Of a stretch of DNA of 64,000 bases, positions 1-64,000 are shown in pieces (positions within the stretch are counted from its first letter, which is position 1; every line of letters starts with the position of its first letter). The stretch spans positions 124,001 through 188,000 of the forward strand of contig NZ_AP023361.1 in assembly GCF_014191545.1 (NCBI RefSeq). The letters run 5' to 3'. A model generated the notes under the pieces. That model saw only the letters and a list, made by a program, of their open reading frames with translations, searched no databases and was not told where the DNA came from. This DNA is from Terrihabitans soli (GTDB lineage: Bacteria > Pseudomonadota > Alphaproteobacteria > Rhizobiales > Methylopilaceae). The translations under genes and the position numbers were made by a program.

Positions 1-337
1 GGCGATGCGGCACGCCGTCCCGATATTCGATATTGGCGGTAATGCGCACCCAGCGCGTTTTGCCAAGCGCGGTGTGGATTTCGAGATCGAGGGTGAAGCT
101 TTCCTGCTTCTCGATCGCGCCGGCGCGGATCGTCTCGAGAGCGGCGCGCGACTCGTCCGTGTAGAAGCCGAGAGCTTCGCTGCGGGTGATGCGCATGCCG
201 CGCGGCAGCTCGAAAAGGTCGTAGACCTCATCGCTCCAGGTGAGGTGTTCGAACGGCAGTTCGCATTCCCAGGTGCCGATGGCAGGTGTCGGAAGCGGCA
301 TTGGCATAATCGCGAGACTGGTGCGGTCTTTGAGCAC
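1..337 (-). CDS. PAS-domain signalling protein, N-terminal part (runs off the window)
   Basis: I read this frame directly from the complement. A GTG at 335-337 is preceded by a GGGGAGGG Shine-Dalgarno at 344-351, and the frame stays open to the window edge (about 112 residues). The protein starts MLKDRTSLAIMP and then has a PAS-like fold with the stretch GTWECELPFEHLTWSD, then YDLFELPRG, and a K-T-R-W-V-R-I-T strand typical of the end of a PAS core. In this family the domain usually precedes a GGDEF, histidine kinase or HWE output domain, which lies outside the window. The family is clear from motif layout; the output function is unknown. It is divergent from the acetyltransferase gene at 511. 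Confidence 0.7.
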   Translation of the reverse strand, partial: MLKDRTSLAIMPMPLPTPAIGTWECELPFEHLTWSDEVYDLFELPRGMRITRSEALGFYTDESRAALETIRAGAIEKQESFTLDLEIHTALGKTRWVRITANIEYRDGVPHR

Positions 338-510
338 TCAAGGCCCTCCCCAAAAGGCCGATTGATGATGCCTTACTAAAGTAGCAGGCGTGATTCTCCA
401 ATGCGGCACGGTTGCACCTGCGGCGCAGCTCCTATGCGATTTTCCGGACGGTAGTGAGGTATATCGGCGATACCGGGGCAAAGAGCGCCGGCCAATCACG
501 GAGTGGATTT

Positions 511-1014
511 GTGGAATCCGAGGAAGCCTCACCGCTGCGGGCGCTGGGACGCGAGAGCGAGACGGAGTTTCTTGCCCTCAACAACGCTCATGAGGCGGAG
601 CTGTCCTTTCTGGATGCGGCGAGCCTGCGGGCGCTTCTCGACAACGCCTTTTACGCCCGGCGTATCGGCGGTCTCGACGCGGCGCTGATCGCGCTCGATC
701 AGGCGCATCCGAGCTATGCCAGCCCGAACTATCTCTGGTACCGGTCCCGCTATGCACGCTTCATCTATGTCGACCGGGTCGTGGTCGCAGCTTCGGCGCG
801 CGGCAAGGGTCATGCGCGGCGGCTTTATGCCGATCTGTTCGAGGAGGCCCGGAAAGCGGGGCACGATCTTATCGTGTGCGAGGTGAATATCGATCCGCCC
901 AATCCGGCGTCCGACCGATTCCACACGTCCTTGGGCTTTGAAGAAGTCGGTGCGGCCGAGATTCATGGTGGCACCAAAACCGTCCGCTATCTGGCGCGAA
1001 GGCTCGGGGCTTAA
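511..1014 (+). CDS. GNAT family N-acetyltransferase
   Basis: Predicted acyl-CoA-dependent N-acetyltransferase of unknown substrate, about 167 residues. The central strand FIYVDRVVVAASARGKGHAR carries the acetyl-CoA pyrophosphate-binding motif A (R-x-x-G-x-A form) and is followed by a C-terminal PASDRFHTSLGFEEVG segment, the usual motif B region. I chose GTG at 511 because GGAG lies seven bases upstream. The frame is open further upstream (to 412), but that extension has no family-like sequence. The stop codon overlaps the far end of the pseudogene on the other strand, so the two are convergent. Cytosolic; substrate not inferable. Confidence 0.8.
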   Translation: MESEEASPLRALGRESETEFLALNNAHEAELSFLDAASLRALLDNAFYARRIGGLDAALIALDQAHPSYASPNYLWYRSRYARFIYVDRVVVAASARGKGHARRLYADLFEEARKAGHDLIVCEVNIDPPNPASDRFHTSLGFEEVGAAEIHGGTKTVRYLARRLGA

Positions 1015-1345
1015 GCCGGCACGTAAGTCAGCATGCGTACGTACTTTCCGATGCGGTCTGAGTCACGAGGCGAAGCCGCGGTCGCGGTCGCGGTCGCGGT
1101 CCGACCAAATATCGCTTGCGTTTGTCGATCACGACGGGATGCAGGTAGATGCGATACTCATCGATCAGGCCAAGTTCCGTGAGGTTTTGCGCCAGCGTCG
1201 GGCTGCCAACCTTGATCTCGCGCTCGTCTGCGTTCCATTCGGGATGCTCGTCGTCCCAATGCGTATAATCCCGTATCGGCGCAAACCCCGTATGGCCGAC
1301 ATGGCCGTCGAGCGACCGGTTCATTCCGAAGACGAGTTTCGCCAC
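1011..1345 (-). pseudogene. Degenerate RibD-C/dihydrofolate reductase-like protein
   Basis: The start MAKLVFGMNRSLDGHVGHT and the later LTELGLIDEYRIYLHPVV are hallmark segments of the RibD C-terminal/DHFR-like family, whose members are usually about 175-185 residues. Here only about 105 codons remain. Two internal blocks seem lost: one after FAP (the helix with the YGRRMYE-type motif) and one after the W-x-x-x-E-R region. The C-terminal part contains a GGTCGC-type hexanucleotide expansion at about 1076-1106, read as Pro-Arg repeats. After LRLV the expected tail continues in another frame as SDRIGKYVRMLTYVPA followed by TAA at 1011-1013, so there is also a one-base frameshift. Not expected to be functional. 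Confidence 0.75.
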
Positions 1346-1585
1346 GCCGATTTCCTTTCTTCGCGCAGCCCGACGCTGCGCGTTAACGGACCGTCGTGGC
1401 TTCAGGATTTATCTTTGGCGATCGGGACGACATCAATGGGCGTGCCGACACATCTCTGTTGATCGCGGTTTTTACGTACCTGCGAACCAATGGGCTCTAA
1501 ACTTGCCCTTAACTTCGGTCGGTCATTTGGATCAGCAGTGGCTTCGCGCGACCTATACCTGCAGTAGCTTAAGAGTGGCATATCC

Positions 1586-2449
1586 ATGCGTCTGATCGTC
1601 GGTACAATCATCGTCTTTGTCTGCGTGTTTGGCGGCTACGCGGCGATGGGCGGTCACCTCGTTGTCCTTTGGCAGCCGTTCGAGTTTGTTATCATCCTCG
1701 GTGCAGCGATCGGCGCCTTCATCATCGGCAACCCCGCGCCGGTGCTCAAGGCCGTGCCCGGCATGCTCGGCACGCTTATGAAGGGCACCAAGTACAAGCA
1801 GGAATGCTATGTCGAACTGCTGGGGATGCAGTATTCCTTGTACAAGCTTGCGAATCAGAAGGGCCTGATCGCGATCGAGCCGCACATCGAAAATCCGGGT
1901 TCTTCGACGCTGTTCAACGCCTTCCCGACTTTTGCAGCGAACCATCATGCGGTCGAGTTCGTCTGCGACTACATGCGCATGGTGACGATGGGCGCCAACA
2001 ACGTCCACGAGATCGACGCTCTCATGGACGAGGAAATGGAGACGCATCACCAGGAGCAGGAGCGTATCGTTGCGTCCATGCAGTCTATCGCCGACGGAAC
2101 ACCGGCGCTCGGCATCGTCGCCGCCGTGCTCGGCGTGATCAAGACGATGGGGGCGATCACAGAGCCGCCAGAGGTGCTGGGACATCTGATCGGCGGCGCG
2201 CTCGTAGGTACGTTCTTCGGCGTCTTCGTCGCCTACGGCTTCTTCGGGCCCATGGCGCAATCACTCAAGGCCATCTTCGAGGCGGAATCCAAATACTACC
2301 TTTCACTCAAGGTGGGGCTCCTCGCCCACATCAGCGGCCAGCCGGCGGTGATGGCGGTGGAATTTGCCCGCAAGGCCCTGATGAGCGACGTCCGCCCGAC
2401 CTTCAGCGAAGTGGAAGAGGCAACCGCCGCGCTGCCCGCCAACATCTAA
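1586..2449 (+). CDS. motA: Flagellar motor stator protein MotA
   Basis: Inner-membrane stator subunit that with MotB forms the proton channel driving flagellar rotation. 287 residues, the normal length. Four membrane segments are visible: about 2-21, 32-50, 170-190 (TPALGIVAAVLGVIKTMGAI, with the conserved Pro) and 200-226 (ending GFFGPMAQS). A large cytoplasmic loop lies between the second and third and would contact FliG. It sits 22 bases upstream of motB. No other flagellar genes occur in the window, so this is a stand-alone motAB pair, as in several rhizobia. Confidence 0.97.
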   Translation: MRLIVGTIIVFVCVFGGYAAMGGHLVVLWQPFEFVIILGAAIGAFIIGNPAPVLKAVPGMLGTLMKGTKYKQECYVELLGMQYSLYKLANQKGLIAIEPHIENPGSSTLFNAFPTFAANHHAVEFVCDYMRMVTMGANNVHEIDALMDEEMETHHQEQERIVASMQSIADGTPALGIVAAVLGVIKTMGAITEPPEVLGHLIGGALVGTFFGVFVAYGFFGPMAQSLKAIFEAESKYYLSLKVGLLAHISGQPAVMAVEFARKALMSDVRPTFSEVEEATAALPANI

Positions 2450-2471
2450 CGCAATCTCCAGCAGGACCCCG

Positions 2472-3335
2472 ATGACCAACCCATTCCAGCCGATCATCAT
2501 CAAGAAGATCAAGAAGGCCGCTCATGCGCACCATGGCGGGGCCTGGAAGATCGCCTATGCGGACTTCGTGACCGCCATGATGGCGTTCTTCCTGCTGATG
2601 TGGCTGATCAACATGACGACGCAGGAGCAGAAGAGAGGCTTGGCGGAATACTTCGCGCCGGGAAGCACCAGTGGCGCTGGCGGCGTCCTGATGGGCACTG
2701 CTCTAGACCAGTCAGGCAACAAGTCGTCGGCAATGGCGCTTCCCAACGCGGTGAGGGGTCCGGCCGAGCAGGACGACGGAACGCGCCCGACCAGTTCGGG
2801 CCGCACCAGCGACCGCGACCTCGGCCGCCCGGCCGCCGACGCGCAGGCCAACAACGCCATGGCCAGCATCCGGCAGGCGCTCCAGAAGATGCCCGACATT
2901 GCCGAGCTGTCGAACAACGTCGTGATCGAGCAGACCGAGGAGGGGGTGACTGTTTCCCTCGTGGACGAGGACGGCCGCTCGATGTTCCCCGAGGGCTCGA
3001 CACGCCCCTACGAGCGCACCCGTCGCGCGCTGGAGGCGCTCGTGCCCGCCCTGCGCCTGTTGCCCAACCGACTGTCTGTCACCGGCCACACGGCCACTGC
3101 GCCCCCGGGCTCGGTGGCGGATGGCGATCCCTGGAGCCTAAGCGCCGGGCGCTCGCTCGCCGTGCGCGAAATCCTGCTTGTTGCCGGGCTCCCCAAGGAC
3201 CACTTCGCCTCCGTGACTGGACGCGCCGACACCGAGCCGCTCTACCCCGACAATCCCTACCTCGCGCCGAACCGACGGGTGACGATCACGCTGCTCAATG
3301 CGGCCCCGCCGCTGCCCCCGAGCGTCTCTCCCTGA
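2472..3335 (+). CDS. motB: Flagellar motor stator protein MotB
   Basis: 287 residues. The basic N-terminus is followed by one membrane helix with the motif YADFVTAMMAFFLLMWLI. Asp31 in this motif corresponds to the proton-binding Asp32 of E. coli MotB. A low-complexity linker of about 100 residues follows, then an OmpA-like peptidoglycan-binding domain from about 150 to 275 (VTGHTA, the NRRVTITLL end). It anchors the MotA/MotB stator to the cell wall. Start ATG at 2472, in the same operon as motA. The presence of the proton-accepting Asp and the full OmpA-like domain suggests a functional stator. Confidence 0.97.
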   Translation: MTNPFQPIIIKKIKKAAHAHHGGAWKIAYADFVTAMMAFFLLMWLINMTTQEQKRGLAEYFAPGSTSGAGGVLMGTALDQSGNKSSAMALPNAVRGPAEQDDGTRPTSSGRTSDRDLGRPAADAQANNAMASIRQALQKMPDIAELSNNVVIEQTEEGVTVSLVDEDGRSMFPEGSTRPYERTRRALEALVPALRLLPNRLSVTGHTATAPPGSVADGDPWSLSAGRSLAVREILLVAGLPKDHFASVTGRADTEPLYPDNPYLAPNRRVTITLLNAAPPLPPSVSP

Positions 3336-3513
3336 CGACAAGGCGCCGGCAGAACGCCAAGTCCGATCCTGAGCGGTGGGAGTCGACCGTCCGGATCAAG
3401 GGTCCGCGGAATTCGTATCTGGAAGAGGTAGGCGTTGCCTGAACGGACGAGGTGGGGCGTGAGGCGCGCCACACGCCTCGATACAGGCGAATGGCGAAAA
3501 GTGTCCAGGCAAA

Positions 3514-3603
<90 letters not shown>

Positions 3604-3684
3604 GCGAGACGAGGGTTTGGTTGGGAGCGGGTGATGTATACGGGCCGCCCGCGCTGGGCAAGCCAAAGCTCGCGCGAGCAGCCT

Positions 3685-4527
3685 TTACGGTTCCAGCGCC
3701 AGTTTGGTCAGCGATTTGTAGACCGACACCGCCGTCGCCTGGTCGAGCCCGGCAACCGCCGCATTGAACTCGATGCCGACTTTGCAGCCCTCTTCCGGCG
3801 GCAGGCTTTCGACATCGCCGATCTTGCCGAGATTGTCCGGGTCGTAGCCGCTGCGCGAATAGGCGGTGGTCAGGACATCGATGAGATCGTTGACCTCGAG
3901 GATGTTCGCCTTTGAGGGGCTGTTCAGCGCGCTCTCGACCATTTCGGCCTTGATCTCGGTCTCGGCGCGGATGGGCTCCCTCAGGAGGCCTTCGACCTCT
4001 TCCTGGGTAAACCTCGGCACACCGAGATAATAGCCGACACAGGCATCCGGGCTCGTCTCGAGAAGGCGGATCGTCTCGGCATTGCGCTGCAGCAGCCGGT
4101 AGGTCGGCTCATCGCCCGCCTCTTCGACATAATAAAGGAAGTAGCCGGAGAGGATTTCGGCGCTTCCGGCGCCCGCTTGCTGGAAGACCCCCTCGGGGGA
4201 AAGGCCGCTGGACAAGACTTCGTTAACCTTGTCCTTCATCGCGGTTTCGATCTCCGGATGGATCTCGGCCAGGAGGGCATAGAGCTTTGAGGTGGTCTTG
4301 AGCTCGTCGAGGACCCGGTCGGCATCGGTGCTGCTCTCGGCCGGCTTGATGAAAAAGCCGCCGCCGAGAGTGGCAGCCGTTGTGCAGATGAGAAGGGCGA
4401 CGACCCGAAGGAATTCGTTCCTGAGAAGCAGGCCGATCAAGGCCCCCATGCCGATTCCCAGAAGGCCGAAAAGCCCCGCCAGAACAGGCCCGGGAATTTC
4501 TGATAGGATGCCGATCAGCCCTTCCAT
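3685..4527 (-). CDS. Hypothetical membrane protein with large soluble domain
   Basis: 280 residues; I do not recognise the family. Two hydrophobic helices lie near the N-terminus: about 12-35, with a Gly-rich GLFGLLGIGMGALIGLL core, and about 40-60. They are followed by about 220 residues of acidic, helix-rich soluble sequence. The segment ETSPDACVGYYLG resembles a Cys-containing patch seen in some proteobacterial hypothetical proteins, but this is not enough for a function. Coding evidence is an uninterrupted frame, a clean ATG and codon use like its neighbours. It lies directly upstream of tRNA-Ser and divergent from rplU. Confidence 0.75.
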   Translation of the reverse strand: MEGLIGILSEIPGPVLAGLFGLLGIGMGALIGLLLRNEFLRVVALLICTTAATLGGGFFIKPAESSTDADRVLDELKTTSKLYALLAEIHPEIETAMKDKVNEVLSSGLSPEGVFQQAGAGSAEILSGYFLYYVEEAGDEPTYRLLQRNAETIRLLETSPDACVGYYLGVPRFTQEEVEGLLREPIRAETEIKAEMVESALNSPSKANILEVNDLIDVLTTAYSRSGYDPDNLGKIGDVESLPPEEGCKVGIEFNAAVAGLDQATAVSVYKSLTKLALEP

Positions 4528-4736
4528 GCCCCGTCCCCGCGAACCCTTTCAGGGGCGCAGCTTTTCCGCGAGGCGAGCGAAGGTCAAGGTTTCCGTTACC
4601 TTCGGTTGACGAAGTCCCCCTTCAGAGAGTATTCAACCTCCCGAGGGCGCGGGATGTATTTCCCGCGCCATTCGTTTCACCCATCCAGGCTGCCAAGAAG
4701 CCCGTCCATGAGGCGGGATCGAACACGGAGACTATG

Positions 4737-5177
4737 ATGTTCGCAGTCATCAAGACCGGTGGGAAACAGTACAATGTTTCCGCCAATCAGAAGCTGACCG
4801 TCGGCCGCCTTGCGGGCGATGTCGGCTCCACCGTCGAGTTCGGCGATATTCTCGCTCTCGGCGGCGATACGCCGTCCTTCGGCGCGCCGTTTGTCGACGG
4901 CGCCCGCGTGATCGCTGAGATCGTCGAGCATTCGCGCGGCGACAAGGTCATCGCGTTCAAGAAGCGCCGGCGCCAGAATTCGAAGCGCAAGCGCGGCTAC
5001 CGCGATGAGCAGACCGTTCTGCTGATCACGGACGTTCTGGCCAAGGGCCAGCAGCCGAGCGACAAGCCGAAGGCCGCCAAGAAGGCTGCCCCGGCCAAAG
5101 CAGATGCAGACAGCTCCGCCCCGGCCAAGAAGCCGGCGGCGAAGAAGGCGGCCAAGCCCGCCAAGACTGAGGAGTAA
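4737..5177 (+). CDS. rplU: 50S ribosomal protein L21
   Basis: The N-terminal sequence [20 protein letters not shown] is diagnostic for bL21. Two ATGs are adjacent at 4734 and 4737. The second matches the family start and leaves six bases after GGAG (4727-4730), so I use it. The conserved core runs to about residue 100 ([14 protein letters not shown]). A Lys/Ala-rich tail of about 40 residues follows ([13 protein letters not shown] and similar), a common alphaproteobacterial extension. It is followed after five bases by rpmA, the usual L21-L27 pair leading to obgE. Confidence 0.98.
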
Positions 5178-5182
5178 GACCG

Positions 5183-5452
5183 ATGGCACATAAAAAAGCA
5201 GGCGGTTCTTCGCGCAACGGGCGCGACTCGGCCGGCCGTCGCCTCGGCGTCAAGAAGTCGGGCGGCCAGGCCGTTATTGCCGGCAACATCATCGTGCGTC
5301 AGCGCGGTACGACGTGGCATCCCGGCGCGAATGTCGGCATGGGCACCGATCACACTCTCTTTGCTCTCGTAAACGGCAAAGTCGAGTTCGTGTCCAAAAA
5401 AGACGGCCGCACGTACGTGACGGTCGCACCGGCAATGAAAGCCGCAGAATAA
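5183..5452 (+). CDS. rpmA: 50S ribosomal protein L27
   Basis: 89 residues. It begins [20 protein letters not shown] and contains [10 protein letters not shown] and [15 protein letters not shown], the bL27 signature. The N-terminal arm reaches toward the peptidyl-transferase centre in the 50S subunit. No extra N-terminal cleavage peptide of the Firmicutes type is present. Encoded five bases after rplU and followed by two strong hairpins (5454-5479 and 5520-5553) before the next gene. Confidence 0.98.
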
Positions 5453-5453
5453 A

Positions 5454-5479
5454 CGGCGGATCGAGCGACGGATCCGCCG
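5454..5479 (+). terminator. Hairpin downstream of rpmA
   Basis: Perfect 9-bp inverted repeat CGGCGGATC (5454-5462) and GATCCGCCG (5471-5479) with an 8-base loop, starting three bases after the rpmA stop. No U-run follows. It may be a weak or Rho-assisted terminator, or an mRNA 3' stabiliser for rplU-rpmA. Confidence 0.5.
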
Positions 5480-5519
5480 GTGTCAGTTGACCCGGTGGAG
5501 CCGAAAAAGCTCCGGAATT

Positions 5520-5553
5520 CGAAGGGGAGACGGACACCACCGCCTCCCCTTCG
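5520..5553 (+). terminator. Second hairpin between rpmA and the acetyltransferase gene
   Basis: Perfect 10-bp inverted repeat CGAAGGGGAG (5520-5529) and CTCCCCTTCG (5544-5553) with a 14-base loop. It ends 19 bases before the next start codon. No strong U-run follows, so it could act as a terminator, an attenuator or an mRNA processing structure. Confidence 0.45.
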
Positions 5554-5572
5554 TCGCATCTGGAGCACTGCA

Positions 5573-6220
5573 ATGATCTGCGAAGAACTGGAATTTACTC
5601 AGAACGAGGACTGTATCCTCAGGACGGGCAGGCTGGTGCTGCGCCGTCCGCGAGCGGAAGATGCAACGGGCATCGCCTGTCTCGCCAACGATAGGGAAAT
5701 CGCCGAAAACACGGCGCGTATTCCCTATCCGTACACGCTGGCGCATGCGGAAGCCTTCATCGCCTCGTCCAAAGAAGGCGATGAGCACGAGGCGCTGCTC
5801 GCTTTCGCGGAGGTGGACGGTGTCTGTACGGCGATCGGCATGGTCGGCGTCACCCTCGTCGAGGGTGTGCCGCAGGTCGGTTACTGGGTCGGCGCCGCCT
5901 ATCGCGGCAAAGGTTTTGCGACGGAGCTTGCGCGCGCCATGGTCGATCACGTGTTCGAAACGACGGAGGCGGACAAGATCAACGTCTCCTGCCGAGTGAC
6001 GAACACGGCCTCGCGCCGGGTGATCGAGAAGTGCGGCTTTCAGTGGTCGGGCTGCGGCCTCTCCTCCTCGATCGGCCTGAAGGGTTCGGTTCCGGTCGAC
6101 CGGTTCCGCCTCGACCGGCGGATCTGGGAAAGCCTGATTGCCTGGGGTCATGGCCGGAGGGAACGATGGCCTGTAAACGCGCTTTCCGCTAAGCGGAATG
6201 CCGAAACGGTGACGCAATGA
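5573..6220 (+). CDS. GNAT family N-acetyltransferase (RimJ/RimL-like)
   Basis: 215 residues. [20 protein letters not shown] is the standard opening of RimJ/RimL-type acetyltransferases, and [20 protein letters not shown] contains the acetyl-CoA-binding R-G-x-G-x-A motif. [14 protein letters not shown] is the usual C-terminal motif. Start ATG at 5573 is chosen for GGAG at 5562-5565; the open frame further upstream has no conserved sequence. The last four bases (ATGA) overlap the obgE start, so the genes are translationally coupled. In many rhizobia an acetyltransferase sits at this place between rpmA and obgE; its target is unknown. Confidence 0.92.
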
Positions 6221-7260
6221 AATTTCTCGACCAGGCGAAAGTCTTCATCCAGTCCGGCACCGGCGGTGCGGGGTCGGTGAGCTTTCGCCGCGAGAAATTC
6301 ATTGAGTTCGGCGGACCCAATGGCGGCGATGGCGGGCGCGGCGGCGATGTGTTTGCCGAATGCGTCGACGGCCTCAACACGCTGATCGATTACCGCTATC
6401 AGCAGCACTACAAGGCCAAGACCGGCGGTCATGGAATGGGCCAGGACCGCACCGGGGCCGGCGGCGACGATGTCGTACTCAAAGTCCCGGCCGGCACCCA
6501 GATTTTCGATGAGGACGGCGAAACGCTCCTGGCCGACCTCACGGAAATCGGCCAACGCGTGCTCCTTGCCAAAGGCGGCAATGGCGGTTTCGGCAATACA
6601 CGCTTCAAGACCTCGACCAACCGCGCCCCGCGCCATGCCAATCCGGGCCTGCCGGGCGAAGAGCGCTGGATCATCCTGCGCCTCAAGCTCATTGCCGATG
6701 CCGGGCTTGTCGGCCTGCCCAATGCCGGCAAATCGACCTTCCTTGCGGCGGTGACGGCAGCAAAGCCCAAGATCGCCGACTATCCCTTCACGACGCTTCA
6801 TCCAGGCCTTGGCGTGGTGCGCGTCCATAATCGTGAATTTGTCCTCGCCGACATTCCCGGCCTGATCGAAGGCGCCCATGAAGGCATCGGCCTCGGCGAC
6901 CGCTTTCTCGGCCATGTCGAGCGCTGCCGCGTTCTTCTGCATCTCATCGACGGCACCTCGGAAAATGCCGGCGCCGCCTACAAGACCGTCCGCGCCGAGC
7001 TCATCGCCTATGGCGGCGGGCTGGAAGACAAGCCCGAGATCGTCGCTTTGACCAAAGCCGATGCGCTCGACGACGAGACCAAGAAAAAGCAGCTCGCCAG
7101 CCTGAAGCGCGCCTGCAAGCAGACGCCGCTTCTGCTCTCGGCCCATTCGGGCGCCGGCGTTCAGGAGGCCCTCAGTCTCCTCTTGCAGGTCATCGATAAG
7201 GACCGCGCCGTGGAGGCCGAAGCCCAGGCTCCGGTAACCGACACCGCATGGCGACCGTGA
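6217..7260 (+). CDS. obgE: GTPase ObgE/CgtA
   Basis: 347 residues, an essential ribosome-associated GTPase involved in late 50S assembly and stress control. The glycine-rich Obg fold covers about 1-158 ([20 protein letters not shown], then the GGDGGRGGD loop). The G domain follows with P-loop [10 protein letters not shown] at about 166-175, switch region [20 protein letters not shown] (G3) and TKAD (G4). A C-terminal tail is short. It overlaps the preceding acetyltransferase gene by ATGA and is followed by proB. Confidence 0.98.
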
Positions 7261-7314
7261 CGCTTCACTGACTTTGTGATAGCGCCACTCCAATTCTCTT
7301 AAGCGGTTCGCCCC

Positions 7315-8436
7315 GTGTCCGTGCCCCAACTCATCCAGTTCCGCCGCGTCGTCGTCAAAATCGGCTCGGCCCTTCTCGTCGACGCCGAACAGGGCGCGCT
7401 GAAACGCGCCTGGCTGGAAAGCCTCGCCGAAGACATGGCCGCTCTCACCAAGCGCGGCGCGGACGTCCTTGTCGTCTCCTCCGGCTCGATTGCGCTCGGG
7501 CGCACCGTGCTCGGCCTGCCGGGCCGGGCGCTGCGCCTCGAGGAAAGCCAGGCGGCCGCGGCCGTCGGCCAGATCGCGCTTGCCCGCGCCTGGTCGGAAG
7601 TGCTCGGCGGGCACGGGCTGACGGCAGGCCAGATCCTTCTGACCTTGGGAGATACGGAAGAACGCGAGCGCTATCTGAATGCGCGCGCAACGCTGCAGCG
7701 CCTTCTCGATTTCAAGGCCGTTCCCGTCATCAACGAAAACGACACCGTGGCGACGACCGAAATCCGCTACGGCGACAATGACCGCCTTGCGGCGCGCGTT
7801 GCCACCATGGCCTCGGCCGATCTTCTCGTTCTCCTGTCCGATATCGACGGTCTGTACACCGCGCCGCCGCAGCGCGATCCCGATGCGAAACACATTCCTG
7901 TCGTCGAGCGCGTCACCGCCGAGATCGAAGCCATGGCGGGCGCCGCGGGTTCGGAGTTCTCGCGCGGCGGCATGAAGACCAAGATCGACGCGGCGAAGAT
8001 CGCGACCAATGGCGGCGCGCATATGGTCATCGCGTCGGGCAAGGTTCTGCACCCGCTTCGCCAGATCGAGCAGGGCGGCACCTGCACCTGGTTCCTCGCG
8101 ACCGGAAGTCCGTCCGCAGCGCGCAAGCGCTGGATCGCGGGCACGCTTGTCGCCCGCGGCTCGCTCTATCTCGACGAAGGTGCGGTGAAGGCGCTGCGTT
8201 CCGGCAAGAGCCTTCTTCCCGCCGGCGTGACGCGCGTCGAGGGCAATTTCTCGAACGGCGATGCGGTTGTCGTGCGCGATCCTGCCGGCAATGAAATCGG
8301 CCGCGGTCTTGTGGCTTATGACGCGGTGGATGCGATCAAGATCGCCGGAAAGAATTCGGCGGCCATCGAGGAAATCCTCGGCGCGCCGTTCCGCAGCGCC
8401 ATGATCCATCGCGACGATCTCGTTGTCGGCGCGTAG
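7315..8436 (+). CDS. proB: Glutamate 5-kinase
   Basis: 373 residues, the first enzyme of proline synthesis, phosphorylating glutamate with ATP. The amino-acid kinase domain runs from about 10 to 265 (VVKIGSALL near the start, [19 protein letters not shown] and [11 protein letters not shown]). A C-terminal PUA domain is present from about 280, beginning near the [16 protein letters not shown] segment. Start GTG at 7315; another GTG follows at 7321 and the choice is not firm because no strong Shine-Dalgarno is visible. It is followed by proA, giving the usual obgE-proB-proA order. Confidence 0.97.
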
Positions 8437-8516
8437 GGGGCGGCAATGACGTCCCGTTTGCCTTCTTTTCCTATCCTGCGTGCGAACCCGCTCCCGCTTC
8501 GCTATATAAAGTCCCG

Positions 8517-9806
8517 ATGAACCGTCCCGTCGCCAAGCCTTCCGGCAATCCGATAGCCGCGCTGATGTCCCGTCTGGGCAACTCGGCGCGGGCGGCGGCG
8601 CGCGTGCTGGCGCTGGCCGATGCGGCCACCAAGGACAAAGCGCTTCTTGCCATGGCTGCGTCGATCCGCACCCGCGCGGCAAAGATCCTTGCCGCCAACG
8701 AGGAAGATGTTGCCGCGGCGCAGAAGGCCGGCGCGAGCGCGGCGCTGATCGATCGCCTCATTCTGAACGCGGCGCGCATCGAAGGCATGGCTGCCGGTAT
8801 AGAGGCCGTCGCCGCTTTGCCCGATCCGGTCGGGCGCGTACTTGCCGAATGGCAGCAACCCAACGGCCTGAAGTTCGAGCGCGTTGCAACGCCGCTCGGC
8901 GTCATCGGCGTGATCTATGAGAGCCGCCCCAATGTTACGGCCGATGCTGCGGCGTTGACGCTGAAATCCGGCAATGCCGTCATCCTGCGCGGCGGCTCGG
9001 ACAGTCTGAAATCCTCCGCTGCGATTCATGAAGCTCTCGTCGAGGGCATCAAATCCGCGGGCCTTCCCGAAGGCGCAGTGCAGATCGTGCCGACCAAGGA
9101 TCGCGATGCGGTCGGCGAAATGCTGTCCGGTCTTGACGGAAATCTCGATGTCATCGTGCCGCGCGGCGGCAAGGGTCTTGTTGCGCGTGTACAGACAGAA
9201 GCGCGCGTTCCGGTTTTTGCCCATCTTGACGGCAACAACCATATCTATGTGCACGCGCCCTGCGATCTCGATCTTGCGAAGAAGATCTTGCTGAACGCCA
9301 AGCTGCGCCGCACCGGCGTCTGCGGCGCAGCCGAGACTTTGCTCGTCGACAGGGCTCTGGCGGAAACGCATCTGAAACCGCTTGTGACCATGCTGCTCGA
9401 TGCCGGTTGCGCCGTGCGCGGCGATGCGGCTGCCCGGAAAGCCGATCCGCGCGTCACGGAAGTCTCCGAGCAGGATTATGCGACGGAGTTTCTCGACGCC
9501 ATCATCGCCGCCGGCGTCGTCGACGGCCTTGATGCCGCGATCGCTCATATCGAGCGTTACGGCTCGCATCACACCGACGCGATCATCACCTCCGATAAAA
9601 CTGCCGCCGAACGTTTTCTGCGCGAGGTCGACAGCGCGATCGTGCTCCACAACGCCTCGACGCAGTTTGCCGATGGCGGCGAATTCGGCTTCGGCGCCGA
9701 GATCGGCATTGCCACGGGGCGTATGCACGCGCGCGGGCCGGTCGGGCTTGAGCAGCTGACAAGCTTCAAATATCGCGTCCGCGGCGAGGGGCAGACACGG
9801 CCGTGA
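8517..9806 (+). CDS. proA: Gamma-glutamyl phosphate reductase
   Basis: 429 residues, NADPH-dependent reduction of glutamyl 5-phosphate to the semialdehyde, the second proline step. Aldehyde-dehydrogenase fold with [20 protein letters not shown] and the catalytic-cysteine region [15 protein letters not shown]. The segment [20 protein letters not shown] is diagnostic for ProA. Its stop overlaps the GTG start of nadD by four bases (GTGA), so proA and nadD are translationally coupled. Confidence 0.98.
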
Positions 9807-10402
9807 TCGCTCTGCCGCCGCATGCGCCCGGCATGCGCATCGGTCTTTACGGCGGGTCGTTCAACCCGCCGCACGCGGCGCATCTCATGGTCTCGAAAAC
9901 CGCTTTGCGCCGTCTCGGGCTCGACCGGGTCTGGTGGCTGGTCACGCCGGGAAATCCCTTAAAGCCGCGCGCCGATCTGAAACCGCTCGGGGAGCGCCTC
10001 GAGCTGTCGGGCAAGCTCATCGACGACACCCGCATTTCGGCGACCGGACTTGAGGCCGAACTCGGCACGCATTTTACCGTCGATACGGTGGGCGCGCTGC
10101 AGCGGCTTTGCCCGGATGTGCGGTTTGTGTGGCTGATGGGGGCGGACAATCTCGCCCAGTTCGGCCGCTGGCGGGACTGGCGGACGCTGGCCGCGCGGGT
10201 GCCTTTCGCGGTGATCGACCGGCCGGGCTTCACCCACCGTGCCCTAAGGGGGAAGGCGGCTCTGGCCCTCTCCAAGCACCGGATCGATGAGAGCGATGCC
10301 GGCCTTCTGGCCGATCTTGTCCCTCCGGCCTGGACTTTCCTGCACGGCCCGCGCTCTAGCCTGTCCTCGACGGCCATCCGCGCAAAAACGTCACGCAAGT
10401 GA
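9803..10402 (+). CDS. nadD: Nicotinate-nucleotide adenylyltransferase
   Basis: 199 residues, forms deamido-NAD from nicotinate mononucleotide and ATP. The nucleotidyl-transferase motif [15 protein letters not shown] is at about 13-27, [10 protein letters not shown] follows, and the C-terminal SSTAIRAK is the second signature motif (SSTxIR). Start GTG at 9803 overlaps the proA stop; an in-frame ATG at 9833 is a possible later start but would leave little before the fold. Followed by rsfS, the conserved nadD-rsfS pair. Confidence 0.96.
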
Positions 10403-10484
10403 GGTAGAACTTCACTTGAACGAACCTTTACCGAATCCCTATATTGATTCGTGTGGCCGCATATGGGTGCGTCCCACAGCGTGA

Positions 10485-10913
10485 GTGAGGGCGAAAACAC
10501 TGCAGATGTCTTTGTCTCAGGGGGCGGGCAAGAACACGCTCCCGAAAGGTGCCCCGGCCGCCGTCCCGGCCGCCGCGGACCTGAATTCGCTGATCCAAGG
10601 CCTCCTCGACGATGCGAAAGCCGAGAAGACCACCGTGATCGACCTGACGGGAAAATCCTCCATAGCCGACGTGATGATCGTGACCGAAGGGCGGGCCAAC
10701 CGCCATGTCGCCGCGATCGCCGACCGCGTCGTCCGGGGCCTCAAAGAACAGGGGCATAAGGGTCTTCGCGTCGAAGGGCTGAACACCGCCGATTGGGTTC
10801 TGATCGATGCCGGCGATGTCATCCTTCACATCTTCCGTCCGGAAGTCCGCTCCTTCTACAATCTGGAAAAGATGTGGTCGGCGGATCGTCCGGTGGAGCG
10901 GATGGCGGTCTGA
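10485..10913 (+). CDS. rsfS: Ribosome silencing factor RsfS
   Basis: Up to 142 residues, binds L14 of the 50S subunit and blocks subunit joining in starvation. Conserved segments are VIDLTGKSSIADVMIVTEG, then NTADWVLIDAGDVILHIF and RSFYNLEKMW. The N-terminal 30 residues are Ala/Pro-rich and not conserved. The start is uncertain: GTG at 10485 gives the longest form, while ATG at 10506 (MSLSQGAGKN) is also plausible, with a GAGGGC element about 14 bases upstream. Placed between nadD and rlmH as in most proteobacteria. Confidence 0.95.
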   Translation: MRAKTLQMSLSQGAGKNTLPKGAPAAVPAAADLNSLIQGLLDDAKAEKTTVIDLTGKSSIADVMIVTEGRANRHVAAIADRVVRGLKEQGHKGLRVEGLNTADWVLIDAGDVILHIFRPEVRSFYNLEKMWSADRPVERMAV

Positions 10914-10931
10914 CGCGTCTATAGTGCGGCA

Positions 10932-11414
10932 ATGAAACTCCTTATTGCCGCCGTAGGTAAACTGAAGCACGGGCCCGAGGGTGACCTCGTTGCCCGCTAT
11001 GCGGACCGCACTGTCCAGATCGGTCGCGCTCTGGCGCTAGCGCCCTTCGACATTCACGAAATCTCCGAAAGTAAAGCCAAGCGCGCCGAGGACCGAAAGC
11101 GCGAAGAGGCGGCAGGGCTGACCGAACTTCTCGTTCCCGGCGTGCTCATCGCGCTCGACGAGACCGGAAAAACCCTCACCAGCACGGAATTCTCACAACA
11201 GCTCGCCCGCTGGCGCGATGACGGCACGCAGACGGCGCAATTCGTCATAGGCGGCCCCGACGGCCTCGATCCCGCTCTGCGCGAGCGCGCCGTATTGACG
11301 ATGAGCTTCGGGCGCATGACCTTGCCCCACCAATTGGTCCGTGCGCTGCTCGCCGAACAGATCTATAGGGCGGCGACGATTCTTGCGGGACATCCCTATC
11401 ACCGCGAAGGTTAG
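10932..11414 (+). CDS. rlmH: 23S rRNA pseudouridine-1915 N3-methyltransferase
   Basis: 160 residues, a SPOUT-class methyltransferase acting on helix 69 of assembled ribosomes. MKLLIAAVGKLK is the family start. FVIGGPDGLDP and the C-terminal HQLVRALLAEQIYRAATI, HPYHREG are the knotted SAM-binding region and the conserved tail. Spaced 18 bases from rsfS. It ends 22 bases before the envC-like gene, consistent with one transcript. Confidence 0.97.
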   Translation: MKLLIAAVGKLKHGPEGDLVARYADRTVQIGRALALAPFDIHEISESKAKRAEDRKREEAAGLTELLVPGVLIALDETGKTLTSTEFSQQLARWRDDGTQTAQFVIGGPDGLDPALRERAVLTMSFGRMTLPHQLVRALLAEQIYRAATILAGHPYHREG

Positions 11415-11436
11415 GGCGGGGATAGCGATTCGCATC

Positions 11437-12759
11437 ATGCGGCCACGGACGACACGACAGCTTATTGCCGGCGCCATCGGCGCGGGGCTGTTTGCCGTGG
11501 CGTTTTTCGCCGCGGCGCAGGAAACAGCGCCGGAAGCTGTTCCCGAGGAGCTGAATATCCGCCGCGAAAATCTCGGCAAGAGCGCCGAAGATCTCGGCCG
11601 CACCAAGGAAATGCAGCAGAAGCTGCGCGCCGAAATCCAGCAGCTTGCCGAAGAGCGCTCGCGCCTGTCGGCCGAACTCGTCGCGACCGCGGCGCGCGCC
11701 CGCGACACCGAGGCGAAGATGAGCGCGAGCGAGGCCAAGCTCGCCGATCTCGCCGACACCGAGAACGATATCCGCAAGAAGTTCGAAAGCCGGCGCGCCG
11801 TCGTCGCCGAGCTTCTCGCCGCTCTGCAGCGTATGGGCCGCAATCCGCCGCCGACGCTCCTCGTCCAGCCCGAAGACGCGCTCGCCTCGATTCGCTCGGC
11901 GATCGTCCTCGGTGCAGTGCTGCCGGAGATCCGTGAACAGGCGGAAGAGCTCGCCGCCGATCTCGAAGAACTGGGGCGCATCCGCCGTGAAGCGGTCCGC
12001 CATCGCAATCTCCTCGCCGCCGACAAAGCCGACCTCCTGGCGGCGCAGCAGCGCCTCGGCCTTCTGGTCGAGGTCCGGCAGACCAAGCTCAAGGAGCGGG
12101 AGCAGACCTTGGCGGGCGAAACCCGCAAGGCGGCCGAACTCGGACGCCAGGTGCAATCTCTCGAAGATTTGATTGCCCGTATGGAGAAGGATGTCGATGC
12201 CGCCAGGAAGGCCGCCGAGGCGGCTGCCGCGGCGCCCGAGCCGCCTCCGCCGCCCACCGGAGGCCCCCGCCAGGACCTCGCCGCCCTCTCGGACCCCGGG
12301 CGGATGGCCCCGGCGGTTGCCTTCGGTTCGGCCAAGGGCCTCTTGCCATTGCCTGTTTCGGGAACTCGTCTCAGGAGCTTTGGCGAGACCGACGATCTGG
12401 GCTCATCCCAGAAAGGGCTCACAATTTCGACGCGATCTCAGGCTCAAGTCACCGCGCCTTGTGACGGCTGGGTGGTGTATGCTGGGCCGTTCCGCTCCTA
12501 TGGACAACTCTTGATCCTGAACGCCGGCGGCGGATACCATGTGTTGCTCGCCGGTATGGAAAAGATCAGCGTATCGCTAGGGCAGTTTGTGTTGACGGGT
12601 GAACCGGTTGCCGAGATGGGCGCCGCATCCGGCCAAATTGTCTCAGTGGTCGGGGGCGCCGCAAGACAGCCGGTGCTCTATGTCGAGTTCCGCAAAGATG
12701 GTCAGTCGATCGATCCCGGGCCTTGGTGGGCCCTCAATTCGGAAAAGGTTCGTGGATAA
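11437..12759 (+). CDS. EnvC-like murein hydrolase activator
   Basis: 440 residues. A signal-type hydrophobic segment (about 10-28, GAIGAGLFAVAFFAAAQ) precedes about 220 residues of heptad-rich coiled coil, a Pro-rich linker and a C-terminal LytM/M23-like domain (about 325-430). The domain lacks the zinc ligands of active M23 peptidases: the first His/Asp site reads SSQKGLTIST, and the HxH site is replaced around GGYHVLLAGM. As in E. coli EnvC, that suggests an amidase activator rather than an enzyme. Start ATG 11437; the stop overlaps the ctpA start (TAATG). It acts in the periplasm at division. Confidence 0.88.
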   Translation: MRPRTTRQLIAGAIGAGLFAVAFFAAAQETAPEAVPEELNIRRENLGKSAEDLGRTKEMQQKLRAEIQQLAEERSRLSAELVATAARARDTEAKMSASEAKLADLADTENDIRKKFESRRAVVAELLAALQRMGRNPPPTLLVQPEDALASIRSAIVLGAVLPEIREQAEELAADLEELGRIRREAVRHRNLLAADKADLLAAQQRLGLLVEVRQTKLKEREQTLAGETRKAAELGRQVQSLEDLIARMEKDVDAARKAAEAAAAAPEPPPPPTGGPRQDLAALSDPGRMAPAVAFGSAKGLLPLPVSGTRLRSFGETDDLGSSQKGLTISTRSQAQVTAPCDGWVVYAGPFRSYGQLLILNAGGGYHVLLAGMEKISVSLGQFVLTGEPVAEMGAASGQIVSVVGGAARQPVLYVEFRKDGQSIDPGPWWALNSEKVRG

Positions 12760-14222
12760 TGCGTAAGACGACACTTGTTCTTGCAGGCGCCCTTCTCGGC
12801 GCGACCGCCATGAGTCTTGCCCGCGATCCGGACATTATCTCCAAGGCCTGGGCGGCCAATGCGGAGACCTACAAGAATCTCAATCTCTTCGGCGATGTGT
12901 TCGAGCGCGTCCGCGCCGACTATGTCGAAAAGCCCGACGACAAGCAGCTCGTCGAAAATGCCATCCAGGGCATGCTCAACGGGCTCGACCCGCATTCGAG
13001 CTATATGGACGACAAGCGCTATCGCGACCGCCAGGTGGATATCCGCGGCGAGTTCGGCGGCCTCGGCATCGAGGTCACGATGGAGAACAACCTGGTCAAG
13101 GTCATGTCGCCGATCGACGACACGCCGGCCTCCAAAGCCGGCATCCAGGCCAACGACATCATCACTCATATCGACGGCGAAGCGGTCGAAGGCCTGACCC
13201 TGCCGCAGGCGGTCGAGAAGATGCGCGGCGCGGTCAACACACCGATCCTGCTCAAGATCCTGCGCAAGGATTCGGAGCCGCTCGAGATCAAGCTCGTGCG
13301 CGACATCATCCGCATCCGCGTCGTCAAGAACCGTGACGAAGGCGATCTCGGCTATGTCCGTATCGCCCAGTTCACCGAGCAGACCGAAGACGAGCTGCTC
13401 AAGGCGATCGACACCATCAACAAGAAGATTCCGAAGGATAAGCTCAAGGGCTATGTCCTTGATCTGCGCAACAATCCGGGCGGCCTGCTCGACCAGTCGA
13501 TCCGCGTCGTCGATGCGTTCCTGAATCGCGGCGAGGTCGTGTCGACCCGCGGCCGCAAGCCGGAAAACATCGACCGCTATTCGGCCCGTCCGGGCGATGT
13601 GATCGACGGCAAGCCGCTGATCGTGCTCGTCAACGGCGGTTCGGCCTCGGCCTCTGAAATCGTCGCTGGCGCTCTGCAGGACCACAAGCGCGCGACGATT
13701 GTCGGTACGCGTTCCTTCGGCAAGGGCTCGGTCCAGACCATCCTGCCGCTCGGCCCGAACGGCGTGAACGGCGCTCTGTCGCTGACGACGGCGCGTTACT
13801 ACACGCCGTGCGGCCGCTCCATCCAGGCGACGGGCATCGAGCCCGACATCCTGATCGAGCCGAAGATTCCGGACGAGCTGAAGGGCAAGGACCGGATGCA
13901 GGGCGAAGCGGGTCTGCGCGGCCACCTGCGCGGCACGAACGAGGACGCTAAGGATGCGCGTCCGGCGGCTCCCGTCTCTCAGGAAGAGATCAAGAGCGAA
14001 GAGAAGAAGACCGACGCCGACGGCAAGAAGGAAGAGGGCGGTTCCTCCGCCTATGTGCCGCCGGATCCGAAGGACGACGTGCAGCTGCAGCTCGCTTACG
14101 AGCTGATCCGCGGCGCCAAGACCGACGGCAAGTTCCCGCCGAAGCCCGGCGAGCTGTCGTCCGAGTGCTCGCAGGTCGCCAAGGCCTCCGGCACTCCGGC
14201 CAAGAAGAGCCAGGCGAACTAA
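12759..14222 (+). CDS. ctpA: C-terminal processing serine peptidase (S41, CtpA family)
   Basis: 487 residues. Signal-like N-terminus (TTLVLAGALLGATAMSLA), a PDZ domain at about 95-180 (GEFGGLGIEVTMENNL), then the S41 catalytic domain. The dyad is Ser297 in NGGSASASEIVAGALQD and Lys322 in RSFGKGSVQT, 25 residues apart as in E. coli Prc. The last 90 residues are Lys/Glu-rich. ATG at 12759 overlaps the preceding stop by one base. It trims C-termini of periplasmic proteins, and its coupling to the EnvC-like gene suggests roles in cell-wall hydrolase control. Confidence 0.95.
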   Translation: MRKTTLVLAGALLGATAMSLARDPDIISKAWAANAETYKNLNLFGDVFERVRADYVEKPDDKQLVENAIQGMLNGLDPHSSYMDDKRYRDRQVDIRGEFGGLGIEVTMENNLVKVMSPIDDTPASKAGIQANDIITHIDGEAVEGLTLPQAVEKMRGAVNTPILLKILRKDSEPLEIKLVRDIIRIRVVKNRDEGDLGYVRIAQFTEQTEDELLKAIDTINKKIPKDKLKGYVLDLRNNPGGLLDQSIRVVDAFLNRGEVVSTRGRKPENIDRYSARPGDVIDGKPLIVLVNGGSASASEIVAGALQDHKRATIVGTRSFGKGSVQTILPLGPNGVNGALSLTTARYYTPCGRSIQATGIEPDILIEPKIPDELKGKDRMQGEAGLRGHLRGTNEDAKDARPAAPVSQEEIKSEEKKTDADGKKEEGGSSAYVPPDPKDDVQLQLAYELIRGAKTDGKFPPKPGELSSECSQVAKASGTPAKKSQAN

Positions 14223-14247
14223 GCGCCGATAGGCTCAGCCACTACCG

Positions 14248-14288
14248 AGAATCACAGGCGGCGGATAACATCCGCCGCTTCTGATTCT
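14248..14288 (+). terminator. Long hairpin after ctpA
   Basis: An outer stem AGAATCA (14248-14254) with TGATTCT (14282-14288) and an inner 9-bp stem GCGGCGGAT (14258-14266) with ATCCGCCGC (14270-14278) form one extended hairpin after the ctpA stop. Only short T tracts follow, so termination may be partial and the next gene may still be read through. Confidence 0.6.
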
Positions 14289-14302
14289 TGAGGTTCGCGC
14301 GA

Positions 14303-15475
14303 GTGGCGGCGGACGACCTGGACACACCTCTCGGCATGAACGAACGGAAGAAGCGCCGTTTGCCGAATGTTGCGCCGGTCGTCGCCGGCATTGTCGCTAC
14401 GATTTTCGGCATCGGCATCGCCTGGGTCATGCTGATCGACAATCCGCTCGGCGGCGAACCTGTGGCCGTCGTCGCCATCGATCGCACCAAGCCGCAGGCG
14501 GGCCAGTCCAAACAGACCGCAGCTCCCTCACAGCAGAATCAGGCTCAGGGCGCGCCGCCGCAATCGGCCAAGGATCAATCGGGTCAGCCCTCTGCCGAGA
14601 CGGCGAGCAAATCCGGCCCGCTCATCATCAAGGTGCCGCAGAACGGCGCGCCGTCAGGCCCCTCCGTGATGGGCCAGGGCGATACGGTGGTCTCCGAAGC
14701 GTCGAAATACGGCATGGTGCCGAAGATCGGTGCCGACGGCCGCAAGCCCTCCGACATCTTCTCGAAAACCTCCGTCGCCGAAGCAGAAGACAAAAGGCCG
14801 AAGATCGCCATTCTGATGGGCGGGCTCGGCGTCGGCCGCGAGGCGACGAACGAGGTGTTCGAGAAACTGCCGCGCACGATCACGCTCGGCTTCCCGCCCT
14901 ATAGCGACAATCTCGAACAATGGGTCGCCCGGGCGCGTGAGGAGGGGCATGAGATCATGCTCCAGGTGCCGATGGAGCCGTTCGATTATCCGAACAACGA
15001 TCCCGGCCCGCAGACGCTGCTGACCTCGCTGCCCGCCGCCGCCAATATCGATCGTCTGCTCTGGGTGATGAGCCGCACCGGCGGCTATTTCGGTGTCACC
15101 TCCTATATGGGCGCGAAGTTCACCGCGTCCGAGGAGGCGCTTGCGCCGGTTCTCACCGAGATCGGCCGCCGCGGCCTCGTCTTCGTCGACAATGCCTCTT
15201 CGCCGCGAAGCCTCGTCTCGAAGGTCGGTCCCGAGACCGGCACGATTACCGCCCGCGCCGAGCTTGTCATCGATGCGACACCGAATGCCGACGATATTGA
15301 TGCGGCTCTCGTGCGGCTCGAGGAAAAGGCGAAGAGGGAAGGCGCTGTGATCGGATTTGCCAGCCCTCTGCCCATCACCATTGCCCGCCTCGAGGCCTGG
15401 GCCGGCCAGCTCACCTCCAAGGGCATTGCCCTCGTGCCGGTCAGCGCGGTGGTAAAGCGTTTCAATCCTTCCTAA
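14303..15475 (+). CDS. Divergent polysaccharide deacetylase family protein (YibQ-like)
   Basis: 390 residues. One membrane helix at about 20-45 ([22 protein letters not shown]) is followed by a Gln/Pro/Ala-rich linker and a domain from about 155 with [19 protein letters not shown], then [21 protein letters not shown] and [13 protein letters not shown]. This is the divergent polysaccharide deacetylase family found beside envC and ctpA in proteobacteria. GTG at 14303 is chosen as the rhizobial family start ([10 protein letters not shown]); an in-frame TTG lies at 14288. Periplasmic, probably cell-wall related; activity is untested in this family. Confidence 0.9.
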
Positions 15476-15485
15476 ATTCACTTCC

Positions 15486-15980
15486 ATGCCGAAACTGCCC
15501 TACCGCCCCTGCGTGGGCGTGATGCTCGTCAACCGGGACGGACTTGCCTTTGTCGGCAAGCGCGCGCCCGGCGGCAATGAGCCCACCGAAAATGTCTGGC
15601 AGATGCCGCAGGGCGGCATCGACGAGGGCGAAGATCCTTATGAGGCGGCGCTGCGCGAACTCTATGAAGAGACGAACGCAAGCTCGGTCGAGCTGATCGG
15701 CTCCACGAAAGGCTGGGTCACCTACGATCTTCCGCCCGAACTCGTCGGCGTCGCCTGGAAGGGGAAGTATTGCGGCCAGAAGCAGAAATGGTTCGCGCTG
15801 CGCTTCACCGGCAAGGACAAAGAGATCGATGTGAAGAAGCCGGGCGGCGGCAAGCACCGGCCGGAATTCGAAGACTGGCGCTGGGAGAAGATCGAAAAAC
15901 TCCCCGGCCTGATCGTGCCGTTCAAGCGCGCCGCTTATGAAGAAGTCGTCGCCGAGCTTCTGCCGCTGGTGAAGGCGTGA
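15486..15980 (+). CDS. rppH: RNA pyrophosphohydrolase, first copy
   Basis: 164 residues, converts 5'-triphosphate mRNA ends to monophosphate and triggers decay. Starts [18 protein letters not shown] and has [13 protein letters not shown], the RppH signature. The Nudix box reads REL-YEE-TN, with Asn where the canonical box has Gly, while the metal-binding Glu residues are intact. It ends in a GTGA overlap with a second copy. Start ATG 15486 lies 10 bases after the previous stop. Confidence 0.93.
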
Positions 15981-16483
15981 GCGACAAACCCTATCGTCCC
16001 AATGTCGGCGTCGTGCTGTTCAACCGCGAGGGCCTTGTTCTTGCCGGCCACCGTTTCGCGTCGTCCGGTCCGGAAACCATCGATCCCGCCACCGCCTGGC
16101 AGATGCCGCAGGGCGGCATCGACGAGGGCGAGGACGTGGTGGAAGCCGCGCGCCGCGAACTCTGGGAAGAGACGGGCGTGAAATCGGTGTCGTTTCTCGC
16201 AAAGACCGACGAATGGTGGTTCTACGATTTCCCGCCTTACTCAGGCCCGCAGACGCACAAGCTCGCGCCCTTCCGCGGCCAGCGGCAGAAATGGGTCGCC
16301 TTCCGGATGGAAGGCGGGCTCGATGAGATCCAGATGGATGTCGAAGGCTGTGTGGAAGATCCGGAATTCGACGCCTGGGGCTTCTTCCCGCTCAGCGTCC
16401 TGCCGCGCCTCGTCGTGCCGTTCCGCCGCCCGGTCTATGAGAAAGTCGCGGAAGCGTTTGCGGGGTTTGCTGCGCCGGTCTGA
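15977..16483 (+). CDS. RppH-like Nudix hydrolase, second copy
   Basis: 168 residues, a paralogue of the preceding gene with the same opening ([20 protein letters not shown]) and [13 protein letters not shown]. Its Nudix box is fully canonical (RELWEETGV). It starts with GTG at 15977 overlapping the rppH stop, so the two proteins should be made together. Likely RNA 5' pyrophosphohydrolase or a dinucleoside polyphosphate hydrolase; sequence alone does not separate them. It ends one base from the convergent tenA stop. Confidence 0.88.
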
Positions 16484-16484
16484 C

Positions 16485-17147
16485 TCACACCGGCCAATCA
16501 CCCAGATTCCAGGCCGAGTCCCAGAACATCCATTCGAGCTGCGTGGCGCGCGTAAAGGCGTGGTGCATCGCCTTCAGCGTTTCAGGCGAGGCCTTTGCCG
16601 CGACGCGGTCAGTCGTTGCGATCACGGCGGCGACGGCATCGTGGAATTCCTGGCCGGCATAAGTGTCGATCCAGGCCTGGTAATTGTTCGGGGAAGCGGC
16701 TTCCGCATGGATGGCGCGGCCGACTTCGGCATAGATCCAGAAACAGGGCAGCAGCGCCGCCAGCACCACCGGATAGGGCTCGGCCCAGGCGGTCGCGATC
16801 AGGAAATTCGAATAGTGATGGCAGACGGGCGAGAGCGGCGTGCTCTCGAAATCCGCAGGCGTCACCTTGAAGCGCTGGAAGTAATCGGCGTGCAGTGCCC
16901 GCTCGACGATGATCGCGACCTTGGCGCCTTCCGAAAACTGCACGATGCCGTCCGGATCGTCGGCCTTGGCGGCGGCAACCGCCAGCGCGCGGCCGAAAGC
17001 GATCAGGTAATGCGCGTCCTGAATGATGTAGTGCTTGAAGCGGTCCTCGGACAGCGAGCCCTCTTTCAGCGCCACGTTGAAGGGCATGGCGCGGATGGTG
17101 TCGTAGAGCGCCTTGTTGGCGGTCCAGGCATCGGTGCTGAAGGACAT
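16485..17147 (-). CDS. tenA: Thiaminase II/aminopyrimidine aminohydrolase
   Basis: 220 residues, all-helical TenA fold, salvaging thiamin breakdown products by hydrolysing aminopyrimidines. Catalytic residues match B. subtilis TenA at the same numbers: Asp44 (IIQDAHYL), Cys135 (ALLPCFWIYAEVG) and Glu205 (QLEWMFWD). Start ATG at 17147. It lies just downstream of the atp operon terminator, so it probably has its own transcript, and I see no TPP riboswitch in the 54 bases upstream. The stop is separated from the convergent Nudix gene by one base. Confidence 0.95.
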   Translation of the reverse strand: MSFSTDAWTANKALYDTIRAMPFNVALKEGSLSEDRFKHYIIQDAHYLIAFGRALAVAAAKADDPDGIVQFSEGAKVAIIVERALHADYFQRFKVTPADFESTPLSPVCHHYSNFLIATAWAEPYPVVLAALLPCFWIYAEVGRAIHAEAASPNNYQAWIDTYAGQEFHDAVAAVIATTDRVAAKASPETLKAMHHAFTRATQLEWMFWDSAWNLGDWPV

Positions 17148-17172
17148 TCAGACGCCTCCGGGTGCGGATATG

Positions 17173-17196
17173 AAAAAGCCCGGCTGGCCGGGCTTT
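17173..17196 (-). terminator. Terminator of the atp operon
   Basis: On the minus strand AAAGCCCGG and CCGGGCTTT form a 9-bp perfect stem with a 4-base loop, followed by a run of T (complement of 17173-17177). It stands between atpC and tenA. Confidence 0.9.
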
Positions 17197-17201
17197 GAAG
17201 A

Positions 17202-17612
17202 TCAGTGAGCTGCGGCGGTCGCTTGCGCGCGCAGATCCTTCAGCCAGTCGAGGCGCTCCTGCGCCCGGCGCTTGGCTTCGTCGGAATGGGCGTGGCCGAG
17301 AGCGGCCTCCGCAATTTCGATTTCCTTGGCATAGACCGCGCCGTCGAGTTCGGCCGCCGGGACGGCGAAATCGGCGAGGATCGTCAGGCCGTCCGGGTTC
17401 ACTTCGGCAAAGCCGCCGCGGACATAGAAGACCTGCTCGCCGCCGCCCGCCGCCTTGATGCGGACGAAGCCCGGCTTCAGCACGGTGATGAAGGGCGCGT
17501 GCTGCGCCAGCACCGTGAATTCGCCCTCGACGCCGGCAGCCGTCACGGCTTCGGCCTGCTCGGAGACGAGCAGCTTTTCGGGGGAGACGAGTTCGAAGGC
17601 GAAAGAAGCCAT
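17202..17612 (-). CDS. atpC: F1 ATP synthase subunit epsilon
   Basis: 136 residues. An N-terminal beta-sandwich (FELVSPEKLLVSEQAEAV, then GVEGEFTVLAQHAPFITVLKPG) is followed by a short helical tail ending in DEAKRRAQERLDWL. This subunit is part of the central stalk and regulates ATP hydrolysis. It is the last gene of the operon and is separated from atpD by an additional small gene. Start ATG 17612 is 12 bases after that gene's stop. Confidence 0.97.
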   Translation of the reverse strand: MASFAFELVSPEKLLVSEQAEAVTAAGVEGEFTVLAQHAPFITVLKPGFVRIKAAGGGEQVFYVRGGFAEVNPDGLTILADFAVPAAELDGAVYAKEIEIAEAALGHAHSDEAKRRAQERLDWLKDLRAQATAAAH

Positions 17613-17624
17613 GACCTTGATTCC

Positions 17625-17867
17625 TTACGCGCGGCGTCCGACGACGACACCGGCGCCAAGGCCGATGAGTGCGCCGATCGCGGCGAAGATGCCGATATGC
17701 TGCCACTGGTCGGAGGTCAGCTCACCGCCGCCCTCCGCCCGGCCTTCGCCGGTGATCTGGATGTTCAGACCGGGGAGCTTGATCTCAGCCGATTGCGGCC
17801 GGGTCACATAGCCGACCAGGGCGCCGGCGATGAGGCCGATCACAAGAAGAAGCGCCTTGGTGTTCAC
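17625..17867 (-). CDS. Small two-helix membrane protein inside the atp operon
   Basis: 80 residues, not recognised. Two hydrophobic helices (about 5-22 LLLVIGLIAGALVGYV, about 59-76 FAAIGALIGLGAGVVVG with GxxxG spacing) flank a hydrophilic centre of about 30 residues with KLPGLNIQITGEG. Start is GTG at 17867. The gene sits 17 bases after atpD and 12 before atpC, so it is in the same transcript and appears to be a genuine operon member. It is not a known F0 or F1 subunit. A role in ATP synthase assembly or a membrane link is only an inference from location. Confidence 0.7.
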   Translation of the reverse strand: MNTKALLLVIGLIAGALVGYVTRPQSAEIKLPGLNIQITGEGRAEGGGELTSDQWQHIGIFAAIGALIGLGAGVVVGRRA

Positions 17868-17884
17868 CGGTCAGAACCTTTCGA

Positions 17885-19369
<1,485 letters not shown>

Positions 19370-19377
19370 CTATCCGG

Positions 19378-20250
19378 TCAGAGCGCTTCGGCGCCCGAGA
19401 TGATTTCAATGAGTTCTTTGGTGATCTGCGCCTGACGCGAGCGGTTATAGTTCATCGTCAGCTTCTTGATCATGTCGCCCGCATTGCGGGTCGCATTGTC
19501 CATCGCGCTCATGCGCGCGCCCTGTTCGGACGCGGCGTTCTCAAGCAGAGCGCGGAAAATCTGGATCGCGACGTTCTTCGGCAGAAGCTCGGCGAGAATT
19601 TCCGCCTCGTCCGGCTCGAATTCGTACGGCACGGCCGGAGCCGCGGTGCCTTCCGGCAATTGGGCCGGAATGATCTGCTGCGCCGTCGGGATCTGCGCGA
19701 TCACCGATTTGAAGCGCGAGAAGAACAAAGTGACGACGTCGAACTCGCCGGCCTCGAAACGGTCGATGACCGCCTGGGCGATGCTCTGCGCGTTCACAAA
19801 GCCGACCTGCTTCACTTCGCGCAGATCGACGGTCGGGTTCAGGCGGCTCGCGAACGTACGGCGGAGAATATCCGCGCCCTTGCGGCCAACCGGCAGGATC
19901 GTGACGTCCTTGCCTTCGGCGAGCAGACGCTCGGCATGCTGGCGGGCAAGACGCGAGATCGAGGAGTTGAACGCACCGGCAAGACCGCGCTCGGCGGTCG
20001 CGACCAGAAGAAGGTGCTTCTTGTCGGCGCCCGTGCCGCGGAGCAGCAACGGCGCTTCCGGTGAGTCCTTCATGCCGGCGGCAAGATTGGCCAGCACGCG
20101 GTCCATGCGCTCGGCATAGGGACGCGCCGCTTCGGCCGCCGTCTGCGCGCGACGCAGCTTCGCCGCGGCGACCATCTGCATCGCCTTGGTGATCTTCTGC
20201 GTCGCCTTCACCGAGGCGATGCGGTTGCGGAGGTCCTTAAGCGAAGCCAT
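19378..20250 (-). CDS. atpG: F1 ATP synthase subunit gamma
   Basis: 290 residues. Terminal helices form the rotor: [20 protein letters not shown] at the start and [17 protein letters not shown] at the end, both diagnostic of gamma. The central Rossmann-like part lies between. It transmits rotation between F0 and the catalytic hexamer. Positioned between atpA and atpD with about 20-26 base gaps. Confidence 0.98.
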
Positions 20251-20270
20251 TCGCTCGTTTCTTTCTTAGA

Positions 20271-21799
<1,529 letters not shown>

Positions 21800-21800
<1 letters not shown>

Positions 21801-22360
21801 CAGCGCACCTCTTTCATGGCGGTTTGAATGGCGGAAAGGCGAGTTTTCAGGGAGGCGTCGACCATGCGGCTGCCGAGCTGCACGATGATGCCGCCGATGA
21901 TCGAAGGATCGACCTTAACATCGATCTCAACATCCTGGCTGGTGACGTCCTTCAGAGCGGATTTGATGTCCTTCAGGCGGGCATCGTTCATCGGCTCGGC
22001 GACGGTCACCTTGGCGGTCAGCTCGCCGCGCGCCTTTGCAACGATCGCGCGGAAAGCGCGGATCATGGCGTCGACCGCAAACAGGCGGCGGTTCTTGGCG
22101 GCAAGCTTGATGAAATTGGCGGCAAGACCGGTGAATTTGGCCTTGTCGAAAATGGCGGAGATGGCAGCAAGCTGCTCTTCCGCCGAGAAAACGGGGCTTT
22201 TGACGAGGCGCTTCAGATCGGCGGAGCTATCGAGAAGCTCATCGAAACGCTGCAGATCTTTCAGAACGGCGTCGACGGATTTGGACTCCTCGGCAAGCTC
22301 ATACAGCGCCGTCGCGTAGCGGCCGGCCATGCTCGTCGGGGTCGCGTCGTTTGCTGACAC
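21800..22360 (-). CDS. atpH: F1 ATP synthase subunit delta
   Basis: 186 residues, the peripheral stalk connector (OSCP type). [20 protein letters not shown] is the family start and the C-terminal [20 protein letters not shown] is diagnostic. It is the first gene of the F1 operon. The F0 genes are not in this window, consistent with the split operons of alphaproteobacteria. Confidence 0.98.
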
Positions 22361-22574
22361 GGATGGCGATCTTTCGTCGTCCAGTTCAGGGGCTTGTTCA
22401 GGTCGCTTCCGGCCTGCCTAAACCCTTGAAATATCGTGGTGTTTTGGCCGCGGGAGCCAGTCTTGGAAAGCAGCCCCCGCAAACCGCGGGTTGACTAACA
22501 CGATGGCGTGAGTGGTGCAACACAACGAGGATGCGACTGAATGGCCACATAAATCAGCGCCGTTCTAAACAGCG

Positions 22575-24737
22575 CTACACAAAGCTCACCGGATCGACAT
22601 CGATCTGCACCTGCAGCGATCCGGGGGCTTTCGGCGCGTTCGCAAGCCATGAGCGGATGAAGCCCGAAAGATCGGTCGTGCGCGGCGCTTTGACGATCAA
22701 TCGCATGCGGTGACGGCCGCGGATCAGAGCCAAAGGCGGTTCGGCCGGCCCCAAAAGACGAATACCCGGCGTTTCCGGGAAAATCTGAGCGAGCGCGCGG
22801 GCATAGAGCTCGGCCTGTCTCTTATCCGGCGCCGAGACGATGAGACTGGCGAGCCTTCCGAACGGCGGCAGGGCCGCATCGGCCCGCGCTTCGATCTCGG
22901 CTTTATAGAAGGCTTCGCCATCATGCTTTTTCAGCGCCTGCATAACGGGATGGCCGGGATCGAAGGTCTGCACCACGCCGCGCCCGGGCTTTGCGCCGCG
23001 TCCGGCGCGTCCCGTCACCTGTTCGAGAAGCTGGAACGTGCGCTCGGCGGCCCGGGGGTCCGAGGTGCCGAGGCCGAGATCGCCGTCGACGACGCCGACC
23101 AGAGTGAGGTCCGGGAAGTTATGGCCCTTGGTCACGAGCTGGGTGCCGATAATGAGATCGACCTCATGCTTTGTGATGGCGTCGAGTTCGGCGCGCATGC
23201 GCTCGGCGCCGACGGTGATGTCGCTGGAGAGAACCGAGAGCCGCGCTTCGGGGAAAAGCTCGGCGGCTTCATCTCTTATGCGCTCCACGCCGGGGCCGAC
23301 CGCAGCGAGCTTGCCGGGCATTTCGCATTTCGGGCAGGCCGGCGGCACGTCTTCATGATGTCCGCAATGATGGCAGACGAGCTGGCGGCGGAATCGGTGC
23401 TCGACCAGCCAGGACGAACAGTTCGGACATTGAAACCGGTGGCCGCAGGCGCGGCAGAGCGTCAGCGGCGCAAAACCTCTTCTGTTGAGGAACAGCAGCG
23501 CCTGTTCGCCGCGCGCCAGAGTTTCGCGCACTTCGGTTTCGAGCGGCGGCGCGATCCAGCGATTGGGCGAGGGCGGATCGTCCCGAAGATCGAGAAGTTC
23601 GATATCGGGCAGCGAGCGCCCGCCATAGCGCTCGGCGAGAAGATGATGTCTGTACCGCCCGGCATCGGCATTGACGCGTGTTTCAATGGACGGCGTTGCG
23701 GAGACCAGAACCACAGGAATTTCGGAAATCTGCGCCCGCACCACCGCCATGTCGCGTGCGTGATAAACGGGCGTATCGTCCTGTTTGAAGCCGGTATCGT
23801 GCTCTTCGTCGACGATAATGACGCCGAGATCCTTGAACGGCAGAAACAGCGCCGAACGCGCGCCGACGACGATCTGTGTTTCGCCGGTCGCCGCGCCTTC
23901 CCAGGTGCGGGCGCGGCGCCTCGGCGCCACCGTCGAATGCCATTCGCCGGGCGGTGCGCCGAAGCGGGCGGCAACGCGGTCGATCATCACCCGCGTCAGC
24001 GCGATTTCCGGCAGCAATATCAGCGCCTGGCGTCCCCTGCGCACGGCTTCGGCGACCGCCTCCATATAGGTCTCGGTCTTGCCCGAGCCGGTGACGCCTT
24101 CGAGAAGATGCGGCGAAAACTTGCGCGCGCGTACGGACGCGATGAGTTCTTCCGCGACCTTCGCCTGTTCGGCATTGAGTTCGGGCTTGGCGAACTCCGC
24201 ATCGAGGCCGGAGCCGATCGGATCGGGCGGCAATTCGACAATGCGCAGCGCACCTTCTTTGATCAGCCCGTCGATCACGCCGACGGAGACGCCTGCTTCG
24301 CGCGCGAGATCGGATTTGATGCGCGCCAGATTATCTGACGCGGTCTTCAGCACGCGCTCGCGCGCCGCGGTCATGCGCGCGGGCGCATCGCCGGTCGTAA
24401 TGACAGCGCGCTTGGGCGATTCGTCGCCGGCATTGCGCGCCCCGCGCAGCGCGATGCGCAGCACCATGCCGGCGGGCGAGAGCGTGTAGCGCACCACCCA
24501 ATCGACGAACTTCAGAATTTCGGGCGGAAGCCTCGGGAGATCGTAAGCCGCCTCGACCGGCTTCAGTTTTTTCGCCGGCACATCCTCATCGCCCGGGCCC
24601 CAGACGACGCCGGCCTGCATGCCGCCGCCAAGCGGCACCTCGACGATGTCGCCGGGCTGCAGATCGAGCCCCTCGGGAACGGAATAGGTGAAGCTGCGGT
24701 CGAGGGCGACCGGCAGCAGAACCTCGGCGCGCTTCAT
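22575..24737 (-). CDS. priA: Primosomal protein N' (replication restart helicase)
   Basis: 720 residues. Superfamily 2 helicase with P-loop [15 protein letters not shown] and DEEH-type Walker B ([11 protein letters not shown]). The zinc-binding cysteine cluster is [13 protein letters not shown] followed by [17 protein letters not shown]. The N-terminal DNA-binding part begins [18 protein letters not shown]. It reloads DnaB at stalled forks. The start overlaps the stop of the VOC gene by ATGA. The 214-base gap to atpH contains no gene and should carry the atp promoter; I found no convincing -35/-10 pair there. Confidence 0.98.
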
Positions 24738-25126
24738 TCGGGTGTGTGGCAGACGGCCTCGATATTGTGGCCCTCGGGGTCGAGGACAAAGGCGCCGTAA
24801 TAGTTGGGATGGTAATGGGCGCGGATGCCGGGCGGACCGTTATCCCGGCCCCCGGCGGCTATCGCCGCTTTATAGAAGGCCTCGACCGCGGCGCGGTTTT
24901 CGGCGGCGAAGCAGACATGCACATGGGGGGTGGTCCGGCCCTCGGCGCCCAGCCAGAAATCCGGCTTGCCGCCCGGTCCGCCATAGCCGCAGGCCCTGTA
25001 GCCCGGATGCTCCTCCTGCTGGACCTCCATCACGATGGAAATGCCGAGAGGTTTCAGGGCGGCGGAGTAAAATGCCTTGGCGCCTTCATAATCTTCGACG
25101 GCGAACCCTATATGGTCGAGGATCAT
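24734..25126 (-). CDS. VOC family (glyoxalase/bleomycin resistance-like) protein
   Basis: 130 residues, one vicinal-oxygen-chelate fold. [20 protein letters not shown] is the usual first module and [17 protein letters not shown] the usual end with a metal-ligand Glu. Possible metal ligands are His5, a central His (in PHVHVCF) and Glu near the C-terminus. The true start is ATG at 25126; the much longer open frame upstream is only the antisense shadow of the transaldolase gene. Its stop overlaps the priA start. Substrate unknown. Confidence 0.9.
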
Positions 25127-25204
25127 CCGCTTCTCTCTCGTCTCTCTTGCAAATGCGGGCGGGGCGAGCGATGCACGGCGCATCACGCGCGAGGAACTTA
25201 CGCC

Positions 25205-25858
25205 ATGAAATTCTTTGTCGATACCGCCGATATCGGGGAAATCCGGGACCTGGCCGAAACCGGCCTGATCGACGGTGTGACCACCAATCCCTCGCTGGTG
25301 CTGAAGGCCAACCGGCCCTATCCGACCATTCTGAAAGAGATTTGCGAAGTCGTGCCCGGCCCGGTCTCGGCCGAAGTCGCCGCGACCGATCTCGACGGCA
25401 TGCTCAAAGAAGGCCGGACGCTGGCCAAGATCGCCTCGAACATCGTCATCAAGGTGCCGCTGACCTGGGACGGGCTGAAAGCCTGCCGTGTTTTCCGCTC
25501 GGAAGGGACGATGGTCAATGTCACGCTCTGCTTCTCGGCCAATCAGGCGCTGCTCGCCGCCAAGGCCGGCGCCAGCTTCATCTCGCCCTTTATCGGCCGC
25601 CTCGACGACATCCATCTCGACGGCATGGAGCTGATCCAGGAAATCCGCACGATCTACGACAACTATCCGGACTTCGAGACCGAGATCCTCGCCGCCTCGA
25701 TCCGCACACCGCTTCACGTGAAGCAGGCCGCGATGATCGGCTCGGATGTCGCGACCTGCCCGGCGGCGGTCATCAAGAGCCTCGTCAATCATCCGCTGAC
25801 GGATAAGGGCCTCGCCCAGTTCGTCGCCGACTGGAAGAAGACGGGTCAGTCGATCTGA
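25205..25858 (+). CDS. Transaldolase/fructose-6-phosphate aldolase family
   Basis: 217 residues, the short FSA/TalC class. [20 protein letters not shown] and [11 protein letters not shown] are the family motifs. The Schiff-base lysine is in [15 protein letters not shown]. Length fits both MipB-like transaldolase and fructose-6-phosphate aldolase, so the exact reaction is not decided. In rhizobia a gene of this type sits beside priA. Divergent from the VOC gene with a 78-base shared upstream region. Confidence 0.92.
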
Positions 25859-25864
25859 TAGTTC

Positions 25865-26032
25865 ACCTCTCCCCGCCTGAACTCGGATGTTTCCGAGTTC
25901 AGCTCGTCTACGACCAAGTCGGGAACACCCGACTTGGTTTGGGGAGAGGTCGGCACGCAGTGCCGGGTGAGGGGCAAGTTCCAACGCGACGCCCCCTCAC
26001 CCCGGCCCTCTCCCCGCGCGCGGGAGGAGGGA
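25865..26032 (+). repeat. Composite palindromic repeat element
   Basis: ACCTCTCCCC (25865-25874) is inverted at 25941-25950 and encloses two smaller perfect hairpins: GAACTCGGA/TCCGAGTTC (25879-25887, 25892-25900) and CCAAGTCGGG/CCCGACTTGG (25914-25923, 25928-25937). Downstream, 25990-26032 has the CCCCTCACCCC and CCCTCTCCCC text of a widespread intergenic repeat, with an imperfect fold to GGGAGGAGGGAG. Typical of dispersed, non-coding intergenic elements. Confidence 0.75.
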
Positions 26033-26052
26033 GAATGCTCACTCCTCTTTAA

Positions 26053-27027
26053 ATGCCCAAGCTCCATATTAGAGCGATGCAGATCGATCTTCCCGCCGCA
26101 TCCGACGTGAAGGCGCAGTTCGCCTCCTGGATCGCCCATCTCGCCGATGAGCGGCGGCTGTCCGAGCTGACGGTCGAGGCCTATGGCCGGGATGTGCGCT
26201 TCTTTCTCGGCTTCCTGCAGGAGCATCTCGGCGGCCCGCCTTCGCTGAACGATCTCGACACGCTGAAGCCGCGCGACATCCGCGCGTTTCTCGCCCGCAG
26301 ACGAACCGAGGGCCTGTCGAGCCGCTCGGTGATGCGGGCGCTGGCGGCCTCGCGCAGCTTCGCCCGCTTCCTCGAACGGGCCGGCAATGGCTCGGCTTCG
26401 GCTTTGGCTGCCATCCGCGCCCCGAAAATCGCCCGCAGCCTGCCCAAACCCCTGACGGCGTCGGCCGCCCGGAAAATGACCGACACCGAGACACGGGCCG
26501 GCGATCCGCGCGAGCCCTGGGTCCTGGCCCGCGATGCGGCGGTGATCGCTCTCTTATATGGATGCGGACTTCGTATCGCCGAGGCGCTGTCGCTGACCCG
26601 GCGCGAGGCGCCCTCGAAGAGCCAGCGCGCTTTGAGGGTTACCGGCAAAGGCGGCAAGACGCGGCAGGTGCCGGTGATCGACAGCGTGGTGCAGGCGGTG
26701 GAGGACTATATCGCCCTGTGCCCCTGGACGCTTGAGCCCGACGGGCCGCTGTTTCTCGGCGCCAAAGGCGGCCCCCTATCGCCGCGCATCGTCCAGCGGG
26801 CGATGCAGGAGATGCGCTCGGCGCTCGGCCTGCCGGAGACCGCGACCCCGCATGCGCTGCGCCATTCCTTTGCGACCCATCTCCTGGCGCGGGGCGGGGA
26901 TCTCCGCTCGATTCAGGAGCTTTTGGGCCATTCCAGCCTGTCGACCACCCAGATCTATACCGAGGTCGATGCGGCCAAGCTGATCGCGGTCCATGCCGCC
27001 GCCCACCCAAGGGCACGATCCGCTTGA
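26053..27027 (+). CDS. xerC: Tyrosine recombinase XerC
   Basis: 324 residues, resolves chromosome dimers at dif. An N-terminal SAM-like binding domain (about 20-115) is followed by the catalytic domain with Arg174 (GCGLRIAEALS), Lys199/202 (GKGGKTR), His267 and Arg270 (PHALRHSFATHLL), His293 (LLGHSSL) and Tyr302 (TQIYTEV). All catalytic residues are present. I assign XerC from gene neighbourhood (priA side); XerD cannot be excluded. Start at 26053 or at the in-frame ATG 26077; neither has a clear Shine-Dalgarno. Confidence 0.92.
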   Translation: MPKLHIRAMQIDLPAASDVKAQFASWIAHLADERRLSELTVEAYGRDVRFFLGFLQEHLGGPPSLNDLDTLKPRDIRAFLARRRTEGLSSRSVMRALAASRSFARFLERAGNGSASALAAIRAPKIARSLPKPLTASAARKMTDTETRAGDPREPWVLARDAAVIALLYGCGLRIAEALSLTRREAPSKSQRALRVTGKGGKTRQVPVIDSVVQAVEDYIALCPWTLEPDGPLFLGAKGGPLSPRIVQRAMQEMRSALGLPETATPHALRHSFATHLLARGGDLRSIQELLGHSSLSTTQIYTEVDAAKLIAVHAAAHPRARSA

Positions 27028-27036
27028 GCCTGAAGC

Positions 27037-27058
27037 CATATTTCCGCGCTGAAATATG
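27037..27058 (+). terminator. AT-rich hairpin after xerC
   Basis: CATATTTC (27037-27044) and GAAATATG (27051-27058) form an 8-bp perfect stem with a 6-base loop, 10 bases after the xerC stop. A T5 run follows only ten bases later, so termination is uncertain. Confidence 0.4.
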
Positions 27059-27130
27059 AATCGCAATTTTTGGGAAACATCCGCCCCTTAAGACGTTGTC
27101 CATCGAATTTGGTTTCTGGGGCTCACAACA

Positions 27131-27268
27131 ATGTCGCTGAAGCGCACTCTCCTGATGGTCGCCGCCTACTTCATGGCGCTGAGCTTTATGGCTCTGCCGT
27201 TCATGCTGATCGAGGCGGATGCCCAAATTGCGCCGGCGGCGGTGATTGAGCAGCTCCAGCAGCAGTAG
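27131..27268 (+). CDS. 45-residue hydrophobic micro-protein
   Basis: Reading directly from ATG 27131 to TAG 27266-27268 gives 45 residues starting MSLKRTLLMVAAYFMALSFM. A basic N-terminus and a long hydrophobic stretch to about residue 27 resemble an uncleaved membrane anchor or a signal peptide, followed by a Gln-rich tail (EQLQQQ). A strong terminator (27312-27338) follows 44 bases later, which supports a discrete transcript. No family is recognised and the Shine-Dalgarno is weak, so coding is plausible but not proven. Confidence 0.5.
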   Translation: MSLKRTLLMVAAYFMALSFMALPFMLIEADAQIAPAAVIEQLQQQ

Positions 27269-27311
27269 TTTTCTTCCCAAGGACTCGAGACCCTCGCGGA
27301 GAAACGAAAAG

Positions 27312-27338
27312 GGCCCGGCTTGTAGAGCCGGGCCTTTT
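27312..27338. terminator. Bidirectional terminator between the micro-gene and terC
   Basis: GGCCCGGCT (27312-27320) and AGCCGGGCC (27326-27334) form a 9-bp stem with a TGTAG loop. TTTT follows on the plus strand and AAAA precedes it, so it can stop both the rightward micro-gene and the leftward terC transcript. Confidence 0.9.
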
Positions 27339-27359
27339 CCGCATTTGGAGCCATCCGCA

Positions 27360-28094
27360 TCAGGCCGTTTTGCGGTTTCGCCTCGCGAAGAGGTTCAGCG
27401 CCTCGATCAGCGCCGAGAAGGCCATGGCCGCATAGATATAGCCCTTCGGGATTTTGACTCCGAAGCCGTCGGCAATCAGCGCAACACCGATCAAGAGCAA
27501 AAAGCCCAGCGCCAGCATGATCACGGTCGGATGGCGGCCGATGAAATTACCGAGCGGGTCGGCGGCGAGCAGCATCACGCTGACGGTGACGAGCACCGCC
27601 ACGATCATGATCGGCACATGCTCGGTCATGCCGACCGCAGTGACGATGCTGTCGATCGAGAAGACGAGATCGAGCACGAGGATCTGGCCGATGGTCGCGG
27701 CAACGGTGAGTTCCGCCGCGCGGGATTCGAACATATCGCCCTCTTCGGGCGGCTCCATATGGTGATGGATTTCCTTCGTCGCTTTCCAGACGAGGAAGAG
27801 GCCGCCGCCGATCAAGATGATGTCGCGCCAGGAAATCTCATTGCCGAACACCGAGAACAATGGCGCGGTCAGGCCGATAATCCACGCAATGACGAAGAGC
27901 AGCGCAATGCGCATGCCGACCGCCATGCCGATGCCGAGGCGCCGCGCGAACGAGCGCCGCTCGGGCGGCAGCTTGTTGGTGAGGATCGAGATAAAAAGAA
28001 GATTGTCGATGCCGAGCACGACTTCCATCGTGATCAGCGCCAGCAATGCCGCCCAGGCAGCGGGATCGGCAAGCAGCGTAAAAATATAGTCCAT
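27360..28094 (-). CDS. TerC family integral membrane protein
   Basis: 244 residues with about seven membrane helices. The acidic membrane motifs [14 protein letters not shown] (about 24-37) and [15 protein letters not shown] are the TerC signatures, linked to metal (Mn) export or tellurite phenotypes in other bacteria. A cytoplasmic loop with [11 protein letters not shown] could bind metal. It follows lpdA in the same direction, with a GC-rich hairpin in the 100-base gap. Function here is inferred only from the family. Confidence 0.9.
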
Positions 28095-28194
28095 CGCTCA
28101 GGAAGATGGAGGGCAGAGCGCCGCCCGCAAGGGGCGGCGCGCCGATACCTCAGTCTACCGTATAAATACAGGGTGCCGGATTACATATGCCCGA

Positions 28195-29598
28195 TCACAT
28201 ATGAATCGCGCGCTTATCGACGGCGAGCGCTGCTTCCTTCACCGCTTCGCTTAAAGTCGGATGCGCATGGCAGGTGCGGGCGATGTCTTCGGACGATGCG
28301 CCGAATTCCATGCCGAGCGCAGCCTCCGCGATAAGGGTTCCGGCTTCCGGGCCGATGATATGTACGCCGAGCACCTTGTCGGTCGTGGCGTCGGCAAGGA
28401 TTTTTACGAAACCGTCCGTCGTGTCGTTCGCCTTGGCGCGGCCGTTCGCGGTGAACGGGAACTTGCCGATACTGTAAGCGGTGCCGGCGGTCTTCAGTTC
28501 TTCTTCCGTCTGACCGACGCTGGCGACTTCCGGATAGGTGTAGACGACGCTCGGTATGACGCCGTAATTCACATGGCCCGCTTTGCCGGCGAGAATCTCG
28601 GCAACCGCCATGCCTTCGTCTTCGGCTTTGTGAGCGAGCATCGGTCCGGCGATGACGTCGCCGATGGCGTAAATACCGTTGACCGAGGTCTTGAAATGGC
28701 CGTCGGTCTTGACGCGGCCGCGCTCGTCGAGCTGAACGCCCAGCTTGTCGAGGCCGAGACCTGCCGTATACGGCACGCGGCCGATGGCGACGAGAACAAC
28801 ATCGGCTTCGATCACTTCCGCTTTGCCGCCGGCGGCGGGTTCGATCGTCGCCTTCAGGGTCTTGCCCGACCCATCGACGCCGGTGACCTTCGAGCCGAGT
28901 TTGAAAGTGATGCCCTGTTTGGACTGCAGGCGTTCGAACTGGCGAGCCACTTCCGTATCCATGCCGGGCAGGATGCGGTCGAGGAATTCGACGACGGTGA
29001 CCTCAGAGCCAAGGCGACGCCAGACCGAGCCGAGCTCAAGGCCGATCACGCCCGCGCCGATGACGAGCAGCTTGCCCGGCACTTTCGACAGCTCAAGCGC
29101 GCCGGTCGAGGAGACGATCCTCTTCTCGTCGATCTCGACGCCTTTGAGGCGCGTGACGTCGGATCCCGTCGCGATGACGATGTTTTTCGTCGTGATCTCG
29201 GTCGCGTTGCCTTTCTCGGGCTTGATCGAAATCTTGCCGGGTGCGGTGATCGTGCCGGCGCCGAAATGCACATCGATCTTGTTCTTCTTCATCAGGAAGT
29301 CGACGCCCTTCACATTGCCGTCGACGCCCTTCTGCTTGAAGGCCTGCATGGTCTTCAGATCAAGTTTCGGCGAAACGCCGATGCCCATGCCGCCGAATTT
29401 GTGTTCGGCTTCTTCAAAGAGATGCGAGGCGTGCAGCAGCGCTTTCGACGGAATGCAGCCGATGTTCAGGCAGGTGCCGCCAAGCGTTGCGCGTTTTTCG
29501 ACGACGGCGGTTTTCAGCCCGAGCTGCGCCGCGCGGATGGCGCAGACATAGCCGCCGGGGCCGGTGCCGATAACGACGAGATCGTAAGTGTCAGCCAT
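28195..29598 (-). CDS. lpdA: Dihydrolipoyl dehydrogenase (E3)
   Basis: 467 residues, reoxidises lipoyl groups of 2-oxoacid dehydrogenases. FAD-binding [17 protein letters not shown], the redox disulfide Cys43/Cys48 ([13 protein letters not shown]), a second Rossmann motif [13 protein letters not shown] and the C-terminal His-Glu pair (HAHPTLSEA) are all seen. It lies downstream of sucA-sucB with a MAPEG gene between, so it is probably the E3 of the 2-oxoglutarate complex. Confidence 0.98.
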
Positions 29599-29610
29599 AA
29601 TTTTTCAAAC

Positions 29611-30012
29611 TCACATGAAGAGCGCGATGAACATCAGGAAGAGGCCAAGGGCGGCCACAACCCAGACCGCGGAACGGATATAGGGAATGCCCATGAGATA
29701 TAGCGGTATGTAGACAAGACGAGCGAGAAGCCAGATCCAGGCTCCGGTCGTGGCAATTCCGCCGGTCTTGTTCAGAACGGCGAGCGCCAGCGAAAGCGCG
29801 ATCAAGGCGGTGAAGGTTTCAAGATAGTTTTTCAGTGCGCGCTCGGCGCGTCCGGCATAGAGACCTTTCACTTGAATGCGCTCGTCGCGCGCGCTGGCGT
29901 TCCAGGCGCGGCCGAGTTCCATCGTCGCCAGGATCGCCTGCAGCGAGATGTGGAAGAAGAGAAGGGCGACCCCGAGGGCGAGGACGACGATCTCTTGAGG
30001 CATTGAAGGCAT
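29611..30012 (-). CDS. MAPEG family membrane protein
   Basis: 133 residues, four hydrophobic helices. ERALKNYLETFTALIAL is the MAPEG core motif, and the segment RLVYIPLYLMGIPYIRS is its usual partner. Known MAPEG members are glutathione-linked, but bacterial ones are mostly untested. It sits between sucB and lpdA, ending 12 bases upstream of the lpdA start, so it is probably part of that transcript. Confidence 0.9.
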   Translation of the reverse strand: MPSMPQEIVVLALGVALLFFHISLQAILATMELGRAWNASARDERIQVKGLYAGRAERALKNYLETFTALIALSLALAVLNKTGGIATTGAWIWLLARLVYIPLYLMGIPYIRSAVWVVAALGLFLMFIALFM

Positions 30013-30021
30013 TTTGCGCTC

Positions 30022-31293
30022 TTACAGATCGAGCACGAGGCGCGCGGGATCCTCGAGAGCTTCCTTGACCTTGACGAGGAAGGTGACGGCGCCCTGGCCG
30101 TCGACCACGCGGTGATCGTAAGTCAGTGCCAGATACATCATCGGCCGCGCCACGATCTCGCCATTGCGCACGACCGGGCGCTGCTCGATGCGATGCATGC
30201 CGAGAATGCCCGATTGCGGCGCGTTGAGGATCGGCATCGACATCAGCGAGCCATACACGCCGCCATTCGAGATGGTGAACGTGCCGCCTTGCATGTCTTC
30301 GATGCCGAGATGGCCTTCGCGTGCCTTCTTGCCGGCTTCGACAATGGCGCGTTCGATCTCGGGCAGGGTCTTCTTGTCGACATCGCGCACGACCGGCACG
30401 ACAAGGCCGCGCTCGGTGCCGACGGCGATGCCCATATGGTAGTAGTTCTTGAAGACGAGGTCGTCGCCGTCGATCTCGGCGTTGACGGCCGGAACCTCTT
30501 TCAGCGCGTGCACGCAGGCCTTGGTGAACAGGCCCATGAAGCCGAGCTTCACGCCGTGGCGCTTTTCGAAATCGTCCTTGTAATGCGAGCGCAGCTCCAT
30601 CACGGCGGTCATGTCGACATCGTTATAAGTCGTCAGCAGGGCCGCGGTGTTCTGCGCATCCTTCAGGCGGCGCGCGATGGTCTGGCGCAGGCGCGTCATG
30701 CGCACGCGCTCTTCGCGCTCTACATCGGCCGGAGCGGAAGGCGCGCGCGGCGCGGCGGGAGCCGAAGGAGCCGATGCGGCTGGGCGCGACTGCGCACCAC
30801 CCTGAATGACCGACAGCATGTCGCCTTTGGTCACGCGGCCGTCTTTGCCGGTTCCCGATGCCGGCGGGCTGACGCCCGATTCCGCCGCGAGACGGCGCAC
30901 GGACGGCGCCTGATCGTCGGCAGATTTCGGAACCGCGCGCGGCTTCACCTCTTCTTCGGCAGCTTTGATCGGCTTTGCCGTATCGGTCTTCTCGTTCGGG
31001 TTACCGGTGCCGCCGGATTTCTTCTCGGCGCTGCCGTTGGAGGCGGCAGCAGACGCGCCGGCATCGATGGCGCCGAGCTTTGCGCCGACATTGACGGTGT
31101 CGCCTTCCTTGGCGGCGATTTCGGACAGAACACCGGCGGCGGGCGCCGGCACTTCCACCGTCACCTTGTCGGTTTCAAGCTCGACCAGCGGCTCGTCGGC
31201 TTTGACGGCATCGCCCGGCTTCTTGAACCACTTGCCGATCGTGGCCTCGGTGACGCTTTCACCCAGAGCCGGTACGCGAATTTCGGTTGCCAT
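30022..31293 (-). CDS. sucB: 2-oxoglutarate dehydrogenase E2 (dihydrolipoyl succinyltransferase)
   Basis: 423 residues. N-terminal lipoyl domain with the lipoylated Lys in [11 protein letters not shown] (about residue 43), Ala/Lys-rich linker, E3/E1-binding domain (about 130-165, [14 protein letters not shown]) and the catalytic domain whose HRVVDG motif is near the C-terminus. Transfers succinyl groups to CoA. Gap of 44 bases from sucA. Normal length and all key residues present. Confidence 0.98.
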
Positions 31294-31337
31294 TTTTCAC
31301 CTGTTGGCGGCGCCAAGGCCGCTTGTGCCGCTAGTAA

Positions 31338-34292
31338 TTACGCGAAAGCCTCGTCGAGGAAGGCGCGGAGCTGAGCCTGATGTTTCGACATCTGGCCGAC
31401 AGCCGTCGATGCTGCGGCCGGGCGGCCGACATAACGCAGACGGCGATCCGAACCCTTCTTGCCGGAAGCCCAGCTCACATAGTGCTCGACGAAGAACCAG
31501 GCGCCCTGATTGCGCGGCTCTTCCTGACACCAGACGATCTCGGCGTTCTCGAAAGCCGCCAGTTCCTGCGCCAGCGATTTCGCCGGGAACGGATAGAGCT
31601 GTTCGATGCGCAGGATATAGACGTCGTCCACGCCGCGCTTTTCGCGCTCGTCGATGAGGTCGTAATAGACCTTGCCGGTGCACAGGATCAGGCGGCGGAT
31701 CTTCTTCGGCTCGACCAGGCCCTTGCCGCCGACGCGGGGGTCCGCATCGTCGTGCAGCCAGCGATGGAAGTAGGTGCCTTCGCCCATATGCTCGAGCTTC
31801 GAGACCGCCCGCTTGTGACGCAGAAGGCTTTTCGGCGTCATCAGGATGAGCGGCTTGCGGAAGTCGCGCTTCAGCTGACGCCGCAGGATGTGGAAGTAGT
31901 TCGACGGCGTCGTGCAGTTGGCGATCTGCATATTGTCTTCCGCCGCCATCTGCAGGAAGCGCTCAAGGCGCGCCGAGGAATGTTCCGGTCCCTGGCCTTC
32001 ATAGCCATGCGGCAGGAGCATTACGAGGCCCGACATGCGCAGCCATTTCCTCTCGGCGGAGGAGATGAACTGGTCGATGACGACCTGCGCGCCGTTGGCG
32101 AAATCGCCAAACTGCGCTTCCCACAAGGTCAGCGCGCTCGGCTCGGCCAGCGAATAGCCGTACTCGAAACCGAGCACCGCTTCTTCCGACAGCATCGAGT
32201 TGATGACCTCATAGCGCGCCTGTCCGTCCTTCACATGGTTGAAGGGTTTCCAGCGGGCATCGTTTTCCTGATCGGTGAGAACCGAGTGACGCTGCGAGAA
32301 GGTGCCGCGTTCGACGTCCTGTCCGGACAGGCGCACGGGATTGCCTTCGATGAGCAAGGACGAGAACGCCAGAGCCTCACCGGTCGCCCAGTCGATGCCT
32401 TCGCCGGTCTCGATCGCTTTCCTGCGGTTTTCGAGGAAGCGGCCGATCGTCTTGTGAAGGTGGAAGCCTTCGGGCGCGGTCGTGATCTTCTCGCCGATCT
32501 CGCGCAGGGTTGCGACCGGAACGCCGGTTGAGCCGCGGCGCGCATCCTCGACATCCTTGCCGGCGGGCTTCATGCCGGCCCAGCGGCCGTCGAGCCAGTC
32601 CGCCTTGTTCGGCAGATAGGATTGTCCGGTCTCGAACTCGGAATCGAGATGCGAGCGCCAGCCCGCCTTCATCTCCTCGACTTCGGCCTCGGTGATGACG
32701 GCCTCGGCGACGAGCTTGCGGGTGTAGATTTCCAGCGTCGTCGGATGCGAGCGGATCGCCCGGTACATCAGAGGCTGGGTAAAGCTCGGCTCATCGCCCT
32801 CGTTATGGCCGAAACGGCGATAGCAGAAGATATCGATGACGACCGGCTTCTTGAACTTCTGGCGGAATTCGGTCGCGATCTTGGCGGCAAAGGTCACCGC
32901 TTCCGGATCGTCGCCGTTCACGTGGAAGACCGGCGCTTCGACCATCTTCGCCACATCCGACGGATAGGGCGAGGAGCGCGCGACGCGCGGCGACGTCGTA
33001 AAGCCGATCTGGTTGTTGATGATGACGTGGATCGAGCCGCCGGTGCGGTGACCCTTCAGTCCCGAAAGCCCGAAGCATTCGGCAATGACGCCTTGGCCGG
33101 CAAAGGCCGCGTCGCCGTGGAGCAAGAGAGGCAGAACCTGTGTGCGTTCGGCGTCCTTGTGCTGGTCCTGCTTGGCGCGGACCTTTCCGAGAACGACGGG
33201 ATCGACGATTTCCAAATGCGAGGGGTTCGCCGTCAGCGACAGATGAACTTTGTTCGAGTCGAACTCGCGGTCGCTGGAGGCACCGAGATGGTACTTCACG
33301 TCGCCCGAGCCTTCGACTTCATCCGGGGTGGACGAGCCGCCCTTGAACTCATGGAACAGCGCGCGGTGCGGCTTGCCCATGACTTGCGTGAGCACGTTGA
33401 GGCGGCCGCGATGGGCCATGCCCAGCACGATCTCTTTGACGCCGAGATTGCCGCCGCGCTTGATGATCTGCTCGAGCGCCGGAATAAGAGCTTCGCCGCC
33501 GTCGAGGCCGAAGCGTTTGGTGCCGGTGAATTTGACGTCGAGGAATTTCTCGAAGCCTTCGGCCTCAACGAGCTTGTTGAGAATGGCGCGCTTGCCTTCC
33601 GGCGTGAACGCGATGGTCTTTTCCGGACCTTCGATGCGCTCCTGCACCCAGGCCTTCTCGGCCGGCGATGAGATGTGCATGAACTCGACGCCGAGCGTCG
33701 AGCAATAGGTGCGCTTCAGGATGGTCAGGATTTCGCGCATGGTCGCGAATTCCATGCCGAGCACATGGTCGAGGAAGATCTTGCGGTCGAGATCGGCCTC
33801 GGTGAAGCCGTAGCTCTCCGGATCGAGCTCCGGATGATCGCCGCGCGGTTCGAGCTTCAACGGGTCGAGATCGGCGGCGAGATGGCCGCGCATCCGGTAG
33901 GACCGGATCAGCATCAGCGCGCGGACGGAATCGCGCGTTGCGCGCTGCACGTCCTCCGGCAGGAGAGACTGGCCGGCCGACTGCGCCTTGGTTTCGATCT
34001 TTTCGCTGAGAACGCGCTCGGCTCCGCGGGCCACCTTCTCGGCGACTGCGGCCGAGCCGTTGACGGCGGCAAGCGGCGGCTGCGTCTCCGGACGTGTCCA
34101 GGAGGCGCCGCGCGCGATTTTCACCGCGTCTGCCGGGTGGTCGTTGAAGCCTGCGAAGAATTCCTGCCATTCGGCGTCAACCGAGGCGGGGTTCTCCTGA
34201 TAGCGGGCGTAGAGATCTTCGATATAGGGCGCATTACCGCCGTACAGGAAGGCGGTATTCAGAAAGGCCTGATTGGCCTGCTGGCGAGACAT
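31338..34292 (-). CDS. sucA: 2-oxoglutarate dehydrogenase E1
   Basis: 984 residues, TPP-dependent decarboxylation of 2-oxoglutarate. N-terminal motif SRQQANQAFLNTAFLYGGNA is the conserved E1o opening, and GMAHRGRLNVL, GDAAFAGQGV and LPHGYEGQGPEHSSARLERF are core E1 motifs. I use ATG 34292; the frame is open 26 codons upstream but that segment is not conserved. It lies directly after mdh (146-base gap) rather than after sucCD. Confidence 0.97.
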   Translation of the reverse strand: MSRQQANQAFLNTAFLYGGNAPYIEDLYARYQENPASVDAEWQEFFAGFNDHPADAVKIARGASWTRPETQPPLAAVNGSAAVAEKVARGAERVLSEKIETKAQSAGQSLLPEDVQRATRDSVRALMLIRSYRMRGHLAADLDPLKLEPRGDHPELDPESYGFTEADLDRKIFLDHVLGMEFATMREILTILKRTYCSTLGVEFMHISSPAEKAWVQERIEGPEKTIAFTPEGKRAILNKLVEAEGFEKFLDVKFTGTKRFGLDGGEALIPALEQIIKRGGNLGVKEIVLGMAHRGRLNVLTQVMGKPHRALFHEFKGGSSTPDEVEGSGDVKYHLGASSDREFDSNKVHLSLTANPSHLEIVDPVVLGKVRAKQDQHKDAERTQVLPLLLHGDAAFAGQGVIAECFGLSGLKGHRTGGSIHVIINNQIGFTTSPRVARSSPYPSDVAKMVEAPVFHVNGDDPEAVTFAAKIATEFRQKFKKPVVIDIFCYRRFGHNEGDEPSFTQPLMYRAIRSHPTTLEIYTRKLVAEAVITEAEVEEMKAGWRSHLDSEFETGQSYLPNKADWLDGRWAGMKPAGKDVEDARRGSTGVPVATLREIGEKITTAPEGFHLHKTIGRFLENRRKAIETGEGIDWATGEALAFSSLLIEGNPVRLSGQDVERGTFSQRHSVLTDQENDARWKPFNHVKDGQARYEVINSMLSEEAVLGFEYGYSLAEPSALTLWEAQFGDFANGAQVVIDQFISSAERKWLRMSGLVMLLPHGYEGQGPEHSSARLERFLQMAAEDNMQIANCTTPSNYFHILRRQLKRDFRKPLILMTPKSLLRHKRAVSKLEHMGEGTYFHRWLHDDADPRVGGKGLVEPKKIRRLILCTGKVYYDLIDEREKRGVDDVYILRIEQLYPFPAKSLAQELAAFENAEIVWCQEEPRNQGAWFFVEHYVSWASGKKGSDRRLRYVGRPAAASTAVGQMSKHQAQLRAFLDEAFA

Positions 34293-34438
34293 TTTGGTTT
34301 CCGACTGCGCAACGGCCCCACTCCTGGACGTTGCTGAGACAACTAACCCCCTTCGGGTAAAGTCGGCCATTACGCGCCGCGTTTCAACCCGAAACCGATT
34401 GTTCCTCTAAACTAAATGCGGTTTACGGCAGCCCGGTG

Positions 34439-36548
<2,110 letters not shown>

Positions 36549-36738
36549 TCAGGCCGAGGTTCCCAAGTACTGGATGCTGCAGACAGCAAGCTTTTTCAAC
36601 ATGTTGTGGCGCTAACCCCGCTTTTCTGAATCTTTTTTGCGACAGCCGGAACCTAAATCACCGATACGCGTTTTGCCCGCTTGACGTAAACACGTAATCC
36701 CTCACACTGATGCTCATCTCTGTGCGGGGGATTGGAAC

Positions 36739-37605
36739 GTGCGTCACGGGCTGATTTTCGCAGCCGCCATGCTGTGCGGGCTTGGAGCTGCGGCAAACAC
36801 TGCAGGAGCGGTGACGCTCGTCTCCGACGCGCGCCTGACGCTGCCGGAGTTTGCCCGCAAGTCGGGCCAGGATCCGGCGCTCTTCGAAAATCGCTACGCC
36901 GCCACCGGCATGATCGTCTGCTCGGGCGTCTATTCGACCGCACAGCTCACCGTGAAGAACGACGTCGTTACGACCGCGGCACATGCCTTCTACGACACCG
37001 ACGGCAATCCGCGCGGCGATCTCTCGACTTGCCATTTCAACGTGATGTCCGACGGCAAGCAGCTGCAGGTGCCGCTCGATGTCGCCTCGCTCGTCGTCGG
37101 CTCGCGCAATCCTTATGCGGTCGCGCCCGTCCACGACTGGGCGGTGGTGCGCCTCGTTCAGGCCGTGAAATCCGCTCAGCCCTACGGCATCAGCGAGCCG
37201 GGTCCGGTCGGCACCAATATTGTCATGCTCGCCCACCGCCATCGCGGCTGGGTGCATGACGGCGCCAAGGCCATCGAGCCGTGCGCCATCCGCGTCGAAA
37301 GCCTGACCGAAAAGGACATGCCGCGCGAGCTGGCGATTGACTGCTCGGCCGGCGAGGGCGCTTCGGGTTCGGCCATCATGGTGCCGGGCGAAGCGGGCGC
37401 GATGGTCGGCATTTATGTCGGCTGGCGCTCGACGCATCCGGACCGTCCCGGCCCGTTCTCGATGACGCATATGAATTTCGGCGTTGCCGTCGAAGGCCCG
37501 TTCCGCACTGCGATCGTTGCGATGACCTCGCCGCCGATCGTCGAGCAGATGCCGGCTCCGGCCGAGCACGCTGCGGCCGATACGGCCTCGACCCGTCTGC
37601 GCTGA
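36739..37605 (+). CDS. Exported trypsin-like serine protease
   Basis: 288 residues. Signal peptide about 1-24 (LIFAAAMLCGLGAAANTAGA). The chymotrypsin-fold triad is His82 (VVTTAAHAF), Asp133 (VHDWAVVRL) and Ser209 (AGEGASGSAI), with paired cysteines around. No PDZ domain, so not DegP-like. GTG at 36739 is the start. The upstream 190 bases are shared with divergent zapE. Substrate unknown; likely periplasmic or secreted. Confidence 0.85.
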   Translation: MRHGLIFAAAMLCGLGAAANTAGAVTLVSDARLTLPEFARKSGQDPALFENRYAATGMIVCSGVYSTAQLTVKNDVVTTAAHAFYDTDGNPRGDLSTCHFNVMSDGKQLQVPLDVASLVVGSRNPYAVAPVHDWAVVRLVQAVKSAQPYGISEPGPVGTNIVMLAHRHRGWVHDGAKAIEPCAIRVESLTEKDMPRELAIDCSAGEGASGSAIMVPGEAGAMVGIYVGWRSTHPDRPGPFSMTHMNFGVAVEGPFRTAIVAMTSPPIVEQMPAPAEHAAADTASTRLR

Positions 37606-37625
37606 TCTCTCTCTTCGATTTAAAC

Positions 37626-37651
37626 AAAAGGCCCGGGAGACCGGGCCTTTT
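37626..37651. terminator. Bidirectional terminator between protease and exported-protein genes
   Basis: AAAAGGCCCGG (37626-37636) and CCGGGCCTTTT (37641-37651) form an 11-bp stem with a 4-base loop, located between two convergent genes. Both strands end in a T run. Confidence 0.93.
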
Positions 37652-37664
37652 GCTTTTTAGGGGT

Positions 37665-38651
37665 TCAGTTCGCGGCGGCGAGCTGGCCGGGCGGGAAGAT
37701 GTTCTCGACCCCGAGCAAAGCGTTTGCGGTGTTGACCGTCTCCTGATCGAGCCGGCCCTGAACGACGCCCGAGAGCGCAACGGCCGCGGCCGTCGCATTT
37801 CCTTCCAGCACCGCGTGCTTGTAGGCGGCGAGCGCGTCGAGGCGTGAGGTGCGGGGCGCGGCTTCCACCGCGGCATGGGCGGCATGAATGCGCTCGCCGA
37901 GCGGCGAAGGGACCTTGTCGCTCTCACCCTTCTTCGCCGTATCGCCGGCCACCGCATCGGCGCGGTCGGCGCGCGCGATCTCGAGCAGGACTTCGGTATC
38001 CTGGGTGTCGACCGGCAGACCCAGAAGGTCGTTCACGACCGTCACCATGTCATGACGCGGCGTCTCGTTGGCGATGAGGCGGAGCAGCACGCCGGCGGTT
38101 TCGAGATCGCCCTCGCGGACCGTCTCCTTATAGGAAACGAGAAGCTCAAGCGTCGATTTCTTCTCGGCGCCGGTCAGGTGATCGGTCGCAAGCTGGCCGC
38201 GATCGATCCGCTCCATCGGCGAAAGTGCAGCGCGGCCGGCTTTCAGCTTCTGGCTCTTCAAGCTGGCGAGCTGCTTCTTCTTGCCCGGCGTCTTGGCGGC
38301 GGTCTTCTTCGGCTTAGCCTTAGCGGGTGCGCTGGCCTGCGCCGCGGGCTTTGCCGGCGCAGCCGCGGCTGCGGCCGCCGGCGCGGGATCGGTACGCACG
38401 CCGGGCGGCGGCGTTGCCGGGACCTTCTGCGGCGCGCCGCCCGTCGGCAGGCGATAGGTCGCTTGCGCCGGCACGGCTGCCGGTTTGGGGGAAGCTTTCG
38501 GCGCGGCGGTTTTAGCTGCCGGTTTCGGGGAAGCTTTGGCCCCCGCAACCTGCTTGGTCTGCTTCGCCGGTTTCGGCGGCACGGCTGCCAGCGCAGATTG
38601 GGTCAGAAGAAACGCGGCACAGAAAGTGAAAATGCCGGTGCGTAGGATCAT
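37665..38651 (-). CDS. Exported Ala/Pro/Lys-rich protein
   Basis: 328 residues, no family recognised. Signal peptide about 1-22 (IFTFCAAFLLTQSALA), then about 120 residues of Lys/Ala/Pro repeats reminiscent of histone H1 tails (KPAAKTAAPKASPKP, KPKKTAAKTPGKKK), and about 190 residues of acidic helical sequence in the C-terminal part. The basic tail could bind polyanions such as cell wall or DNA, but this is speculation. Ends convergently with the protease gene. Confidence 0.75.
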   Translation of the reverse strand: MILRTGIFTFCAAFLLTQSALAAVPPKPAKQTKQVAGAKASPKPAAKTAAPKASPKPAAVPAQATYRLPTGGAPQKVPATPPPGVRTDPAPAAAAAAAPAKPAAQASAPAKAKPKKTAAKTPGKKKQLASLKSQKLKAGRAALSPMERIDRGQLATDHLTGAEKKSTLELLVSYKETVREGDLETAGVLLRLIANETPRHDMVTVVNDLLGLPVDTQDTEVLLEIARADRADAVAGDTAKKGESDKVPSPLGERIHAAHAAVEAAPRTSRLDALAAYKHAVLEGNATAAAVALSGVVQGRLDQETVNTANALLGVENIFPPGQLAAAN

Positions 38652-38801
38652 GTCTTGAACCCGCGTCGGGACATTTGCGTCCCGAGAGATTGCCCAATGC
38701 GAGAACGCAGCGATCGGGCGATAAGTTGCGTGGTTCGGTCATGTCGCGCCAAAAGGGCGAAAAAGCGGCGCGCGGCTGCAGTCTTTAGACTGTTAACGGG
38801 T

Positions 38802-39584
38802 CTATACTTCCCGCTCCTGCATTAGCTTTTTGATTTCGACGATCGCCGCCGCCGGGTTCAGACCCTTCGGGCAAACATTGGCGCAGTTCATGATCGTATG
38901 GCAGCGGTACAGGCGGAAGGGATCTTCCAGAGTGTCCAGACGCTCGGCGAGACCCTCGTCGCGGCTGTCGATCATCCAGCGATAGGCCTGCAGCAGAGCG
39001 GCCGGGCCGAGATATTTCTCGCCGTTCCACCAATAGCTCGGGCACGAGGTCGAGCAGCAGGCGCACAGAATGCATTCGTAAAGACCGTCGAGCTTGTCGC
39101 GGTCTTCGGGGCTCTGCGCCCATTCCTTTTCCGGCGGCGCGGTCGAGGTCTTGAGGAAGGGCTCGATCAGATTGACCTGATTGTAGAAGGTCGACAGATC
39201 CGGAACGAGATCCTTGATCACCGGCATATGCGGCAGCGGGTAGATCTTGATGACGTTCTCGCCGACTTCGTCCATGCCCTTGGTGCAGGCGAGCGTATTG
39301 GCGCCGTTGATGTTCATCGAGCACGAACCGCAAATGCCCTCGCGGCAGGAGCGGCGGAAAGTCAGGCTCGAGTCGATCTCGTTCTTTATGTAAATCAGCC
39401 CGTCGAGGATCATCGGCCCGCAATGTTCGCGGTCGACCCAATAGGTGTCGATCTTCGGGTTCTCGCCGTCATCCGGGTTCCAGCGATAGATGCGGAACTC
39501 CGTCAGCGTTTTCGCACCCTCGGGCTTCGGCCAGGCCGTGCCTTCCTTGATGCGGGAATTTTTGGGGAGAGTGAACTCAGCCAT
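38802..39584 (-). CDS. sdhB: Succinate dehydrogenase iron-sulfur subunit
   Basis: 260 residues. 2Fe-2S motif [20 protein letters not shown], then the 4Fe-4S/3Fe-4S cysteine motifs [17 protein letters not shown] and [17 protein letters not shown] are intact. Electron carrier between SdhA and the quinone. Normally sdhB follows sdhA within a few tens of bases; here it is separated by about 1.2 kb of foreign-looking DNA. An AGGA element 13 bases before the start could be the Shine-Dalgarno. Confidence 0.97.
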
Positions 39585-39715
39585 GGTCGGATTTTCCTAT
39601 AACGTCTTGGCAGGTCAAGAGGCTCAAGTGAGTTGCTTCACCGCGTGCTTGCACCGAACAAAATTTCAACTGATGAGTATGGCTACATGCCCACGCATCT
39701 CTAATAAGAAGCCAA

Positions 39716-40231
39716 GTGATCAAGGATCGACCCTCCCAGCTTTTGTCTAGCCCCGGCTACGACACGCTCCCAGCTCTACCTATCTCCTTGGACCTTTCCT
39801 CGGTTCCAAACTGGATCAAGCTATCGATGCTGCACCTTAGTGGCGTGCAGCCGCTCACATCAGAGATGGCCGAAGCCGCGGAATACATACTTGAGGACAG
39901 ACCGTCTGATGGCGAACTCGCGTTGTATCGAGCCAAAGGAACGCAATTCCAAATCATTTCTGTCGTCACCAGTGTTGCGGCTTTCCGAACGATCGAGGGT
40001 GTCCCTTCCGGAGTGCCATACGCCATCTCTTTGATACCAGCGACGAAGCGCGATCGAGTGTCCCTGGTTAACGTCGACTATGTGGAGAACATCAGTCTCA
40101 ACCACCATCTCCAAGAGGTTCAGCCTTGTTACTACAAATTCGATCCCTTCACGGGGGCTGGGGGATGTTCGGGCCCATCGCGCTTTTGGGTGAAAAGCAG
40201 AGGGAAGGTTTCGCAGACGAGATCGGCATAG
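39716..40231 (+). CDS. N-terminal part of a putative nuclease-like gene, frameshifted
   Basis: 171 residues from GTG 39716; the real protein is probably this part joined to the next frame at about 40160. I do not recognise the domain. It is soluble, moderately acidic and without signal peptide. The last residues (SGPSRFWVKSRGKVSQTRSA) look like out-of-frame reading after the frameshift, while the sequence before, YYKFDPFTGAGG, continues naturally as MFGPIALLGEKQ in the other frame. GC content is visibly lower than in the neighbouring sdh genes. Opposite in orientation to sdhA and sdhB, so probably acquired. Confidence 0.5.
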   Translation: MIKDRPSQLLSSPGYDTLPALPISLDLSSVPNWIKLSMLHLSGVQPLTSEMAEAAEYILEDRPSDGELALYRAKGTQFQIISVVTSVAAFRTIEGVPSGVPYAISLIPATKRDRVSLVNVDYVENISLNHHLQEVQPCYYKFDPFTGAGGCSGPSRFWVKSRGKVSQTRSA

Positions 40232-40755
40232 TTACAGACATGTACTACATGCAGACAGAATTCGATCCTGACCAAGTTCTAACGGTGAACTTGGGAATGG
40301 AAGATGGCGCGCCTCTCCGCAAATACATCCGTCATCGTACTAGGTTGACCTGCACTCCCTTCAATAGGCTTGAGGCGCGCCGAATTTGGGGCGCTGGTTC
40401 ACCAATTGAGCTGTTTCTGATGCAGGGCTTGCTGCAGCGCGGCCATTCTCCGACGCTTCAAATGCTCCTCTATGACGATGGGTCAACATATCCGTGCCTG
40501 TATCACCTTTGGGCTGAGAGCAACGCGAACACTCCAGGCTTTATCACCGAGTCGGACTTCTTCTTTCCCGAGCAAAGGGTCGCTGTATTCTGCGATTCAA
40601 CCCGGCATCACCGCAGCAGAAAGGCTGCAAAGAAGGACTATGCAATCAATGATCGGCTTGCTGCAGCGGGCTTCACGCCGGTCCGAGTTCCTGGCTCCTT
40701 GATCGTGAGAGATATCGATTCCGCAGTGGCCATGGTGTGTGAGGCTCTAGAGTGA
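40165..40755 (+). CDS. C-terminal part of the putative PD-(D/E)XK (Vsr/DUF559-like) nuclease
   Basis: The open frame runs from 40126; ATG 40165 directly follows a G5 run. Its end resembles Vsr/DUF559-type PD-(D/E)XK endonucleases: Glu95 in GSPIELFLMQ, Asp144 in TESDFFFPEQ, Asp157 in RVAVFCDSTRHH, then a helix with DYAINDRLAAAGFTPVRVP (residue numbers count from 40126). Predicted metal-dependent DNA endonuclease core. No partner methyltransferase or other defence gene is adjacent. Together with the preceding frame it would encode about 345 residues. Family assignment is by motif layout only. Confidence 0.55.
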   Translation: MFGPIALLGEKQREGFADEIGIVTDMYYMQTEFDPDQVLTVNLGMEDGAPLRKYIRHRTRLTCTPFNRLEARRIWGAGSPIELFLMQGLLQRGHSPTLQMLLYDDGSTYPCLYHLWAESNANTPGFITESDFFFPEQRVAVFCDSTRHHRSRKAAKKDYAINDRLAAAGFTPVRVPGSLIVRDIDSAVAMVCEALE

Positions 40756-40776
40756 GCATTTGAGGCGCTAGAGGAT

Positions 40777-42573
40777 TCAATACACCCGCTTTCTCGGCGC
40801 GATGTATTCGACTTCGTCGGTCAGCGTGTAGGAGTGCACCGGGCGGTAGTCGATCGTCACCTTGCGGGCGTTCGTGTCGGCCCAGGCGAGCGTGTGCTTC
40901 ATCCAGTCGCCGTCATTGCGGTCCGGGAAGTCTTCGCGCGCATGGGCGCCGCGGCTTTCCTCGCGGTTCAGCGCGCTGTCGACCGTCACAACGGCCTGGG
41001 CGATCAGATTGTCGAATTCCAGCGTTTCGATGAGATCGGAATTCCAGACCAGCGAGCGGTCGGAGATTCTGACGTCCTCGGCCGAATCCCACACTTTGTG
41101 AATCAGCTCTTTGCCTTCCGCCAGAACTTCGCCGGTGCGGAACACCGCGCAATTCGACTGCATGACGCGCTGCATATCGAGGCGCAGCTTTGCCGTCGGC
41201 GTCTTGCCGTTGGAATTGCGGATGCGGTCGAGGCGGTCGAGCGCCTTGTCCGCTGAATCCTTCGGCAGCTCCGGCTGGGGCGAGGAGGGCTTGATGATCT
41301 CGGCGCAGCGCTGGCCGGCGGCGCGCCCGAAGACGATGAGGTCGGTCAGCGAGTTCGAGCCGAGACGGTTTGCGCCGTGCACCGACACGCAGGCGCCTTC
41401 GCCGAGTGCCATCATGCCGGGCACGACAAAATCCGGATCGCCGTTTTTCTTGGTCAGCACTTCGCCGTGATAATTCGTCGGGATGCCGCCCATATTGTAA
41501 TGGACGGTCGGAATGACCGGGATCGGCTCACGCGTGATGTCGACGCCGGCAAAGATCTTGGCGCTTTCCGAGATGCCGGGCAGGCGCTCATGCAGCACCG
41601 CCGGGTCGATATGCTCGAGATGCAGCAGGATGTGATCCTTGTGGCGGCCGCAGCCGCGGCCTTCGCGGATCTCGATCGTCATGGCGCGCGAGACGACATC
41701 GCGCGAGGCGAGGTCTTTTGCGTGCGGCGCATAACGCTCCATGAAGCGTTCGTTCTCGGAATTCGTCAGATATCCGCCTTCGCCGCGCGCGCCTTCGGTG
41801 ATGAGGCAGCCCGAGCCGTAAATGCCCGACGGATGGAACTGCACGAATTCCATATCCTGCAGCGGCAGGCCGGCGCGCAGCACCATGCCGCCGCCATCGC
41901 CGGTGCAGGTATGCGCCGAGGTCGCGGAGAAATAGGCGCGTCCGTAGCCGCCGGTCGCCAGCACCGTCATATGGGAGCGGAAGCGGTGGATCGTGCCGTC
42001 ATCCATCTTCAGCGCGATGACGCCGCGGCAGCGGCCTTCCTCATCCATGATGAGATCGAGTGCAAAATACTCGATGAAGAATTCGGAGCTATGCTTCACG
42101 CACTGTCCATACAGGGTATGGAGGATGGCGTGGCCGGTGCGGTCGGCGGCGGCGCAGGTGCGCTGCGCGGCACCGCCCTGGCCGTATTCCGTCGTCATGC
42201 CGCCGAAGGGGCGCTGATAGATCTTGCCGTCTTCGGTGCGCGAGAAGGGCACGCCCCAGTGCTCGAGCTCATAGACGGCGGCCGGCGCATTGCGGCAGAG
42301 ATATTCGATGGCGTCCTGATCGCCGAGCCAGTCCGATCCCTTGATGGTGTCGAACATGTGCCAGCGCCATTCGTCCGGCGACATATTGCCGAGCGCCGCC
42401 GACATGCCGCCTTGCGCTGCGACGGTGTGCGAACGCGTCGGAAAAACTTTTGTCAGGCAGGCGGTGCGAAGGCCGGCCGAAGACGAGCCGAGCACGGCAC
42501 GCAGGCCGGCGCCGCCGGCGCCGACGACGACCACATCATAGGTGTGGTCCACGATCGGATAGGCGTCCGCCAT
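40777..42573 (-). CDS. sdhA: Succinate dehydrogenase flavoprotein subunit
   Basis: 598 residues. FAD-binding [18 protein letters not shown], the covalent-flavin His in [13 protein letters not shown], and active-site segments [11 protein letters not shown] and REGRGCG are intact. ATG at 42573 ([14 protein letters not shown]) is chosen; the open frame upstream overlaps sdhD and is not conserved. It oxidises succinate and passes electrons to SdhB. Its stop faces the stop of the inserted nuclease-like gene. Confidence 0.98.
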
Positions 42574-42574
42574 C

Positions 42575-42955
42575 TCAGCCACCAAGTCCGATCTTGAGCA
42601 GGAAATAAAACGCCGCCGCAGCGCCGCCATAGGAGAAGAAGATGTTGGCGCCGACCATGAGCTTTTTCATCGTTTTGTCGTGCACGTAGTCGTCGATGAC
42701 GTTCTGCATGCCAAGACGCATATGTTTCGCATTGGCGAGGATAAAGAAGAACAGCGGCACTGCGATGAAGGGCGAGGCGATGGCGTCCGTCACCTGCGCA
42801 TGATCGGCATCCTTCATCGCGATCAGAAAGCCGATGAGGAAGACGGTCAGCGGCAAAAGCGCGACCGAGGTCAGCTTCAGGAGCCAGTATTCGCGCGTGC
42901 CGGTGCCTGATGCGCCGAGACCGCGGACGCGGGCAAAGGGTGTGCGGGCGACCAT
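42575..42955 (-). CDS. sdhD: Succinate dehydrogenase membrane anchor subunit
   Basis: 126 residues with three membrane helices. [21 protein letters not shown] is the usual alphaproteobacterial SdhD opening, and [20 protein letters not shown] holds heme/quinone-site residues. ATG 42953-42955 overlaps the sdhC stop, so sdhC and sdhD are coupled. Its stop is one base before the sdhA start. Confidence 0.95.
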
Positions 42956-43365
42956 CAGAGCGCCCCCAGGAAAATGACGAGCCAGAGCAGAACCGTCAGC
43001 ACGACGGAGCCGACAAGCGTGCCCTGCGCCCACAGGAACCGGCTGGCGCGGTCGAGGCCCGTGCCCGTATCCCAGACGATGTGGCGGATGCCGCCGATGG
43101 CGTGATGGATCAGCGACCAGGACAGGCCGACAAGAACCAGAATGCCGAGCCAGGAGCCGGCGCAGGCGGCGAGGAGATTATAGGCATCGCGGCCGGAAGC
43201 CACCGCGCCGAGATAAAGGACAAGTCCCGGGACCGCGAAATAGGCGATGCAGCCCGTCGCGCGATGCAGGATCGACATCACCATGGTCCAGGTGAAGCGA
43301 TAAATCTGAAGGTGCGGCGACAACGGTCGCTCGGGCAGGCGTCCGGAGTGACGGGCTTCGGCCAT
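42955..43365 (-). CDS. sdhC: Succinate dehydrogenase cytochrome b556 subunit
   Basis: 136 residues, three membrane helices. RPLSPHLQIYRFTWTMVMSI and HRATGC are the quinone-site motifs, and the heme ligand is expected in WSLIHHAIGGIRHIVWD. First of the sdh genes; the citE-like gene is 102 bases upstream in the same direction. Confidence 0.97.
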   Translation of the reverse strand: MAEARHSGRLPERPLSPHLQIYRFTWTMVMSILHRATGCIAYFAVPGLVLYLGAVASGRDAYNLLAACAGSWLGILVLVGLSWSLIHHAIGGIRHIVWDTGTGLDRASRFLWAQGTLVGSVVLTVLLWLVIFLGAL

Positions 43366-43467
43366 TTGGGGCGATTTCCGATCGTTCTAAGTTTCGTAGC
43401 GCAGGGGATTCTCCGGCGCAACGCAACCCAGCTATGCGGAAATGGTTTTTCTGCTCGATTTATCCAA

Positions 43468-44352
43468 TTAGCTGCGTGCGACGATCGTCTCGTGCAGTTT
43501 CAGCGTGCGCGTGGCGATCTTGGCGTGCAGCCGCTCGACCATGCGGCCCTGGATGGCAATAACGCCCTTTTGAGCGTTCTCGGGCTTGGCAAAAGCGGCG
43601 ATGATCTCGCGCGCTTCATCGACCTCGGCTTTGCTCGGCGCATAGAGCCGGTTGGCGGCTTCGATCTGGCTTGGATGGATGATGGTCTTGCCGTCCATCC
43701 CGAGCGCACGTCCCTGTGCACATTCGGCCTCGAAGCCCTTCACATCGGCGAAGTCGTTGTAGACGCCGTCGAGAATGAACAGTTTTTCGGTGCGCGCGGC
43801 GAGGACCGCCATGGACAGCCAGGGCAGGACGGGCGTGCGATCGCCGCCGCCCTTCACCGCCGTCTCGCGGATGATGTCGTTGGTGCCGAGCAGAAGGCCC
43901 TTCAGCCGGTGCCCTTCGGGCGTGCGCACGGAAGCGGCGATTTCCGCAATGTCCTGAAGGCCGCGCGCGGTCTCGACCATGGCCCAGAGTGCGATGCCTT
44001 GAGTTTCGGGGCGGCCGCGCAGATGGCGTTCGGCGGCAAAAATCTCGGCCGTCGATTCGACCTTGGACAGCAGGACGGCATTGGGCTTGGCTTTGACGGC
44101 CGCCGTCATGTCGTCTTCGAAGAATTCGGTGCGGGCGGCGTTGACCCGCATGACGATTTCCCGATGGCCGTAGCCGCCGGCCCGGATGGTCTCGACCACC
44201 TGTTCGCGCGCTTTGGGTTTGACCTCGTCGAAGACCGAATCTTCGAGATCGAAGATGATGGTATCGACCGGCAGACCTTTGGCCTTTTCCTGGGCGCGGG
44301 TGTTGGAGCCGGGGATGTAGAGGGCGCTGCGGCGCGGACGGATATCTTCCAT
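43468..44352 (-). CDS. HpcH/HpaI (CitE-like) CoA ester lyase
   Basis: 294 residues. TIM-barrel CitE family with RSALYIPGSNTRAQEKA, metal-binding IFDLEDSV, catalytic MVETARGLQDI and GMDGKTIIHPSQIEAAN. Related enzymes split malyl-, citramalyl- or citryl-CoA or hydrolyse malyl-CoA; the substrate cannot be decided here, although location before sdhC suggests C4-dicarboxylate metabolism. Same orientation as the sdh genes. It is divergent from the carbonic anhydrase gene. Confidence 0.9.
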   Translation of the reverse strand: MEDIRPRRSALYIPGSNTRAQEKAKGLPVDTIIFDLEDSVFDEVKPKAREQVVETIRAGGYGHREIVMRVNAARTEFFEDDMTAAVKAKPNAVLLSKVESTAEIFAAERHLRGRPETQGIALWAMVETARGLQDIAEIAASVRTPEGHRLKGLLLGTNDIIRETAVKGGGDRTPVLPWLSMAVLAARTEKLFILDGVYNDFADVKGFEAECAQGRALGMDGKTIIHPSQIEAANRLYAPSKAEVDEAREIIAAFAKPENAQKGVIAIQGRMVERLHAKIATRTLKLHETIVARS

Positions 44353-44492
44353 GGGAGGAGAGACCTAGCCTGTTCGCGCCGGGGCGGACAAGCTCGCATT
44401 TGGCACGGGGCTCGCAGGATATCCCCCGACGGGACGCAGGGTCTGGACCGGACCGCCCGGCTTGGCTACCAAGCCGGTCAGGAGTCTTTTGC

Positions 44493-45128
44493 ATGTTCCC
44501 CAAAAATCTGGCCGACGGCTATCGCCTGTGGCGCGACGAAAAACTGCCTCAAGAAAAGGGCCGTTTGGCCCAGCTCGCCGCTCTCGGCCAGGCGCCGCAG
44601 GCGCTGATCATCGGCTGCTGCGACAGCCGCGTCTCGCCCGAGACGATCTTTTCGTCGGGCCCGGGTGAGCTGTTCGTCCTGCGCAACGTGGCCAACGTCG
44701 TTCCGCCCTTCAGGCCCGACGGCAAACATCACGGCACCTCGGCGGCCATCGAATTTGCCGTGGCAGGGTTGGCCGTACCGCATATCGTCGTGATGGGGCA
44801 TTCGCAGTGCGGCGGCATCCGCGCCCATCTCAACGCCAATACCGACACCGCCGGCGATTTCATCGGCCCGTGGATGAGCCTCATCAGCGGCGCCAAGGAA
44901 GATGCGCTGGCGCGCAATCCCAATCTGAAGGGCAAGGCGCTGGAGACCGCGGTCGAAGAGGCGGCGATCCGTCTGTCGATCAAGAATCTGCGCACCTTCC
45001 CGGAAATTGAGAGCCGCGAGAAAGACGGCATTCTCACGATCTCCGGCGCTCATCTGAACATTTCGAACGGCGATCTGCGCGTCCTCGACGATGCGACCGG
45101 CGAGTTCGTCTCTCCGGCGGCGGCGTAA
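44493..45128 (+). CDS. Beta-class carbonic anhydrase
   Basis: 211 residues. Zinc ligands Cys42 and Asp44 (GCCDSRVSPE), His103 and Cys106 (MGHSQCGG) are complete. Start ATG 44493 follows AGGAG at 44480-44484. Interconverts CO2 and bicarbonate in the cytosol, supplying carboxylases. The 140 bases upstream are shared with the divergent CitE-like gene. A strong terminator follows six bases after the stop. Confidence 0.95.
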   Translation: MFPKNLADGYRLWRDEKLPQEKGRLAQLAALGQAPQALIIGCCDSRVSPETIFSSGPGELFVLRNVANVVPPFRPDGKHHGTSAAIEFAVAGLAVPHIVVMGHSQCGGIRAHLNANTDTAGDFIGPWMSLISGAKEDALARNPNLKGKALETAVEEAAIRLSIKNLRTFPEIESREKDGILTISGAHLNISNGDLRVLDDATGEFVSPAAA

Positions 45129-45134
45129 CAAAAG

Positions 45135-45162
45135 AAAACGGGCGCTCATCGCGCCCGTTTTT
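45135..45162 (+). terminator. Terminator of the carbonic anhydrase gene
   Basis: AAAACGGGCGC (45135-45145) and GCGCCCGTTTT (45151-45161) form a perfect 11-bp stem with a 5-base loop and a T run. Confidence 0.93.
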
Positions 45163-45172
45163 CGGAGTACGT

Positions 45173-45310
45173 GTCCCGGACAAGCGACGCGCAGCGGAGC
45201 GCCGATCCGGGACCCAGGATTAGAGCGCGAAGCGCATAGTGAGCGGCTTTGCCGCTCTTATGTCTGGACCCCGGACCTCGCGACCGGGCTTTGCCCGGCG
45301 CGGTCCGGGG
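45173..45310 (+). repeat. Mosaic palindromic intergenic repeat
   Basis: Outer and inner inverted repeats: GTCCCGGA (45173-45180) with TCCGGGAC (45206-45213), GAGCGGC/GCCGCTC (45241-45257), CCCCGGACC (45269-45277) with GGTCCGGGG (45302-45310), and CCGGGC/GCCCGG (45284-45298). The text GTCCCGGA...TCCGGGAC is typical of a dispersed repeat of Bradyrhizobium-like genomes. No coding potential. Confidence 0.75.
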
Positions 45311-45317
45311 AACGTAA

Positions 45318-46346
45318 TTACGCCGCCTTCTTTTTCAGATAGCCGCGATTGATCAGGCTCTCGGCGATCTGAACGGCGTTCAGCGCCGCACCCTTGCGCA
45401 GATTGTCGGAGACGATCCACATCGACAGGCCGTTCTCGACCGTGAAGTCTTCGCGGATGCGCGAGATGAAGGTCGCATCATCGCCCGTCGCTTCATAGGG
45501 CGTAATGTAGCCGCCCGGCTCGCGCTTATCGATGACAAGGCAGCCCGGCGCTTCGCGCAGGATATCGCGCGCCTCGTCCGCGGAGATCGGCTTCTCGAAC
45601 TCGATGTTCACCGCTTCCGAATGGCTGACGAAGACCGGCACGCGCACGGCGGTGCAGGTGAGCTTGATCTTCGGATCGAGGATCTTCTTGGTCTCGACCA
45701 TCACCTTCCATTCTTCCTTGGTGTAGCCGTCGTCCATGAAGACGTCGATGTGCGGAATGACGTTGAAGGCGATGCGCTTGGCGAACTTTTTGGGTTCCGG
45801 CTCATCGTTGACGAAAATGCCCTTCGTCTGGTTCCACAATTCGTCCATCGCGTCCTTACCGGCGCCCGAGACGGACTGATAGGTCGCAACGACGACGCGC
45901 TTGATGGTCGCCGCGTCATGCAGCGGCTTCAGCGCGACGACGAGCTGCGCCGTCGAGCAGTTCGGATTGGCGATGATGCCCTTTTTCGTGTAGCCGGAAA
46001 TCGCGTCGGCATTCACTTCCGGAACGATCAGCGGAACGTCCGCGTCATAGCGCCAGGCCGAGGAGTTATCGATGACGATCGCGCCCTGGGCGGCGATCTT
46101 CGGCGACCATTCCTTGGAGATCTCGCCGCCGGCCGACATCAGGCAGATATCGGTGTTGGAGAAATCGAAGCTGTCGAGCGTTTTGCATTTGAGCGTTTTG
46201 TCGCCGAACGACACTTCCGTGCCCTGCGACCGGCGCGAGGCGAGGGGGACCAGCTCGTCGACCGGGAATTCCCGTTCGGCGAGGATGTTCAGCATTTCGC
46301 GGCCCACATTGCCCGTGGCGCCGACGACGGCGATCCGATAGCCCAT
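45318..46346 (-). CDS. asd: Aspartate-semialdehyde dehydrogenase
   Basis: 342 residues, NADPH-dependent reduction of aspartyl phosphate, leading to lysine, threonine and methionine. NADP-binding GATGNVGREMLNIL, active Cys130 in NPNCSTAQ and downstream SVSGAGK are present. ATG 46346 is chosen for GGAG six bases upstream. Near leuB, as usual in rhizobia. Confidence 0.97.
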   Translation of the reverse strand: MGYRIAVVGATGNVGREMLNILAEREFPVDELVPLASRRSQGTEVSFGDKTLKCKTLDSFDFSNTDICLMSAGGEISKEWSPKIAAQGAIVIDNSSAWRYDADVPLIVPEVNADAISGYTKKGIIANPNCSTAQLVVALKPLHDAATIKRVVVATYQSVSGAGKDAMDELWNQTKGIFVNDEPEPKKFAKRIAFNVIPHIDVFMDDGYTKEEWKVMVETKKILDPKIKLTCTAVRVPVFVSHSEAVNIEFEKPISADEARDILREAPGCLVIDKREPGGYITPYEATGDDATFISRIREDFTVENGLSMWIVSDNLRKGAALNAVQIAESLINRGYLKKKAA

Positions 46347-46566
46347 AATCTGCTCCAAAATGCCTGGTTCGGCTGAAGGACCCGGCCTTAAGGGGCTCGG
46401 GTCTCATTTGGCGGCCGGCTCACTATCTGGGAGCCCTGCCGCGGCCTTCCAATACGACAAATTCCTGAAAACGCAATTCACGAACCCTGTTGCCGATTTG
46501 AGCTTGGGGAACCTTGCCGCCCGGGGTACATTGATGGGTAAGAGATTCTCCATCTGGAGTGTGCAC

Positions 46567-46875
46567 ATGCGCGTTCTGTCTGCTGCCGTTCTGACGGCCC
46601 TCGCACTGGCTACGGCCCTCCCGGCCGCCGCCCAGGAAGATCCGAATCTTCCGGGGGTGCGCGTCACCATCCAGCCGCGCTCCTATCTGGATCCGGGCAC
46701 CAAGGTCCGCCCCCATACGGCGCGCGACTATGCCAAGTCCAACCTGACCGGAAACACGTTCCAGTCGTCGAATTATAGCGGCGTCATCGGCTTCGAGCGC
46801 TTTCCGCTCCACGACACGCTGGACCTGCCCTATAGCAGCGCCCGCTATGTGCTGCGCGCGCCGGATCGGGAATGA
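46567..46875 (+). CDS. Small exported protein of unknown function
   Basis: 102 residues. Signal peptide about 1-22 (RVLSAAVLTALALATALPAA with the AQ cleavage site). The mature part has RSYLDPGTKVRPHTARDYA and no cysteine. Similar small exported proteins with an RSxLDxG patch occur in other Hyphomicrobiales, with no known function. ATG 46567; the longer open frame upstream is not conserved. Followed by a strong terminator. Confidence 0.75.
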   Translation: MRVLSAAVLTALALATALPAAAQEDPNLPGVRVTIQPRSYLDPGTKVRPHTARDYAKSNLTGNTFQSSNYSGVIGFERFPLHDTLDLPYSSARYVLRAPDRE

Positions 46876-46901
46876 TCAGCTAAGAGCCTGAATTCAAAAA
46901 T

Positions 46902-46928
46902 AAAAACCCGCCGGAAGGCGGGTTTTTT
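46902..46928. terminator. Bidirectional terminator before leuB
   Basis: AAAAACCCGCC (46902-46912) and GGCGGGTTTTT (46917-46927) form an 11-bp stem with a GGAA loop and T6. It separates the small exported-protein gene from the 3' end of leuB. Confidence 0.93.
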
Positions 46929-46954
46929 GTTGGCTTTTAGGGTACAGCGCGGCG

Positions 46955-48061
46955 TCAGCCCATTTCCTTCTGCAGAGCGGCCAGCACGGCATTGCCCATT
47001 TCCGAGGTGCCGATGGTCTTCTCGCCCAAGGCCGCGATATCGCGGGTGCGCAGGCCCTGATCCAGCACGCGGGAGATGGCGCGGTCGACGGCGTCGGCGA
47101 TATCGCCGAGGCCCAGCGAATAGCGCAGCGCCATGCCGAAGCTGGCGATTTCGGCGATCGGATTGGCGAGGCCCTTGCCGGCAATGTCCGGGGCCGAGCC
47201 ATGGACCGGCTCATACATGGCGGCGCGCTTGCCGTTCTTCTCGGCGCCCAGCGAGGCCGAGGGCAGCATGCCGAGCGAGCCGGTCAGCATGGAGGCGGCG
47301 TCCGACAGGATGTCGCCGAAGAGATTGTCCGTCACCAGCACGTCGAACTGTTTGGGGTTCCGGACGAGCTGCATGGCGCAGTTGTCGGCGAGGATGTGCT
47401 CGAGGCCGACATCCGAATATTCCTCGGCATGAACCTTGGTCACGACCTGCTTCCAGAGCACGCCCGACTTCATGACGTTATTCTTCTCGGCCGAGTGGAC
47501 GATGTTCTTGCGCAGGCGCGCGAGTTCGAAAGCGACACGGGCGATGCGGGCGATCTCGTTGGTCGTATAGACCTGGGTGTCGATGGCGCGCTGCTGGCCG
47601 TCCGGCAGCTCCTCGATGATCTTCGGCTCGCCGAAATAGACGCCGCCCGTCAGCTCGCGGACGATCAGGATGTCGAGGCCCTCGACGATCTCGCGCTTCA
47701 GCGACGAGCTGTCCGCCAGCGCCGGATAGCACAACGCCGGGCGGAGATTGGCGAACAGATCCAGATCCTTGCGCAGGCGCAGGAGGCCCGCTTCCGGACG
47801 CTTGTCATAAGGAACCTTGTCCCATTTCGGGCCGCCGACGGCGCCGAACATGATGGCGTCGGCCTGATGGGCCTTCTTCATGGCGCCTTCGGAGATGCTT
47901 TCGCCGTGATCGTCGAAAGCCGCGCCGCCGACGAGGTCCTCTTCAATGGCGAAGCTGGCGACGCCCTTGGATTCGAGCCAGGCGATGATCTTTTTGACTT
48001 CTTCCATCACTTCGACGCCGATGCCGTCGCCGGGCAGAAGAAGCAGCTTATGAGTAGCCAT
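46955..48061 (-). CDS. leuB: 3-isopropylmalate dehydrogenase
   Basis: 368 residues. NAD-dependent oxidative decarboxylation in leucine synthesis. [32 protein letters not shown] and [20 protein letters not shown] are diagnostic motifs. Leu genes leuB, leuD and leuC occur separately within 7.6 kb, all leftward. Confidence 0.98.
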
Positions 48062-48156
48062 GGGCTCGTTTCCTAGGGGAATTCAAAGAGAAGGGAAAAG
48101 CGCCATCCCCGTAGAACACGGGGGAGGGCATTTCAAGCCGATGAGGTTGCGGCGAT

Positions 48157-48543
48157 TTAGGCCTGCTTCTTGGCCGTGAGTTCGATCTCGACCTTCATTT
48201 CGGCCCGGTAGAGGCCCGAAACGATATAGATGCCCGCGGCCGGTCGGATATCGCCGAGGAACTCGCCGCAGACGCCGAACACGGCTTCCGCATCCTCGCG
48301 GCTCGTCACGAAATACTGGACGCGGACGGCGTCCTTCAGGCTCGATCCGGCTTCGCCCAGCGCCTTGTTGATCGTCGCAAAGCAATTGCGGGTCTGGTCG
48401 ATGACGTTGTCCGGCATCTGCTTGGTTACCGGGTCATAGCCCGTCGTGCCCGCCACGAAGACCCAGTCGCCCTGAACGACGGCGCGGGAATAGCCCGCAA
48501 TCTTTTCAAAATCCGAACCGGAAGAGATAAGGCGGCGGGTCAT
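48157..48543 (-). CDS. RidA family protein
   Basis: 128 residues, Rid/YjgF fold. AVVQGDWVFVAGTTGYDP and the C-terminal VSGLYRAEMKVEIELTA are family motifs. RidA proteins hydrolyse reactive enamine/imine intermediates. The conserved substrate Arg of classical RidA would be in the region before the C-terminus, and I cannot confirm it. The start is ATG 48543; the longer open frame upstream is not conserved. Divergent from the acetyltransferase gene. Confidence 0.9.
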   Translation of the reverse strand: MTRRLISSGSDFEKIAGYSRAVVQGDWVFVAGTTGYDPVTKQMPDNVIDQTRNCFATINKALGEAGSSLKDAVRVQYFVTSREDAEAVFGVCGEFLGDIRPAAGIYIVSGLYRAEMKVEIELTAKKQA

Positions 48544-48642
48544 GAGGTGCTCGCAACAGATGGTGGGGCGGCGAGTGTTCGCGCCAAACCGGGCAGTGTG
48601 CAAGCCCTGTTCGCGGCGCATGCTCTTTGCTAGTCCGGAGAG

Positions 48643-49218
48643 ATGTCCGGCCTTCCCCCCTCCATAACCCTCACCGGTATGATCGTCCGGCTCGAGCCGC
48701 TGACGGCGGCGCATGAGAGCGAGATTGCGGAAGCGGCAAAGGACCCGGCGATCTGGAAGCACACGGCGTTCGCCAGAACCGCGCATGATTATGTGGCCTC
48801 GGCGTTGAAAGCTCAGGCCGAAGGCGAGCAGGTGCCCTTTGTCGTGCGGCGTCTATCGGACGGCAAGGTCTGCGGCATGTCGCGCCTGTTCGAAATCGAT
48901 GCGCACCACAGGCGGTGTGAGATCGGCTACACCTGGTACATACCGGAAGAATGGGGAACCAAGGTCAATCCGGAAGCGAAGCTTCTTCTGATGACGCATT
49001 GCTTCGAGGTCTGGGGCGCGCGCCGCGTTCAGTTCAAGACCGATCATGAAAATCTCAGAAGCCAGGCTGCCATCGCCAAACTCGGCGCGGTGAAGGAAGG
49101 GGTGCTGCGCGCCCACATGATCCGCCCCGACGGCACGCAGCGCCATTCGGTGATTTACTCGGTGACAAACGAGGAATGGCCGAAGGTGAAGGCGGGGCTA
49201 GAGGCGCGGCTCGACTGA
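48643..49218 (+). CDS. GNAT family N-acetyltransferase
   Basis: 191 residues. TLTGMIVRLEPLTAAHESEI is a RimJ/RimL-type opening, IGYTWYIPEEWGTKVNPEAK holds the acetyl-CoA region and FKTDHENLRSQAAIAKLGA the C-terminal motif. Start ATG at 48643 has GGAG very close; a later ATG at 48679 is the alternative. Substrate unknown; similar proteins acetylate protein N-termini or antibiotics. Confidence 0.85.
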   Translation: MSGLPPSITLTGMIVRLEPLTAAHESEIAEAAKDPAIWKHTAFARTAHDYVASALKAQAEGEQVPFVVRRLSDGKVCGMSRLFEIDAHHRRCEIGYTWYIPEEWGTKVNPEAKLLLMTHCFEVWGARRVQFKTDHENLRSQAAIAKLGAVKEGVLRAHMIRPDGTQRHSVIYSVTNEEWPKVKAGLEARLD

Positions 49219-49250
49219 TCTACTCCATCCCGGACCGAAGGAGGCTCGAA

Positions 49251-49454
49251 TTGAACTGGAACTATCAGATCCGCCAGATTCACCGCTGGATTTCGATCAT
49301 CTTCACGCTCGGTGTCATCGCCAATATCGCCGTCATGACGATGATGCAGGAGCCGCCCTTGTGGGTCGGGCTGCTCGCGCTCATTCCCCTGATCGCTCTT
49401 TTGATCACCGGGCTTTATCTCTTCGCGCTGCCTTATGTCAGGCGCCGCAGCTAG
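49251..49454 (+). CDS. 67-residue two-helix membrane protein with TTG start
   Basis: A TTG at 49251 preceded by AAGGAGG (49238-49244) gives LNWNYQIRQIHRWISIIFTL as the N-terminus. Two hydrophobic helices follow (about 14-32 and 42-62, LLALIPLIALLITGLYLFAL) with a short connection, ending RRRS. Unrecognised family. It lies 32 bases after the acetyltransferase stop in the same direction, so probably cotranscribed. The strong Shine-Dalgarno supports this start over the longer open frame from 49176. Confidence 0.7.
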   Translation: MNWNYQIRQIHRWISIIFTLGVIANIAVMTMMQEPPLWVGLLALIPLIALLITGLYLFALPYVRRRS

Positions 49455-49494
49455 AGACCGCTGCCATCTTATCGTGAGCCGATGAAAGCGCGCT

Positions 49495-50160
49495 TCATAC
49501 TGAGGCCTTTTGAAGCGCAAGCTTTCCGCCTTCGTCGGTCACGGAGCGTAGCGACCGGTAATCGTCGGCGACGGCATGTGCGGTCTTCATCGCATGCGGA
49601 TGCGTTGCGGTTATAACCAGAACTTCTGCGCCCGCGCGCTCGGCTGCAAGAATGCCGGCTTCCGCATCCTCAAAAACGAGACAGTCTTTCGCCGGACATC
49701 CCAGCCGTTCCGCTGCGAGGAGATATCCGTCCGGGTGCGGCTTGCCGCGCGCAACGTCCTCCGCCGTGATCAGAACATCCGCCAAAGGCAGGCCGGCCGC
49801 GGCAAGGCGCCGTTCCGCAAGCGCAATGGGCGCGGACGTCACGATGGCCCAGCGGGTGTGCGGCAGCGAGGATAAAAACTCCGCCGCGCCCGCGATCGGC
49901 ACAACGCCGTCAATATCGGCGATCTCGCCGCGCGTAATGTCTGCGGCCTCCGCCACGGCATCGAGATCGGGCCGCACGGCGCGCACCGTGTCTTCGGCGC
50001 GGCGCCCGTGAATGGTTTTGAGAAAGGGCTCGACCTCGATTCCATGACGGACGGCCCATGCGGTCCACACGCGCTCGGACGCTGCGATCGACGTCAGAAG
50101 CGTGCCGTCGATGTCGAAGATAAAGGCGGCGAACGCGCGCCCGCCGAACAGGTTTTGCAT
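49495..50160 (-). CDS. HAD superfamily sugar-phosphatase-like hydrolase
   Basis: 221 residues. Catalytic DIDGTLL near residue 16, TSAP (motif II), Lys in RGKPHPDG (motif III) and FEDAEAG (motif IV) are complete. The cap helices lie between. Similar proteins dephosphorylate sugar phosphates such as 2-deoxyglucose 6-phosphate or glycerol phosphates; specificity unknown. It lies 12 bases downstream of the molybdopterin enzyme gene. Confidence 0.9.
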   Translation of the reverse strand: MQNLFGGRAFAAFIFDIDGTLLTSIAASERVWTAWAVRHGIEVEPFLKTIHGRRAEDTVRAVRPDLDAVAEAADITRGEIADIDGVVPIAGAAEFLSSLPHTRWAIVTSAPIALAERRLAAAGLPLADVLITAEDVARGKPHPDGYLLAAERLGCPAKDCLVFEDAEAGILAAERAGAEVLVITATHPHAMKTAHAVADDYRSLRSVTDEGGKLALQKASV

Positions 50161-50171
50161 CAGGCCTTATA

Positions 50172-50942
50172 TCAAAGCCCGCTGAACCAGTTATAGCCCT
50201 GGTTTTCCCAATAGCCGCCCTGGAAGCGGTCGGTCACTTCGATGGCCGTGATGTGCTTGGGATTCTTGAAGCCAAGCTTGGTCGGCATGCGCAGCTTCAT
50301 CGGGAAGCCGTAAATGCGCGGCAAAATCTCATTGTCGAAGGCAAAAGAGAGTTGCGTCTGCGGATGCAGGGCGGTCGGCATGTCGATCGAGGTGAAATAG
50401 CCGTCGGCGCAGCGCAGCGTCACATAGGGCGCTTTGAGATCGGCGCCGATACGCTGCAGGAAATCGGAGAAGCGTGCGCCGGTCCATGAGCCGATGGCGC
50501 TCCAGCCTTCGACGCAGATATGGCGCGTGATCTGCGTTGTCTGCGGCAGCGCATAAAGCTGCTCGAGCGTCCACGGCCGCGTGTCCGCGATCTTGCCGGC
50601 AAGTTCGAGTTTATACGTCGCGGGATCGACCTCGGGCGCCTGATCCGCCGAATAGAATCCGTTGAACGGGAAGGGGCGCATCACCCAGGACGACGGATAT
50701 TCCGGCGCGAGCTTGTGCGGATTGAAAAGAGCGGCCTGAACGCGGTCGTTGAAGCGCGACATAGTTTCGAGCGCGCTTTCCGCCGATGAGCTGTCGACGA
50801 CATCGCAGCCGGTGAGGAAGGTCAACGTGCCAAGACCCGCGGCATGCTTCAGGAAGGCGCGGCGCGTCGTCAGATCCATCGGCTTTGCCGCGTCGCGGAT
50901 TACATCGCGCGCATCGACGAGAGGGCGGCGGGGACGGCGCAT
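50172..50942 (-). CDS. TAT-exported molybdopterin-dependent oxidoreductase
   Basis: 256 residues, sulfite-oxidase/YedY-like fold. Cys143 in HICVEGWSAIG is the molybdenum ligand, and FPMKLRMPTKLGFKN is a family motif. The N-terminus has TTRRAFLKHAAGLG, a twin-arginine motif, directly followed by LTGCD, a lipobox with Cys46, so it may be a TAT-exported lipoprotein. Its ATG overlaps the stop of a cytochrome b gene. It likely works in the periplasm with that b-type protein as electron partner; substrate is unknown. Confidence 0.88.
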   Translation of the reverse strand: MRRPRRPLVDARDVIRDAAKPMDLTTRRAFLKHAAGLGTLTFLTGCDVVDSSSAESALETMSRFNDRVQAALFNPHKLAPEYPSSWVMRPFPFNGFYSADQAPEVDPATYKLELAGKIADTRPWTLEQLYALPQTTQITRHICVEGWSAIGSWTGARFSDFLQRIGADLKAPYVTLRCADGYFTSIDMPTALHPQTQLSFAFDNEILPRIYGFPMKLRMPTKLGFKNPKHITAIEVTDRFQGGYWENQGYNWFSGL

Positions 50943-51538
50943 CAGCGGCCTCTGACCATGGCAAGAAGCGATTTCGGAACGAGCAGCGCCATGACGACAT
51001 GCACGGCAACGAAGCCGACGACGGTCGCCATCGCAAAGAAGTGCACGCGACGCGCGCCCTCATAGCCGCCCATCAGGCTTGCGATCTCCTGCATCTGCAC
51101 CGGCTTCCAGATGGCGATGCCGGACGCGATGAGAACGATCATCGCAAGGATCGCCACAATGTAGAAAATCTTCTGCACGGCATTGTACATGCTGAGATCG
51201 GCATGGCCGAGCTTGCCGCGGAAGAACGCGCCGATATCGGTGAGGATGGCGCGCGGCGTCACCGGAAAGAGCTTCATCCGGAAGCGGCCGGAGAAAATGC
51301 CGAAAGCGAGATAGATCAGAAGATTTCCGGCAAAGAGCCACATGGCGGCGAAGTGCCATTGCAGCGCGCCTGCAAGCCAGCCGCCGAGGGTGATCTCCGG
51401 GGGAAAGCGGAAGGGAAAAAACGGCGCGGCGTTATAGATGCGCCAGCCGCTCATCACCATCAGGAGGATGGCGAACGCGTTGATCCAGTGCGTCACGCGC
51501 ACGATCAGGGGGTGGATGAGGGGCGTCTTGCCAGCCAT
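50942..51538 (-). CDS. Cytochrome b/b561 domain protein
   Basis: 198 residues with four or five membrane helices. RVTHWINAFAILLMVMSGWR and GARRVHFFAMATVVGFVAVHVVM hold His residues suitable as heme ligands. This b-type cytochrome is commonly paired with molybdopterin oxidoreductases, transferring electrons to or from the quinone pool. Overlaps the enzyme gene by one base, which supports coupling. Confidence 0.85.
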   Translation of the reverse strand: MAGKTPLIHPLIVRVTHWINAFAILLMVMSGWRIYNAAPFFPFRFPPEITLGGWLAGALQWHFAAMWLFAGNLLIYLAFGIFSGRFRMKLFPVTPRAILTDIGAFFRGKLGHADLSMYNAVQKIFYIVAILAMIVLIASGIAIWKPVQMQEIASLMGGYEGARRVHFFAMATVVGFVAVHVVMALLVPKSLLAMVRGR

Positions 51539-51604
51539 GCGCCGAAGATACGCCAGATCGGGAGCGGCGGATGCCGCTCCCCCAACACATTTTCGGGAGG
51601 CGAT

Positions 51605-52210
51605 TTAGGCCCAGGGACGCGAGGAGGCGGTCTTGGCCTCGTAGTCCGTGATCTTCGGCGCCTTTTCCATGGTGAGGCCGATGGCGTCGAGCCCGTTCAG
51701 GAGGCAATGGCGGCGATAGGGGTCGAGGTCGAATTTGATGACGCCGCCGTCCGGGCCGCGGATTTCCATCGCTTCGAGATCGATGGTCAGCGTCGCATTG
51801 GCGCCGCGCTCGGCATCGTCCATCAGCTTTTCGAGCTCTTCCGGCGAAACCCTGATCGGCAAAATGCCGTTCTGGAAGCAGTTATTGTAAAAAATGTCGG
51901 CAAAGCTCGTGGAGATCACGCAGCGGATGCCAAAATCGAGCAGCGCCCAAGGGGCATGTTCGCGCGAGGAGCCGCAGCCGAAATTCTCGCCGGTGACGAG
52001 GATTTCCGCCTTGCGATAGGCCGGCTTGTTCAGAACGAAATCCGGGTTTTCCTTGCCGTCTTCGCCGAAGCGCATTTCGGCGAACAGGCCCGAGCCGAGG
52101 CCGGTGCGCTTGATCGTCTTCAGATACTGCTTCGGTATGATCATATCGGTGTCGATATTGACCAGCGGCAGCGGCGCCGCGACGCCCGTCAGTTTCGTAA
52201 AAGGCTGCAT
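51605..52210 (-). CDS. leuD: 3-isopropylmalate dehydratase small subunit
   Basis: 201 residues. [36 protein letters not shown] and [15 protein letters not shown] are diagnostic motifs of LeuD. Works with LeuC, whose gene is about 0.9 kb upstream, with a metallopeptidase gene and a small exported protein gene between. Starts ATG 52210. Confidence 0.98.
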
Positions 52211-52244
52211 TTCTTCATCTCCGCGGGCCTTATCGGCCCTTCAC

Positions 52245-52658
52245 TCAAACATTTGCTTCGATCGCTTCCATGTCCTCGTCGGACAGGCCGAAATGGTGGC
52301 CGATTTCGTGGATCAGAACATGAGCCACGATATGGCCGAGCGTTTCCTCGTTCTCCGCCCAATAATCCAGGATGGGCCGTCGGTACAGGGTCACCATATT
52401 GGGCATCCTTCCCGTGTGCGGGACGGCGTCGCCCTGGGCGAGGCCGACGCCCTGAAACAGGCCCAGAATGTCGAACTCGCTTTCGAGGTCCATCTCCTGC
52501 ATCACGTCCGGATCGGGAAAATCCTCGACCCGGATGAGAATGCCTTTGGTCATGGCCCGGAACTTTTCGGGCAGACCCTTGTAGGCGGCTTCGCACATCG
52601 TCTCGAATTCACCGAGCGAGGGCGCTTCAAGCACCGACCAGTCAATACCTCGGTTCAT
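52245..52658 (-). CDS. Zincin-like metallopeptidase family protein
   Basis: 137 residues. HEIGHHFGLSD carries the HExxH zinc motif (His117, Glu118, His121) and a following Asp127. The segment PNMVTLYRRPILDYW precedes it. A small family of predicted zinc peptidases in proteobacteria with no proven substrate. Placed between leuD and leuC; no secretion signal, so cytosolic. Start ATG 52658. Confidence 0.9.
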   Translation of the reverse strand: MNRGIDWSVLEAPSLGEFETMCEAAYKGLPEKFRAMTKGILIRVEDFPDPDVMQEMDLESEFDILGLFQGVGLAQGDAVPHTGRMPNMVTLYRRPILDYWAENEETLGHIVAHVLIHEIGHHFGLSDEDMEAIEANV

Positions 52659-52781
52659 TCAGTTTCTCCGCGGCGAAAAGCCGAAAGGTTCCGGATGCGC
52701 GAGCGAAAAATTTCGCGCTGTCCGTGCAACCGCGCGGCTCCTCCGCCGTTGTCTGCCTGAACCAACATGAGTGAGGGACCC

Positions 52782-53060
52782 ATGAACAAATATCTCGTTT
52801 CCGCGGCTGCTGCCGCCATCGTTTCCATCGCGGCTTTCGCCGCGCCGGCTTCGGCCCAGGGCGTCAGCATCGGCATCAATGCCGGTCATGACCGTCCGTA
52901 CTACGGCCAGGGCCACGGCTATCGTCACTACGGCTACGGCGCTCCCGGCGTTCGCGTCTATTCCGGCCGCAGCTCCTATCGTGGCGACTGCTACACCAAG
53001 CAGACCGTAAAGTGGCGCAATGGCAAGAAGATCATCACGGAACGTCGTATCTGCGATTGA
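52782..53060 (+). CDS. Small exported Gly/Tyr-rich protein
   Basis: 92 residues. Signal peptide about 1-24 (YLVSAAAAAIVSIAAFAAPASA). The mature part is rich in Gly, Tyr, His and Arg (YYGQGHGYRHYGYGAPG) and ends in RGDCYTKQTVKW and RRICD, with two Cys that may form a disulfide. Such proteins are frequent in rhizobia but have no known function. ATG 52782 follows GAGGG; an in-frame ATG at 52767 is the alternative. A strong terminator follows. Confidence 0.8.
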   Translation: MNKYLVSAAAAAIVSIAAFAAPASAQGVSIGINAGHDRPYYGQGHGYRHYGYGAPGVRVYSGRSSYRGDCYTKQTVKWRNGKKIITERRICD

Positions 53061-53082
53061 TCCGAAGCTGTTGAGCTGAAAC

Positions 53083-53115
53083 AGCGGCCGTCCCCGCCGG
53101 GACGGCCGCTTCTTT
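53083..53115. terminator. Terminator between the small exported protein and leuC
   Basis: AGCGGCCGTCCC (53083-53094) and GGGACGGCCGCT (53099-53110) form a 12-bp perfect stem with a 4-base loop. A T-rich run (TCTTT) follows on the plus strand. It lies between convergent genes. Confidence 0.85.
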
Positions 53116-53118
53116 GCG

Positions 53119-54540
53119 TCAGTGCCCAAAAGAGCGGATGTCGACGAAGCGCCCGGCGATCGCCGCCGCCGCCGCCATTTGCGGCGAGACGAGATGCGTG
53201 CGGCCCTTGAAGCCTTGGCGGCCCTCGAAATTTCGGTTCGAGGTCGACGCGCAGCGCTCTTCCGGACGCAGCTTGTCGGGGTTCATCGCAAGGCACATCG
53301 AGCAGCCAGGCTCGCGCCAGTCGAAACCGGCCGCCCTGAAGATCTTGTCGAGACCTTCCATCTCGGCCTGCGCTTTGACGAGGCCGGAACCCGGCACGAT
53401 CATCGCCGCGACATCGGCGTGCACCTTCTGGCCTTCGACGACTTTGGCGACGGCGCGCAGATCTTCGATGCGGCCATTGGTGCAGGAGCCGATGAAGATG
53501 CGGTCGAGCTTGATGTCGGTGATCTTGGTTCCCGGCTGCAGACCCATATACTGAAGGGCGCGCCATTTGGCGGCGCGGACATTCTCGTCCTCGATCTCAT
53601 CCGGATTCGGCACGGTGCCCTGTACGGACGCCACGTCTTCGGGGCTCGTGCCCCAGGTGACGATCGGCGGCAGTTTGGCGGCGTCGAGCTTCACTTCGCG
53701 GTCGAAATGGGCGCCCTCTTCGGAAACGAGCGTCTCCCAATAACGGCGCGCAGCATCCCACTCCGCGCCTTTCGGCGCGCGCGGGCGATCCTTCATATAG
53801 GCGTAGGTGTTCTCGTCCGGCGCAATCAGGCCGGCGCGGGCGCCGCCTTCGATCGACATGTTGCAGATCGTCATGCGGCCTTCCATCGAAAGCGCGCGCA
53901 CCGCCTCGCCGGCATATTCGAGCACAGAGCCCGTGCCGCCGGCTGTGCCGATCTCGCCGATGATCGCGAGGATGATGTCTTTCGCCGTCACATGCTCGGG
54001 CAGTTTGCCGTCGACCGTGACGCGCATGTTCTTGGCTTTTTTCTGGATCAGCGTCTGCGTCGCCAGAACATGCTCGACTTCGGATGTGCCGATGCCGTGC
54101 GCCAGCGCGCCGAACGCGCCATGCGTGGACGTATGCGAGTCACCGCACACGATCGTTGTGCCCGGCAGCGTGAAGCCCTGTTCGGGGCCGACGATGTGGA
54201 CGATGCCCTGCTTCTTGTCGAACTCGTCGTAATACTCGATGCCGAATTCGCGCGTGTTCTCGGCGAGCGCCGCGATCTGCGCGGCGCTTTCCGGATCGGG
54301 ATTGGGCAGCGTGCGGTCCGAAGTCGGGACGTTGTGGTCGACGACGGCGAGCGTTTTCTGCGGCGCGCGCACTTTGCGGCCCGACGTGCGCAGGCCCTCA
54401 AAGGCCTGCGGGCTCGTCACCTCATGCACGAGGTGGCGGTCGATATAGAGGAGGCAGGTGCCGTCCTCCTGACGATCGACGACATGGTCGTCGAAGATCT
54501 TGTCGTAGAGGGTTTTCGGCGGTGCGTTACGGGCGTTCAT
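53119..54540 (-). CDS. leuC: 3-isopropylmalate dehydratase large subunit
   Basis: 473 residues. Aconitase family; 4Fe-4S ligands are in IGSCTNGR and [32 protein letters not shown] is a conserved family segment. It isomerises 2- to 3-isopropylmalate with LeuD. A good promoter lies about 200 bases upstream (54740-54768). Confidence 0.98.
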
Positions 54541-54616
54541 GATGATCTCGGGTGTTCATTCGCTGAATGGGAGTCCGCGCCGGGCGCGGATCGAGCAGAG
54601 GCCCTGAGGCCTGAAA

Positions 54617-54733
54617 TCAGAGCGAACGAAGGCCCGCCGCGACAGACGCGGTGAAGCGGCCGAAAAAGCGGGCCGGCAGCCGCACATGATCGGTCAGTGC
54701 GGCGAAGGAAAGGGTCGAACGGGCCATTACCAT
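54617..54733 (-). CDS. Possible 38-residue leader ORF upstream of leuC
   Basis: A short frame from ATG 54733 to TGA 54617-54619 begins MVMARSTLSFAALTDHVRLP. The start lies seven bases after the -10 element described below, so it would be nearly leaderless. The peptide has several Leu codons but no tight run of Leu like a classical attenuator. Coding is doubtful; it may simply be part of a 5' leader. The whole 54541-54846 gap otherwise holds only the leuC promoter and leader plus the rplS terminator. Confidence 0.25.
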   Translation of the reverse strand: MVMARSTLSFAALTDHVRLPARFFGRFTASVAAGLRSL

Positions 54734-54739
54734 GGGCAC

Positions 54740-54768
54740 AATATAGCAATTCCAGACTGCGACGACAA
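54740..54768 (-). promoter_or_regulatory. Putative sigma-70-type promoter of leuC
   Basis: On the minus strand TTGTCG (complement of 54763-54768) and TATATT (complement of 54740-54745) are separated by 17 bases, a near-ideal housekeeping promoter. It would produce a leader of about 190 bases before leuC. Confidence 0.5.
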
Positions 54769-54794
54769 ATGGCCGCGGAAGTCCATTTTGCAAA

Positions 54795-54824
54795 CAAAAA
54801 AGGCGCGGGGTTAGCCGCGCCTTT
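54795..54824 (-). terminator. Terminator of the rpsP-rimM-trmD-rplS transcript
   Basis: On the minus strand AAAGGCGCGG and CCGCGCCTTT pair over 10 bp with a 6-base loop and are followed by a T run (complement of 54796-54801). It lies 23 bases after the rplS stop. Confidence 0.93.
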
Positions 54825-54846
54825 CGAAAATCCGGATAACCGGCGA

Positions 54847-55248
54847 TTAGCTTGCTGCGGCTTCTTCGTTGTTCGAGGCATCGCCCGTGGTCTTTTCGAC
54901 GATACGGGCCTTCTTGCCGCGAAGTTCGCGCAGGTAATAAAGCTTGGCGCGGCGGACCTTGCCGCGGCGCAGAACCTTCACCGAGTCAATGATCGGCGAG
55001 TAGAGCGGGAATACGCGCTCGACGCCTTCGCCGTAGGAGATTTTGCGGACCGTGAAGTTCTCGTTCACGCCGCCGCCGGCGCGGGCGATGCAGACGCCTT
55101 CATAGGCCTGGACGCGGGTGCGCTCGCCTTCGGTCACCTTGACGTTGACCTGCAGCGTGTCGCCCGGGGCAAAGTCCGGGACTTTGCGCTTGGCGGTGAC
55201 GACCGCCATCTGCTCGCGGTCGAGCTGTTCGATGATGTTGATGGCCAT
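54847..55248 (-). CDS. rplS: 50S ribosomal protein L19
   Basis: 133 residues. [20 protein letters not shown] and [15 protein letters not shown] are conserved bL19 segments, and [18 protein letters not shown] ends the core. It lies 78 bases downstream of trmD, the usual order rpsP-rimM-trmD-rplS. A short acidic/Ala tail ends the protein. Confidence 0.98.
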
Positions 55249-55326
55249 GATACTTCTCCGGGGGCGCCGCGCCCGACCCGTGCCGGGGGCGCTGAAAACG
55301 TCTAAATCGCGATTGAGGGGCGGCTA

Positions 55327-56049
55327 TTACTCGGTTTTGGGCGGCTTGTCGACGCCTGCTGTCAGCGACGCGACATATTTCGCAAAAAGGTCGGGTCGGC
55401 GGGCCCGGGTGGCCTGAAGGGCCTTCAGGCGCCGCCAGGCGGCAATGGCCTTGTGATCGCCCGACAGCAGCACCTCCGGAACGGCCTCTCCCTGCCAGTC
55501 CTGGGGCTTGGTAAACTGCGGATATTCAAGAAGATTTTGTTCAAAACTCTCGTCCGAGCCGGAAGCCTCATGGCCCATGGTCCCGGGCAGAAGCCGGATA
55601 CAGGCATCGAGGATCAGAAGGGCCGCCGGCTCCCCGCCGGACAGCACCACATCGCCCACCGAGACCTCTTCCAGGCCCGCTGAGGCGATCACCCGCTCAT
55701 CGACCCCCTCAAAGCGGCCGCAGACGAGGATGGCGCCCGGACCGGCGGCCAGCGCCCGGACCCGGTCCTGGGAGATCGGGGCGCCCCGGGGGGTCATCAG
55801 GAGCTTTGGGCGGCCGTCATCGACGGATGCGATGGCCAGTGAGAGGATATCGGGCCGCAGCACCATGCCCGGCCCGCCGCCAAAGGGCGTGTCGTCGACG
55901 CTGCGGTGCTTGTCTTTGGCAAAGCCGCGGGGGTCCACGGCCTCAAGCGTGAAGGCCCCGGCCTCTTTGGCGCGTCCGGCCAGCGAGACGCCGAGCGGGC
56001 CCGGAAACATCTCCGGAAAGAGAGTGAGGACGGTGGCGCGCCAGCTCAT
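55327..56049 (-). CDS. trmD: tRNA (guanine-37-N1)-methyltransferase
   Basis: 240 residues, SPOUT enzyme that makes m1G37 and prevents +1 frameshifting. [20 protein letters not shown], the knotted SAM site [14 protein letters not shown] and [13 protein letters not shown] are present. It overlaps the rimM stop by four bases (ATGA). Confidence 0.98.
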
Positions 56050-56579
56050 GCCGGGTCCTCGTCGAGCTTTTCCGCCGCGTCGAACAGATTGCCCGGCGCA
56101 ATGACGAGTTTGCCGCCCGCGATATCGACACTCGGCACGAATTCGTCCGTGAACGGCACATGCGCCGTGTCGCCGCCTTCGCGGGCGATCTCCAAAAGAT
56201 CGCCCGCGCCGAAATTCTCGACCCCGCGCACCGTGCCGATCAGCGCGCCGGCTTCGTCTTCGGCGCGGAGGCCGATCAGGTCGGAATAGTAGAATTCGCC
56301 GTCTTTCGGCGCAGGCAGGCGCTCGCGCGGCACGTAAAGACGAAGATTGGTGAGAGAGGCCGCCTGATCGCGGTCGGTCACGCCGTCGACTTTCGCGACG
56401 ATCATGTCGCCCTGCATGCGGGCGGCGGTGACGGTGAATGTCTTGCGCCCGTCTTCGCTTTCGAGCGGGCCGTACTTTTTCAGCGCGAGGGGCTCTTCGG
56501 TGAAGGGCTTGATGCGCATCTCTCCCCGCACGCCATGCGGCGCGCCAATCACGCCGACAAGGATGCGGGGAGAAGACAT
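56046..56579 (-). CDS. rimM: Ribosome maturation factor RimM
   Basis: 177 residues. An N-terminal RimM beta-barrel with [20 protein letters not shown] is followed by a PRC-barrel with [13 protein letters not shown]. It helps assemble the 30S head by binding S19. Its stop overlaps the trmD start, and it is 11 bases after the rpsP stop. Confidence 0.97.
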
Positions 56580-56590
56580 ATGCGGTTCTA

Positions 56591-57052
56591 TTACGCCTGC
56601 GCTTCTTCAGCCGGCGTCACGACCTCGTCGGCCGCCGGTTCGACAGCCGCCGGAGCGCCGTCTTCCGCCGTCGCGAGATTATCGCCGGTGACCGGAGCCG
56701 CTGCTGCGGCGGCCTTCTCTTCATCGGCGGCCTTGGCGGCGTCGAGACGCTCCTGCGCCTTCTTCTTCGGCGCGGCCTTTTCCGGGTTGCTGCGGGCCTT
56801 GCGCTTCAGGAGTCCGCGCTCGTCAAGGAAGCGGGCAACGCGGTCAGACGGCGTCGCGCCCTTGGCCAGCCATTCCTTGGTCTTCTCGATGTCGAGAACG
56901 ACGCGGTCGGCACCCTTCGGCAGAAGCGGGTTGTAGGTACCGATCTTCTCGATGAAGCGGCCATCGCGCGGATAGCGGCTGTCGGCGATGACGATACGGT
57001 AGAACGGACGCTTCTTGGCGCCGCCGCGGGACATACGGATCTTCAGGGACAT
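56591..57052 (-). CDS. rpsP: 30S ribosomal protein S16
   Basis: 153 residues. [20 protein letters not shown] is the bS16 start, and the conserved core ends at about residue 85. A 65-residue Ala/Glu/Pro-rich tail follows ([20 protein letters not shown]), longer than in E. coli but usual in Hyphomicrobiales. It opens the rpsP-rimM-trmD-rplS run, 54 bases downstream of ffh. Confidence 0.97.
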
Positions 57053-57106
57053 TACTTTTCTCCAGTCTCAATCATGTGGTTCGAAGATTCTTGGCCGAAG
57101 CCGGGG

Positions 57107-58618
57107 TTACTTTTTCTTGTCAAAAGGATTGGGGCCGAGAAGGCCGCCGGGAATGTTTGGCGGCAATCCGCCGGCACCGCCGGGAAAACCGCCGGGCGGA
57201 AGCTGCGGCATGCCGCCCTTCGCCAATTGTTTGAGCGCATTCGGGTCCATGCCCGGCGCGCCCATTCCGGGCATGCCCATGCCGAGCTTTCCTGCCAAAC
57301 CTGCAAGGCCGCCGCGGCCGCCTTTGCCCATCATCTTCATCATGTCGGCCATCTGCCGGTGCATTTTCAGCAGCCGGTTGACGTCCTCGACACGCGTGCC
57401 GGAACCGGCCGCAACGCGCTTCTTGCGCGAGGCTTTCAGCACGTCCGGGTTCTTGCGCTCGGCCTTCGTCATCGAGTCGATGATCGCGGCCTGACGCTTC
57501 AGAACCTTCTCGTCGATATTCGCGGCATCGAGCTGCTTCTTGATCTGGCCCATGCCGGGCAGAAGGCCCATCACGCCCGCCATGCCGCCCATTTTCTGCA
57601 TCTGCTGCAGCTGGCTCTTCAGATCGTTGAGATCGAACTGGCCCTTGCGCATGCGCTCGGCGGCGCGCGCGGCCTGTTCCTGATCGATCTGTTCGCGCGC
57701 GCGTTCGACGAGGGCAACGATGTCGCCCATGCCCAAAATACGCCCCGCAATGCGCTGCGGATCGAAATCCTCAAGCGCGTCCATTTTTTCGCCGACGCCG
57801 ATCAGCTTGATCGGCTTGCCGGTGACGGCGCGCATCGACAGCGCGGCGCCGCCGCGTCCGTCGCCGTCGACGCGGGTGAGAGCAAGACCGGTAATGCCGA
57901 GCGCCTTGTCGAAGGCGCGCGCCGTCGTGACGGCGTCCTGACCGGTCAGCGCGTCGGCAACGAGCAGAACTTCGTGCGGATTGGAGACTTTCTTGACCTC
58001 GACGGCTTCTGCCATCAACTCGTCGTCGACCGTGGTGCGGCCGGCGGTGTCGAGCATCACGACGTCATAACCGCCGAGCTTTGCGGCCTGCAGCGCCCGC
58101 TGGGCAATCTGCACGGCCGACTGGCCGGTGACGATCGGCAGGGTCTGCACGCCGACCTGCGTGCCGAGGACGGCCAGCTGCTCCATCGCGGCCGGGCGGC
58201 GCGTGTCGAGCGAGGCCATCAGGACCTTCTTCTTTTCGCGGTCCTGCAGGCGTTTTGCGAGTTTGGCGGTCGTCGTCGTTTTGCCCGAGCCCTGAAGGCC
58301 GACCATCAGGATCGGCACGGGCGCCGCGGCCGCCAATGAGACCGGCTGATTGTCGGCGCCGAGCGTATTGACAAGCTCGTCATGGACGATCTTGACGACC
58401 ATCTGGCCGGGCGTCACCGATTTGACGACGGTCGCGCCGACGGCCTGTTCGGAGACCCTTGCGATGAAATCGCGCACGACATCGAGCGCGACGTCCGCTT
58501 CGAGCAGGGCCCGGCGCACTTCGCGCATGGCTTCGCTGACATCGGCCTCGGAGAGAGAGCCGCGTCCGCGGAGCTTATCGAGTACGCCGGAAAGGCGTTC
58601 CTGCAGGGTCTCGAACAC
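57107..58618 (-). CDS. ffh: Signal recognition particle protein Ffh
   Basis: 503 residues. N domain, GTPase G domain (GLQGSGKTTTTAKLAKR, DTAGRTTVD, TRVDGDGRGG) and a Met-rich M domain with a Gly/Pro/Met-rich tail (GMGMPGMGAPGMDPNAL). Binds SRP RNA and signal sequences during cotranslational targeting, paired with FtsY, which is also encoded in the window. Confidence 0.98.
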   Translation of the reverse strand: MFETLQERLSGVLDKLRGRGSLSEADVSEAMREVRRALLEADVALDVVRDFIARVSEQAVGATVVKSVTPGQMVVKIVHDELVNTLGADNQPVSLAAAAPVPILMVGLQGSGKTTTTAKLAKRLQDREKKKVLMASLDTRRPAAMEQLAVLGTQVGVQTLPIVTGQSAVQIAQRALQAAKLGGYDVVMLDTAGRTTVDDELMAEAVEVKKVSNPHEVLLVADALTGQDAVTTARAFDKALGITGLALTRVDGDGRGGAALSMRAVTGKPIKLIGVGEKMDALEDFDPQRIAGRILGMGDIVALVERAREQIDQEQAARAAERMRKGQFDLNDLKSQLQQMQKMGGMAGVMGLLPGMGQIKKQLDAANIDEKVLKRQAAIIDSMTKAERKNPDVLKASRKKRVAAGSGTRVEDVNRLLKMHRQMADMMKMMGKGGRGGLAGLAGKLGMGMPGMGAPGMDPNALKQLAKGGMPQLPPGGFPGGAGGLPPNIPGGLLGPNPFDKKK

Positions 58619-58624
58619 TAAACG

Positions 58625-58819
58625 TTATGCCTTCTTACCGTTCAGCGCGGCCTCGAAATGCGAGACCGCTTTTTCAAATTTGTCGCGGCATCCTGGATTA
58701 CAAAATCCGACGACATCGCCTTTGTAGAGCGTCAGTGAATCTTCCGAGATCGGCTTACCGGACCATGGGCAGGTCTCGTTCACCGCGTCCTCGATTTTCA
58801 ATCCCTGAGCGTTGCTCAT
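58625..58819 (-). CDS. Small YHS-like metal-binding protein
   Basis: 64 residues. CPWSGKPI and GFCNPGCRDKFEKA resemble the cysteine pattern of YHS/TRASH-type domains, a possible metal site. The start MSNAQGLKIEDAVNETCPWS follows GGAG, so I use ATG 58819. It is immediately upstream of ffh with six bases between. Function unknown; it could bind metal or be a small redox protein. Confidence 0.78.
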   Translation of the reverse strand: MSNAQGLKIEDAVNETCPWSGKPISEDSLTLYKGDVVGFCNPGCRDKFEKAVSHFEAALNGKKA

Positions 58820-59094
58820 CTGGTGCTCCTTAAGTGCCAACGCAAAGCGCGCCCGAGGGCGCATCGCGCTGTCGGGCGTTGACCTCCGGCCTCTCGGGCC
58901 GGGCGGTTGCTCAGGCGTCAGGTCGCTTGAGAACGGGGAGGGAAGTACGCGCCATGCGCGCGGGAGTCAACCGAAAATCCGCCCATCAAAATATTTCAGT
59001 AGTAATATCAGTATGTTATGTAAATATGAGGAATCCTCAGTTTGCATAATCGTGAAGCGGTCCTCACTTCTGACGCTCGATCTTCGGGGACGAT
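58820..59094 (+). other. Non-coding gap with AT-rich stretch and palindrome
   Basis: 275 bases between divergent genes. The first half is GC-rich without a clear ORF. From about 58988 to 59050 the sequence becomes AT-rich and includes the perfect palindrome TGAGGAATCCTCA at 59027-59039, about 55 bases before the MBL gene. It is a candidate operator or promoter region for that gene, but no textbook -35/-10 pair is obvious. Confidence 0.35.
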
Positions 59095-60153
59095 ATGAAC
59101 CGCCGTACCTTTTTGCGCATGCTGGTCGCGCCCATTGTGCTCGCGGCCGGAGCCCTCGGCTGGGGCCGCTGGAACGCGTCCCGCAACTCCTATTATGACG
59201 GTCCGCTCTCCGATCATTTCGACGGCGTGCGCTTCTTCAATCCGGGCTACGACACCGACAAAAGTAGAGCCGATCTGCTGCGCTTTCTCGCGGTCGAAAA
59301 GCGCGCGGAATGGCCGGAGAGCTGGCCGTCGCCGTTTCAGGATAAACCGCCCGCAAAATCGGATGCGCTGCGCGTCACCCTGATCGGCCATGCGAGCTAC
59401 CTCATCCAGGTCGCGGGTCTCAATGTACTTACAGACCCGGTCTACTCCGAACGCGCCTCGCCCTTCACCTTCGCCGGGCCAAAACGCGTCAACGCGCCGG
59501 GGATTGCGTTCGAGGACCTGCCCAAGATCGATATCGTCCTCGTCACCCACAATCACTACGACCATCTGGACCTGAAAACCCTTGCCCGGCTTGCGGCGCG
59601 CGATAATCCGCGGGTGGTCACCCCGCTCGGCAATGACGCGATCATGAAGGTGCACGATCCTTCCATCCGCACCGAGACCTATGATTGGGGCGAGCGGGCC
59701 GATCTGGGCTCGGGCATCTTTGCGGTCCCGGTGCCCACAGCCCATTGGTCGGCGCGCGGGTTGTCCGACAGGCGAAAGGCCCTCTGGGCGAGCTTCGTCA
59801 TCGAAACCCCCGCCGGCCGCCTCTACCATGTCGGCGACTCGGCCTATGCCGAGGGCCGCAATTTCAAGGCCCATCGTGAGGCCTATGGGCCGTTCCGCCT
59901 CGCCCTTCTGCCCATCGGCGCCTATGAGCCGCGCTGGTTCATGCAAACGAACCACATGAACCCGCAGGAAGCTGTGTGGGCCATGAAGGATCTCGGCGTG
60001 CCGCAGGCCCTCGGCCATCACTGGGGCACGTTCCAATTGACGGCGGAGCCGATCGAGGAGCCGGCTCAGGGCCTTGGCATCGCCTTGGCTGGAGCGGGGA
60101 TTGCGCCGGGCGCCTTTCTGGCGCTGCGGCCGGGTCAGGTTTTTGAGGCCTGA
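59095..60153 (+). CDS. TAT-type MBL-fold metallohydrolase
   Basis: 352 residues. MNRRTFLRMLVAPIVLAAGA is a twin-arginine signal. The catalytic domain has GHASYLIQ, metal motif THNHYDHLD, PTAHWSARG, GDSAYAEG and GHHWGTFQLT. This layout resembles NAPE-phospholipase D-like and UlaG-like hydrolases. Predicted periplasmic metal-dependent hydrolase; substrate unknown. Confidence 0.88.
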   Translation: MNRRTFLRMLVAPIVLAAGALGWGRWNASRNSYYDGPLSDHFDGVRFFNPGYDTDKSRADLLRFLAVEKRAEWPESWPSPFQDKPPAKSDALRVTLIGHASYLIQVAGLNVLTDPVYSERASPFTFAGPKRVNAPGIAFEDLPKIDIVLVTHNHYDHLDLKTLARLAARDNPRVVTPLGNDAIMKVHDPSIRTETYDWGERADLGSGIFAVPVPTAHWSARGLSDRRKALWASFVIETPAGRLYHVGDSAYAEGRNFKAHREAYGPFRLALLPIGAYEPRWFMQTNHMNPQEAVWAMKDLGVPQALGHHWGTFQLTAEPIEEPAQGLGIALAGAGIAPGAFLALRPGQVFEA

Positions 60154-60198
60154 CCGGAGCCTAGCTTCCCTTAAGGCATTCGCCATATAAGCGCGGGT

Positions 60199-61065
60199 AT
60201 GAGCGCCCTCGCCAACCATGCATTCGTGAAGATGAACGGGCTCGGCAACGAGATCCTGGTCGTCGACCTGCGCGACGGCGCGCCCGCGCCGACCGGCCCG
60301 GAAGCCAAGGCGATCCATGACTCGGGTCTGACCTTCGATCAGCTGATGACGATCGAGCCCGCGCGCGACGCCGATATCGCAACCCGCATCTTCAACAATG
60401 ATGGCTCGGAAGTGTCCGCCTGCGGCAACGGCACGCGCTGCATTGCCTGGCTGGTGATGCAGGAGACCGGCACGTCGAAGATGACCATCCGGACGCGCGC
60501 CGGCATTCTGACGGCGGCGGCGGGCTCTGCGCCCAAGACCATCACCGTCGATATGGGCGCGCCGAAGTTCGGCTGGCAGGACATTCCGCTCGCCGAAGAA
60601 TTTCGCGATACGCGCGCCATCGAATTGCAGATCGGGCCGATCGATGCGCCGGTCCTGCATTCGCCGTCCGCCGTCAATGTCGGCAATCCGCATGCGATCT
60701 TCTGGGTCGATGACGTCAACGCGCATGATCTCGGGCGCTTCGGGCCGCTGCTCGAAAATCATCCGATCTTTCCCGAACGCGCCAATATTTCGCTGGCGCA
60801 GGTCACGGCCCCGGATGCGATCACGCTGAAGGTGTGGGAGCGGGGCGCAGGCCTGACGCTTGCCTGCGGCACCGCCGCGTGCGCCGCAGCCGTTGCCGCT
60901 GCGCGCACCAAGCGCACGGGGCGCTCGGTCAATGTCACGCTGCCCGGCGGACCGCTGCACATTCATTGGCGCGAAAGCGACGATCACATCCTGATGACCG
61001 GCCCGGTCGAGACCGAGTTCGAAGGCACGTTCGATCCCGCTGTGTTTTCCGGGAGCGCTGCGTGA
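60199..61065 (+). CDS. dapF: Diaminopimelate epimerase
   Basis: 288 residues. Active-site pair Cys75 ([12 protein letters not shown]) and Cys223 ([10 protein letters not shown]) are both present, as is [16 protein letters not shown] at the N-terminus. Converts LL- to meso-DAP for lysine and cell wall. Its stop overlaps the mtaB GTG start. Confidence 0.98.
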
Positions 61066-62309
61066 GCGTCGAGGTCGTCACCTTCGGCTGCCGGCTCAAC
61101 GCGAACGAGTCCGAGGCGATCCGCAAGGCCGCCGTCGAGGCCGGGCGCGAGAACCTCATCATTGTCAATACATGCGCCGTGACGGCCGAAGCGACCGCCC
61201 AGGCGCGCCAGACAATCCGCAAGCTGCGGCGTCTCAATCCCGCGAGCGATATTGTCGTCACCGGCTGCGCCGCGCAGGTCGAGCCGCAGATGTTTGCCGC
61301 GCTGCCCGAAGTCACGCAGGTGCTCGGCAATGCCGAGAAGATGAAGGCCGAGAGTTGGGCCGCGCCTTTCGGTCTCGACACGGATGAGCGCGTCAAGGTC
61401 GACGACATCATGTCGGTGCGCGAGACGGCACTGCATCTGATCGACGGCATGCAGGGCATGGCCCGCGCATTCGTCCAGGTACAGAACGGCTGCGATCACC
61501 GCTGCACCTTCTGCATCATTCCTTTCGGTCGCGGGCCGTCACGCTCCGTCGGCTTGGGCGCGGTGGTCGATCAGGTGCGCCGTCTCGTCGACAATGGCTG
61601 CCGCGAAATCGTTCTGACCGGCGTCGATCTGACGAGTTACGGTTCCGATCTCCCCGGACAGCCGCCGCTCGGCAAACTCGTTCTTACGATCCTCAAACTC
61701 GTCCCGAACCTGCCGCGCCTGCGCATCTCGTCCATCGATGCGGTGGAAGCGGACGCCGATCTCATCCGCGCCATTGCCGAAGAAGAGCGGCTGATGCCGC
61801 ATCTGCACATCTCGCTGCAGGCGGGCGATGATCTCATTCTCAAGCGCATGAAGCGCCGCCACACGCGCGATCAGGCCATCGAGTTCTGCGTCAATCTCAG
61901 GCGGCTGCGTTCCGACATCGTCTTCGGCGCCGATTTCATCACCGGCTTTCCGACCGAAACGGAAAGCCAGTTCCGCGCGACGCTCGATCTCGTCTCCGAA
62001 TGCGGGTTGACGCATCTGCATGTCTTTCCGTTCTCGCCGCGTCCGGGCACGCCGGCCGCGCGCATGCCGCAGGTTTCGCGCCAGATCGCCAAGGAACGCG
62101 CACAGCGCCTGCGCGAAAAGGGCGACGACATGCTGCTGCGTCATCTGTCCGGCGAGATCGGCCGTCAGCGCATGACGCTTGCCGAAAATCCAAATACCGG
62201 CCGCACCGAAGGCTTTGCGCTGGTGAAGTTCGCACGCCCGGCCGAAACCGGCTCCATCGTTCCCGTCACCATCGCCGGCCATGACGGCGCAAAGCTGCTG
62301 GCGGCCTGA
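61062..62309 (+). CDS. mtaB: tRNA t6A37 methylthiotransferase MtaB
   Basis: 415 residues. An N-terminal MTTase domain with Cys residues in [16 protein letters not shown] and TGCAAQ, then the radical-SAM CxxxCxxC in [12 protein letters not shown] and a C-terminal TRAM-like part. GTG 61062 overlaps the dapF stop. Methylthiolates t6A to ms2t6A in tRNAs reading ANN codons. Confidence 0.97.
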
Positions 62310-62310
62310 C

Positions 62311-63429
62311 ATGGCGGACGAAAAGAAACCGGGATTGTTCGGACGCTTTTTCGGCGGCAAGCCTGCCGAACCGGAAGCTGCGCCGGCCGATGCGGAACTG
62401 CCGCCGCCGACCGAAGCTTTTGTGCCCGATACCGCTCCGGTGATCCTCAGGCCTGAAGTCGACGAAGACTTGTCCGAAGCGCTTGCGCCGGAAGTCGAAG
62501 TGCCGCGCGAGGCGACCGGCTGGTTCGCGCGCCTGCGCAAGGGCCTGTCGCGCACCTCGGAAAAGCTCGGCTCCGGCATCTCCGATCTTTTCACCAAGTC
62601 GAAATTCGATGCCGCGACGCTCGACGAACTTGAAGACCTTCTGATCCAGGCCGATCTCGGCGTCGATGCGGCCATGCGCATCTCGCAGGAAGTCGGCCGT
62701 CAGCGCCATGAGCGCGGTCTCGATGAGGACGGCGTGCGCAAGGTCGTGGCCGCGGAAGTCGAGAAATCTCTCGCCGGCGTCGCAAAGCCGCTTGAGATCG
62801 ACGCGTCGAAAAAGCCCTTCGTCATTCTGATGGCGGGCGTCAACGGCTCGGGCAAGACGACGACGATCGGCAAGCTGGCGCAGAAATTTTCCGCCGAAGG
62901 CAAGAAGGTGATGCTGGCCGCGGGCGATACGTTCCGCGCCGCCGCTGTCGAGCAGCTGAATGTCTGGGCGCAGCGCACCAATGTTCCGATCGTCACGAAA
63001 GAGATCGGCGCCGATGCATCGGGCCTTGCCTATGAGGCGGTCGAGACGGCGAAGGCCGCGGGCGTCGATATTCTTCTGATCGATACCGCCGGCCGTCTGC
63101 AGAACCGCACCGAGCTGATGCAGGAGCTGGAAAAGATCACGCGCGTCATCAAGAAGGTGGATGCGGAAGCGCCGCACGCCGCGCTACTCGTTCTCGATGC
63201 CACGGTCGGCCAGAACGCGCTCTCCCAGGTCGAACTCTTTCAGAAGACCGCGGGCATTACCGGGCTTGTGATGACGAAGCTCGACGGCACCGCGCGCGGC
63301 GGCATTCTTGTGGCGGTCGCCGAGAAATTCGCGCTGCCGATCCATTTCATCGGCGTCGGCGAGGGCGTCGGCGATCTCGAACCTTTTATCGCGGCGGATT
63401 TCTCGCGCGCACTTGTCGGGCTGGACTGA
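62311..63429 (+). CDS. ftsY: SRP receptor FtsY
   Basis: 372 residues. An acidic N-terminal A domain of about 80 residues ([17 protein letters not shown]) is followed by NG domains with [35 protein letters not shown]. Start ATG 62311, two bases after the mtaB stop. It docks Ffh-ribosome complexes to the membrane. Confidence 0.98.
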
Positions 63430-63434
63430 TTTTT

Positions 63435-64000
63435 ATGACCGTGAAAACAACGGCGGATGCGCCGAAGAAGAAACTGAACCCCTGGCTCAAATTCGCGCTG
63501 GAACTCGGGCCGCTCGTCATTTTCTTCGTGGCGAATTCGCGCGCCGGCCTGTTCTGGGGCACCGGCTGTTTCATGGCCGCGACGGCGGTCTCGCTCGCCG
63601 TGTCCTGGTTCCTGATCCGCCGCCTGCCAATCATGCCGCTCGTCACCGGCGTCGTCGTTCTGATTTTCGGCGGGCTGACGCTCTATCTGCAGGATGAGCT
63701 GTTCATCAAGCTGAAGCCGACCATTGTGAACACGCTGTTTGCCGGCGCGCTATTTGCGGGCCTCTTCTTCGGCAAATCGCTGCTCGCCGTTGTTTTTGAA
63801 GCTGCGTTCGATCTGACGCCGGAGGGCTGGCGCAAGCTCACCTGGCGCTGGGCGTTCTTCTTCGTCTTTCTGGCCGTGCTCAACGAAGTGATCTGGCGCA
63901 ATTTCTCGACCGATTTCTGGGTCGCGTTCAAGGTCTGGGGCACGATGCCTCTGACCTTCCTGTTTGCGCTGCTTCAGGTGCCGCTGCTGACGCGCTACGA
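63435..64000 (+). CDS. YciB/septation protein A family membrane protein (cut by window end)
   Basis: Frame from ATG 63435 remains open to the window edge, about 188 codons read. [20 protein letters not shown] and [18 protein letters not shown] are motifs of the IspA/YciB family, and multiple membrane helices are visible. The usual position after ftsY in Hyphomicrobiales supports this. It affects cell envelope integrity or septation in other bacteria. The 3' end lies outside the window. Confidence 0.93.

Follow-up and report, generated by a model that had tools for sequence, protein, structure and literature searches.

A probably horizontally acquired and inactivated gene for a predicted nuclease between sdhA and sdhB of Terrihabitans soli

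Several described systems serve as points of comparison for the gene between sdhA and sdhB of Terrihabitans soli and for the ~345-residue protein family to which it belongs. The fold of Vsr (PDB 1cw0 and 1vsr) is common to the C-terminal ~120 residues of our family model. Vsr chains in those entries are 134-155 residues long, whereas the nuclease family has an additional N-terminal region of ~220 residues, and no dcm-like partner was noticed by eye next to the window gene. According to the accessible part of PMC3710099, MTES_1575 is a new REase domain of the Vsr type that occurs in fusions with HEPN and further domains. The last ~60 residues of the family match MTES_1575 and DUF559, under both curated cut-offs in every matching member, and the family differs from MTES_1575 proteins in having no HEPN, helicase or transglutaminase fusion. 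The catalytic domain of I-Bth0305I (3r3p), an EDxHD homing endonuclease, is alike in fold, and the motif name, as it appears in the accessible part of PMC3943268, fits the order E, D, D, H, D of our candidate residues, an assignment made in this analysis. I-Bth0305I homes, whereas members of the nuclease family occupy varied genomic places with no sign of homing. Weak sequence and fold signals (E 0.19 and 0.8; Z 5.2-5.6) connect the nuclease domain with the modification-dependent nucleases PvuRts1I and AbaSI, from which the window family differs in that its nuclease is C-terminal. Finally, the gpA-gpQ interval of P2-like prophages is a hotspot of anti-phage genes according to the part of PMC9122126 that was available; one relative (L035) lies in that region without a PADLOC match, and the same part of the paper does not mention the family. 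Among the matches listed in a literature search of titles and abstract openings, none named a ~345-residue nuclease family of this kind. As far as these searches show, the family appears to be uncharacterised.

The window, that is, the whole stretch of DNA that was analysed, comprises 64,000 nt of T. soli contig NZ_AP023361.1. An earlier note on this DNA had pointed to a gap of about 1.2 kb between sdhA and sdhB with an oppositely oriented gene in it. The distance is 1,192 bp, and the nuclease-family gene lies on the plus strand, antisense to the minus-strand sdh operon. The features are as follows.

38802-39584, minus strand: sdhB, left neighbour; matches solved succinate dehydrogenase iron-sulphur subunits (E 9.5e-112)
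39585-40776, no strand: insert between sdhB and sdhA; the spacer of congeners (n = 3) is 43-83 bp
39716-40231, plus strand: ORF1, 171 aa, GTG start; N-terminal half, first ~150 codons in register with relatives
40126-40755, plus strand: ORF2, 209 aa; C-terminal half with the predicted nuclease domain, in register with relatives from about 40165
40160-40180, plus strand: frame break, where similarity to relatives switches from ORF1 to ORF2
40408-40410 (E), 40555-40557 (D), 40594-40596 (D), 40609-40611 (H) and 40636-40638 (D), plus strand: five candidate active-site residues in ORF2
40777-42630, minus strand: sdhA, right neighbour; matches solved flavoprotein subunits (E 8.4e-268)

Beyond sdhA, two minus-strand ORFs overlap sdhA and one another, in agreement with the tight packing described earlier; by position we take them to be sdhD and sdhC. 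The lower base composition seen by eye was borne out as well, with a GC content of 0.532 for 39585-40776 and 0.632 for the remainder of the window (0.54 for the gene, 0.63 for its surroundings), and none of 605 overlapping segments of the same size outside the insert had a GC content as low. Codon scores of the insert's two ORFs were -0.10 and -0.05, compared with 0.08 to 0.49 for the retained window genes, a list that had been filtered at a codon score of 0.05. A scan of the insert for promoters and terminators returned 1 and 0 sites, inside the shuffled expectation. No direct repeat of at least 10 nt was found to pair the two edges, where the earlier note had likewise seen no convincing target-site duplication. 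An imperfect 13-nt direct repeat (12/13) occurs at 40740-40752 and 40761-40773, at the 3′ end of the gene and on the sdhA side only.

The idea that one gene fills the gap held in part. A plus-strand gene is present; its coding part covers 39716-40755, less than the whole 39585-40776 interval, and is spread over two frames. ORF1 and ORF2 overlap in different frames, and in the assembly as given no single uninterrupted frame joins them. Intact relatives are 344-365 residues long, start at the ORF1 start and end at about the ORF2 end, and two of them likewise have a GTG start. The window copy is a member of this family, sharing 30-43% identity in its N-terminal half and 31-46% in its C-terminal half with eight intact relatives and retaining 51 of the 56 positions that are invariant among them. 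The frame break cuts the nuclease off from the N-terminal region, so that the gene should not yield a full-length protein. The break would leave at most a bare nuclease fragment, so that the window copy should have lost its function. It is likely a relic, one of the two readings that the earlier note had offered, and the break near 40160-40180 speaks for it.

It is unlikely, in our judgment, that the frame break stems from an assembly error and that the cell has an undamaged, functioning gene. Such an error would fit a genome deposited as a single complete contig with its sequencing method not stated, a break situated in a G-rich stretch, and two halves that are otherwise well conserved and free of further stops; among the E. 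coli copies opened, a difference of one base likewise splits one, and the other four are intact. A frame-switch scan of codon usage across the window and 20 further stretches (464 kb, 15% of the 3.11 Mb genome) yielded 5 weak candidates among 488 coding-like segments and suggests a low error rate, but because the scan scores native codon usage and missed the known break, it gauges the error rate in native genes only. We prefer to see the frame break as a real, recent mutation rather than a base-calling error in the G-rich stretch. The split E. coli copy, from strain RM9387 (L160, 7366-8432), has a one-base length difference at residue 241, unlike the position in the window. With one of the five opened E. 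coli copies split as well, breakage or an error of this kind also occurs outside the T. soli genome.

It is very improbable that the split arrangement is functional, either through programmed frameshifting or with ORF2 alone as a free nuclease domain, even though ORF2 has a possible TTG start of its own and retains all five candidate catalytic residues. Programmed frameshifting was disfavoured because reading of the junction revealed no classical X-XXY-YYZ slippery heptamer in frame and because each of the eight aligned relatives is one open frame.

The fold of the nuclease domain was predicted with AF2 from an alignment of six relatives (A4), using the Mesorhizobium relative L003 as query (pLDDT 76.7, pTM 0.79). 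When residues 224-344 of this model were compared using VIA-align, the highest scores were obtained with the I-Bth0305I catalytic domain 3r3p (Z 11.4, rmsd 2.6, 90 aligned), 3hrl (Z 10.9, rmsd 1.6, 85 aligned), Vsr 1cw0 (Z 10.2, rmsd 2.3, 97 aligned) and 1vsr (Z 9.4, rmsd 2.0, 93 aligned). These top rows exceed the middling rows, yet three mitoribosomal chains reach Z 7.4-8.8. Foldseek returned no match to the whole model in the PDB at E < 0.001 and two matches at E < 0.001 in a viral library, one of them named endonuclease. The fold call rests on VIA-align and Pfam. The C-terminal part is thus predicted to be a Vsr/DUF559-type PD-(D/E)XK nuclease, with the alpha-beta-beta-beta-alpha-beta core present in the model of relative L003, as had been proposed from the letters of the window. 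The Glu and two Asp residues singled out at that time proved to be conserved in the eight intact relatives together with a His and a further Asp: E230, D280, D293, H298 and D307 are invariant, and all five are present in ORF2. This E-D-D-H-D set would correspond to the catalytic residues.

Pfam MTES_1575 matched ORF2 and four relatives with E-values from 2e-7 to 0.058, below the curated cut-off. For the last ~60 residues of ORF2, E-values were 2.6e-5 with MTES_1575 (PF18741) and 0.051 with DUF559 (PF04480), and the bit scores, 24.7 against a gathering cut-off of 38.2 and 13.9 against 20.6, fell short for both families. The four relatives scored 13.9-31.3 bits against the cut-off of 38.2, and DUF559 matched the last ~60 residues in three of five proteins, always under its cut-off. 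The member in another genome of the same order (L155) had no Pfam match at E 0.001. Because the scores lie under the cut-offs and this member has none, we do not file the family under MTES_1575 or DUF559. Sequence searches of solved structures gave no match with the family profile and only PvuRts1I (E 0.8) with ORF2; an NCBIfam scan gave one chance match (E 0.06), and a PHROGs scan of two relatives gave none. No full-length model of the family was present in the four profile libraries scanned.

The structural comparison also bears on a different origin, in which the gene for a free-standing homing endonuclease spreads by cleavage of the empty sdhA-sdhB junction and copying during repair, without any gain for the host. 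The best structural match of the family is the catalytic domain of a homing endonuclease, two relatives gave weak PADLOC 'HEase' matches (E 0.0023 and 0.032), and the window holds one gene alone between two conserved genes. Homing endonucleases share this nuclease fold, which counts against the explanation that we favor; as Vsr lies only 1.2 Z units under I-Bth0305I, the fold does not separate a homing from a Vsr type. However, the relatives reside in unlike places (the phage gpA-gpQ region, beside int, after tail genes, on plasmids and in an integrase region), no sdh genes were seen by eye beside relatives in the loci read, and a Pfam search of four relatives at E up to 1 found no NUMOD-type module. 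A homing origin is quite unlikely.

The N-terminal ~220 residues matched no Pfam family and no solved fold, the latter on a poor model. When the N-terminal 224 residues were folded alone (pLDDT 64.5), a single VIA row was obtained, at Z 2.3, and Foldseek found no match under E 0.001. This model is too poor to support a claim of a new fold.

The spacing of sdhA and sdhB was compared among relatives, as the earlier note had suggested, and the gene is not common to them all. Three congeners were sampled, and their gene-free spacers measure 43, 73 and 83 bp. Neither half of the gene was matched in the other 17 genomes of the family Methylopilaceae, nor in any of 60 relatives that included these 17. 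A class-wide sample (385 genomes including T. soli) had four others with C-terminal partial matches only, and a phylum-wide sample (398 including T. soli) had 13 others, 12 of which matched over the last ~60 residues only and one of which (G874) matched at full length. A scan of GTDB species contigs for short peptide patterns, which detects close relatives only, led to two relatives. Intact relatives are rare. The empty spacers of the congeners and the lack of matches elsewhere in the family support a recent gain of the insert.

Many relatives are located on mobile DNA. The relative L035 belongs to a P2-like prophage, where a replication initiator gene (gpA-like, phrog_91) lies on one side of it and the portal/terminase/scaffold genes lie on the other, and where an ORF two places upstream encodes an endonuclease/exonuclease/phosphatase; this gpA-gpQ placement is the strongest single item of context. 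Two near-identical relatives (L034 and L036) directly follow an integrase, with a phage transcriptional-regulator gene nearby, another (L038) follows phage tail genes, and a fourth (L037), on a phage contig, has replication genes to one side and lysis genes to the other. The gene just downstream of it on this prophage contig (L037, 6321-7067) encodes another DUF559-type protein, different from the first. The relative L004 is next but one to a phage-type ParB-methyltransferase gene. Plasmid relatives occur in Photobacterium damselae (two records, one opened), where the copy is near an integrase and a RelE/ParE-type gene, and in Alteromonas stellipolaris, where a gene for a HEPN_LA2681 protein follows the nuclease gene (L026, 6810-8549).

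In E. coli, 14 of 5,426 genomes matched in a distant DNA search over 26% of the query, and similarity of the protein to both window halves was checked for one copy. In the five records opened, the gene encodes 355 residues (split in one); chromosomal yeg/ibs genes flank it on one side and phage tail genes on the other, with the tail-fibre genes three ORFs away. One copy is annotated as a PDDEXK family nuclease, and an intact copy is protein WP_073488482.1. This place would be a prophage edge, although the stretch examined contained no integrase. The L155 gene (region 418-15952) has an integrase 5 kb to one side and a type III methyltransferase, a primase and PADLOC PDC-M48B on the other, the methyltransferase and PDC-M48B being 4-6 kb away. 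The genes directly on both of its sides are unassigned, and three proteins encoded next to it are without Pfam or PADLOC matches. Near the Mesorhizobium gene (L003) are JmjC, PhyH and radical-SAM genes, and no phage marker was seen. No relative was found in INPHARED (50,697 phage records, three queries) or in two single-protein scans of IMG/VR. That the relatives from viral contigs and plasmids lie on mobile DNA follows from the choice of those collections, which contain no other kind of sequence; in collections free of this bias, phage or integrase genes were near L004, L155 and the E. coli copies and not near L003. These finds (3/4) are suggestive of a family that rides mostly on mobile DNA, in a pattern that partly reflects the collections searched. 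A conserved partner gene was considered and rejected, as no neighbour was common to the loci; one pair was tested, the genes upstream of the nuclease gene on the plasmids of Photobacterium and Alteromonas, which are dissimilar, and the remaining loci were compared by eye.

Our best explanation, held with moderate confidence, is that the window gene arrived by horizontal transfer and is a copy, probably no longer active, of a stand-alone ~345-residue nuclease family engaged in conflict between phages or mobile elements. In intact members, the N-terminal ~220 residues would sense or bind a cue of foreign DNA or infection, and cutting of DNA would fall to the C-terminal nuclease of Vsr/DUF559 type, at a metal-dependent E-D-D-H-D center. 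The family would travel on prophages, plasmids and integrative regions, with a role most likely in conflict with other phages or mobile elements. Since there is no fixed methyltransferase partner, self-recognition by its own methylation is unlikely. To tell self from foreign, the nuclease would more probably act on phage DNA that is modified or in replication, or respond to a protein made by the phage.

The RelE/ParE-type toxin gene near the Photobacterium copy and the HEPN_LA2681 gene near the Alteromonas copy would agree with a toxin or cargo that maintains plasmids or prophages rather than one that defends against phages. This seems improbable to us, given that the loci read have no small antitoxin-like gene in common and that the gene stands alone between sdhA and sdhB. 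A place in conflict is consistent with the surroundings of some relatives, which lie in a defence hotspot or island (L035, L155); L003 has no such neighbour. The defence-database search proposed earlier was negative for the window, as neither half had a match in PADLOC-DB 2.0.0 at E up to 5, and five relatives gave either none or partial matches to unrelated profiles (E 0.0008-0.05). Of the small defence island once suggested, the defence-type cargo stands as a likely origin, judging from the locations of relatives, and the island does not, there being one gene. The observation behind the earlier note is confirmed and its first interpretation is partly supported; of the two results that the note had named as refuting it, the same gene in all close relatives and a predicted structure lacking the PD-(D/E)XK fold, neither was obtained.

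A broader proposal is possible, if somewhat doubtful: the family may be an undescribed single-protein anti-phage system, with a new-fold N-terminal sensor and a Vsr-like nuclease, whose range would extend from E. coli to rhizobia by way of P2-like hotspots and other prophages, of plasmids and of integrative regions, and in the order of T. soli the sdhA-sdhB spacer may be a chromosomal docking slot that repeatedly gains and loses such cargo, with VapD/Cas2-like and PIN-domain genes in neighbours as further examples. If this is right, a rare stand-alone nuclease family joins the candidates for phage defence, and the intact E. coli copies allow a direct test in laboratory strains. The copy in the window is probably cargo of an ordinary kind in decay, and the greater interest lies in the family from which it comes. 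The unexpected gene in the sdhA-sdhB gap would then be explained as worn-out mobile cargo.

A gene that splits the sdh operon was earlier thought to be unusual, which the spacers of related genomes contradict. At least 150 bp separate sdhA and sdhB in 11 of the 17 relatives of the same family, all 11 from one genus (13 sampled). ORFs in these spacers encode a coiled-coil-like protein of ~75 residues (five genomes), a PIN-domain protein and an alpha/beta hydrolase. A further spacer ORF, which we take to be VapD-like, matched Pfam Cas2 at 23.7 bits (cut-off 23.8). In a survey of 150 genomes of the order, sdhB passed the chosen cut-offs in 145 and sdhA did so in 146, and both were on one contig and strand in 126; setting aside four with the other gene order and one with the genes 31 kb apart left 121 linked genomes. 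The spacer was shorter than 150 bp in 68 of these and 150-6,663 bp long in 53, T. soli included. Ten spacer genes picked by eye comprised two for FkbM-type methyltransferases, one each for another methyltransferase, a glycosyltransferase, a sulphotransferase, a pyruvyl transferase and a hydrolase, and three without a Pfam match. As the genes in the order's spacers are varied, the slot is a general cargo site rather than a defence site. A literature search on genes between sdhA and sdhB found no paper, and the present survey suggests that, in this one bacterial order, genes have been inserted at the junction repeatedly.

Across the order, the spacer ranges from a few bp to 6.7 kb and holds unlike genes (L009, L011, L013-L018, L020, L022; L071-L120). 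Among the 143 genomes of the order with both genes, there are 17 in which sdhA and sdhB do not share a contig or a strand, and contig breaks may explain some of these. In four genomes (G463, G526, G036 and G533), the two genes are more than 200 kb apart and in the other order, and the sdh operon itself seems to have been broken up in some lineages.
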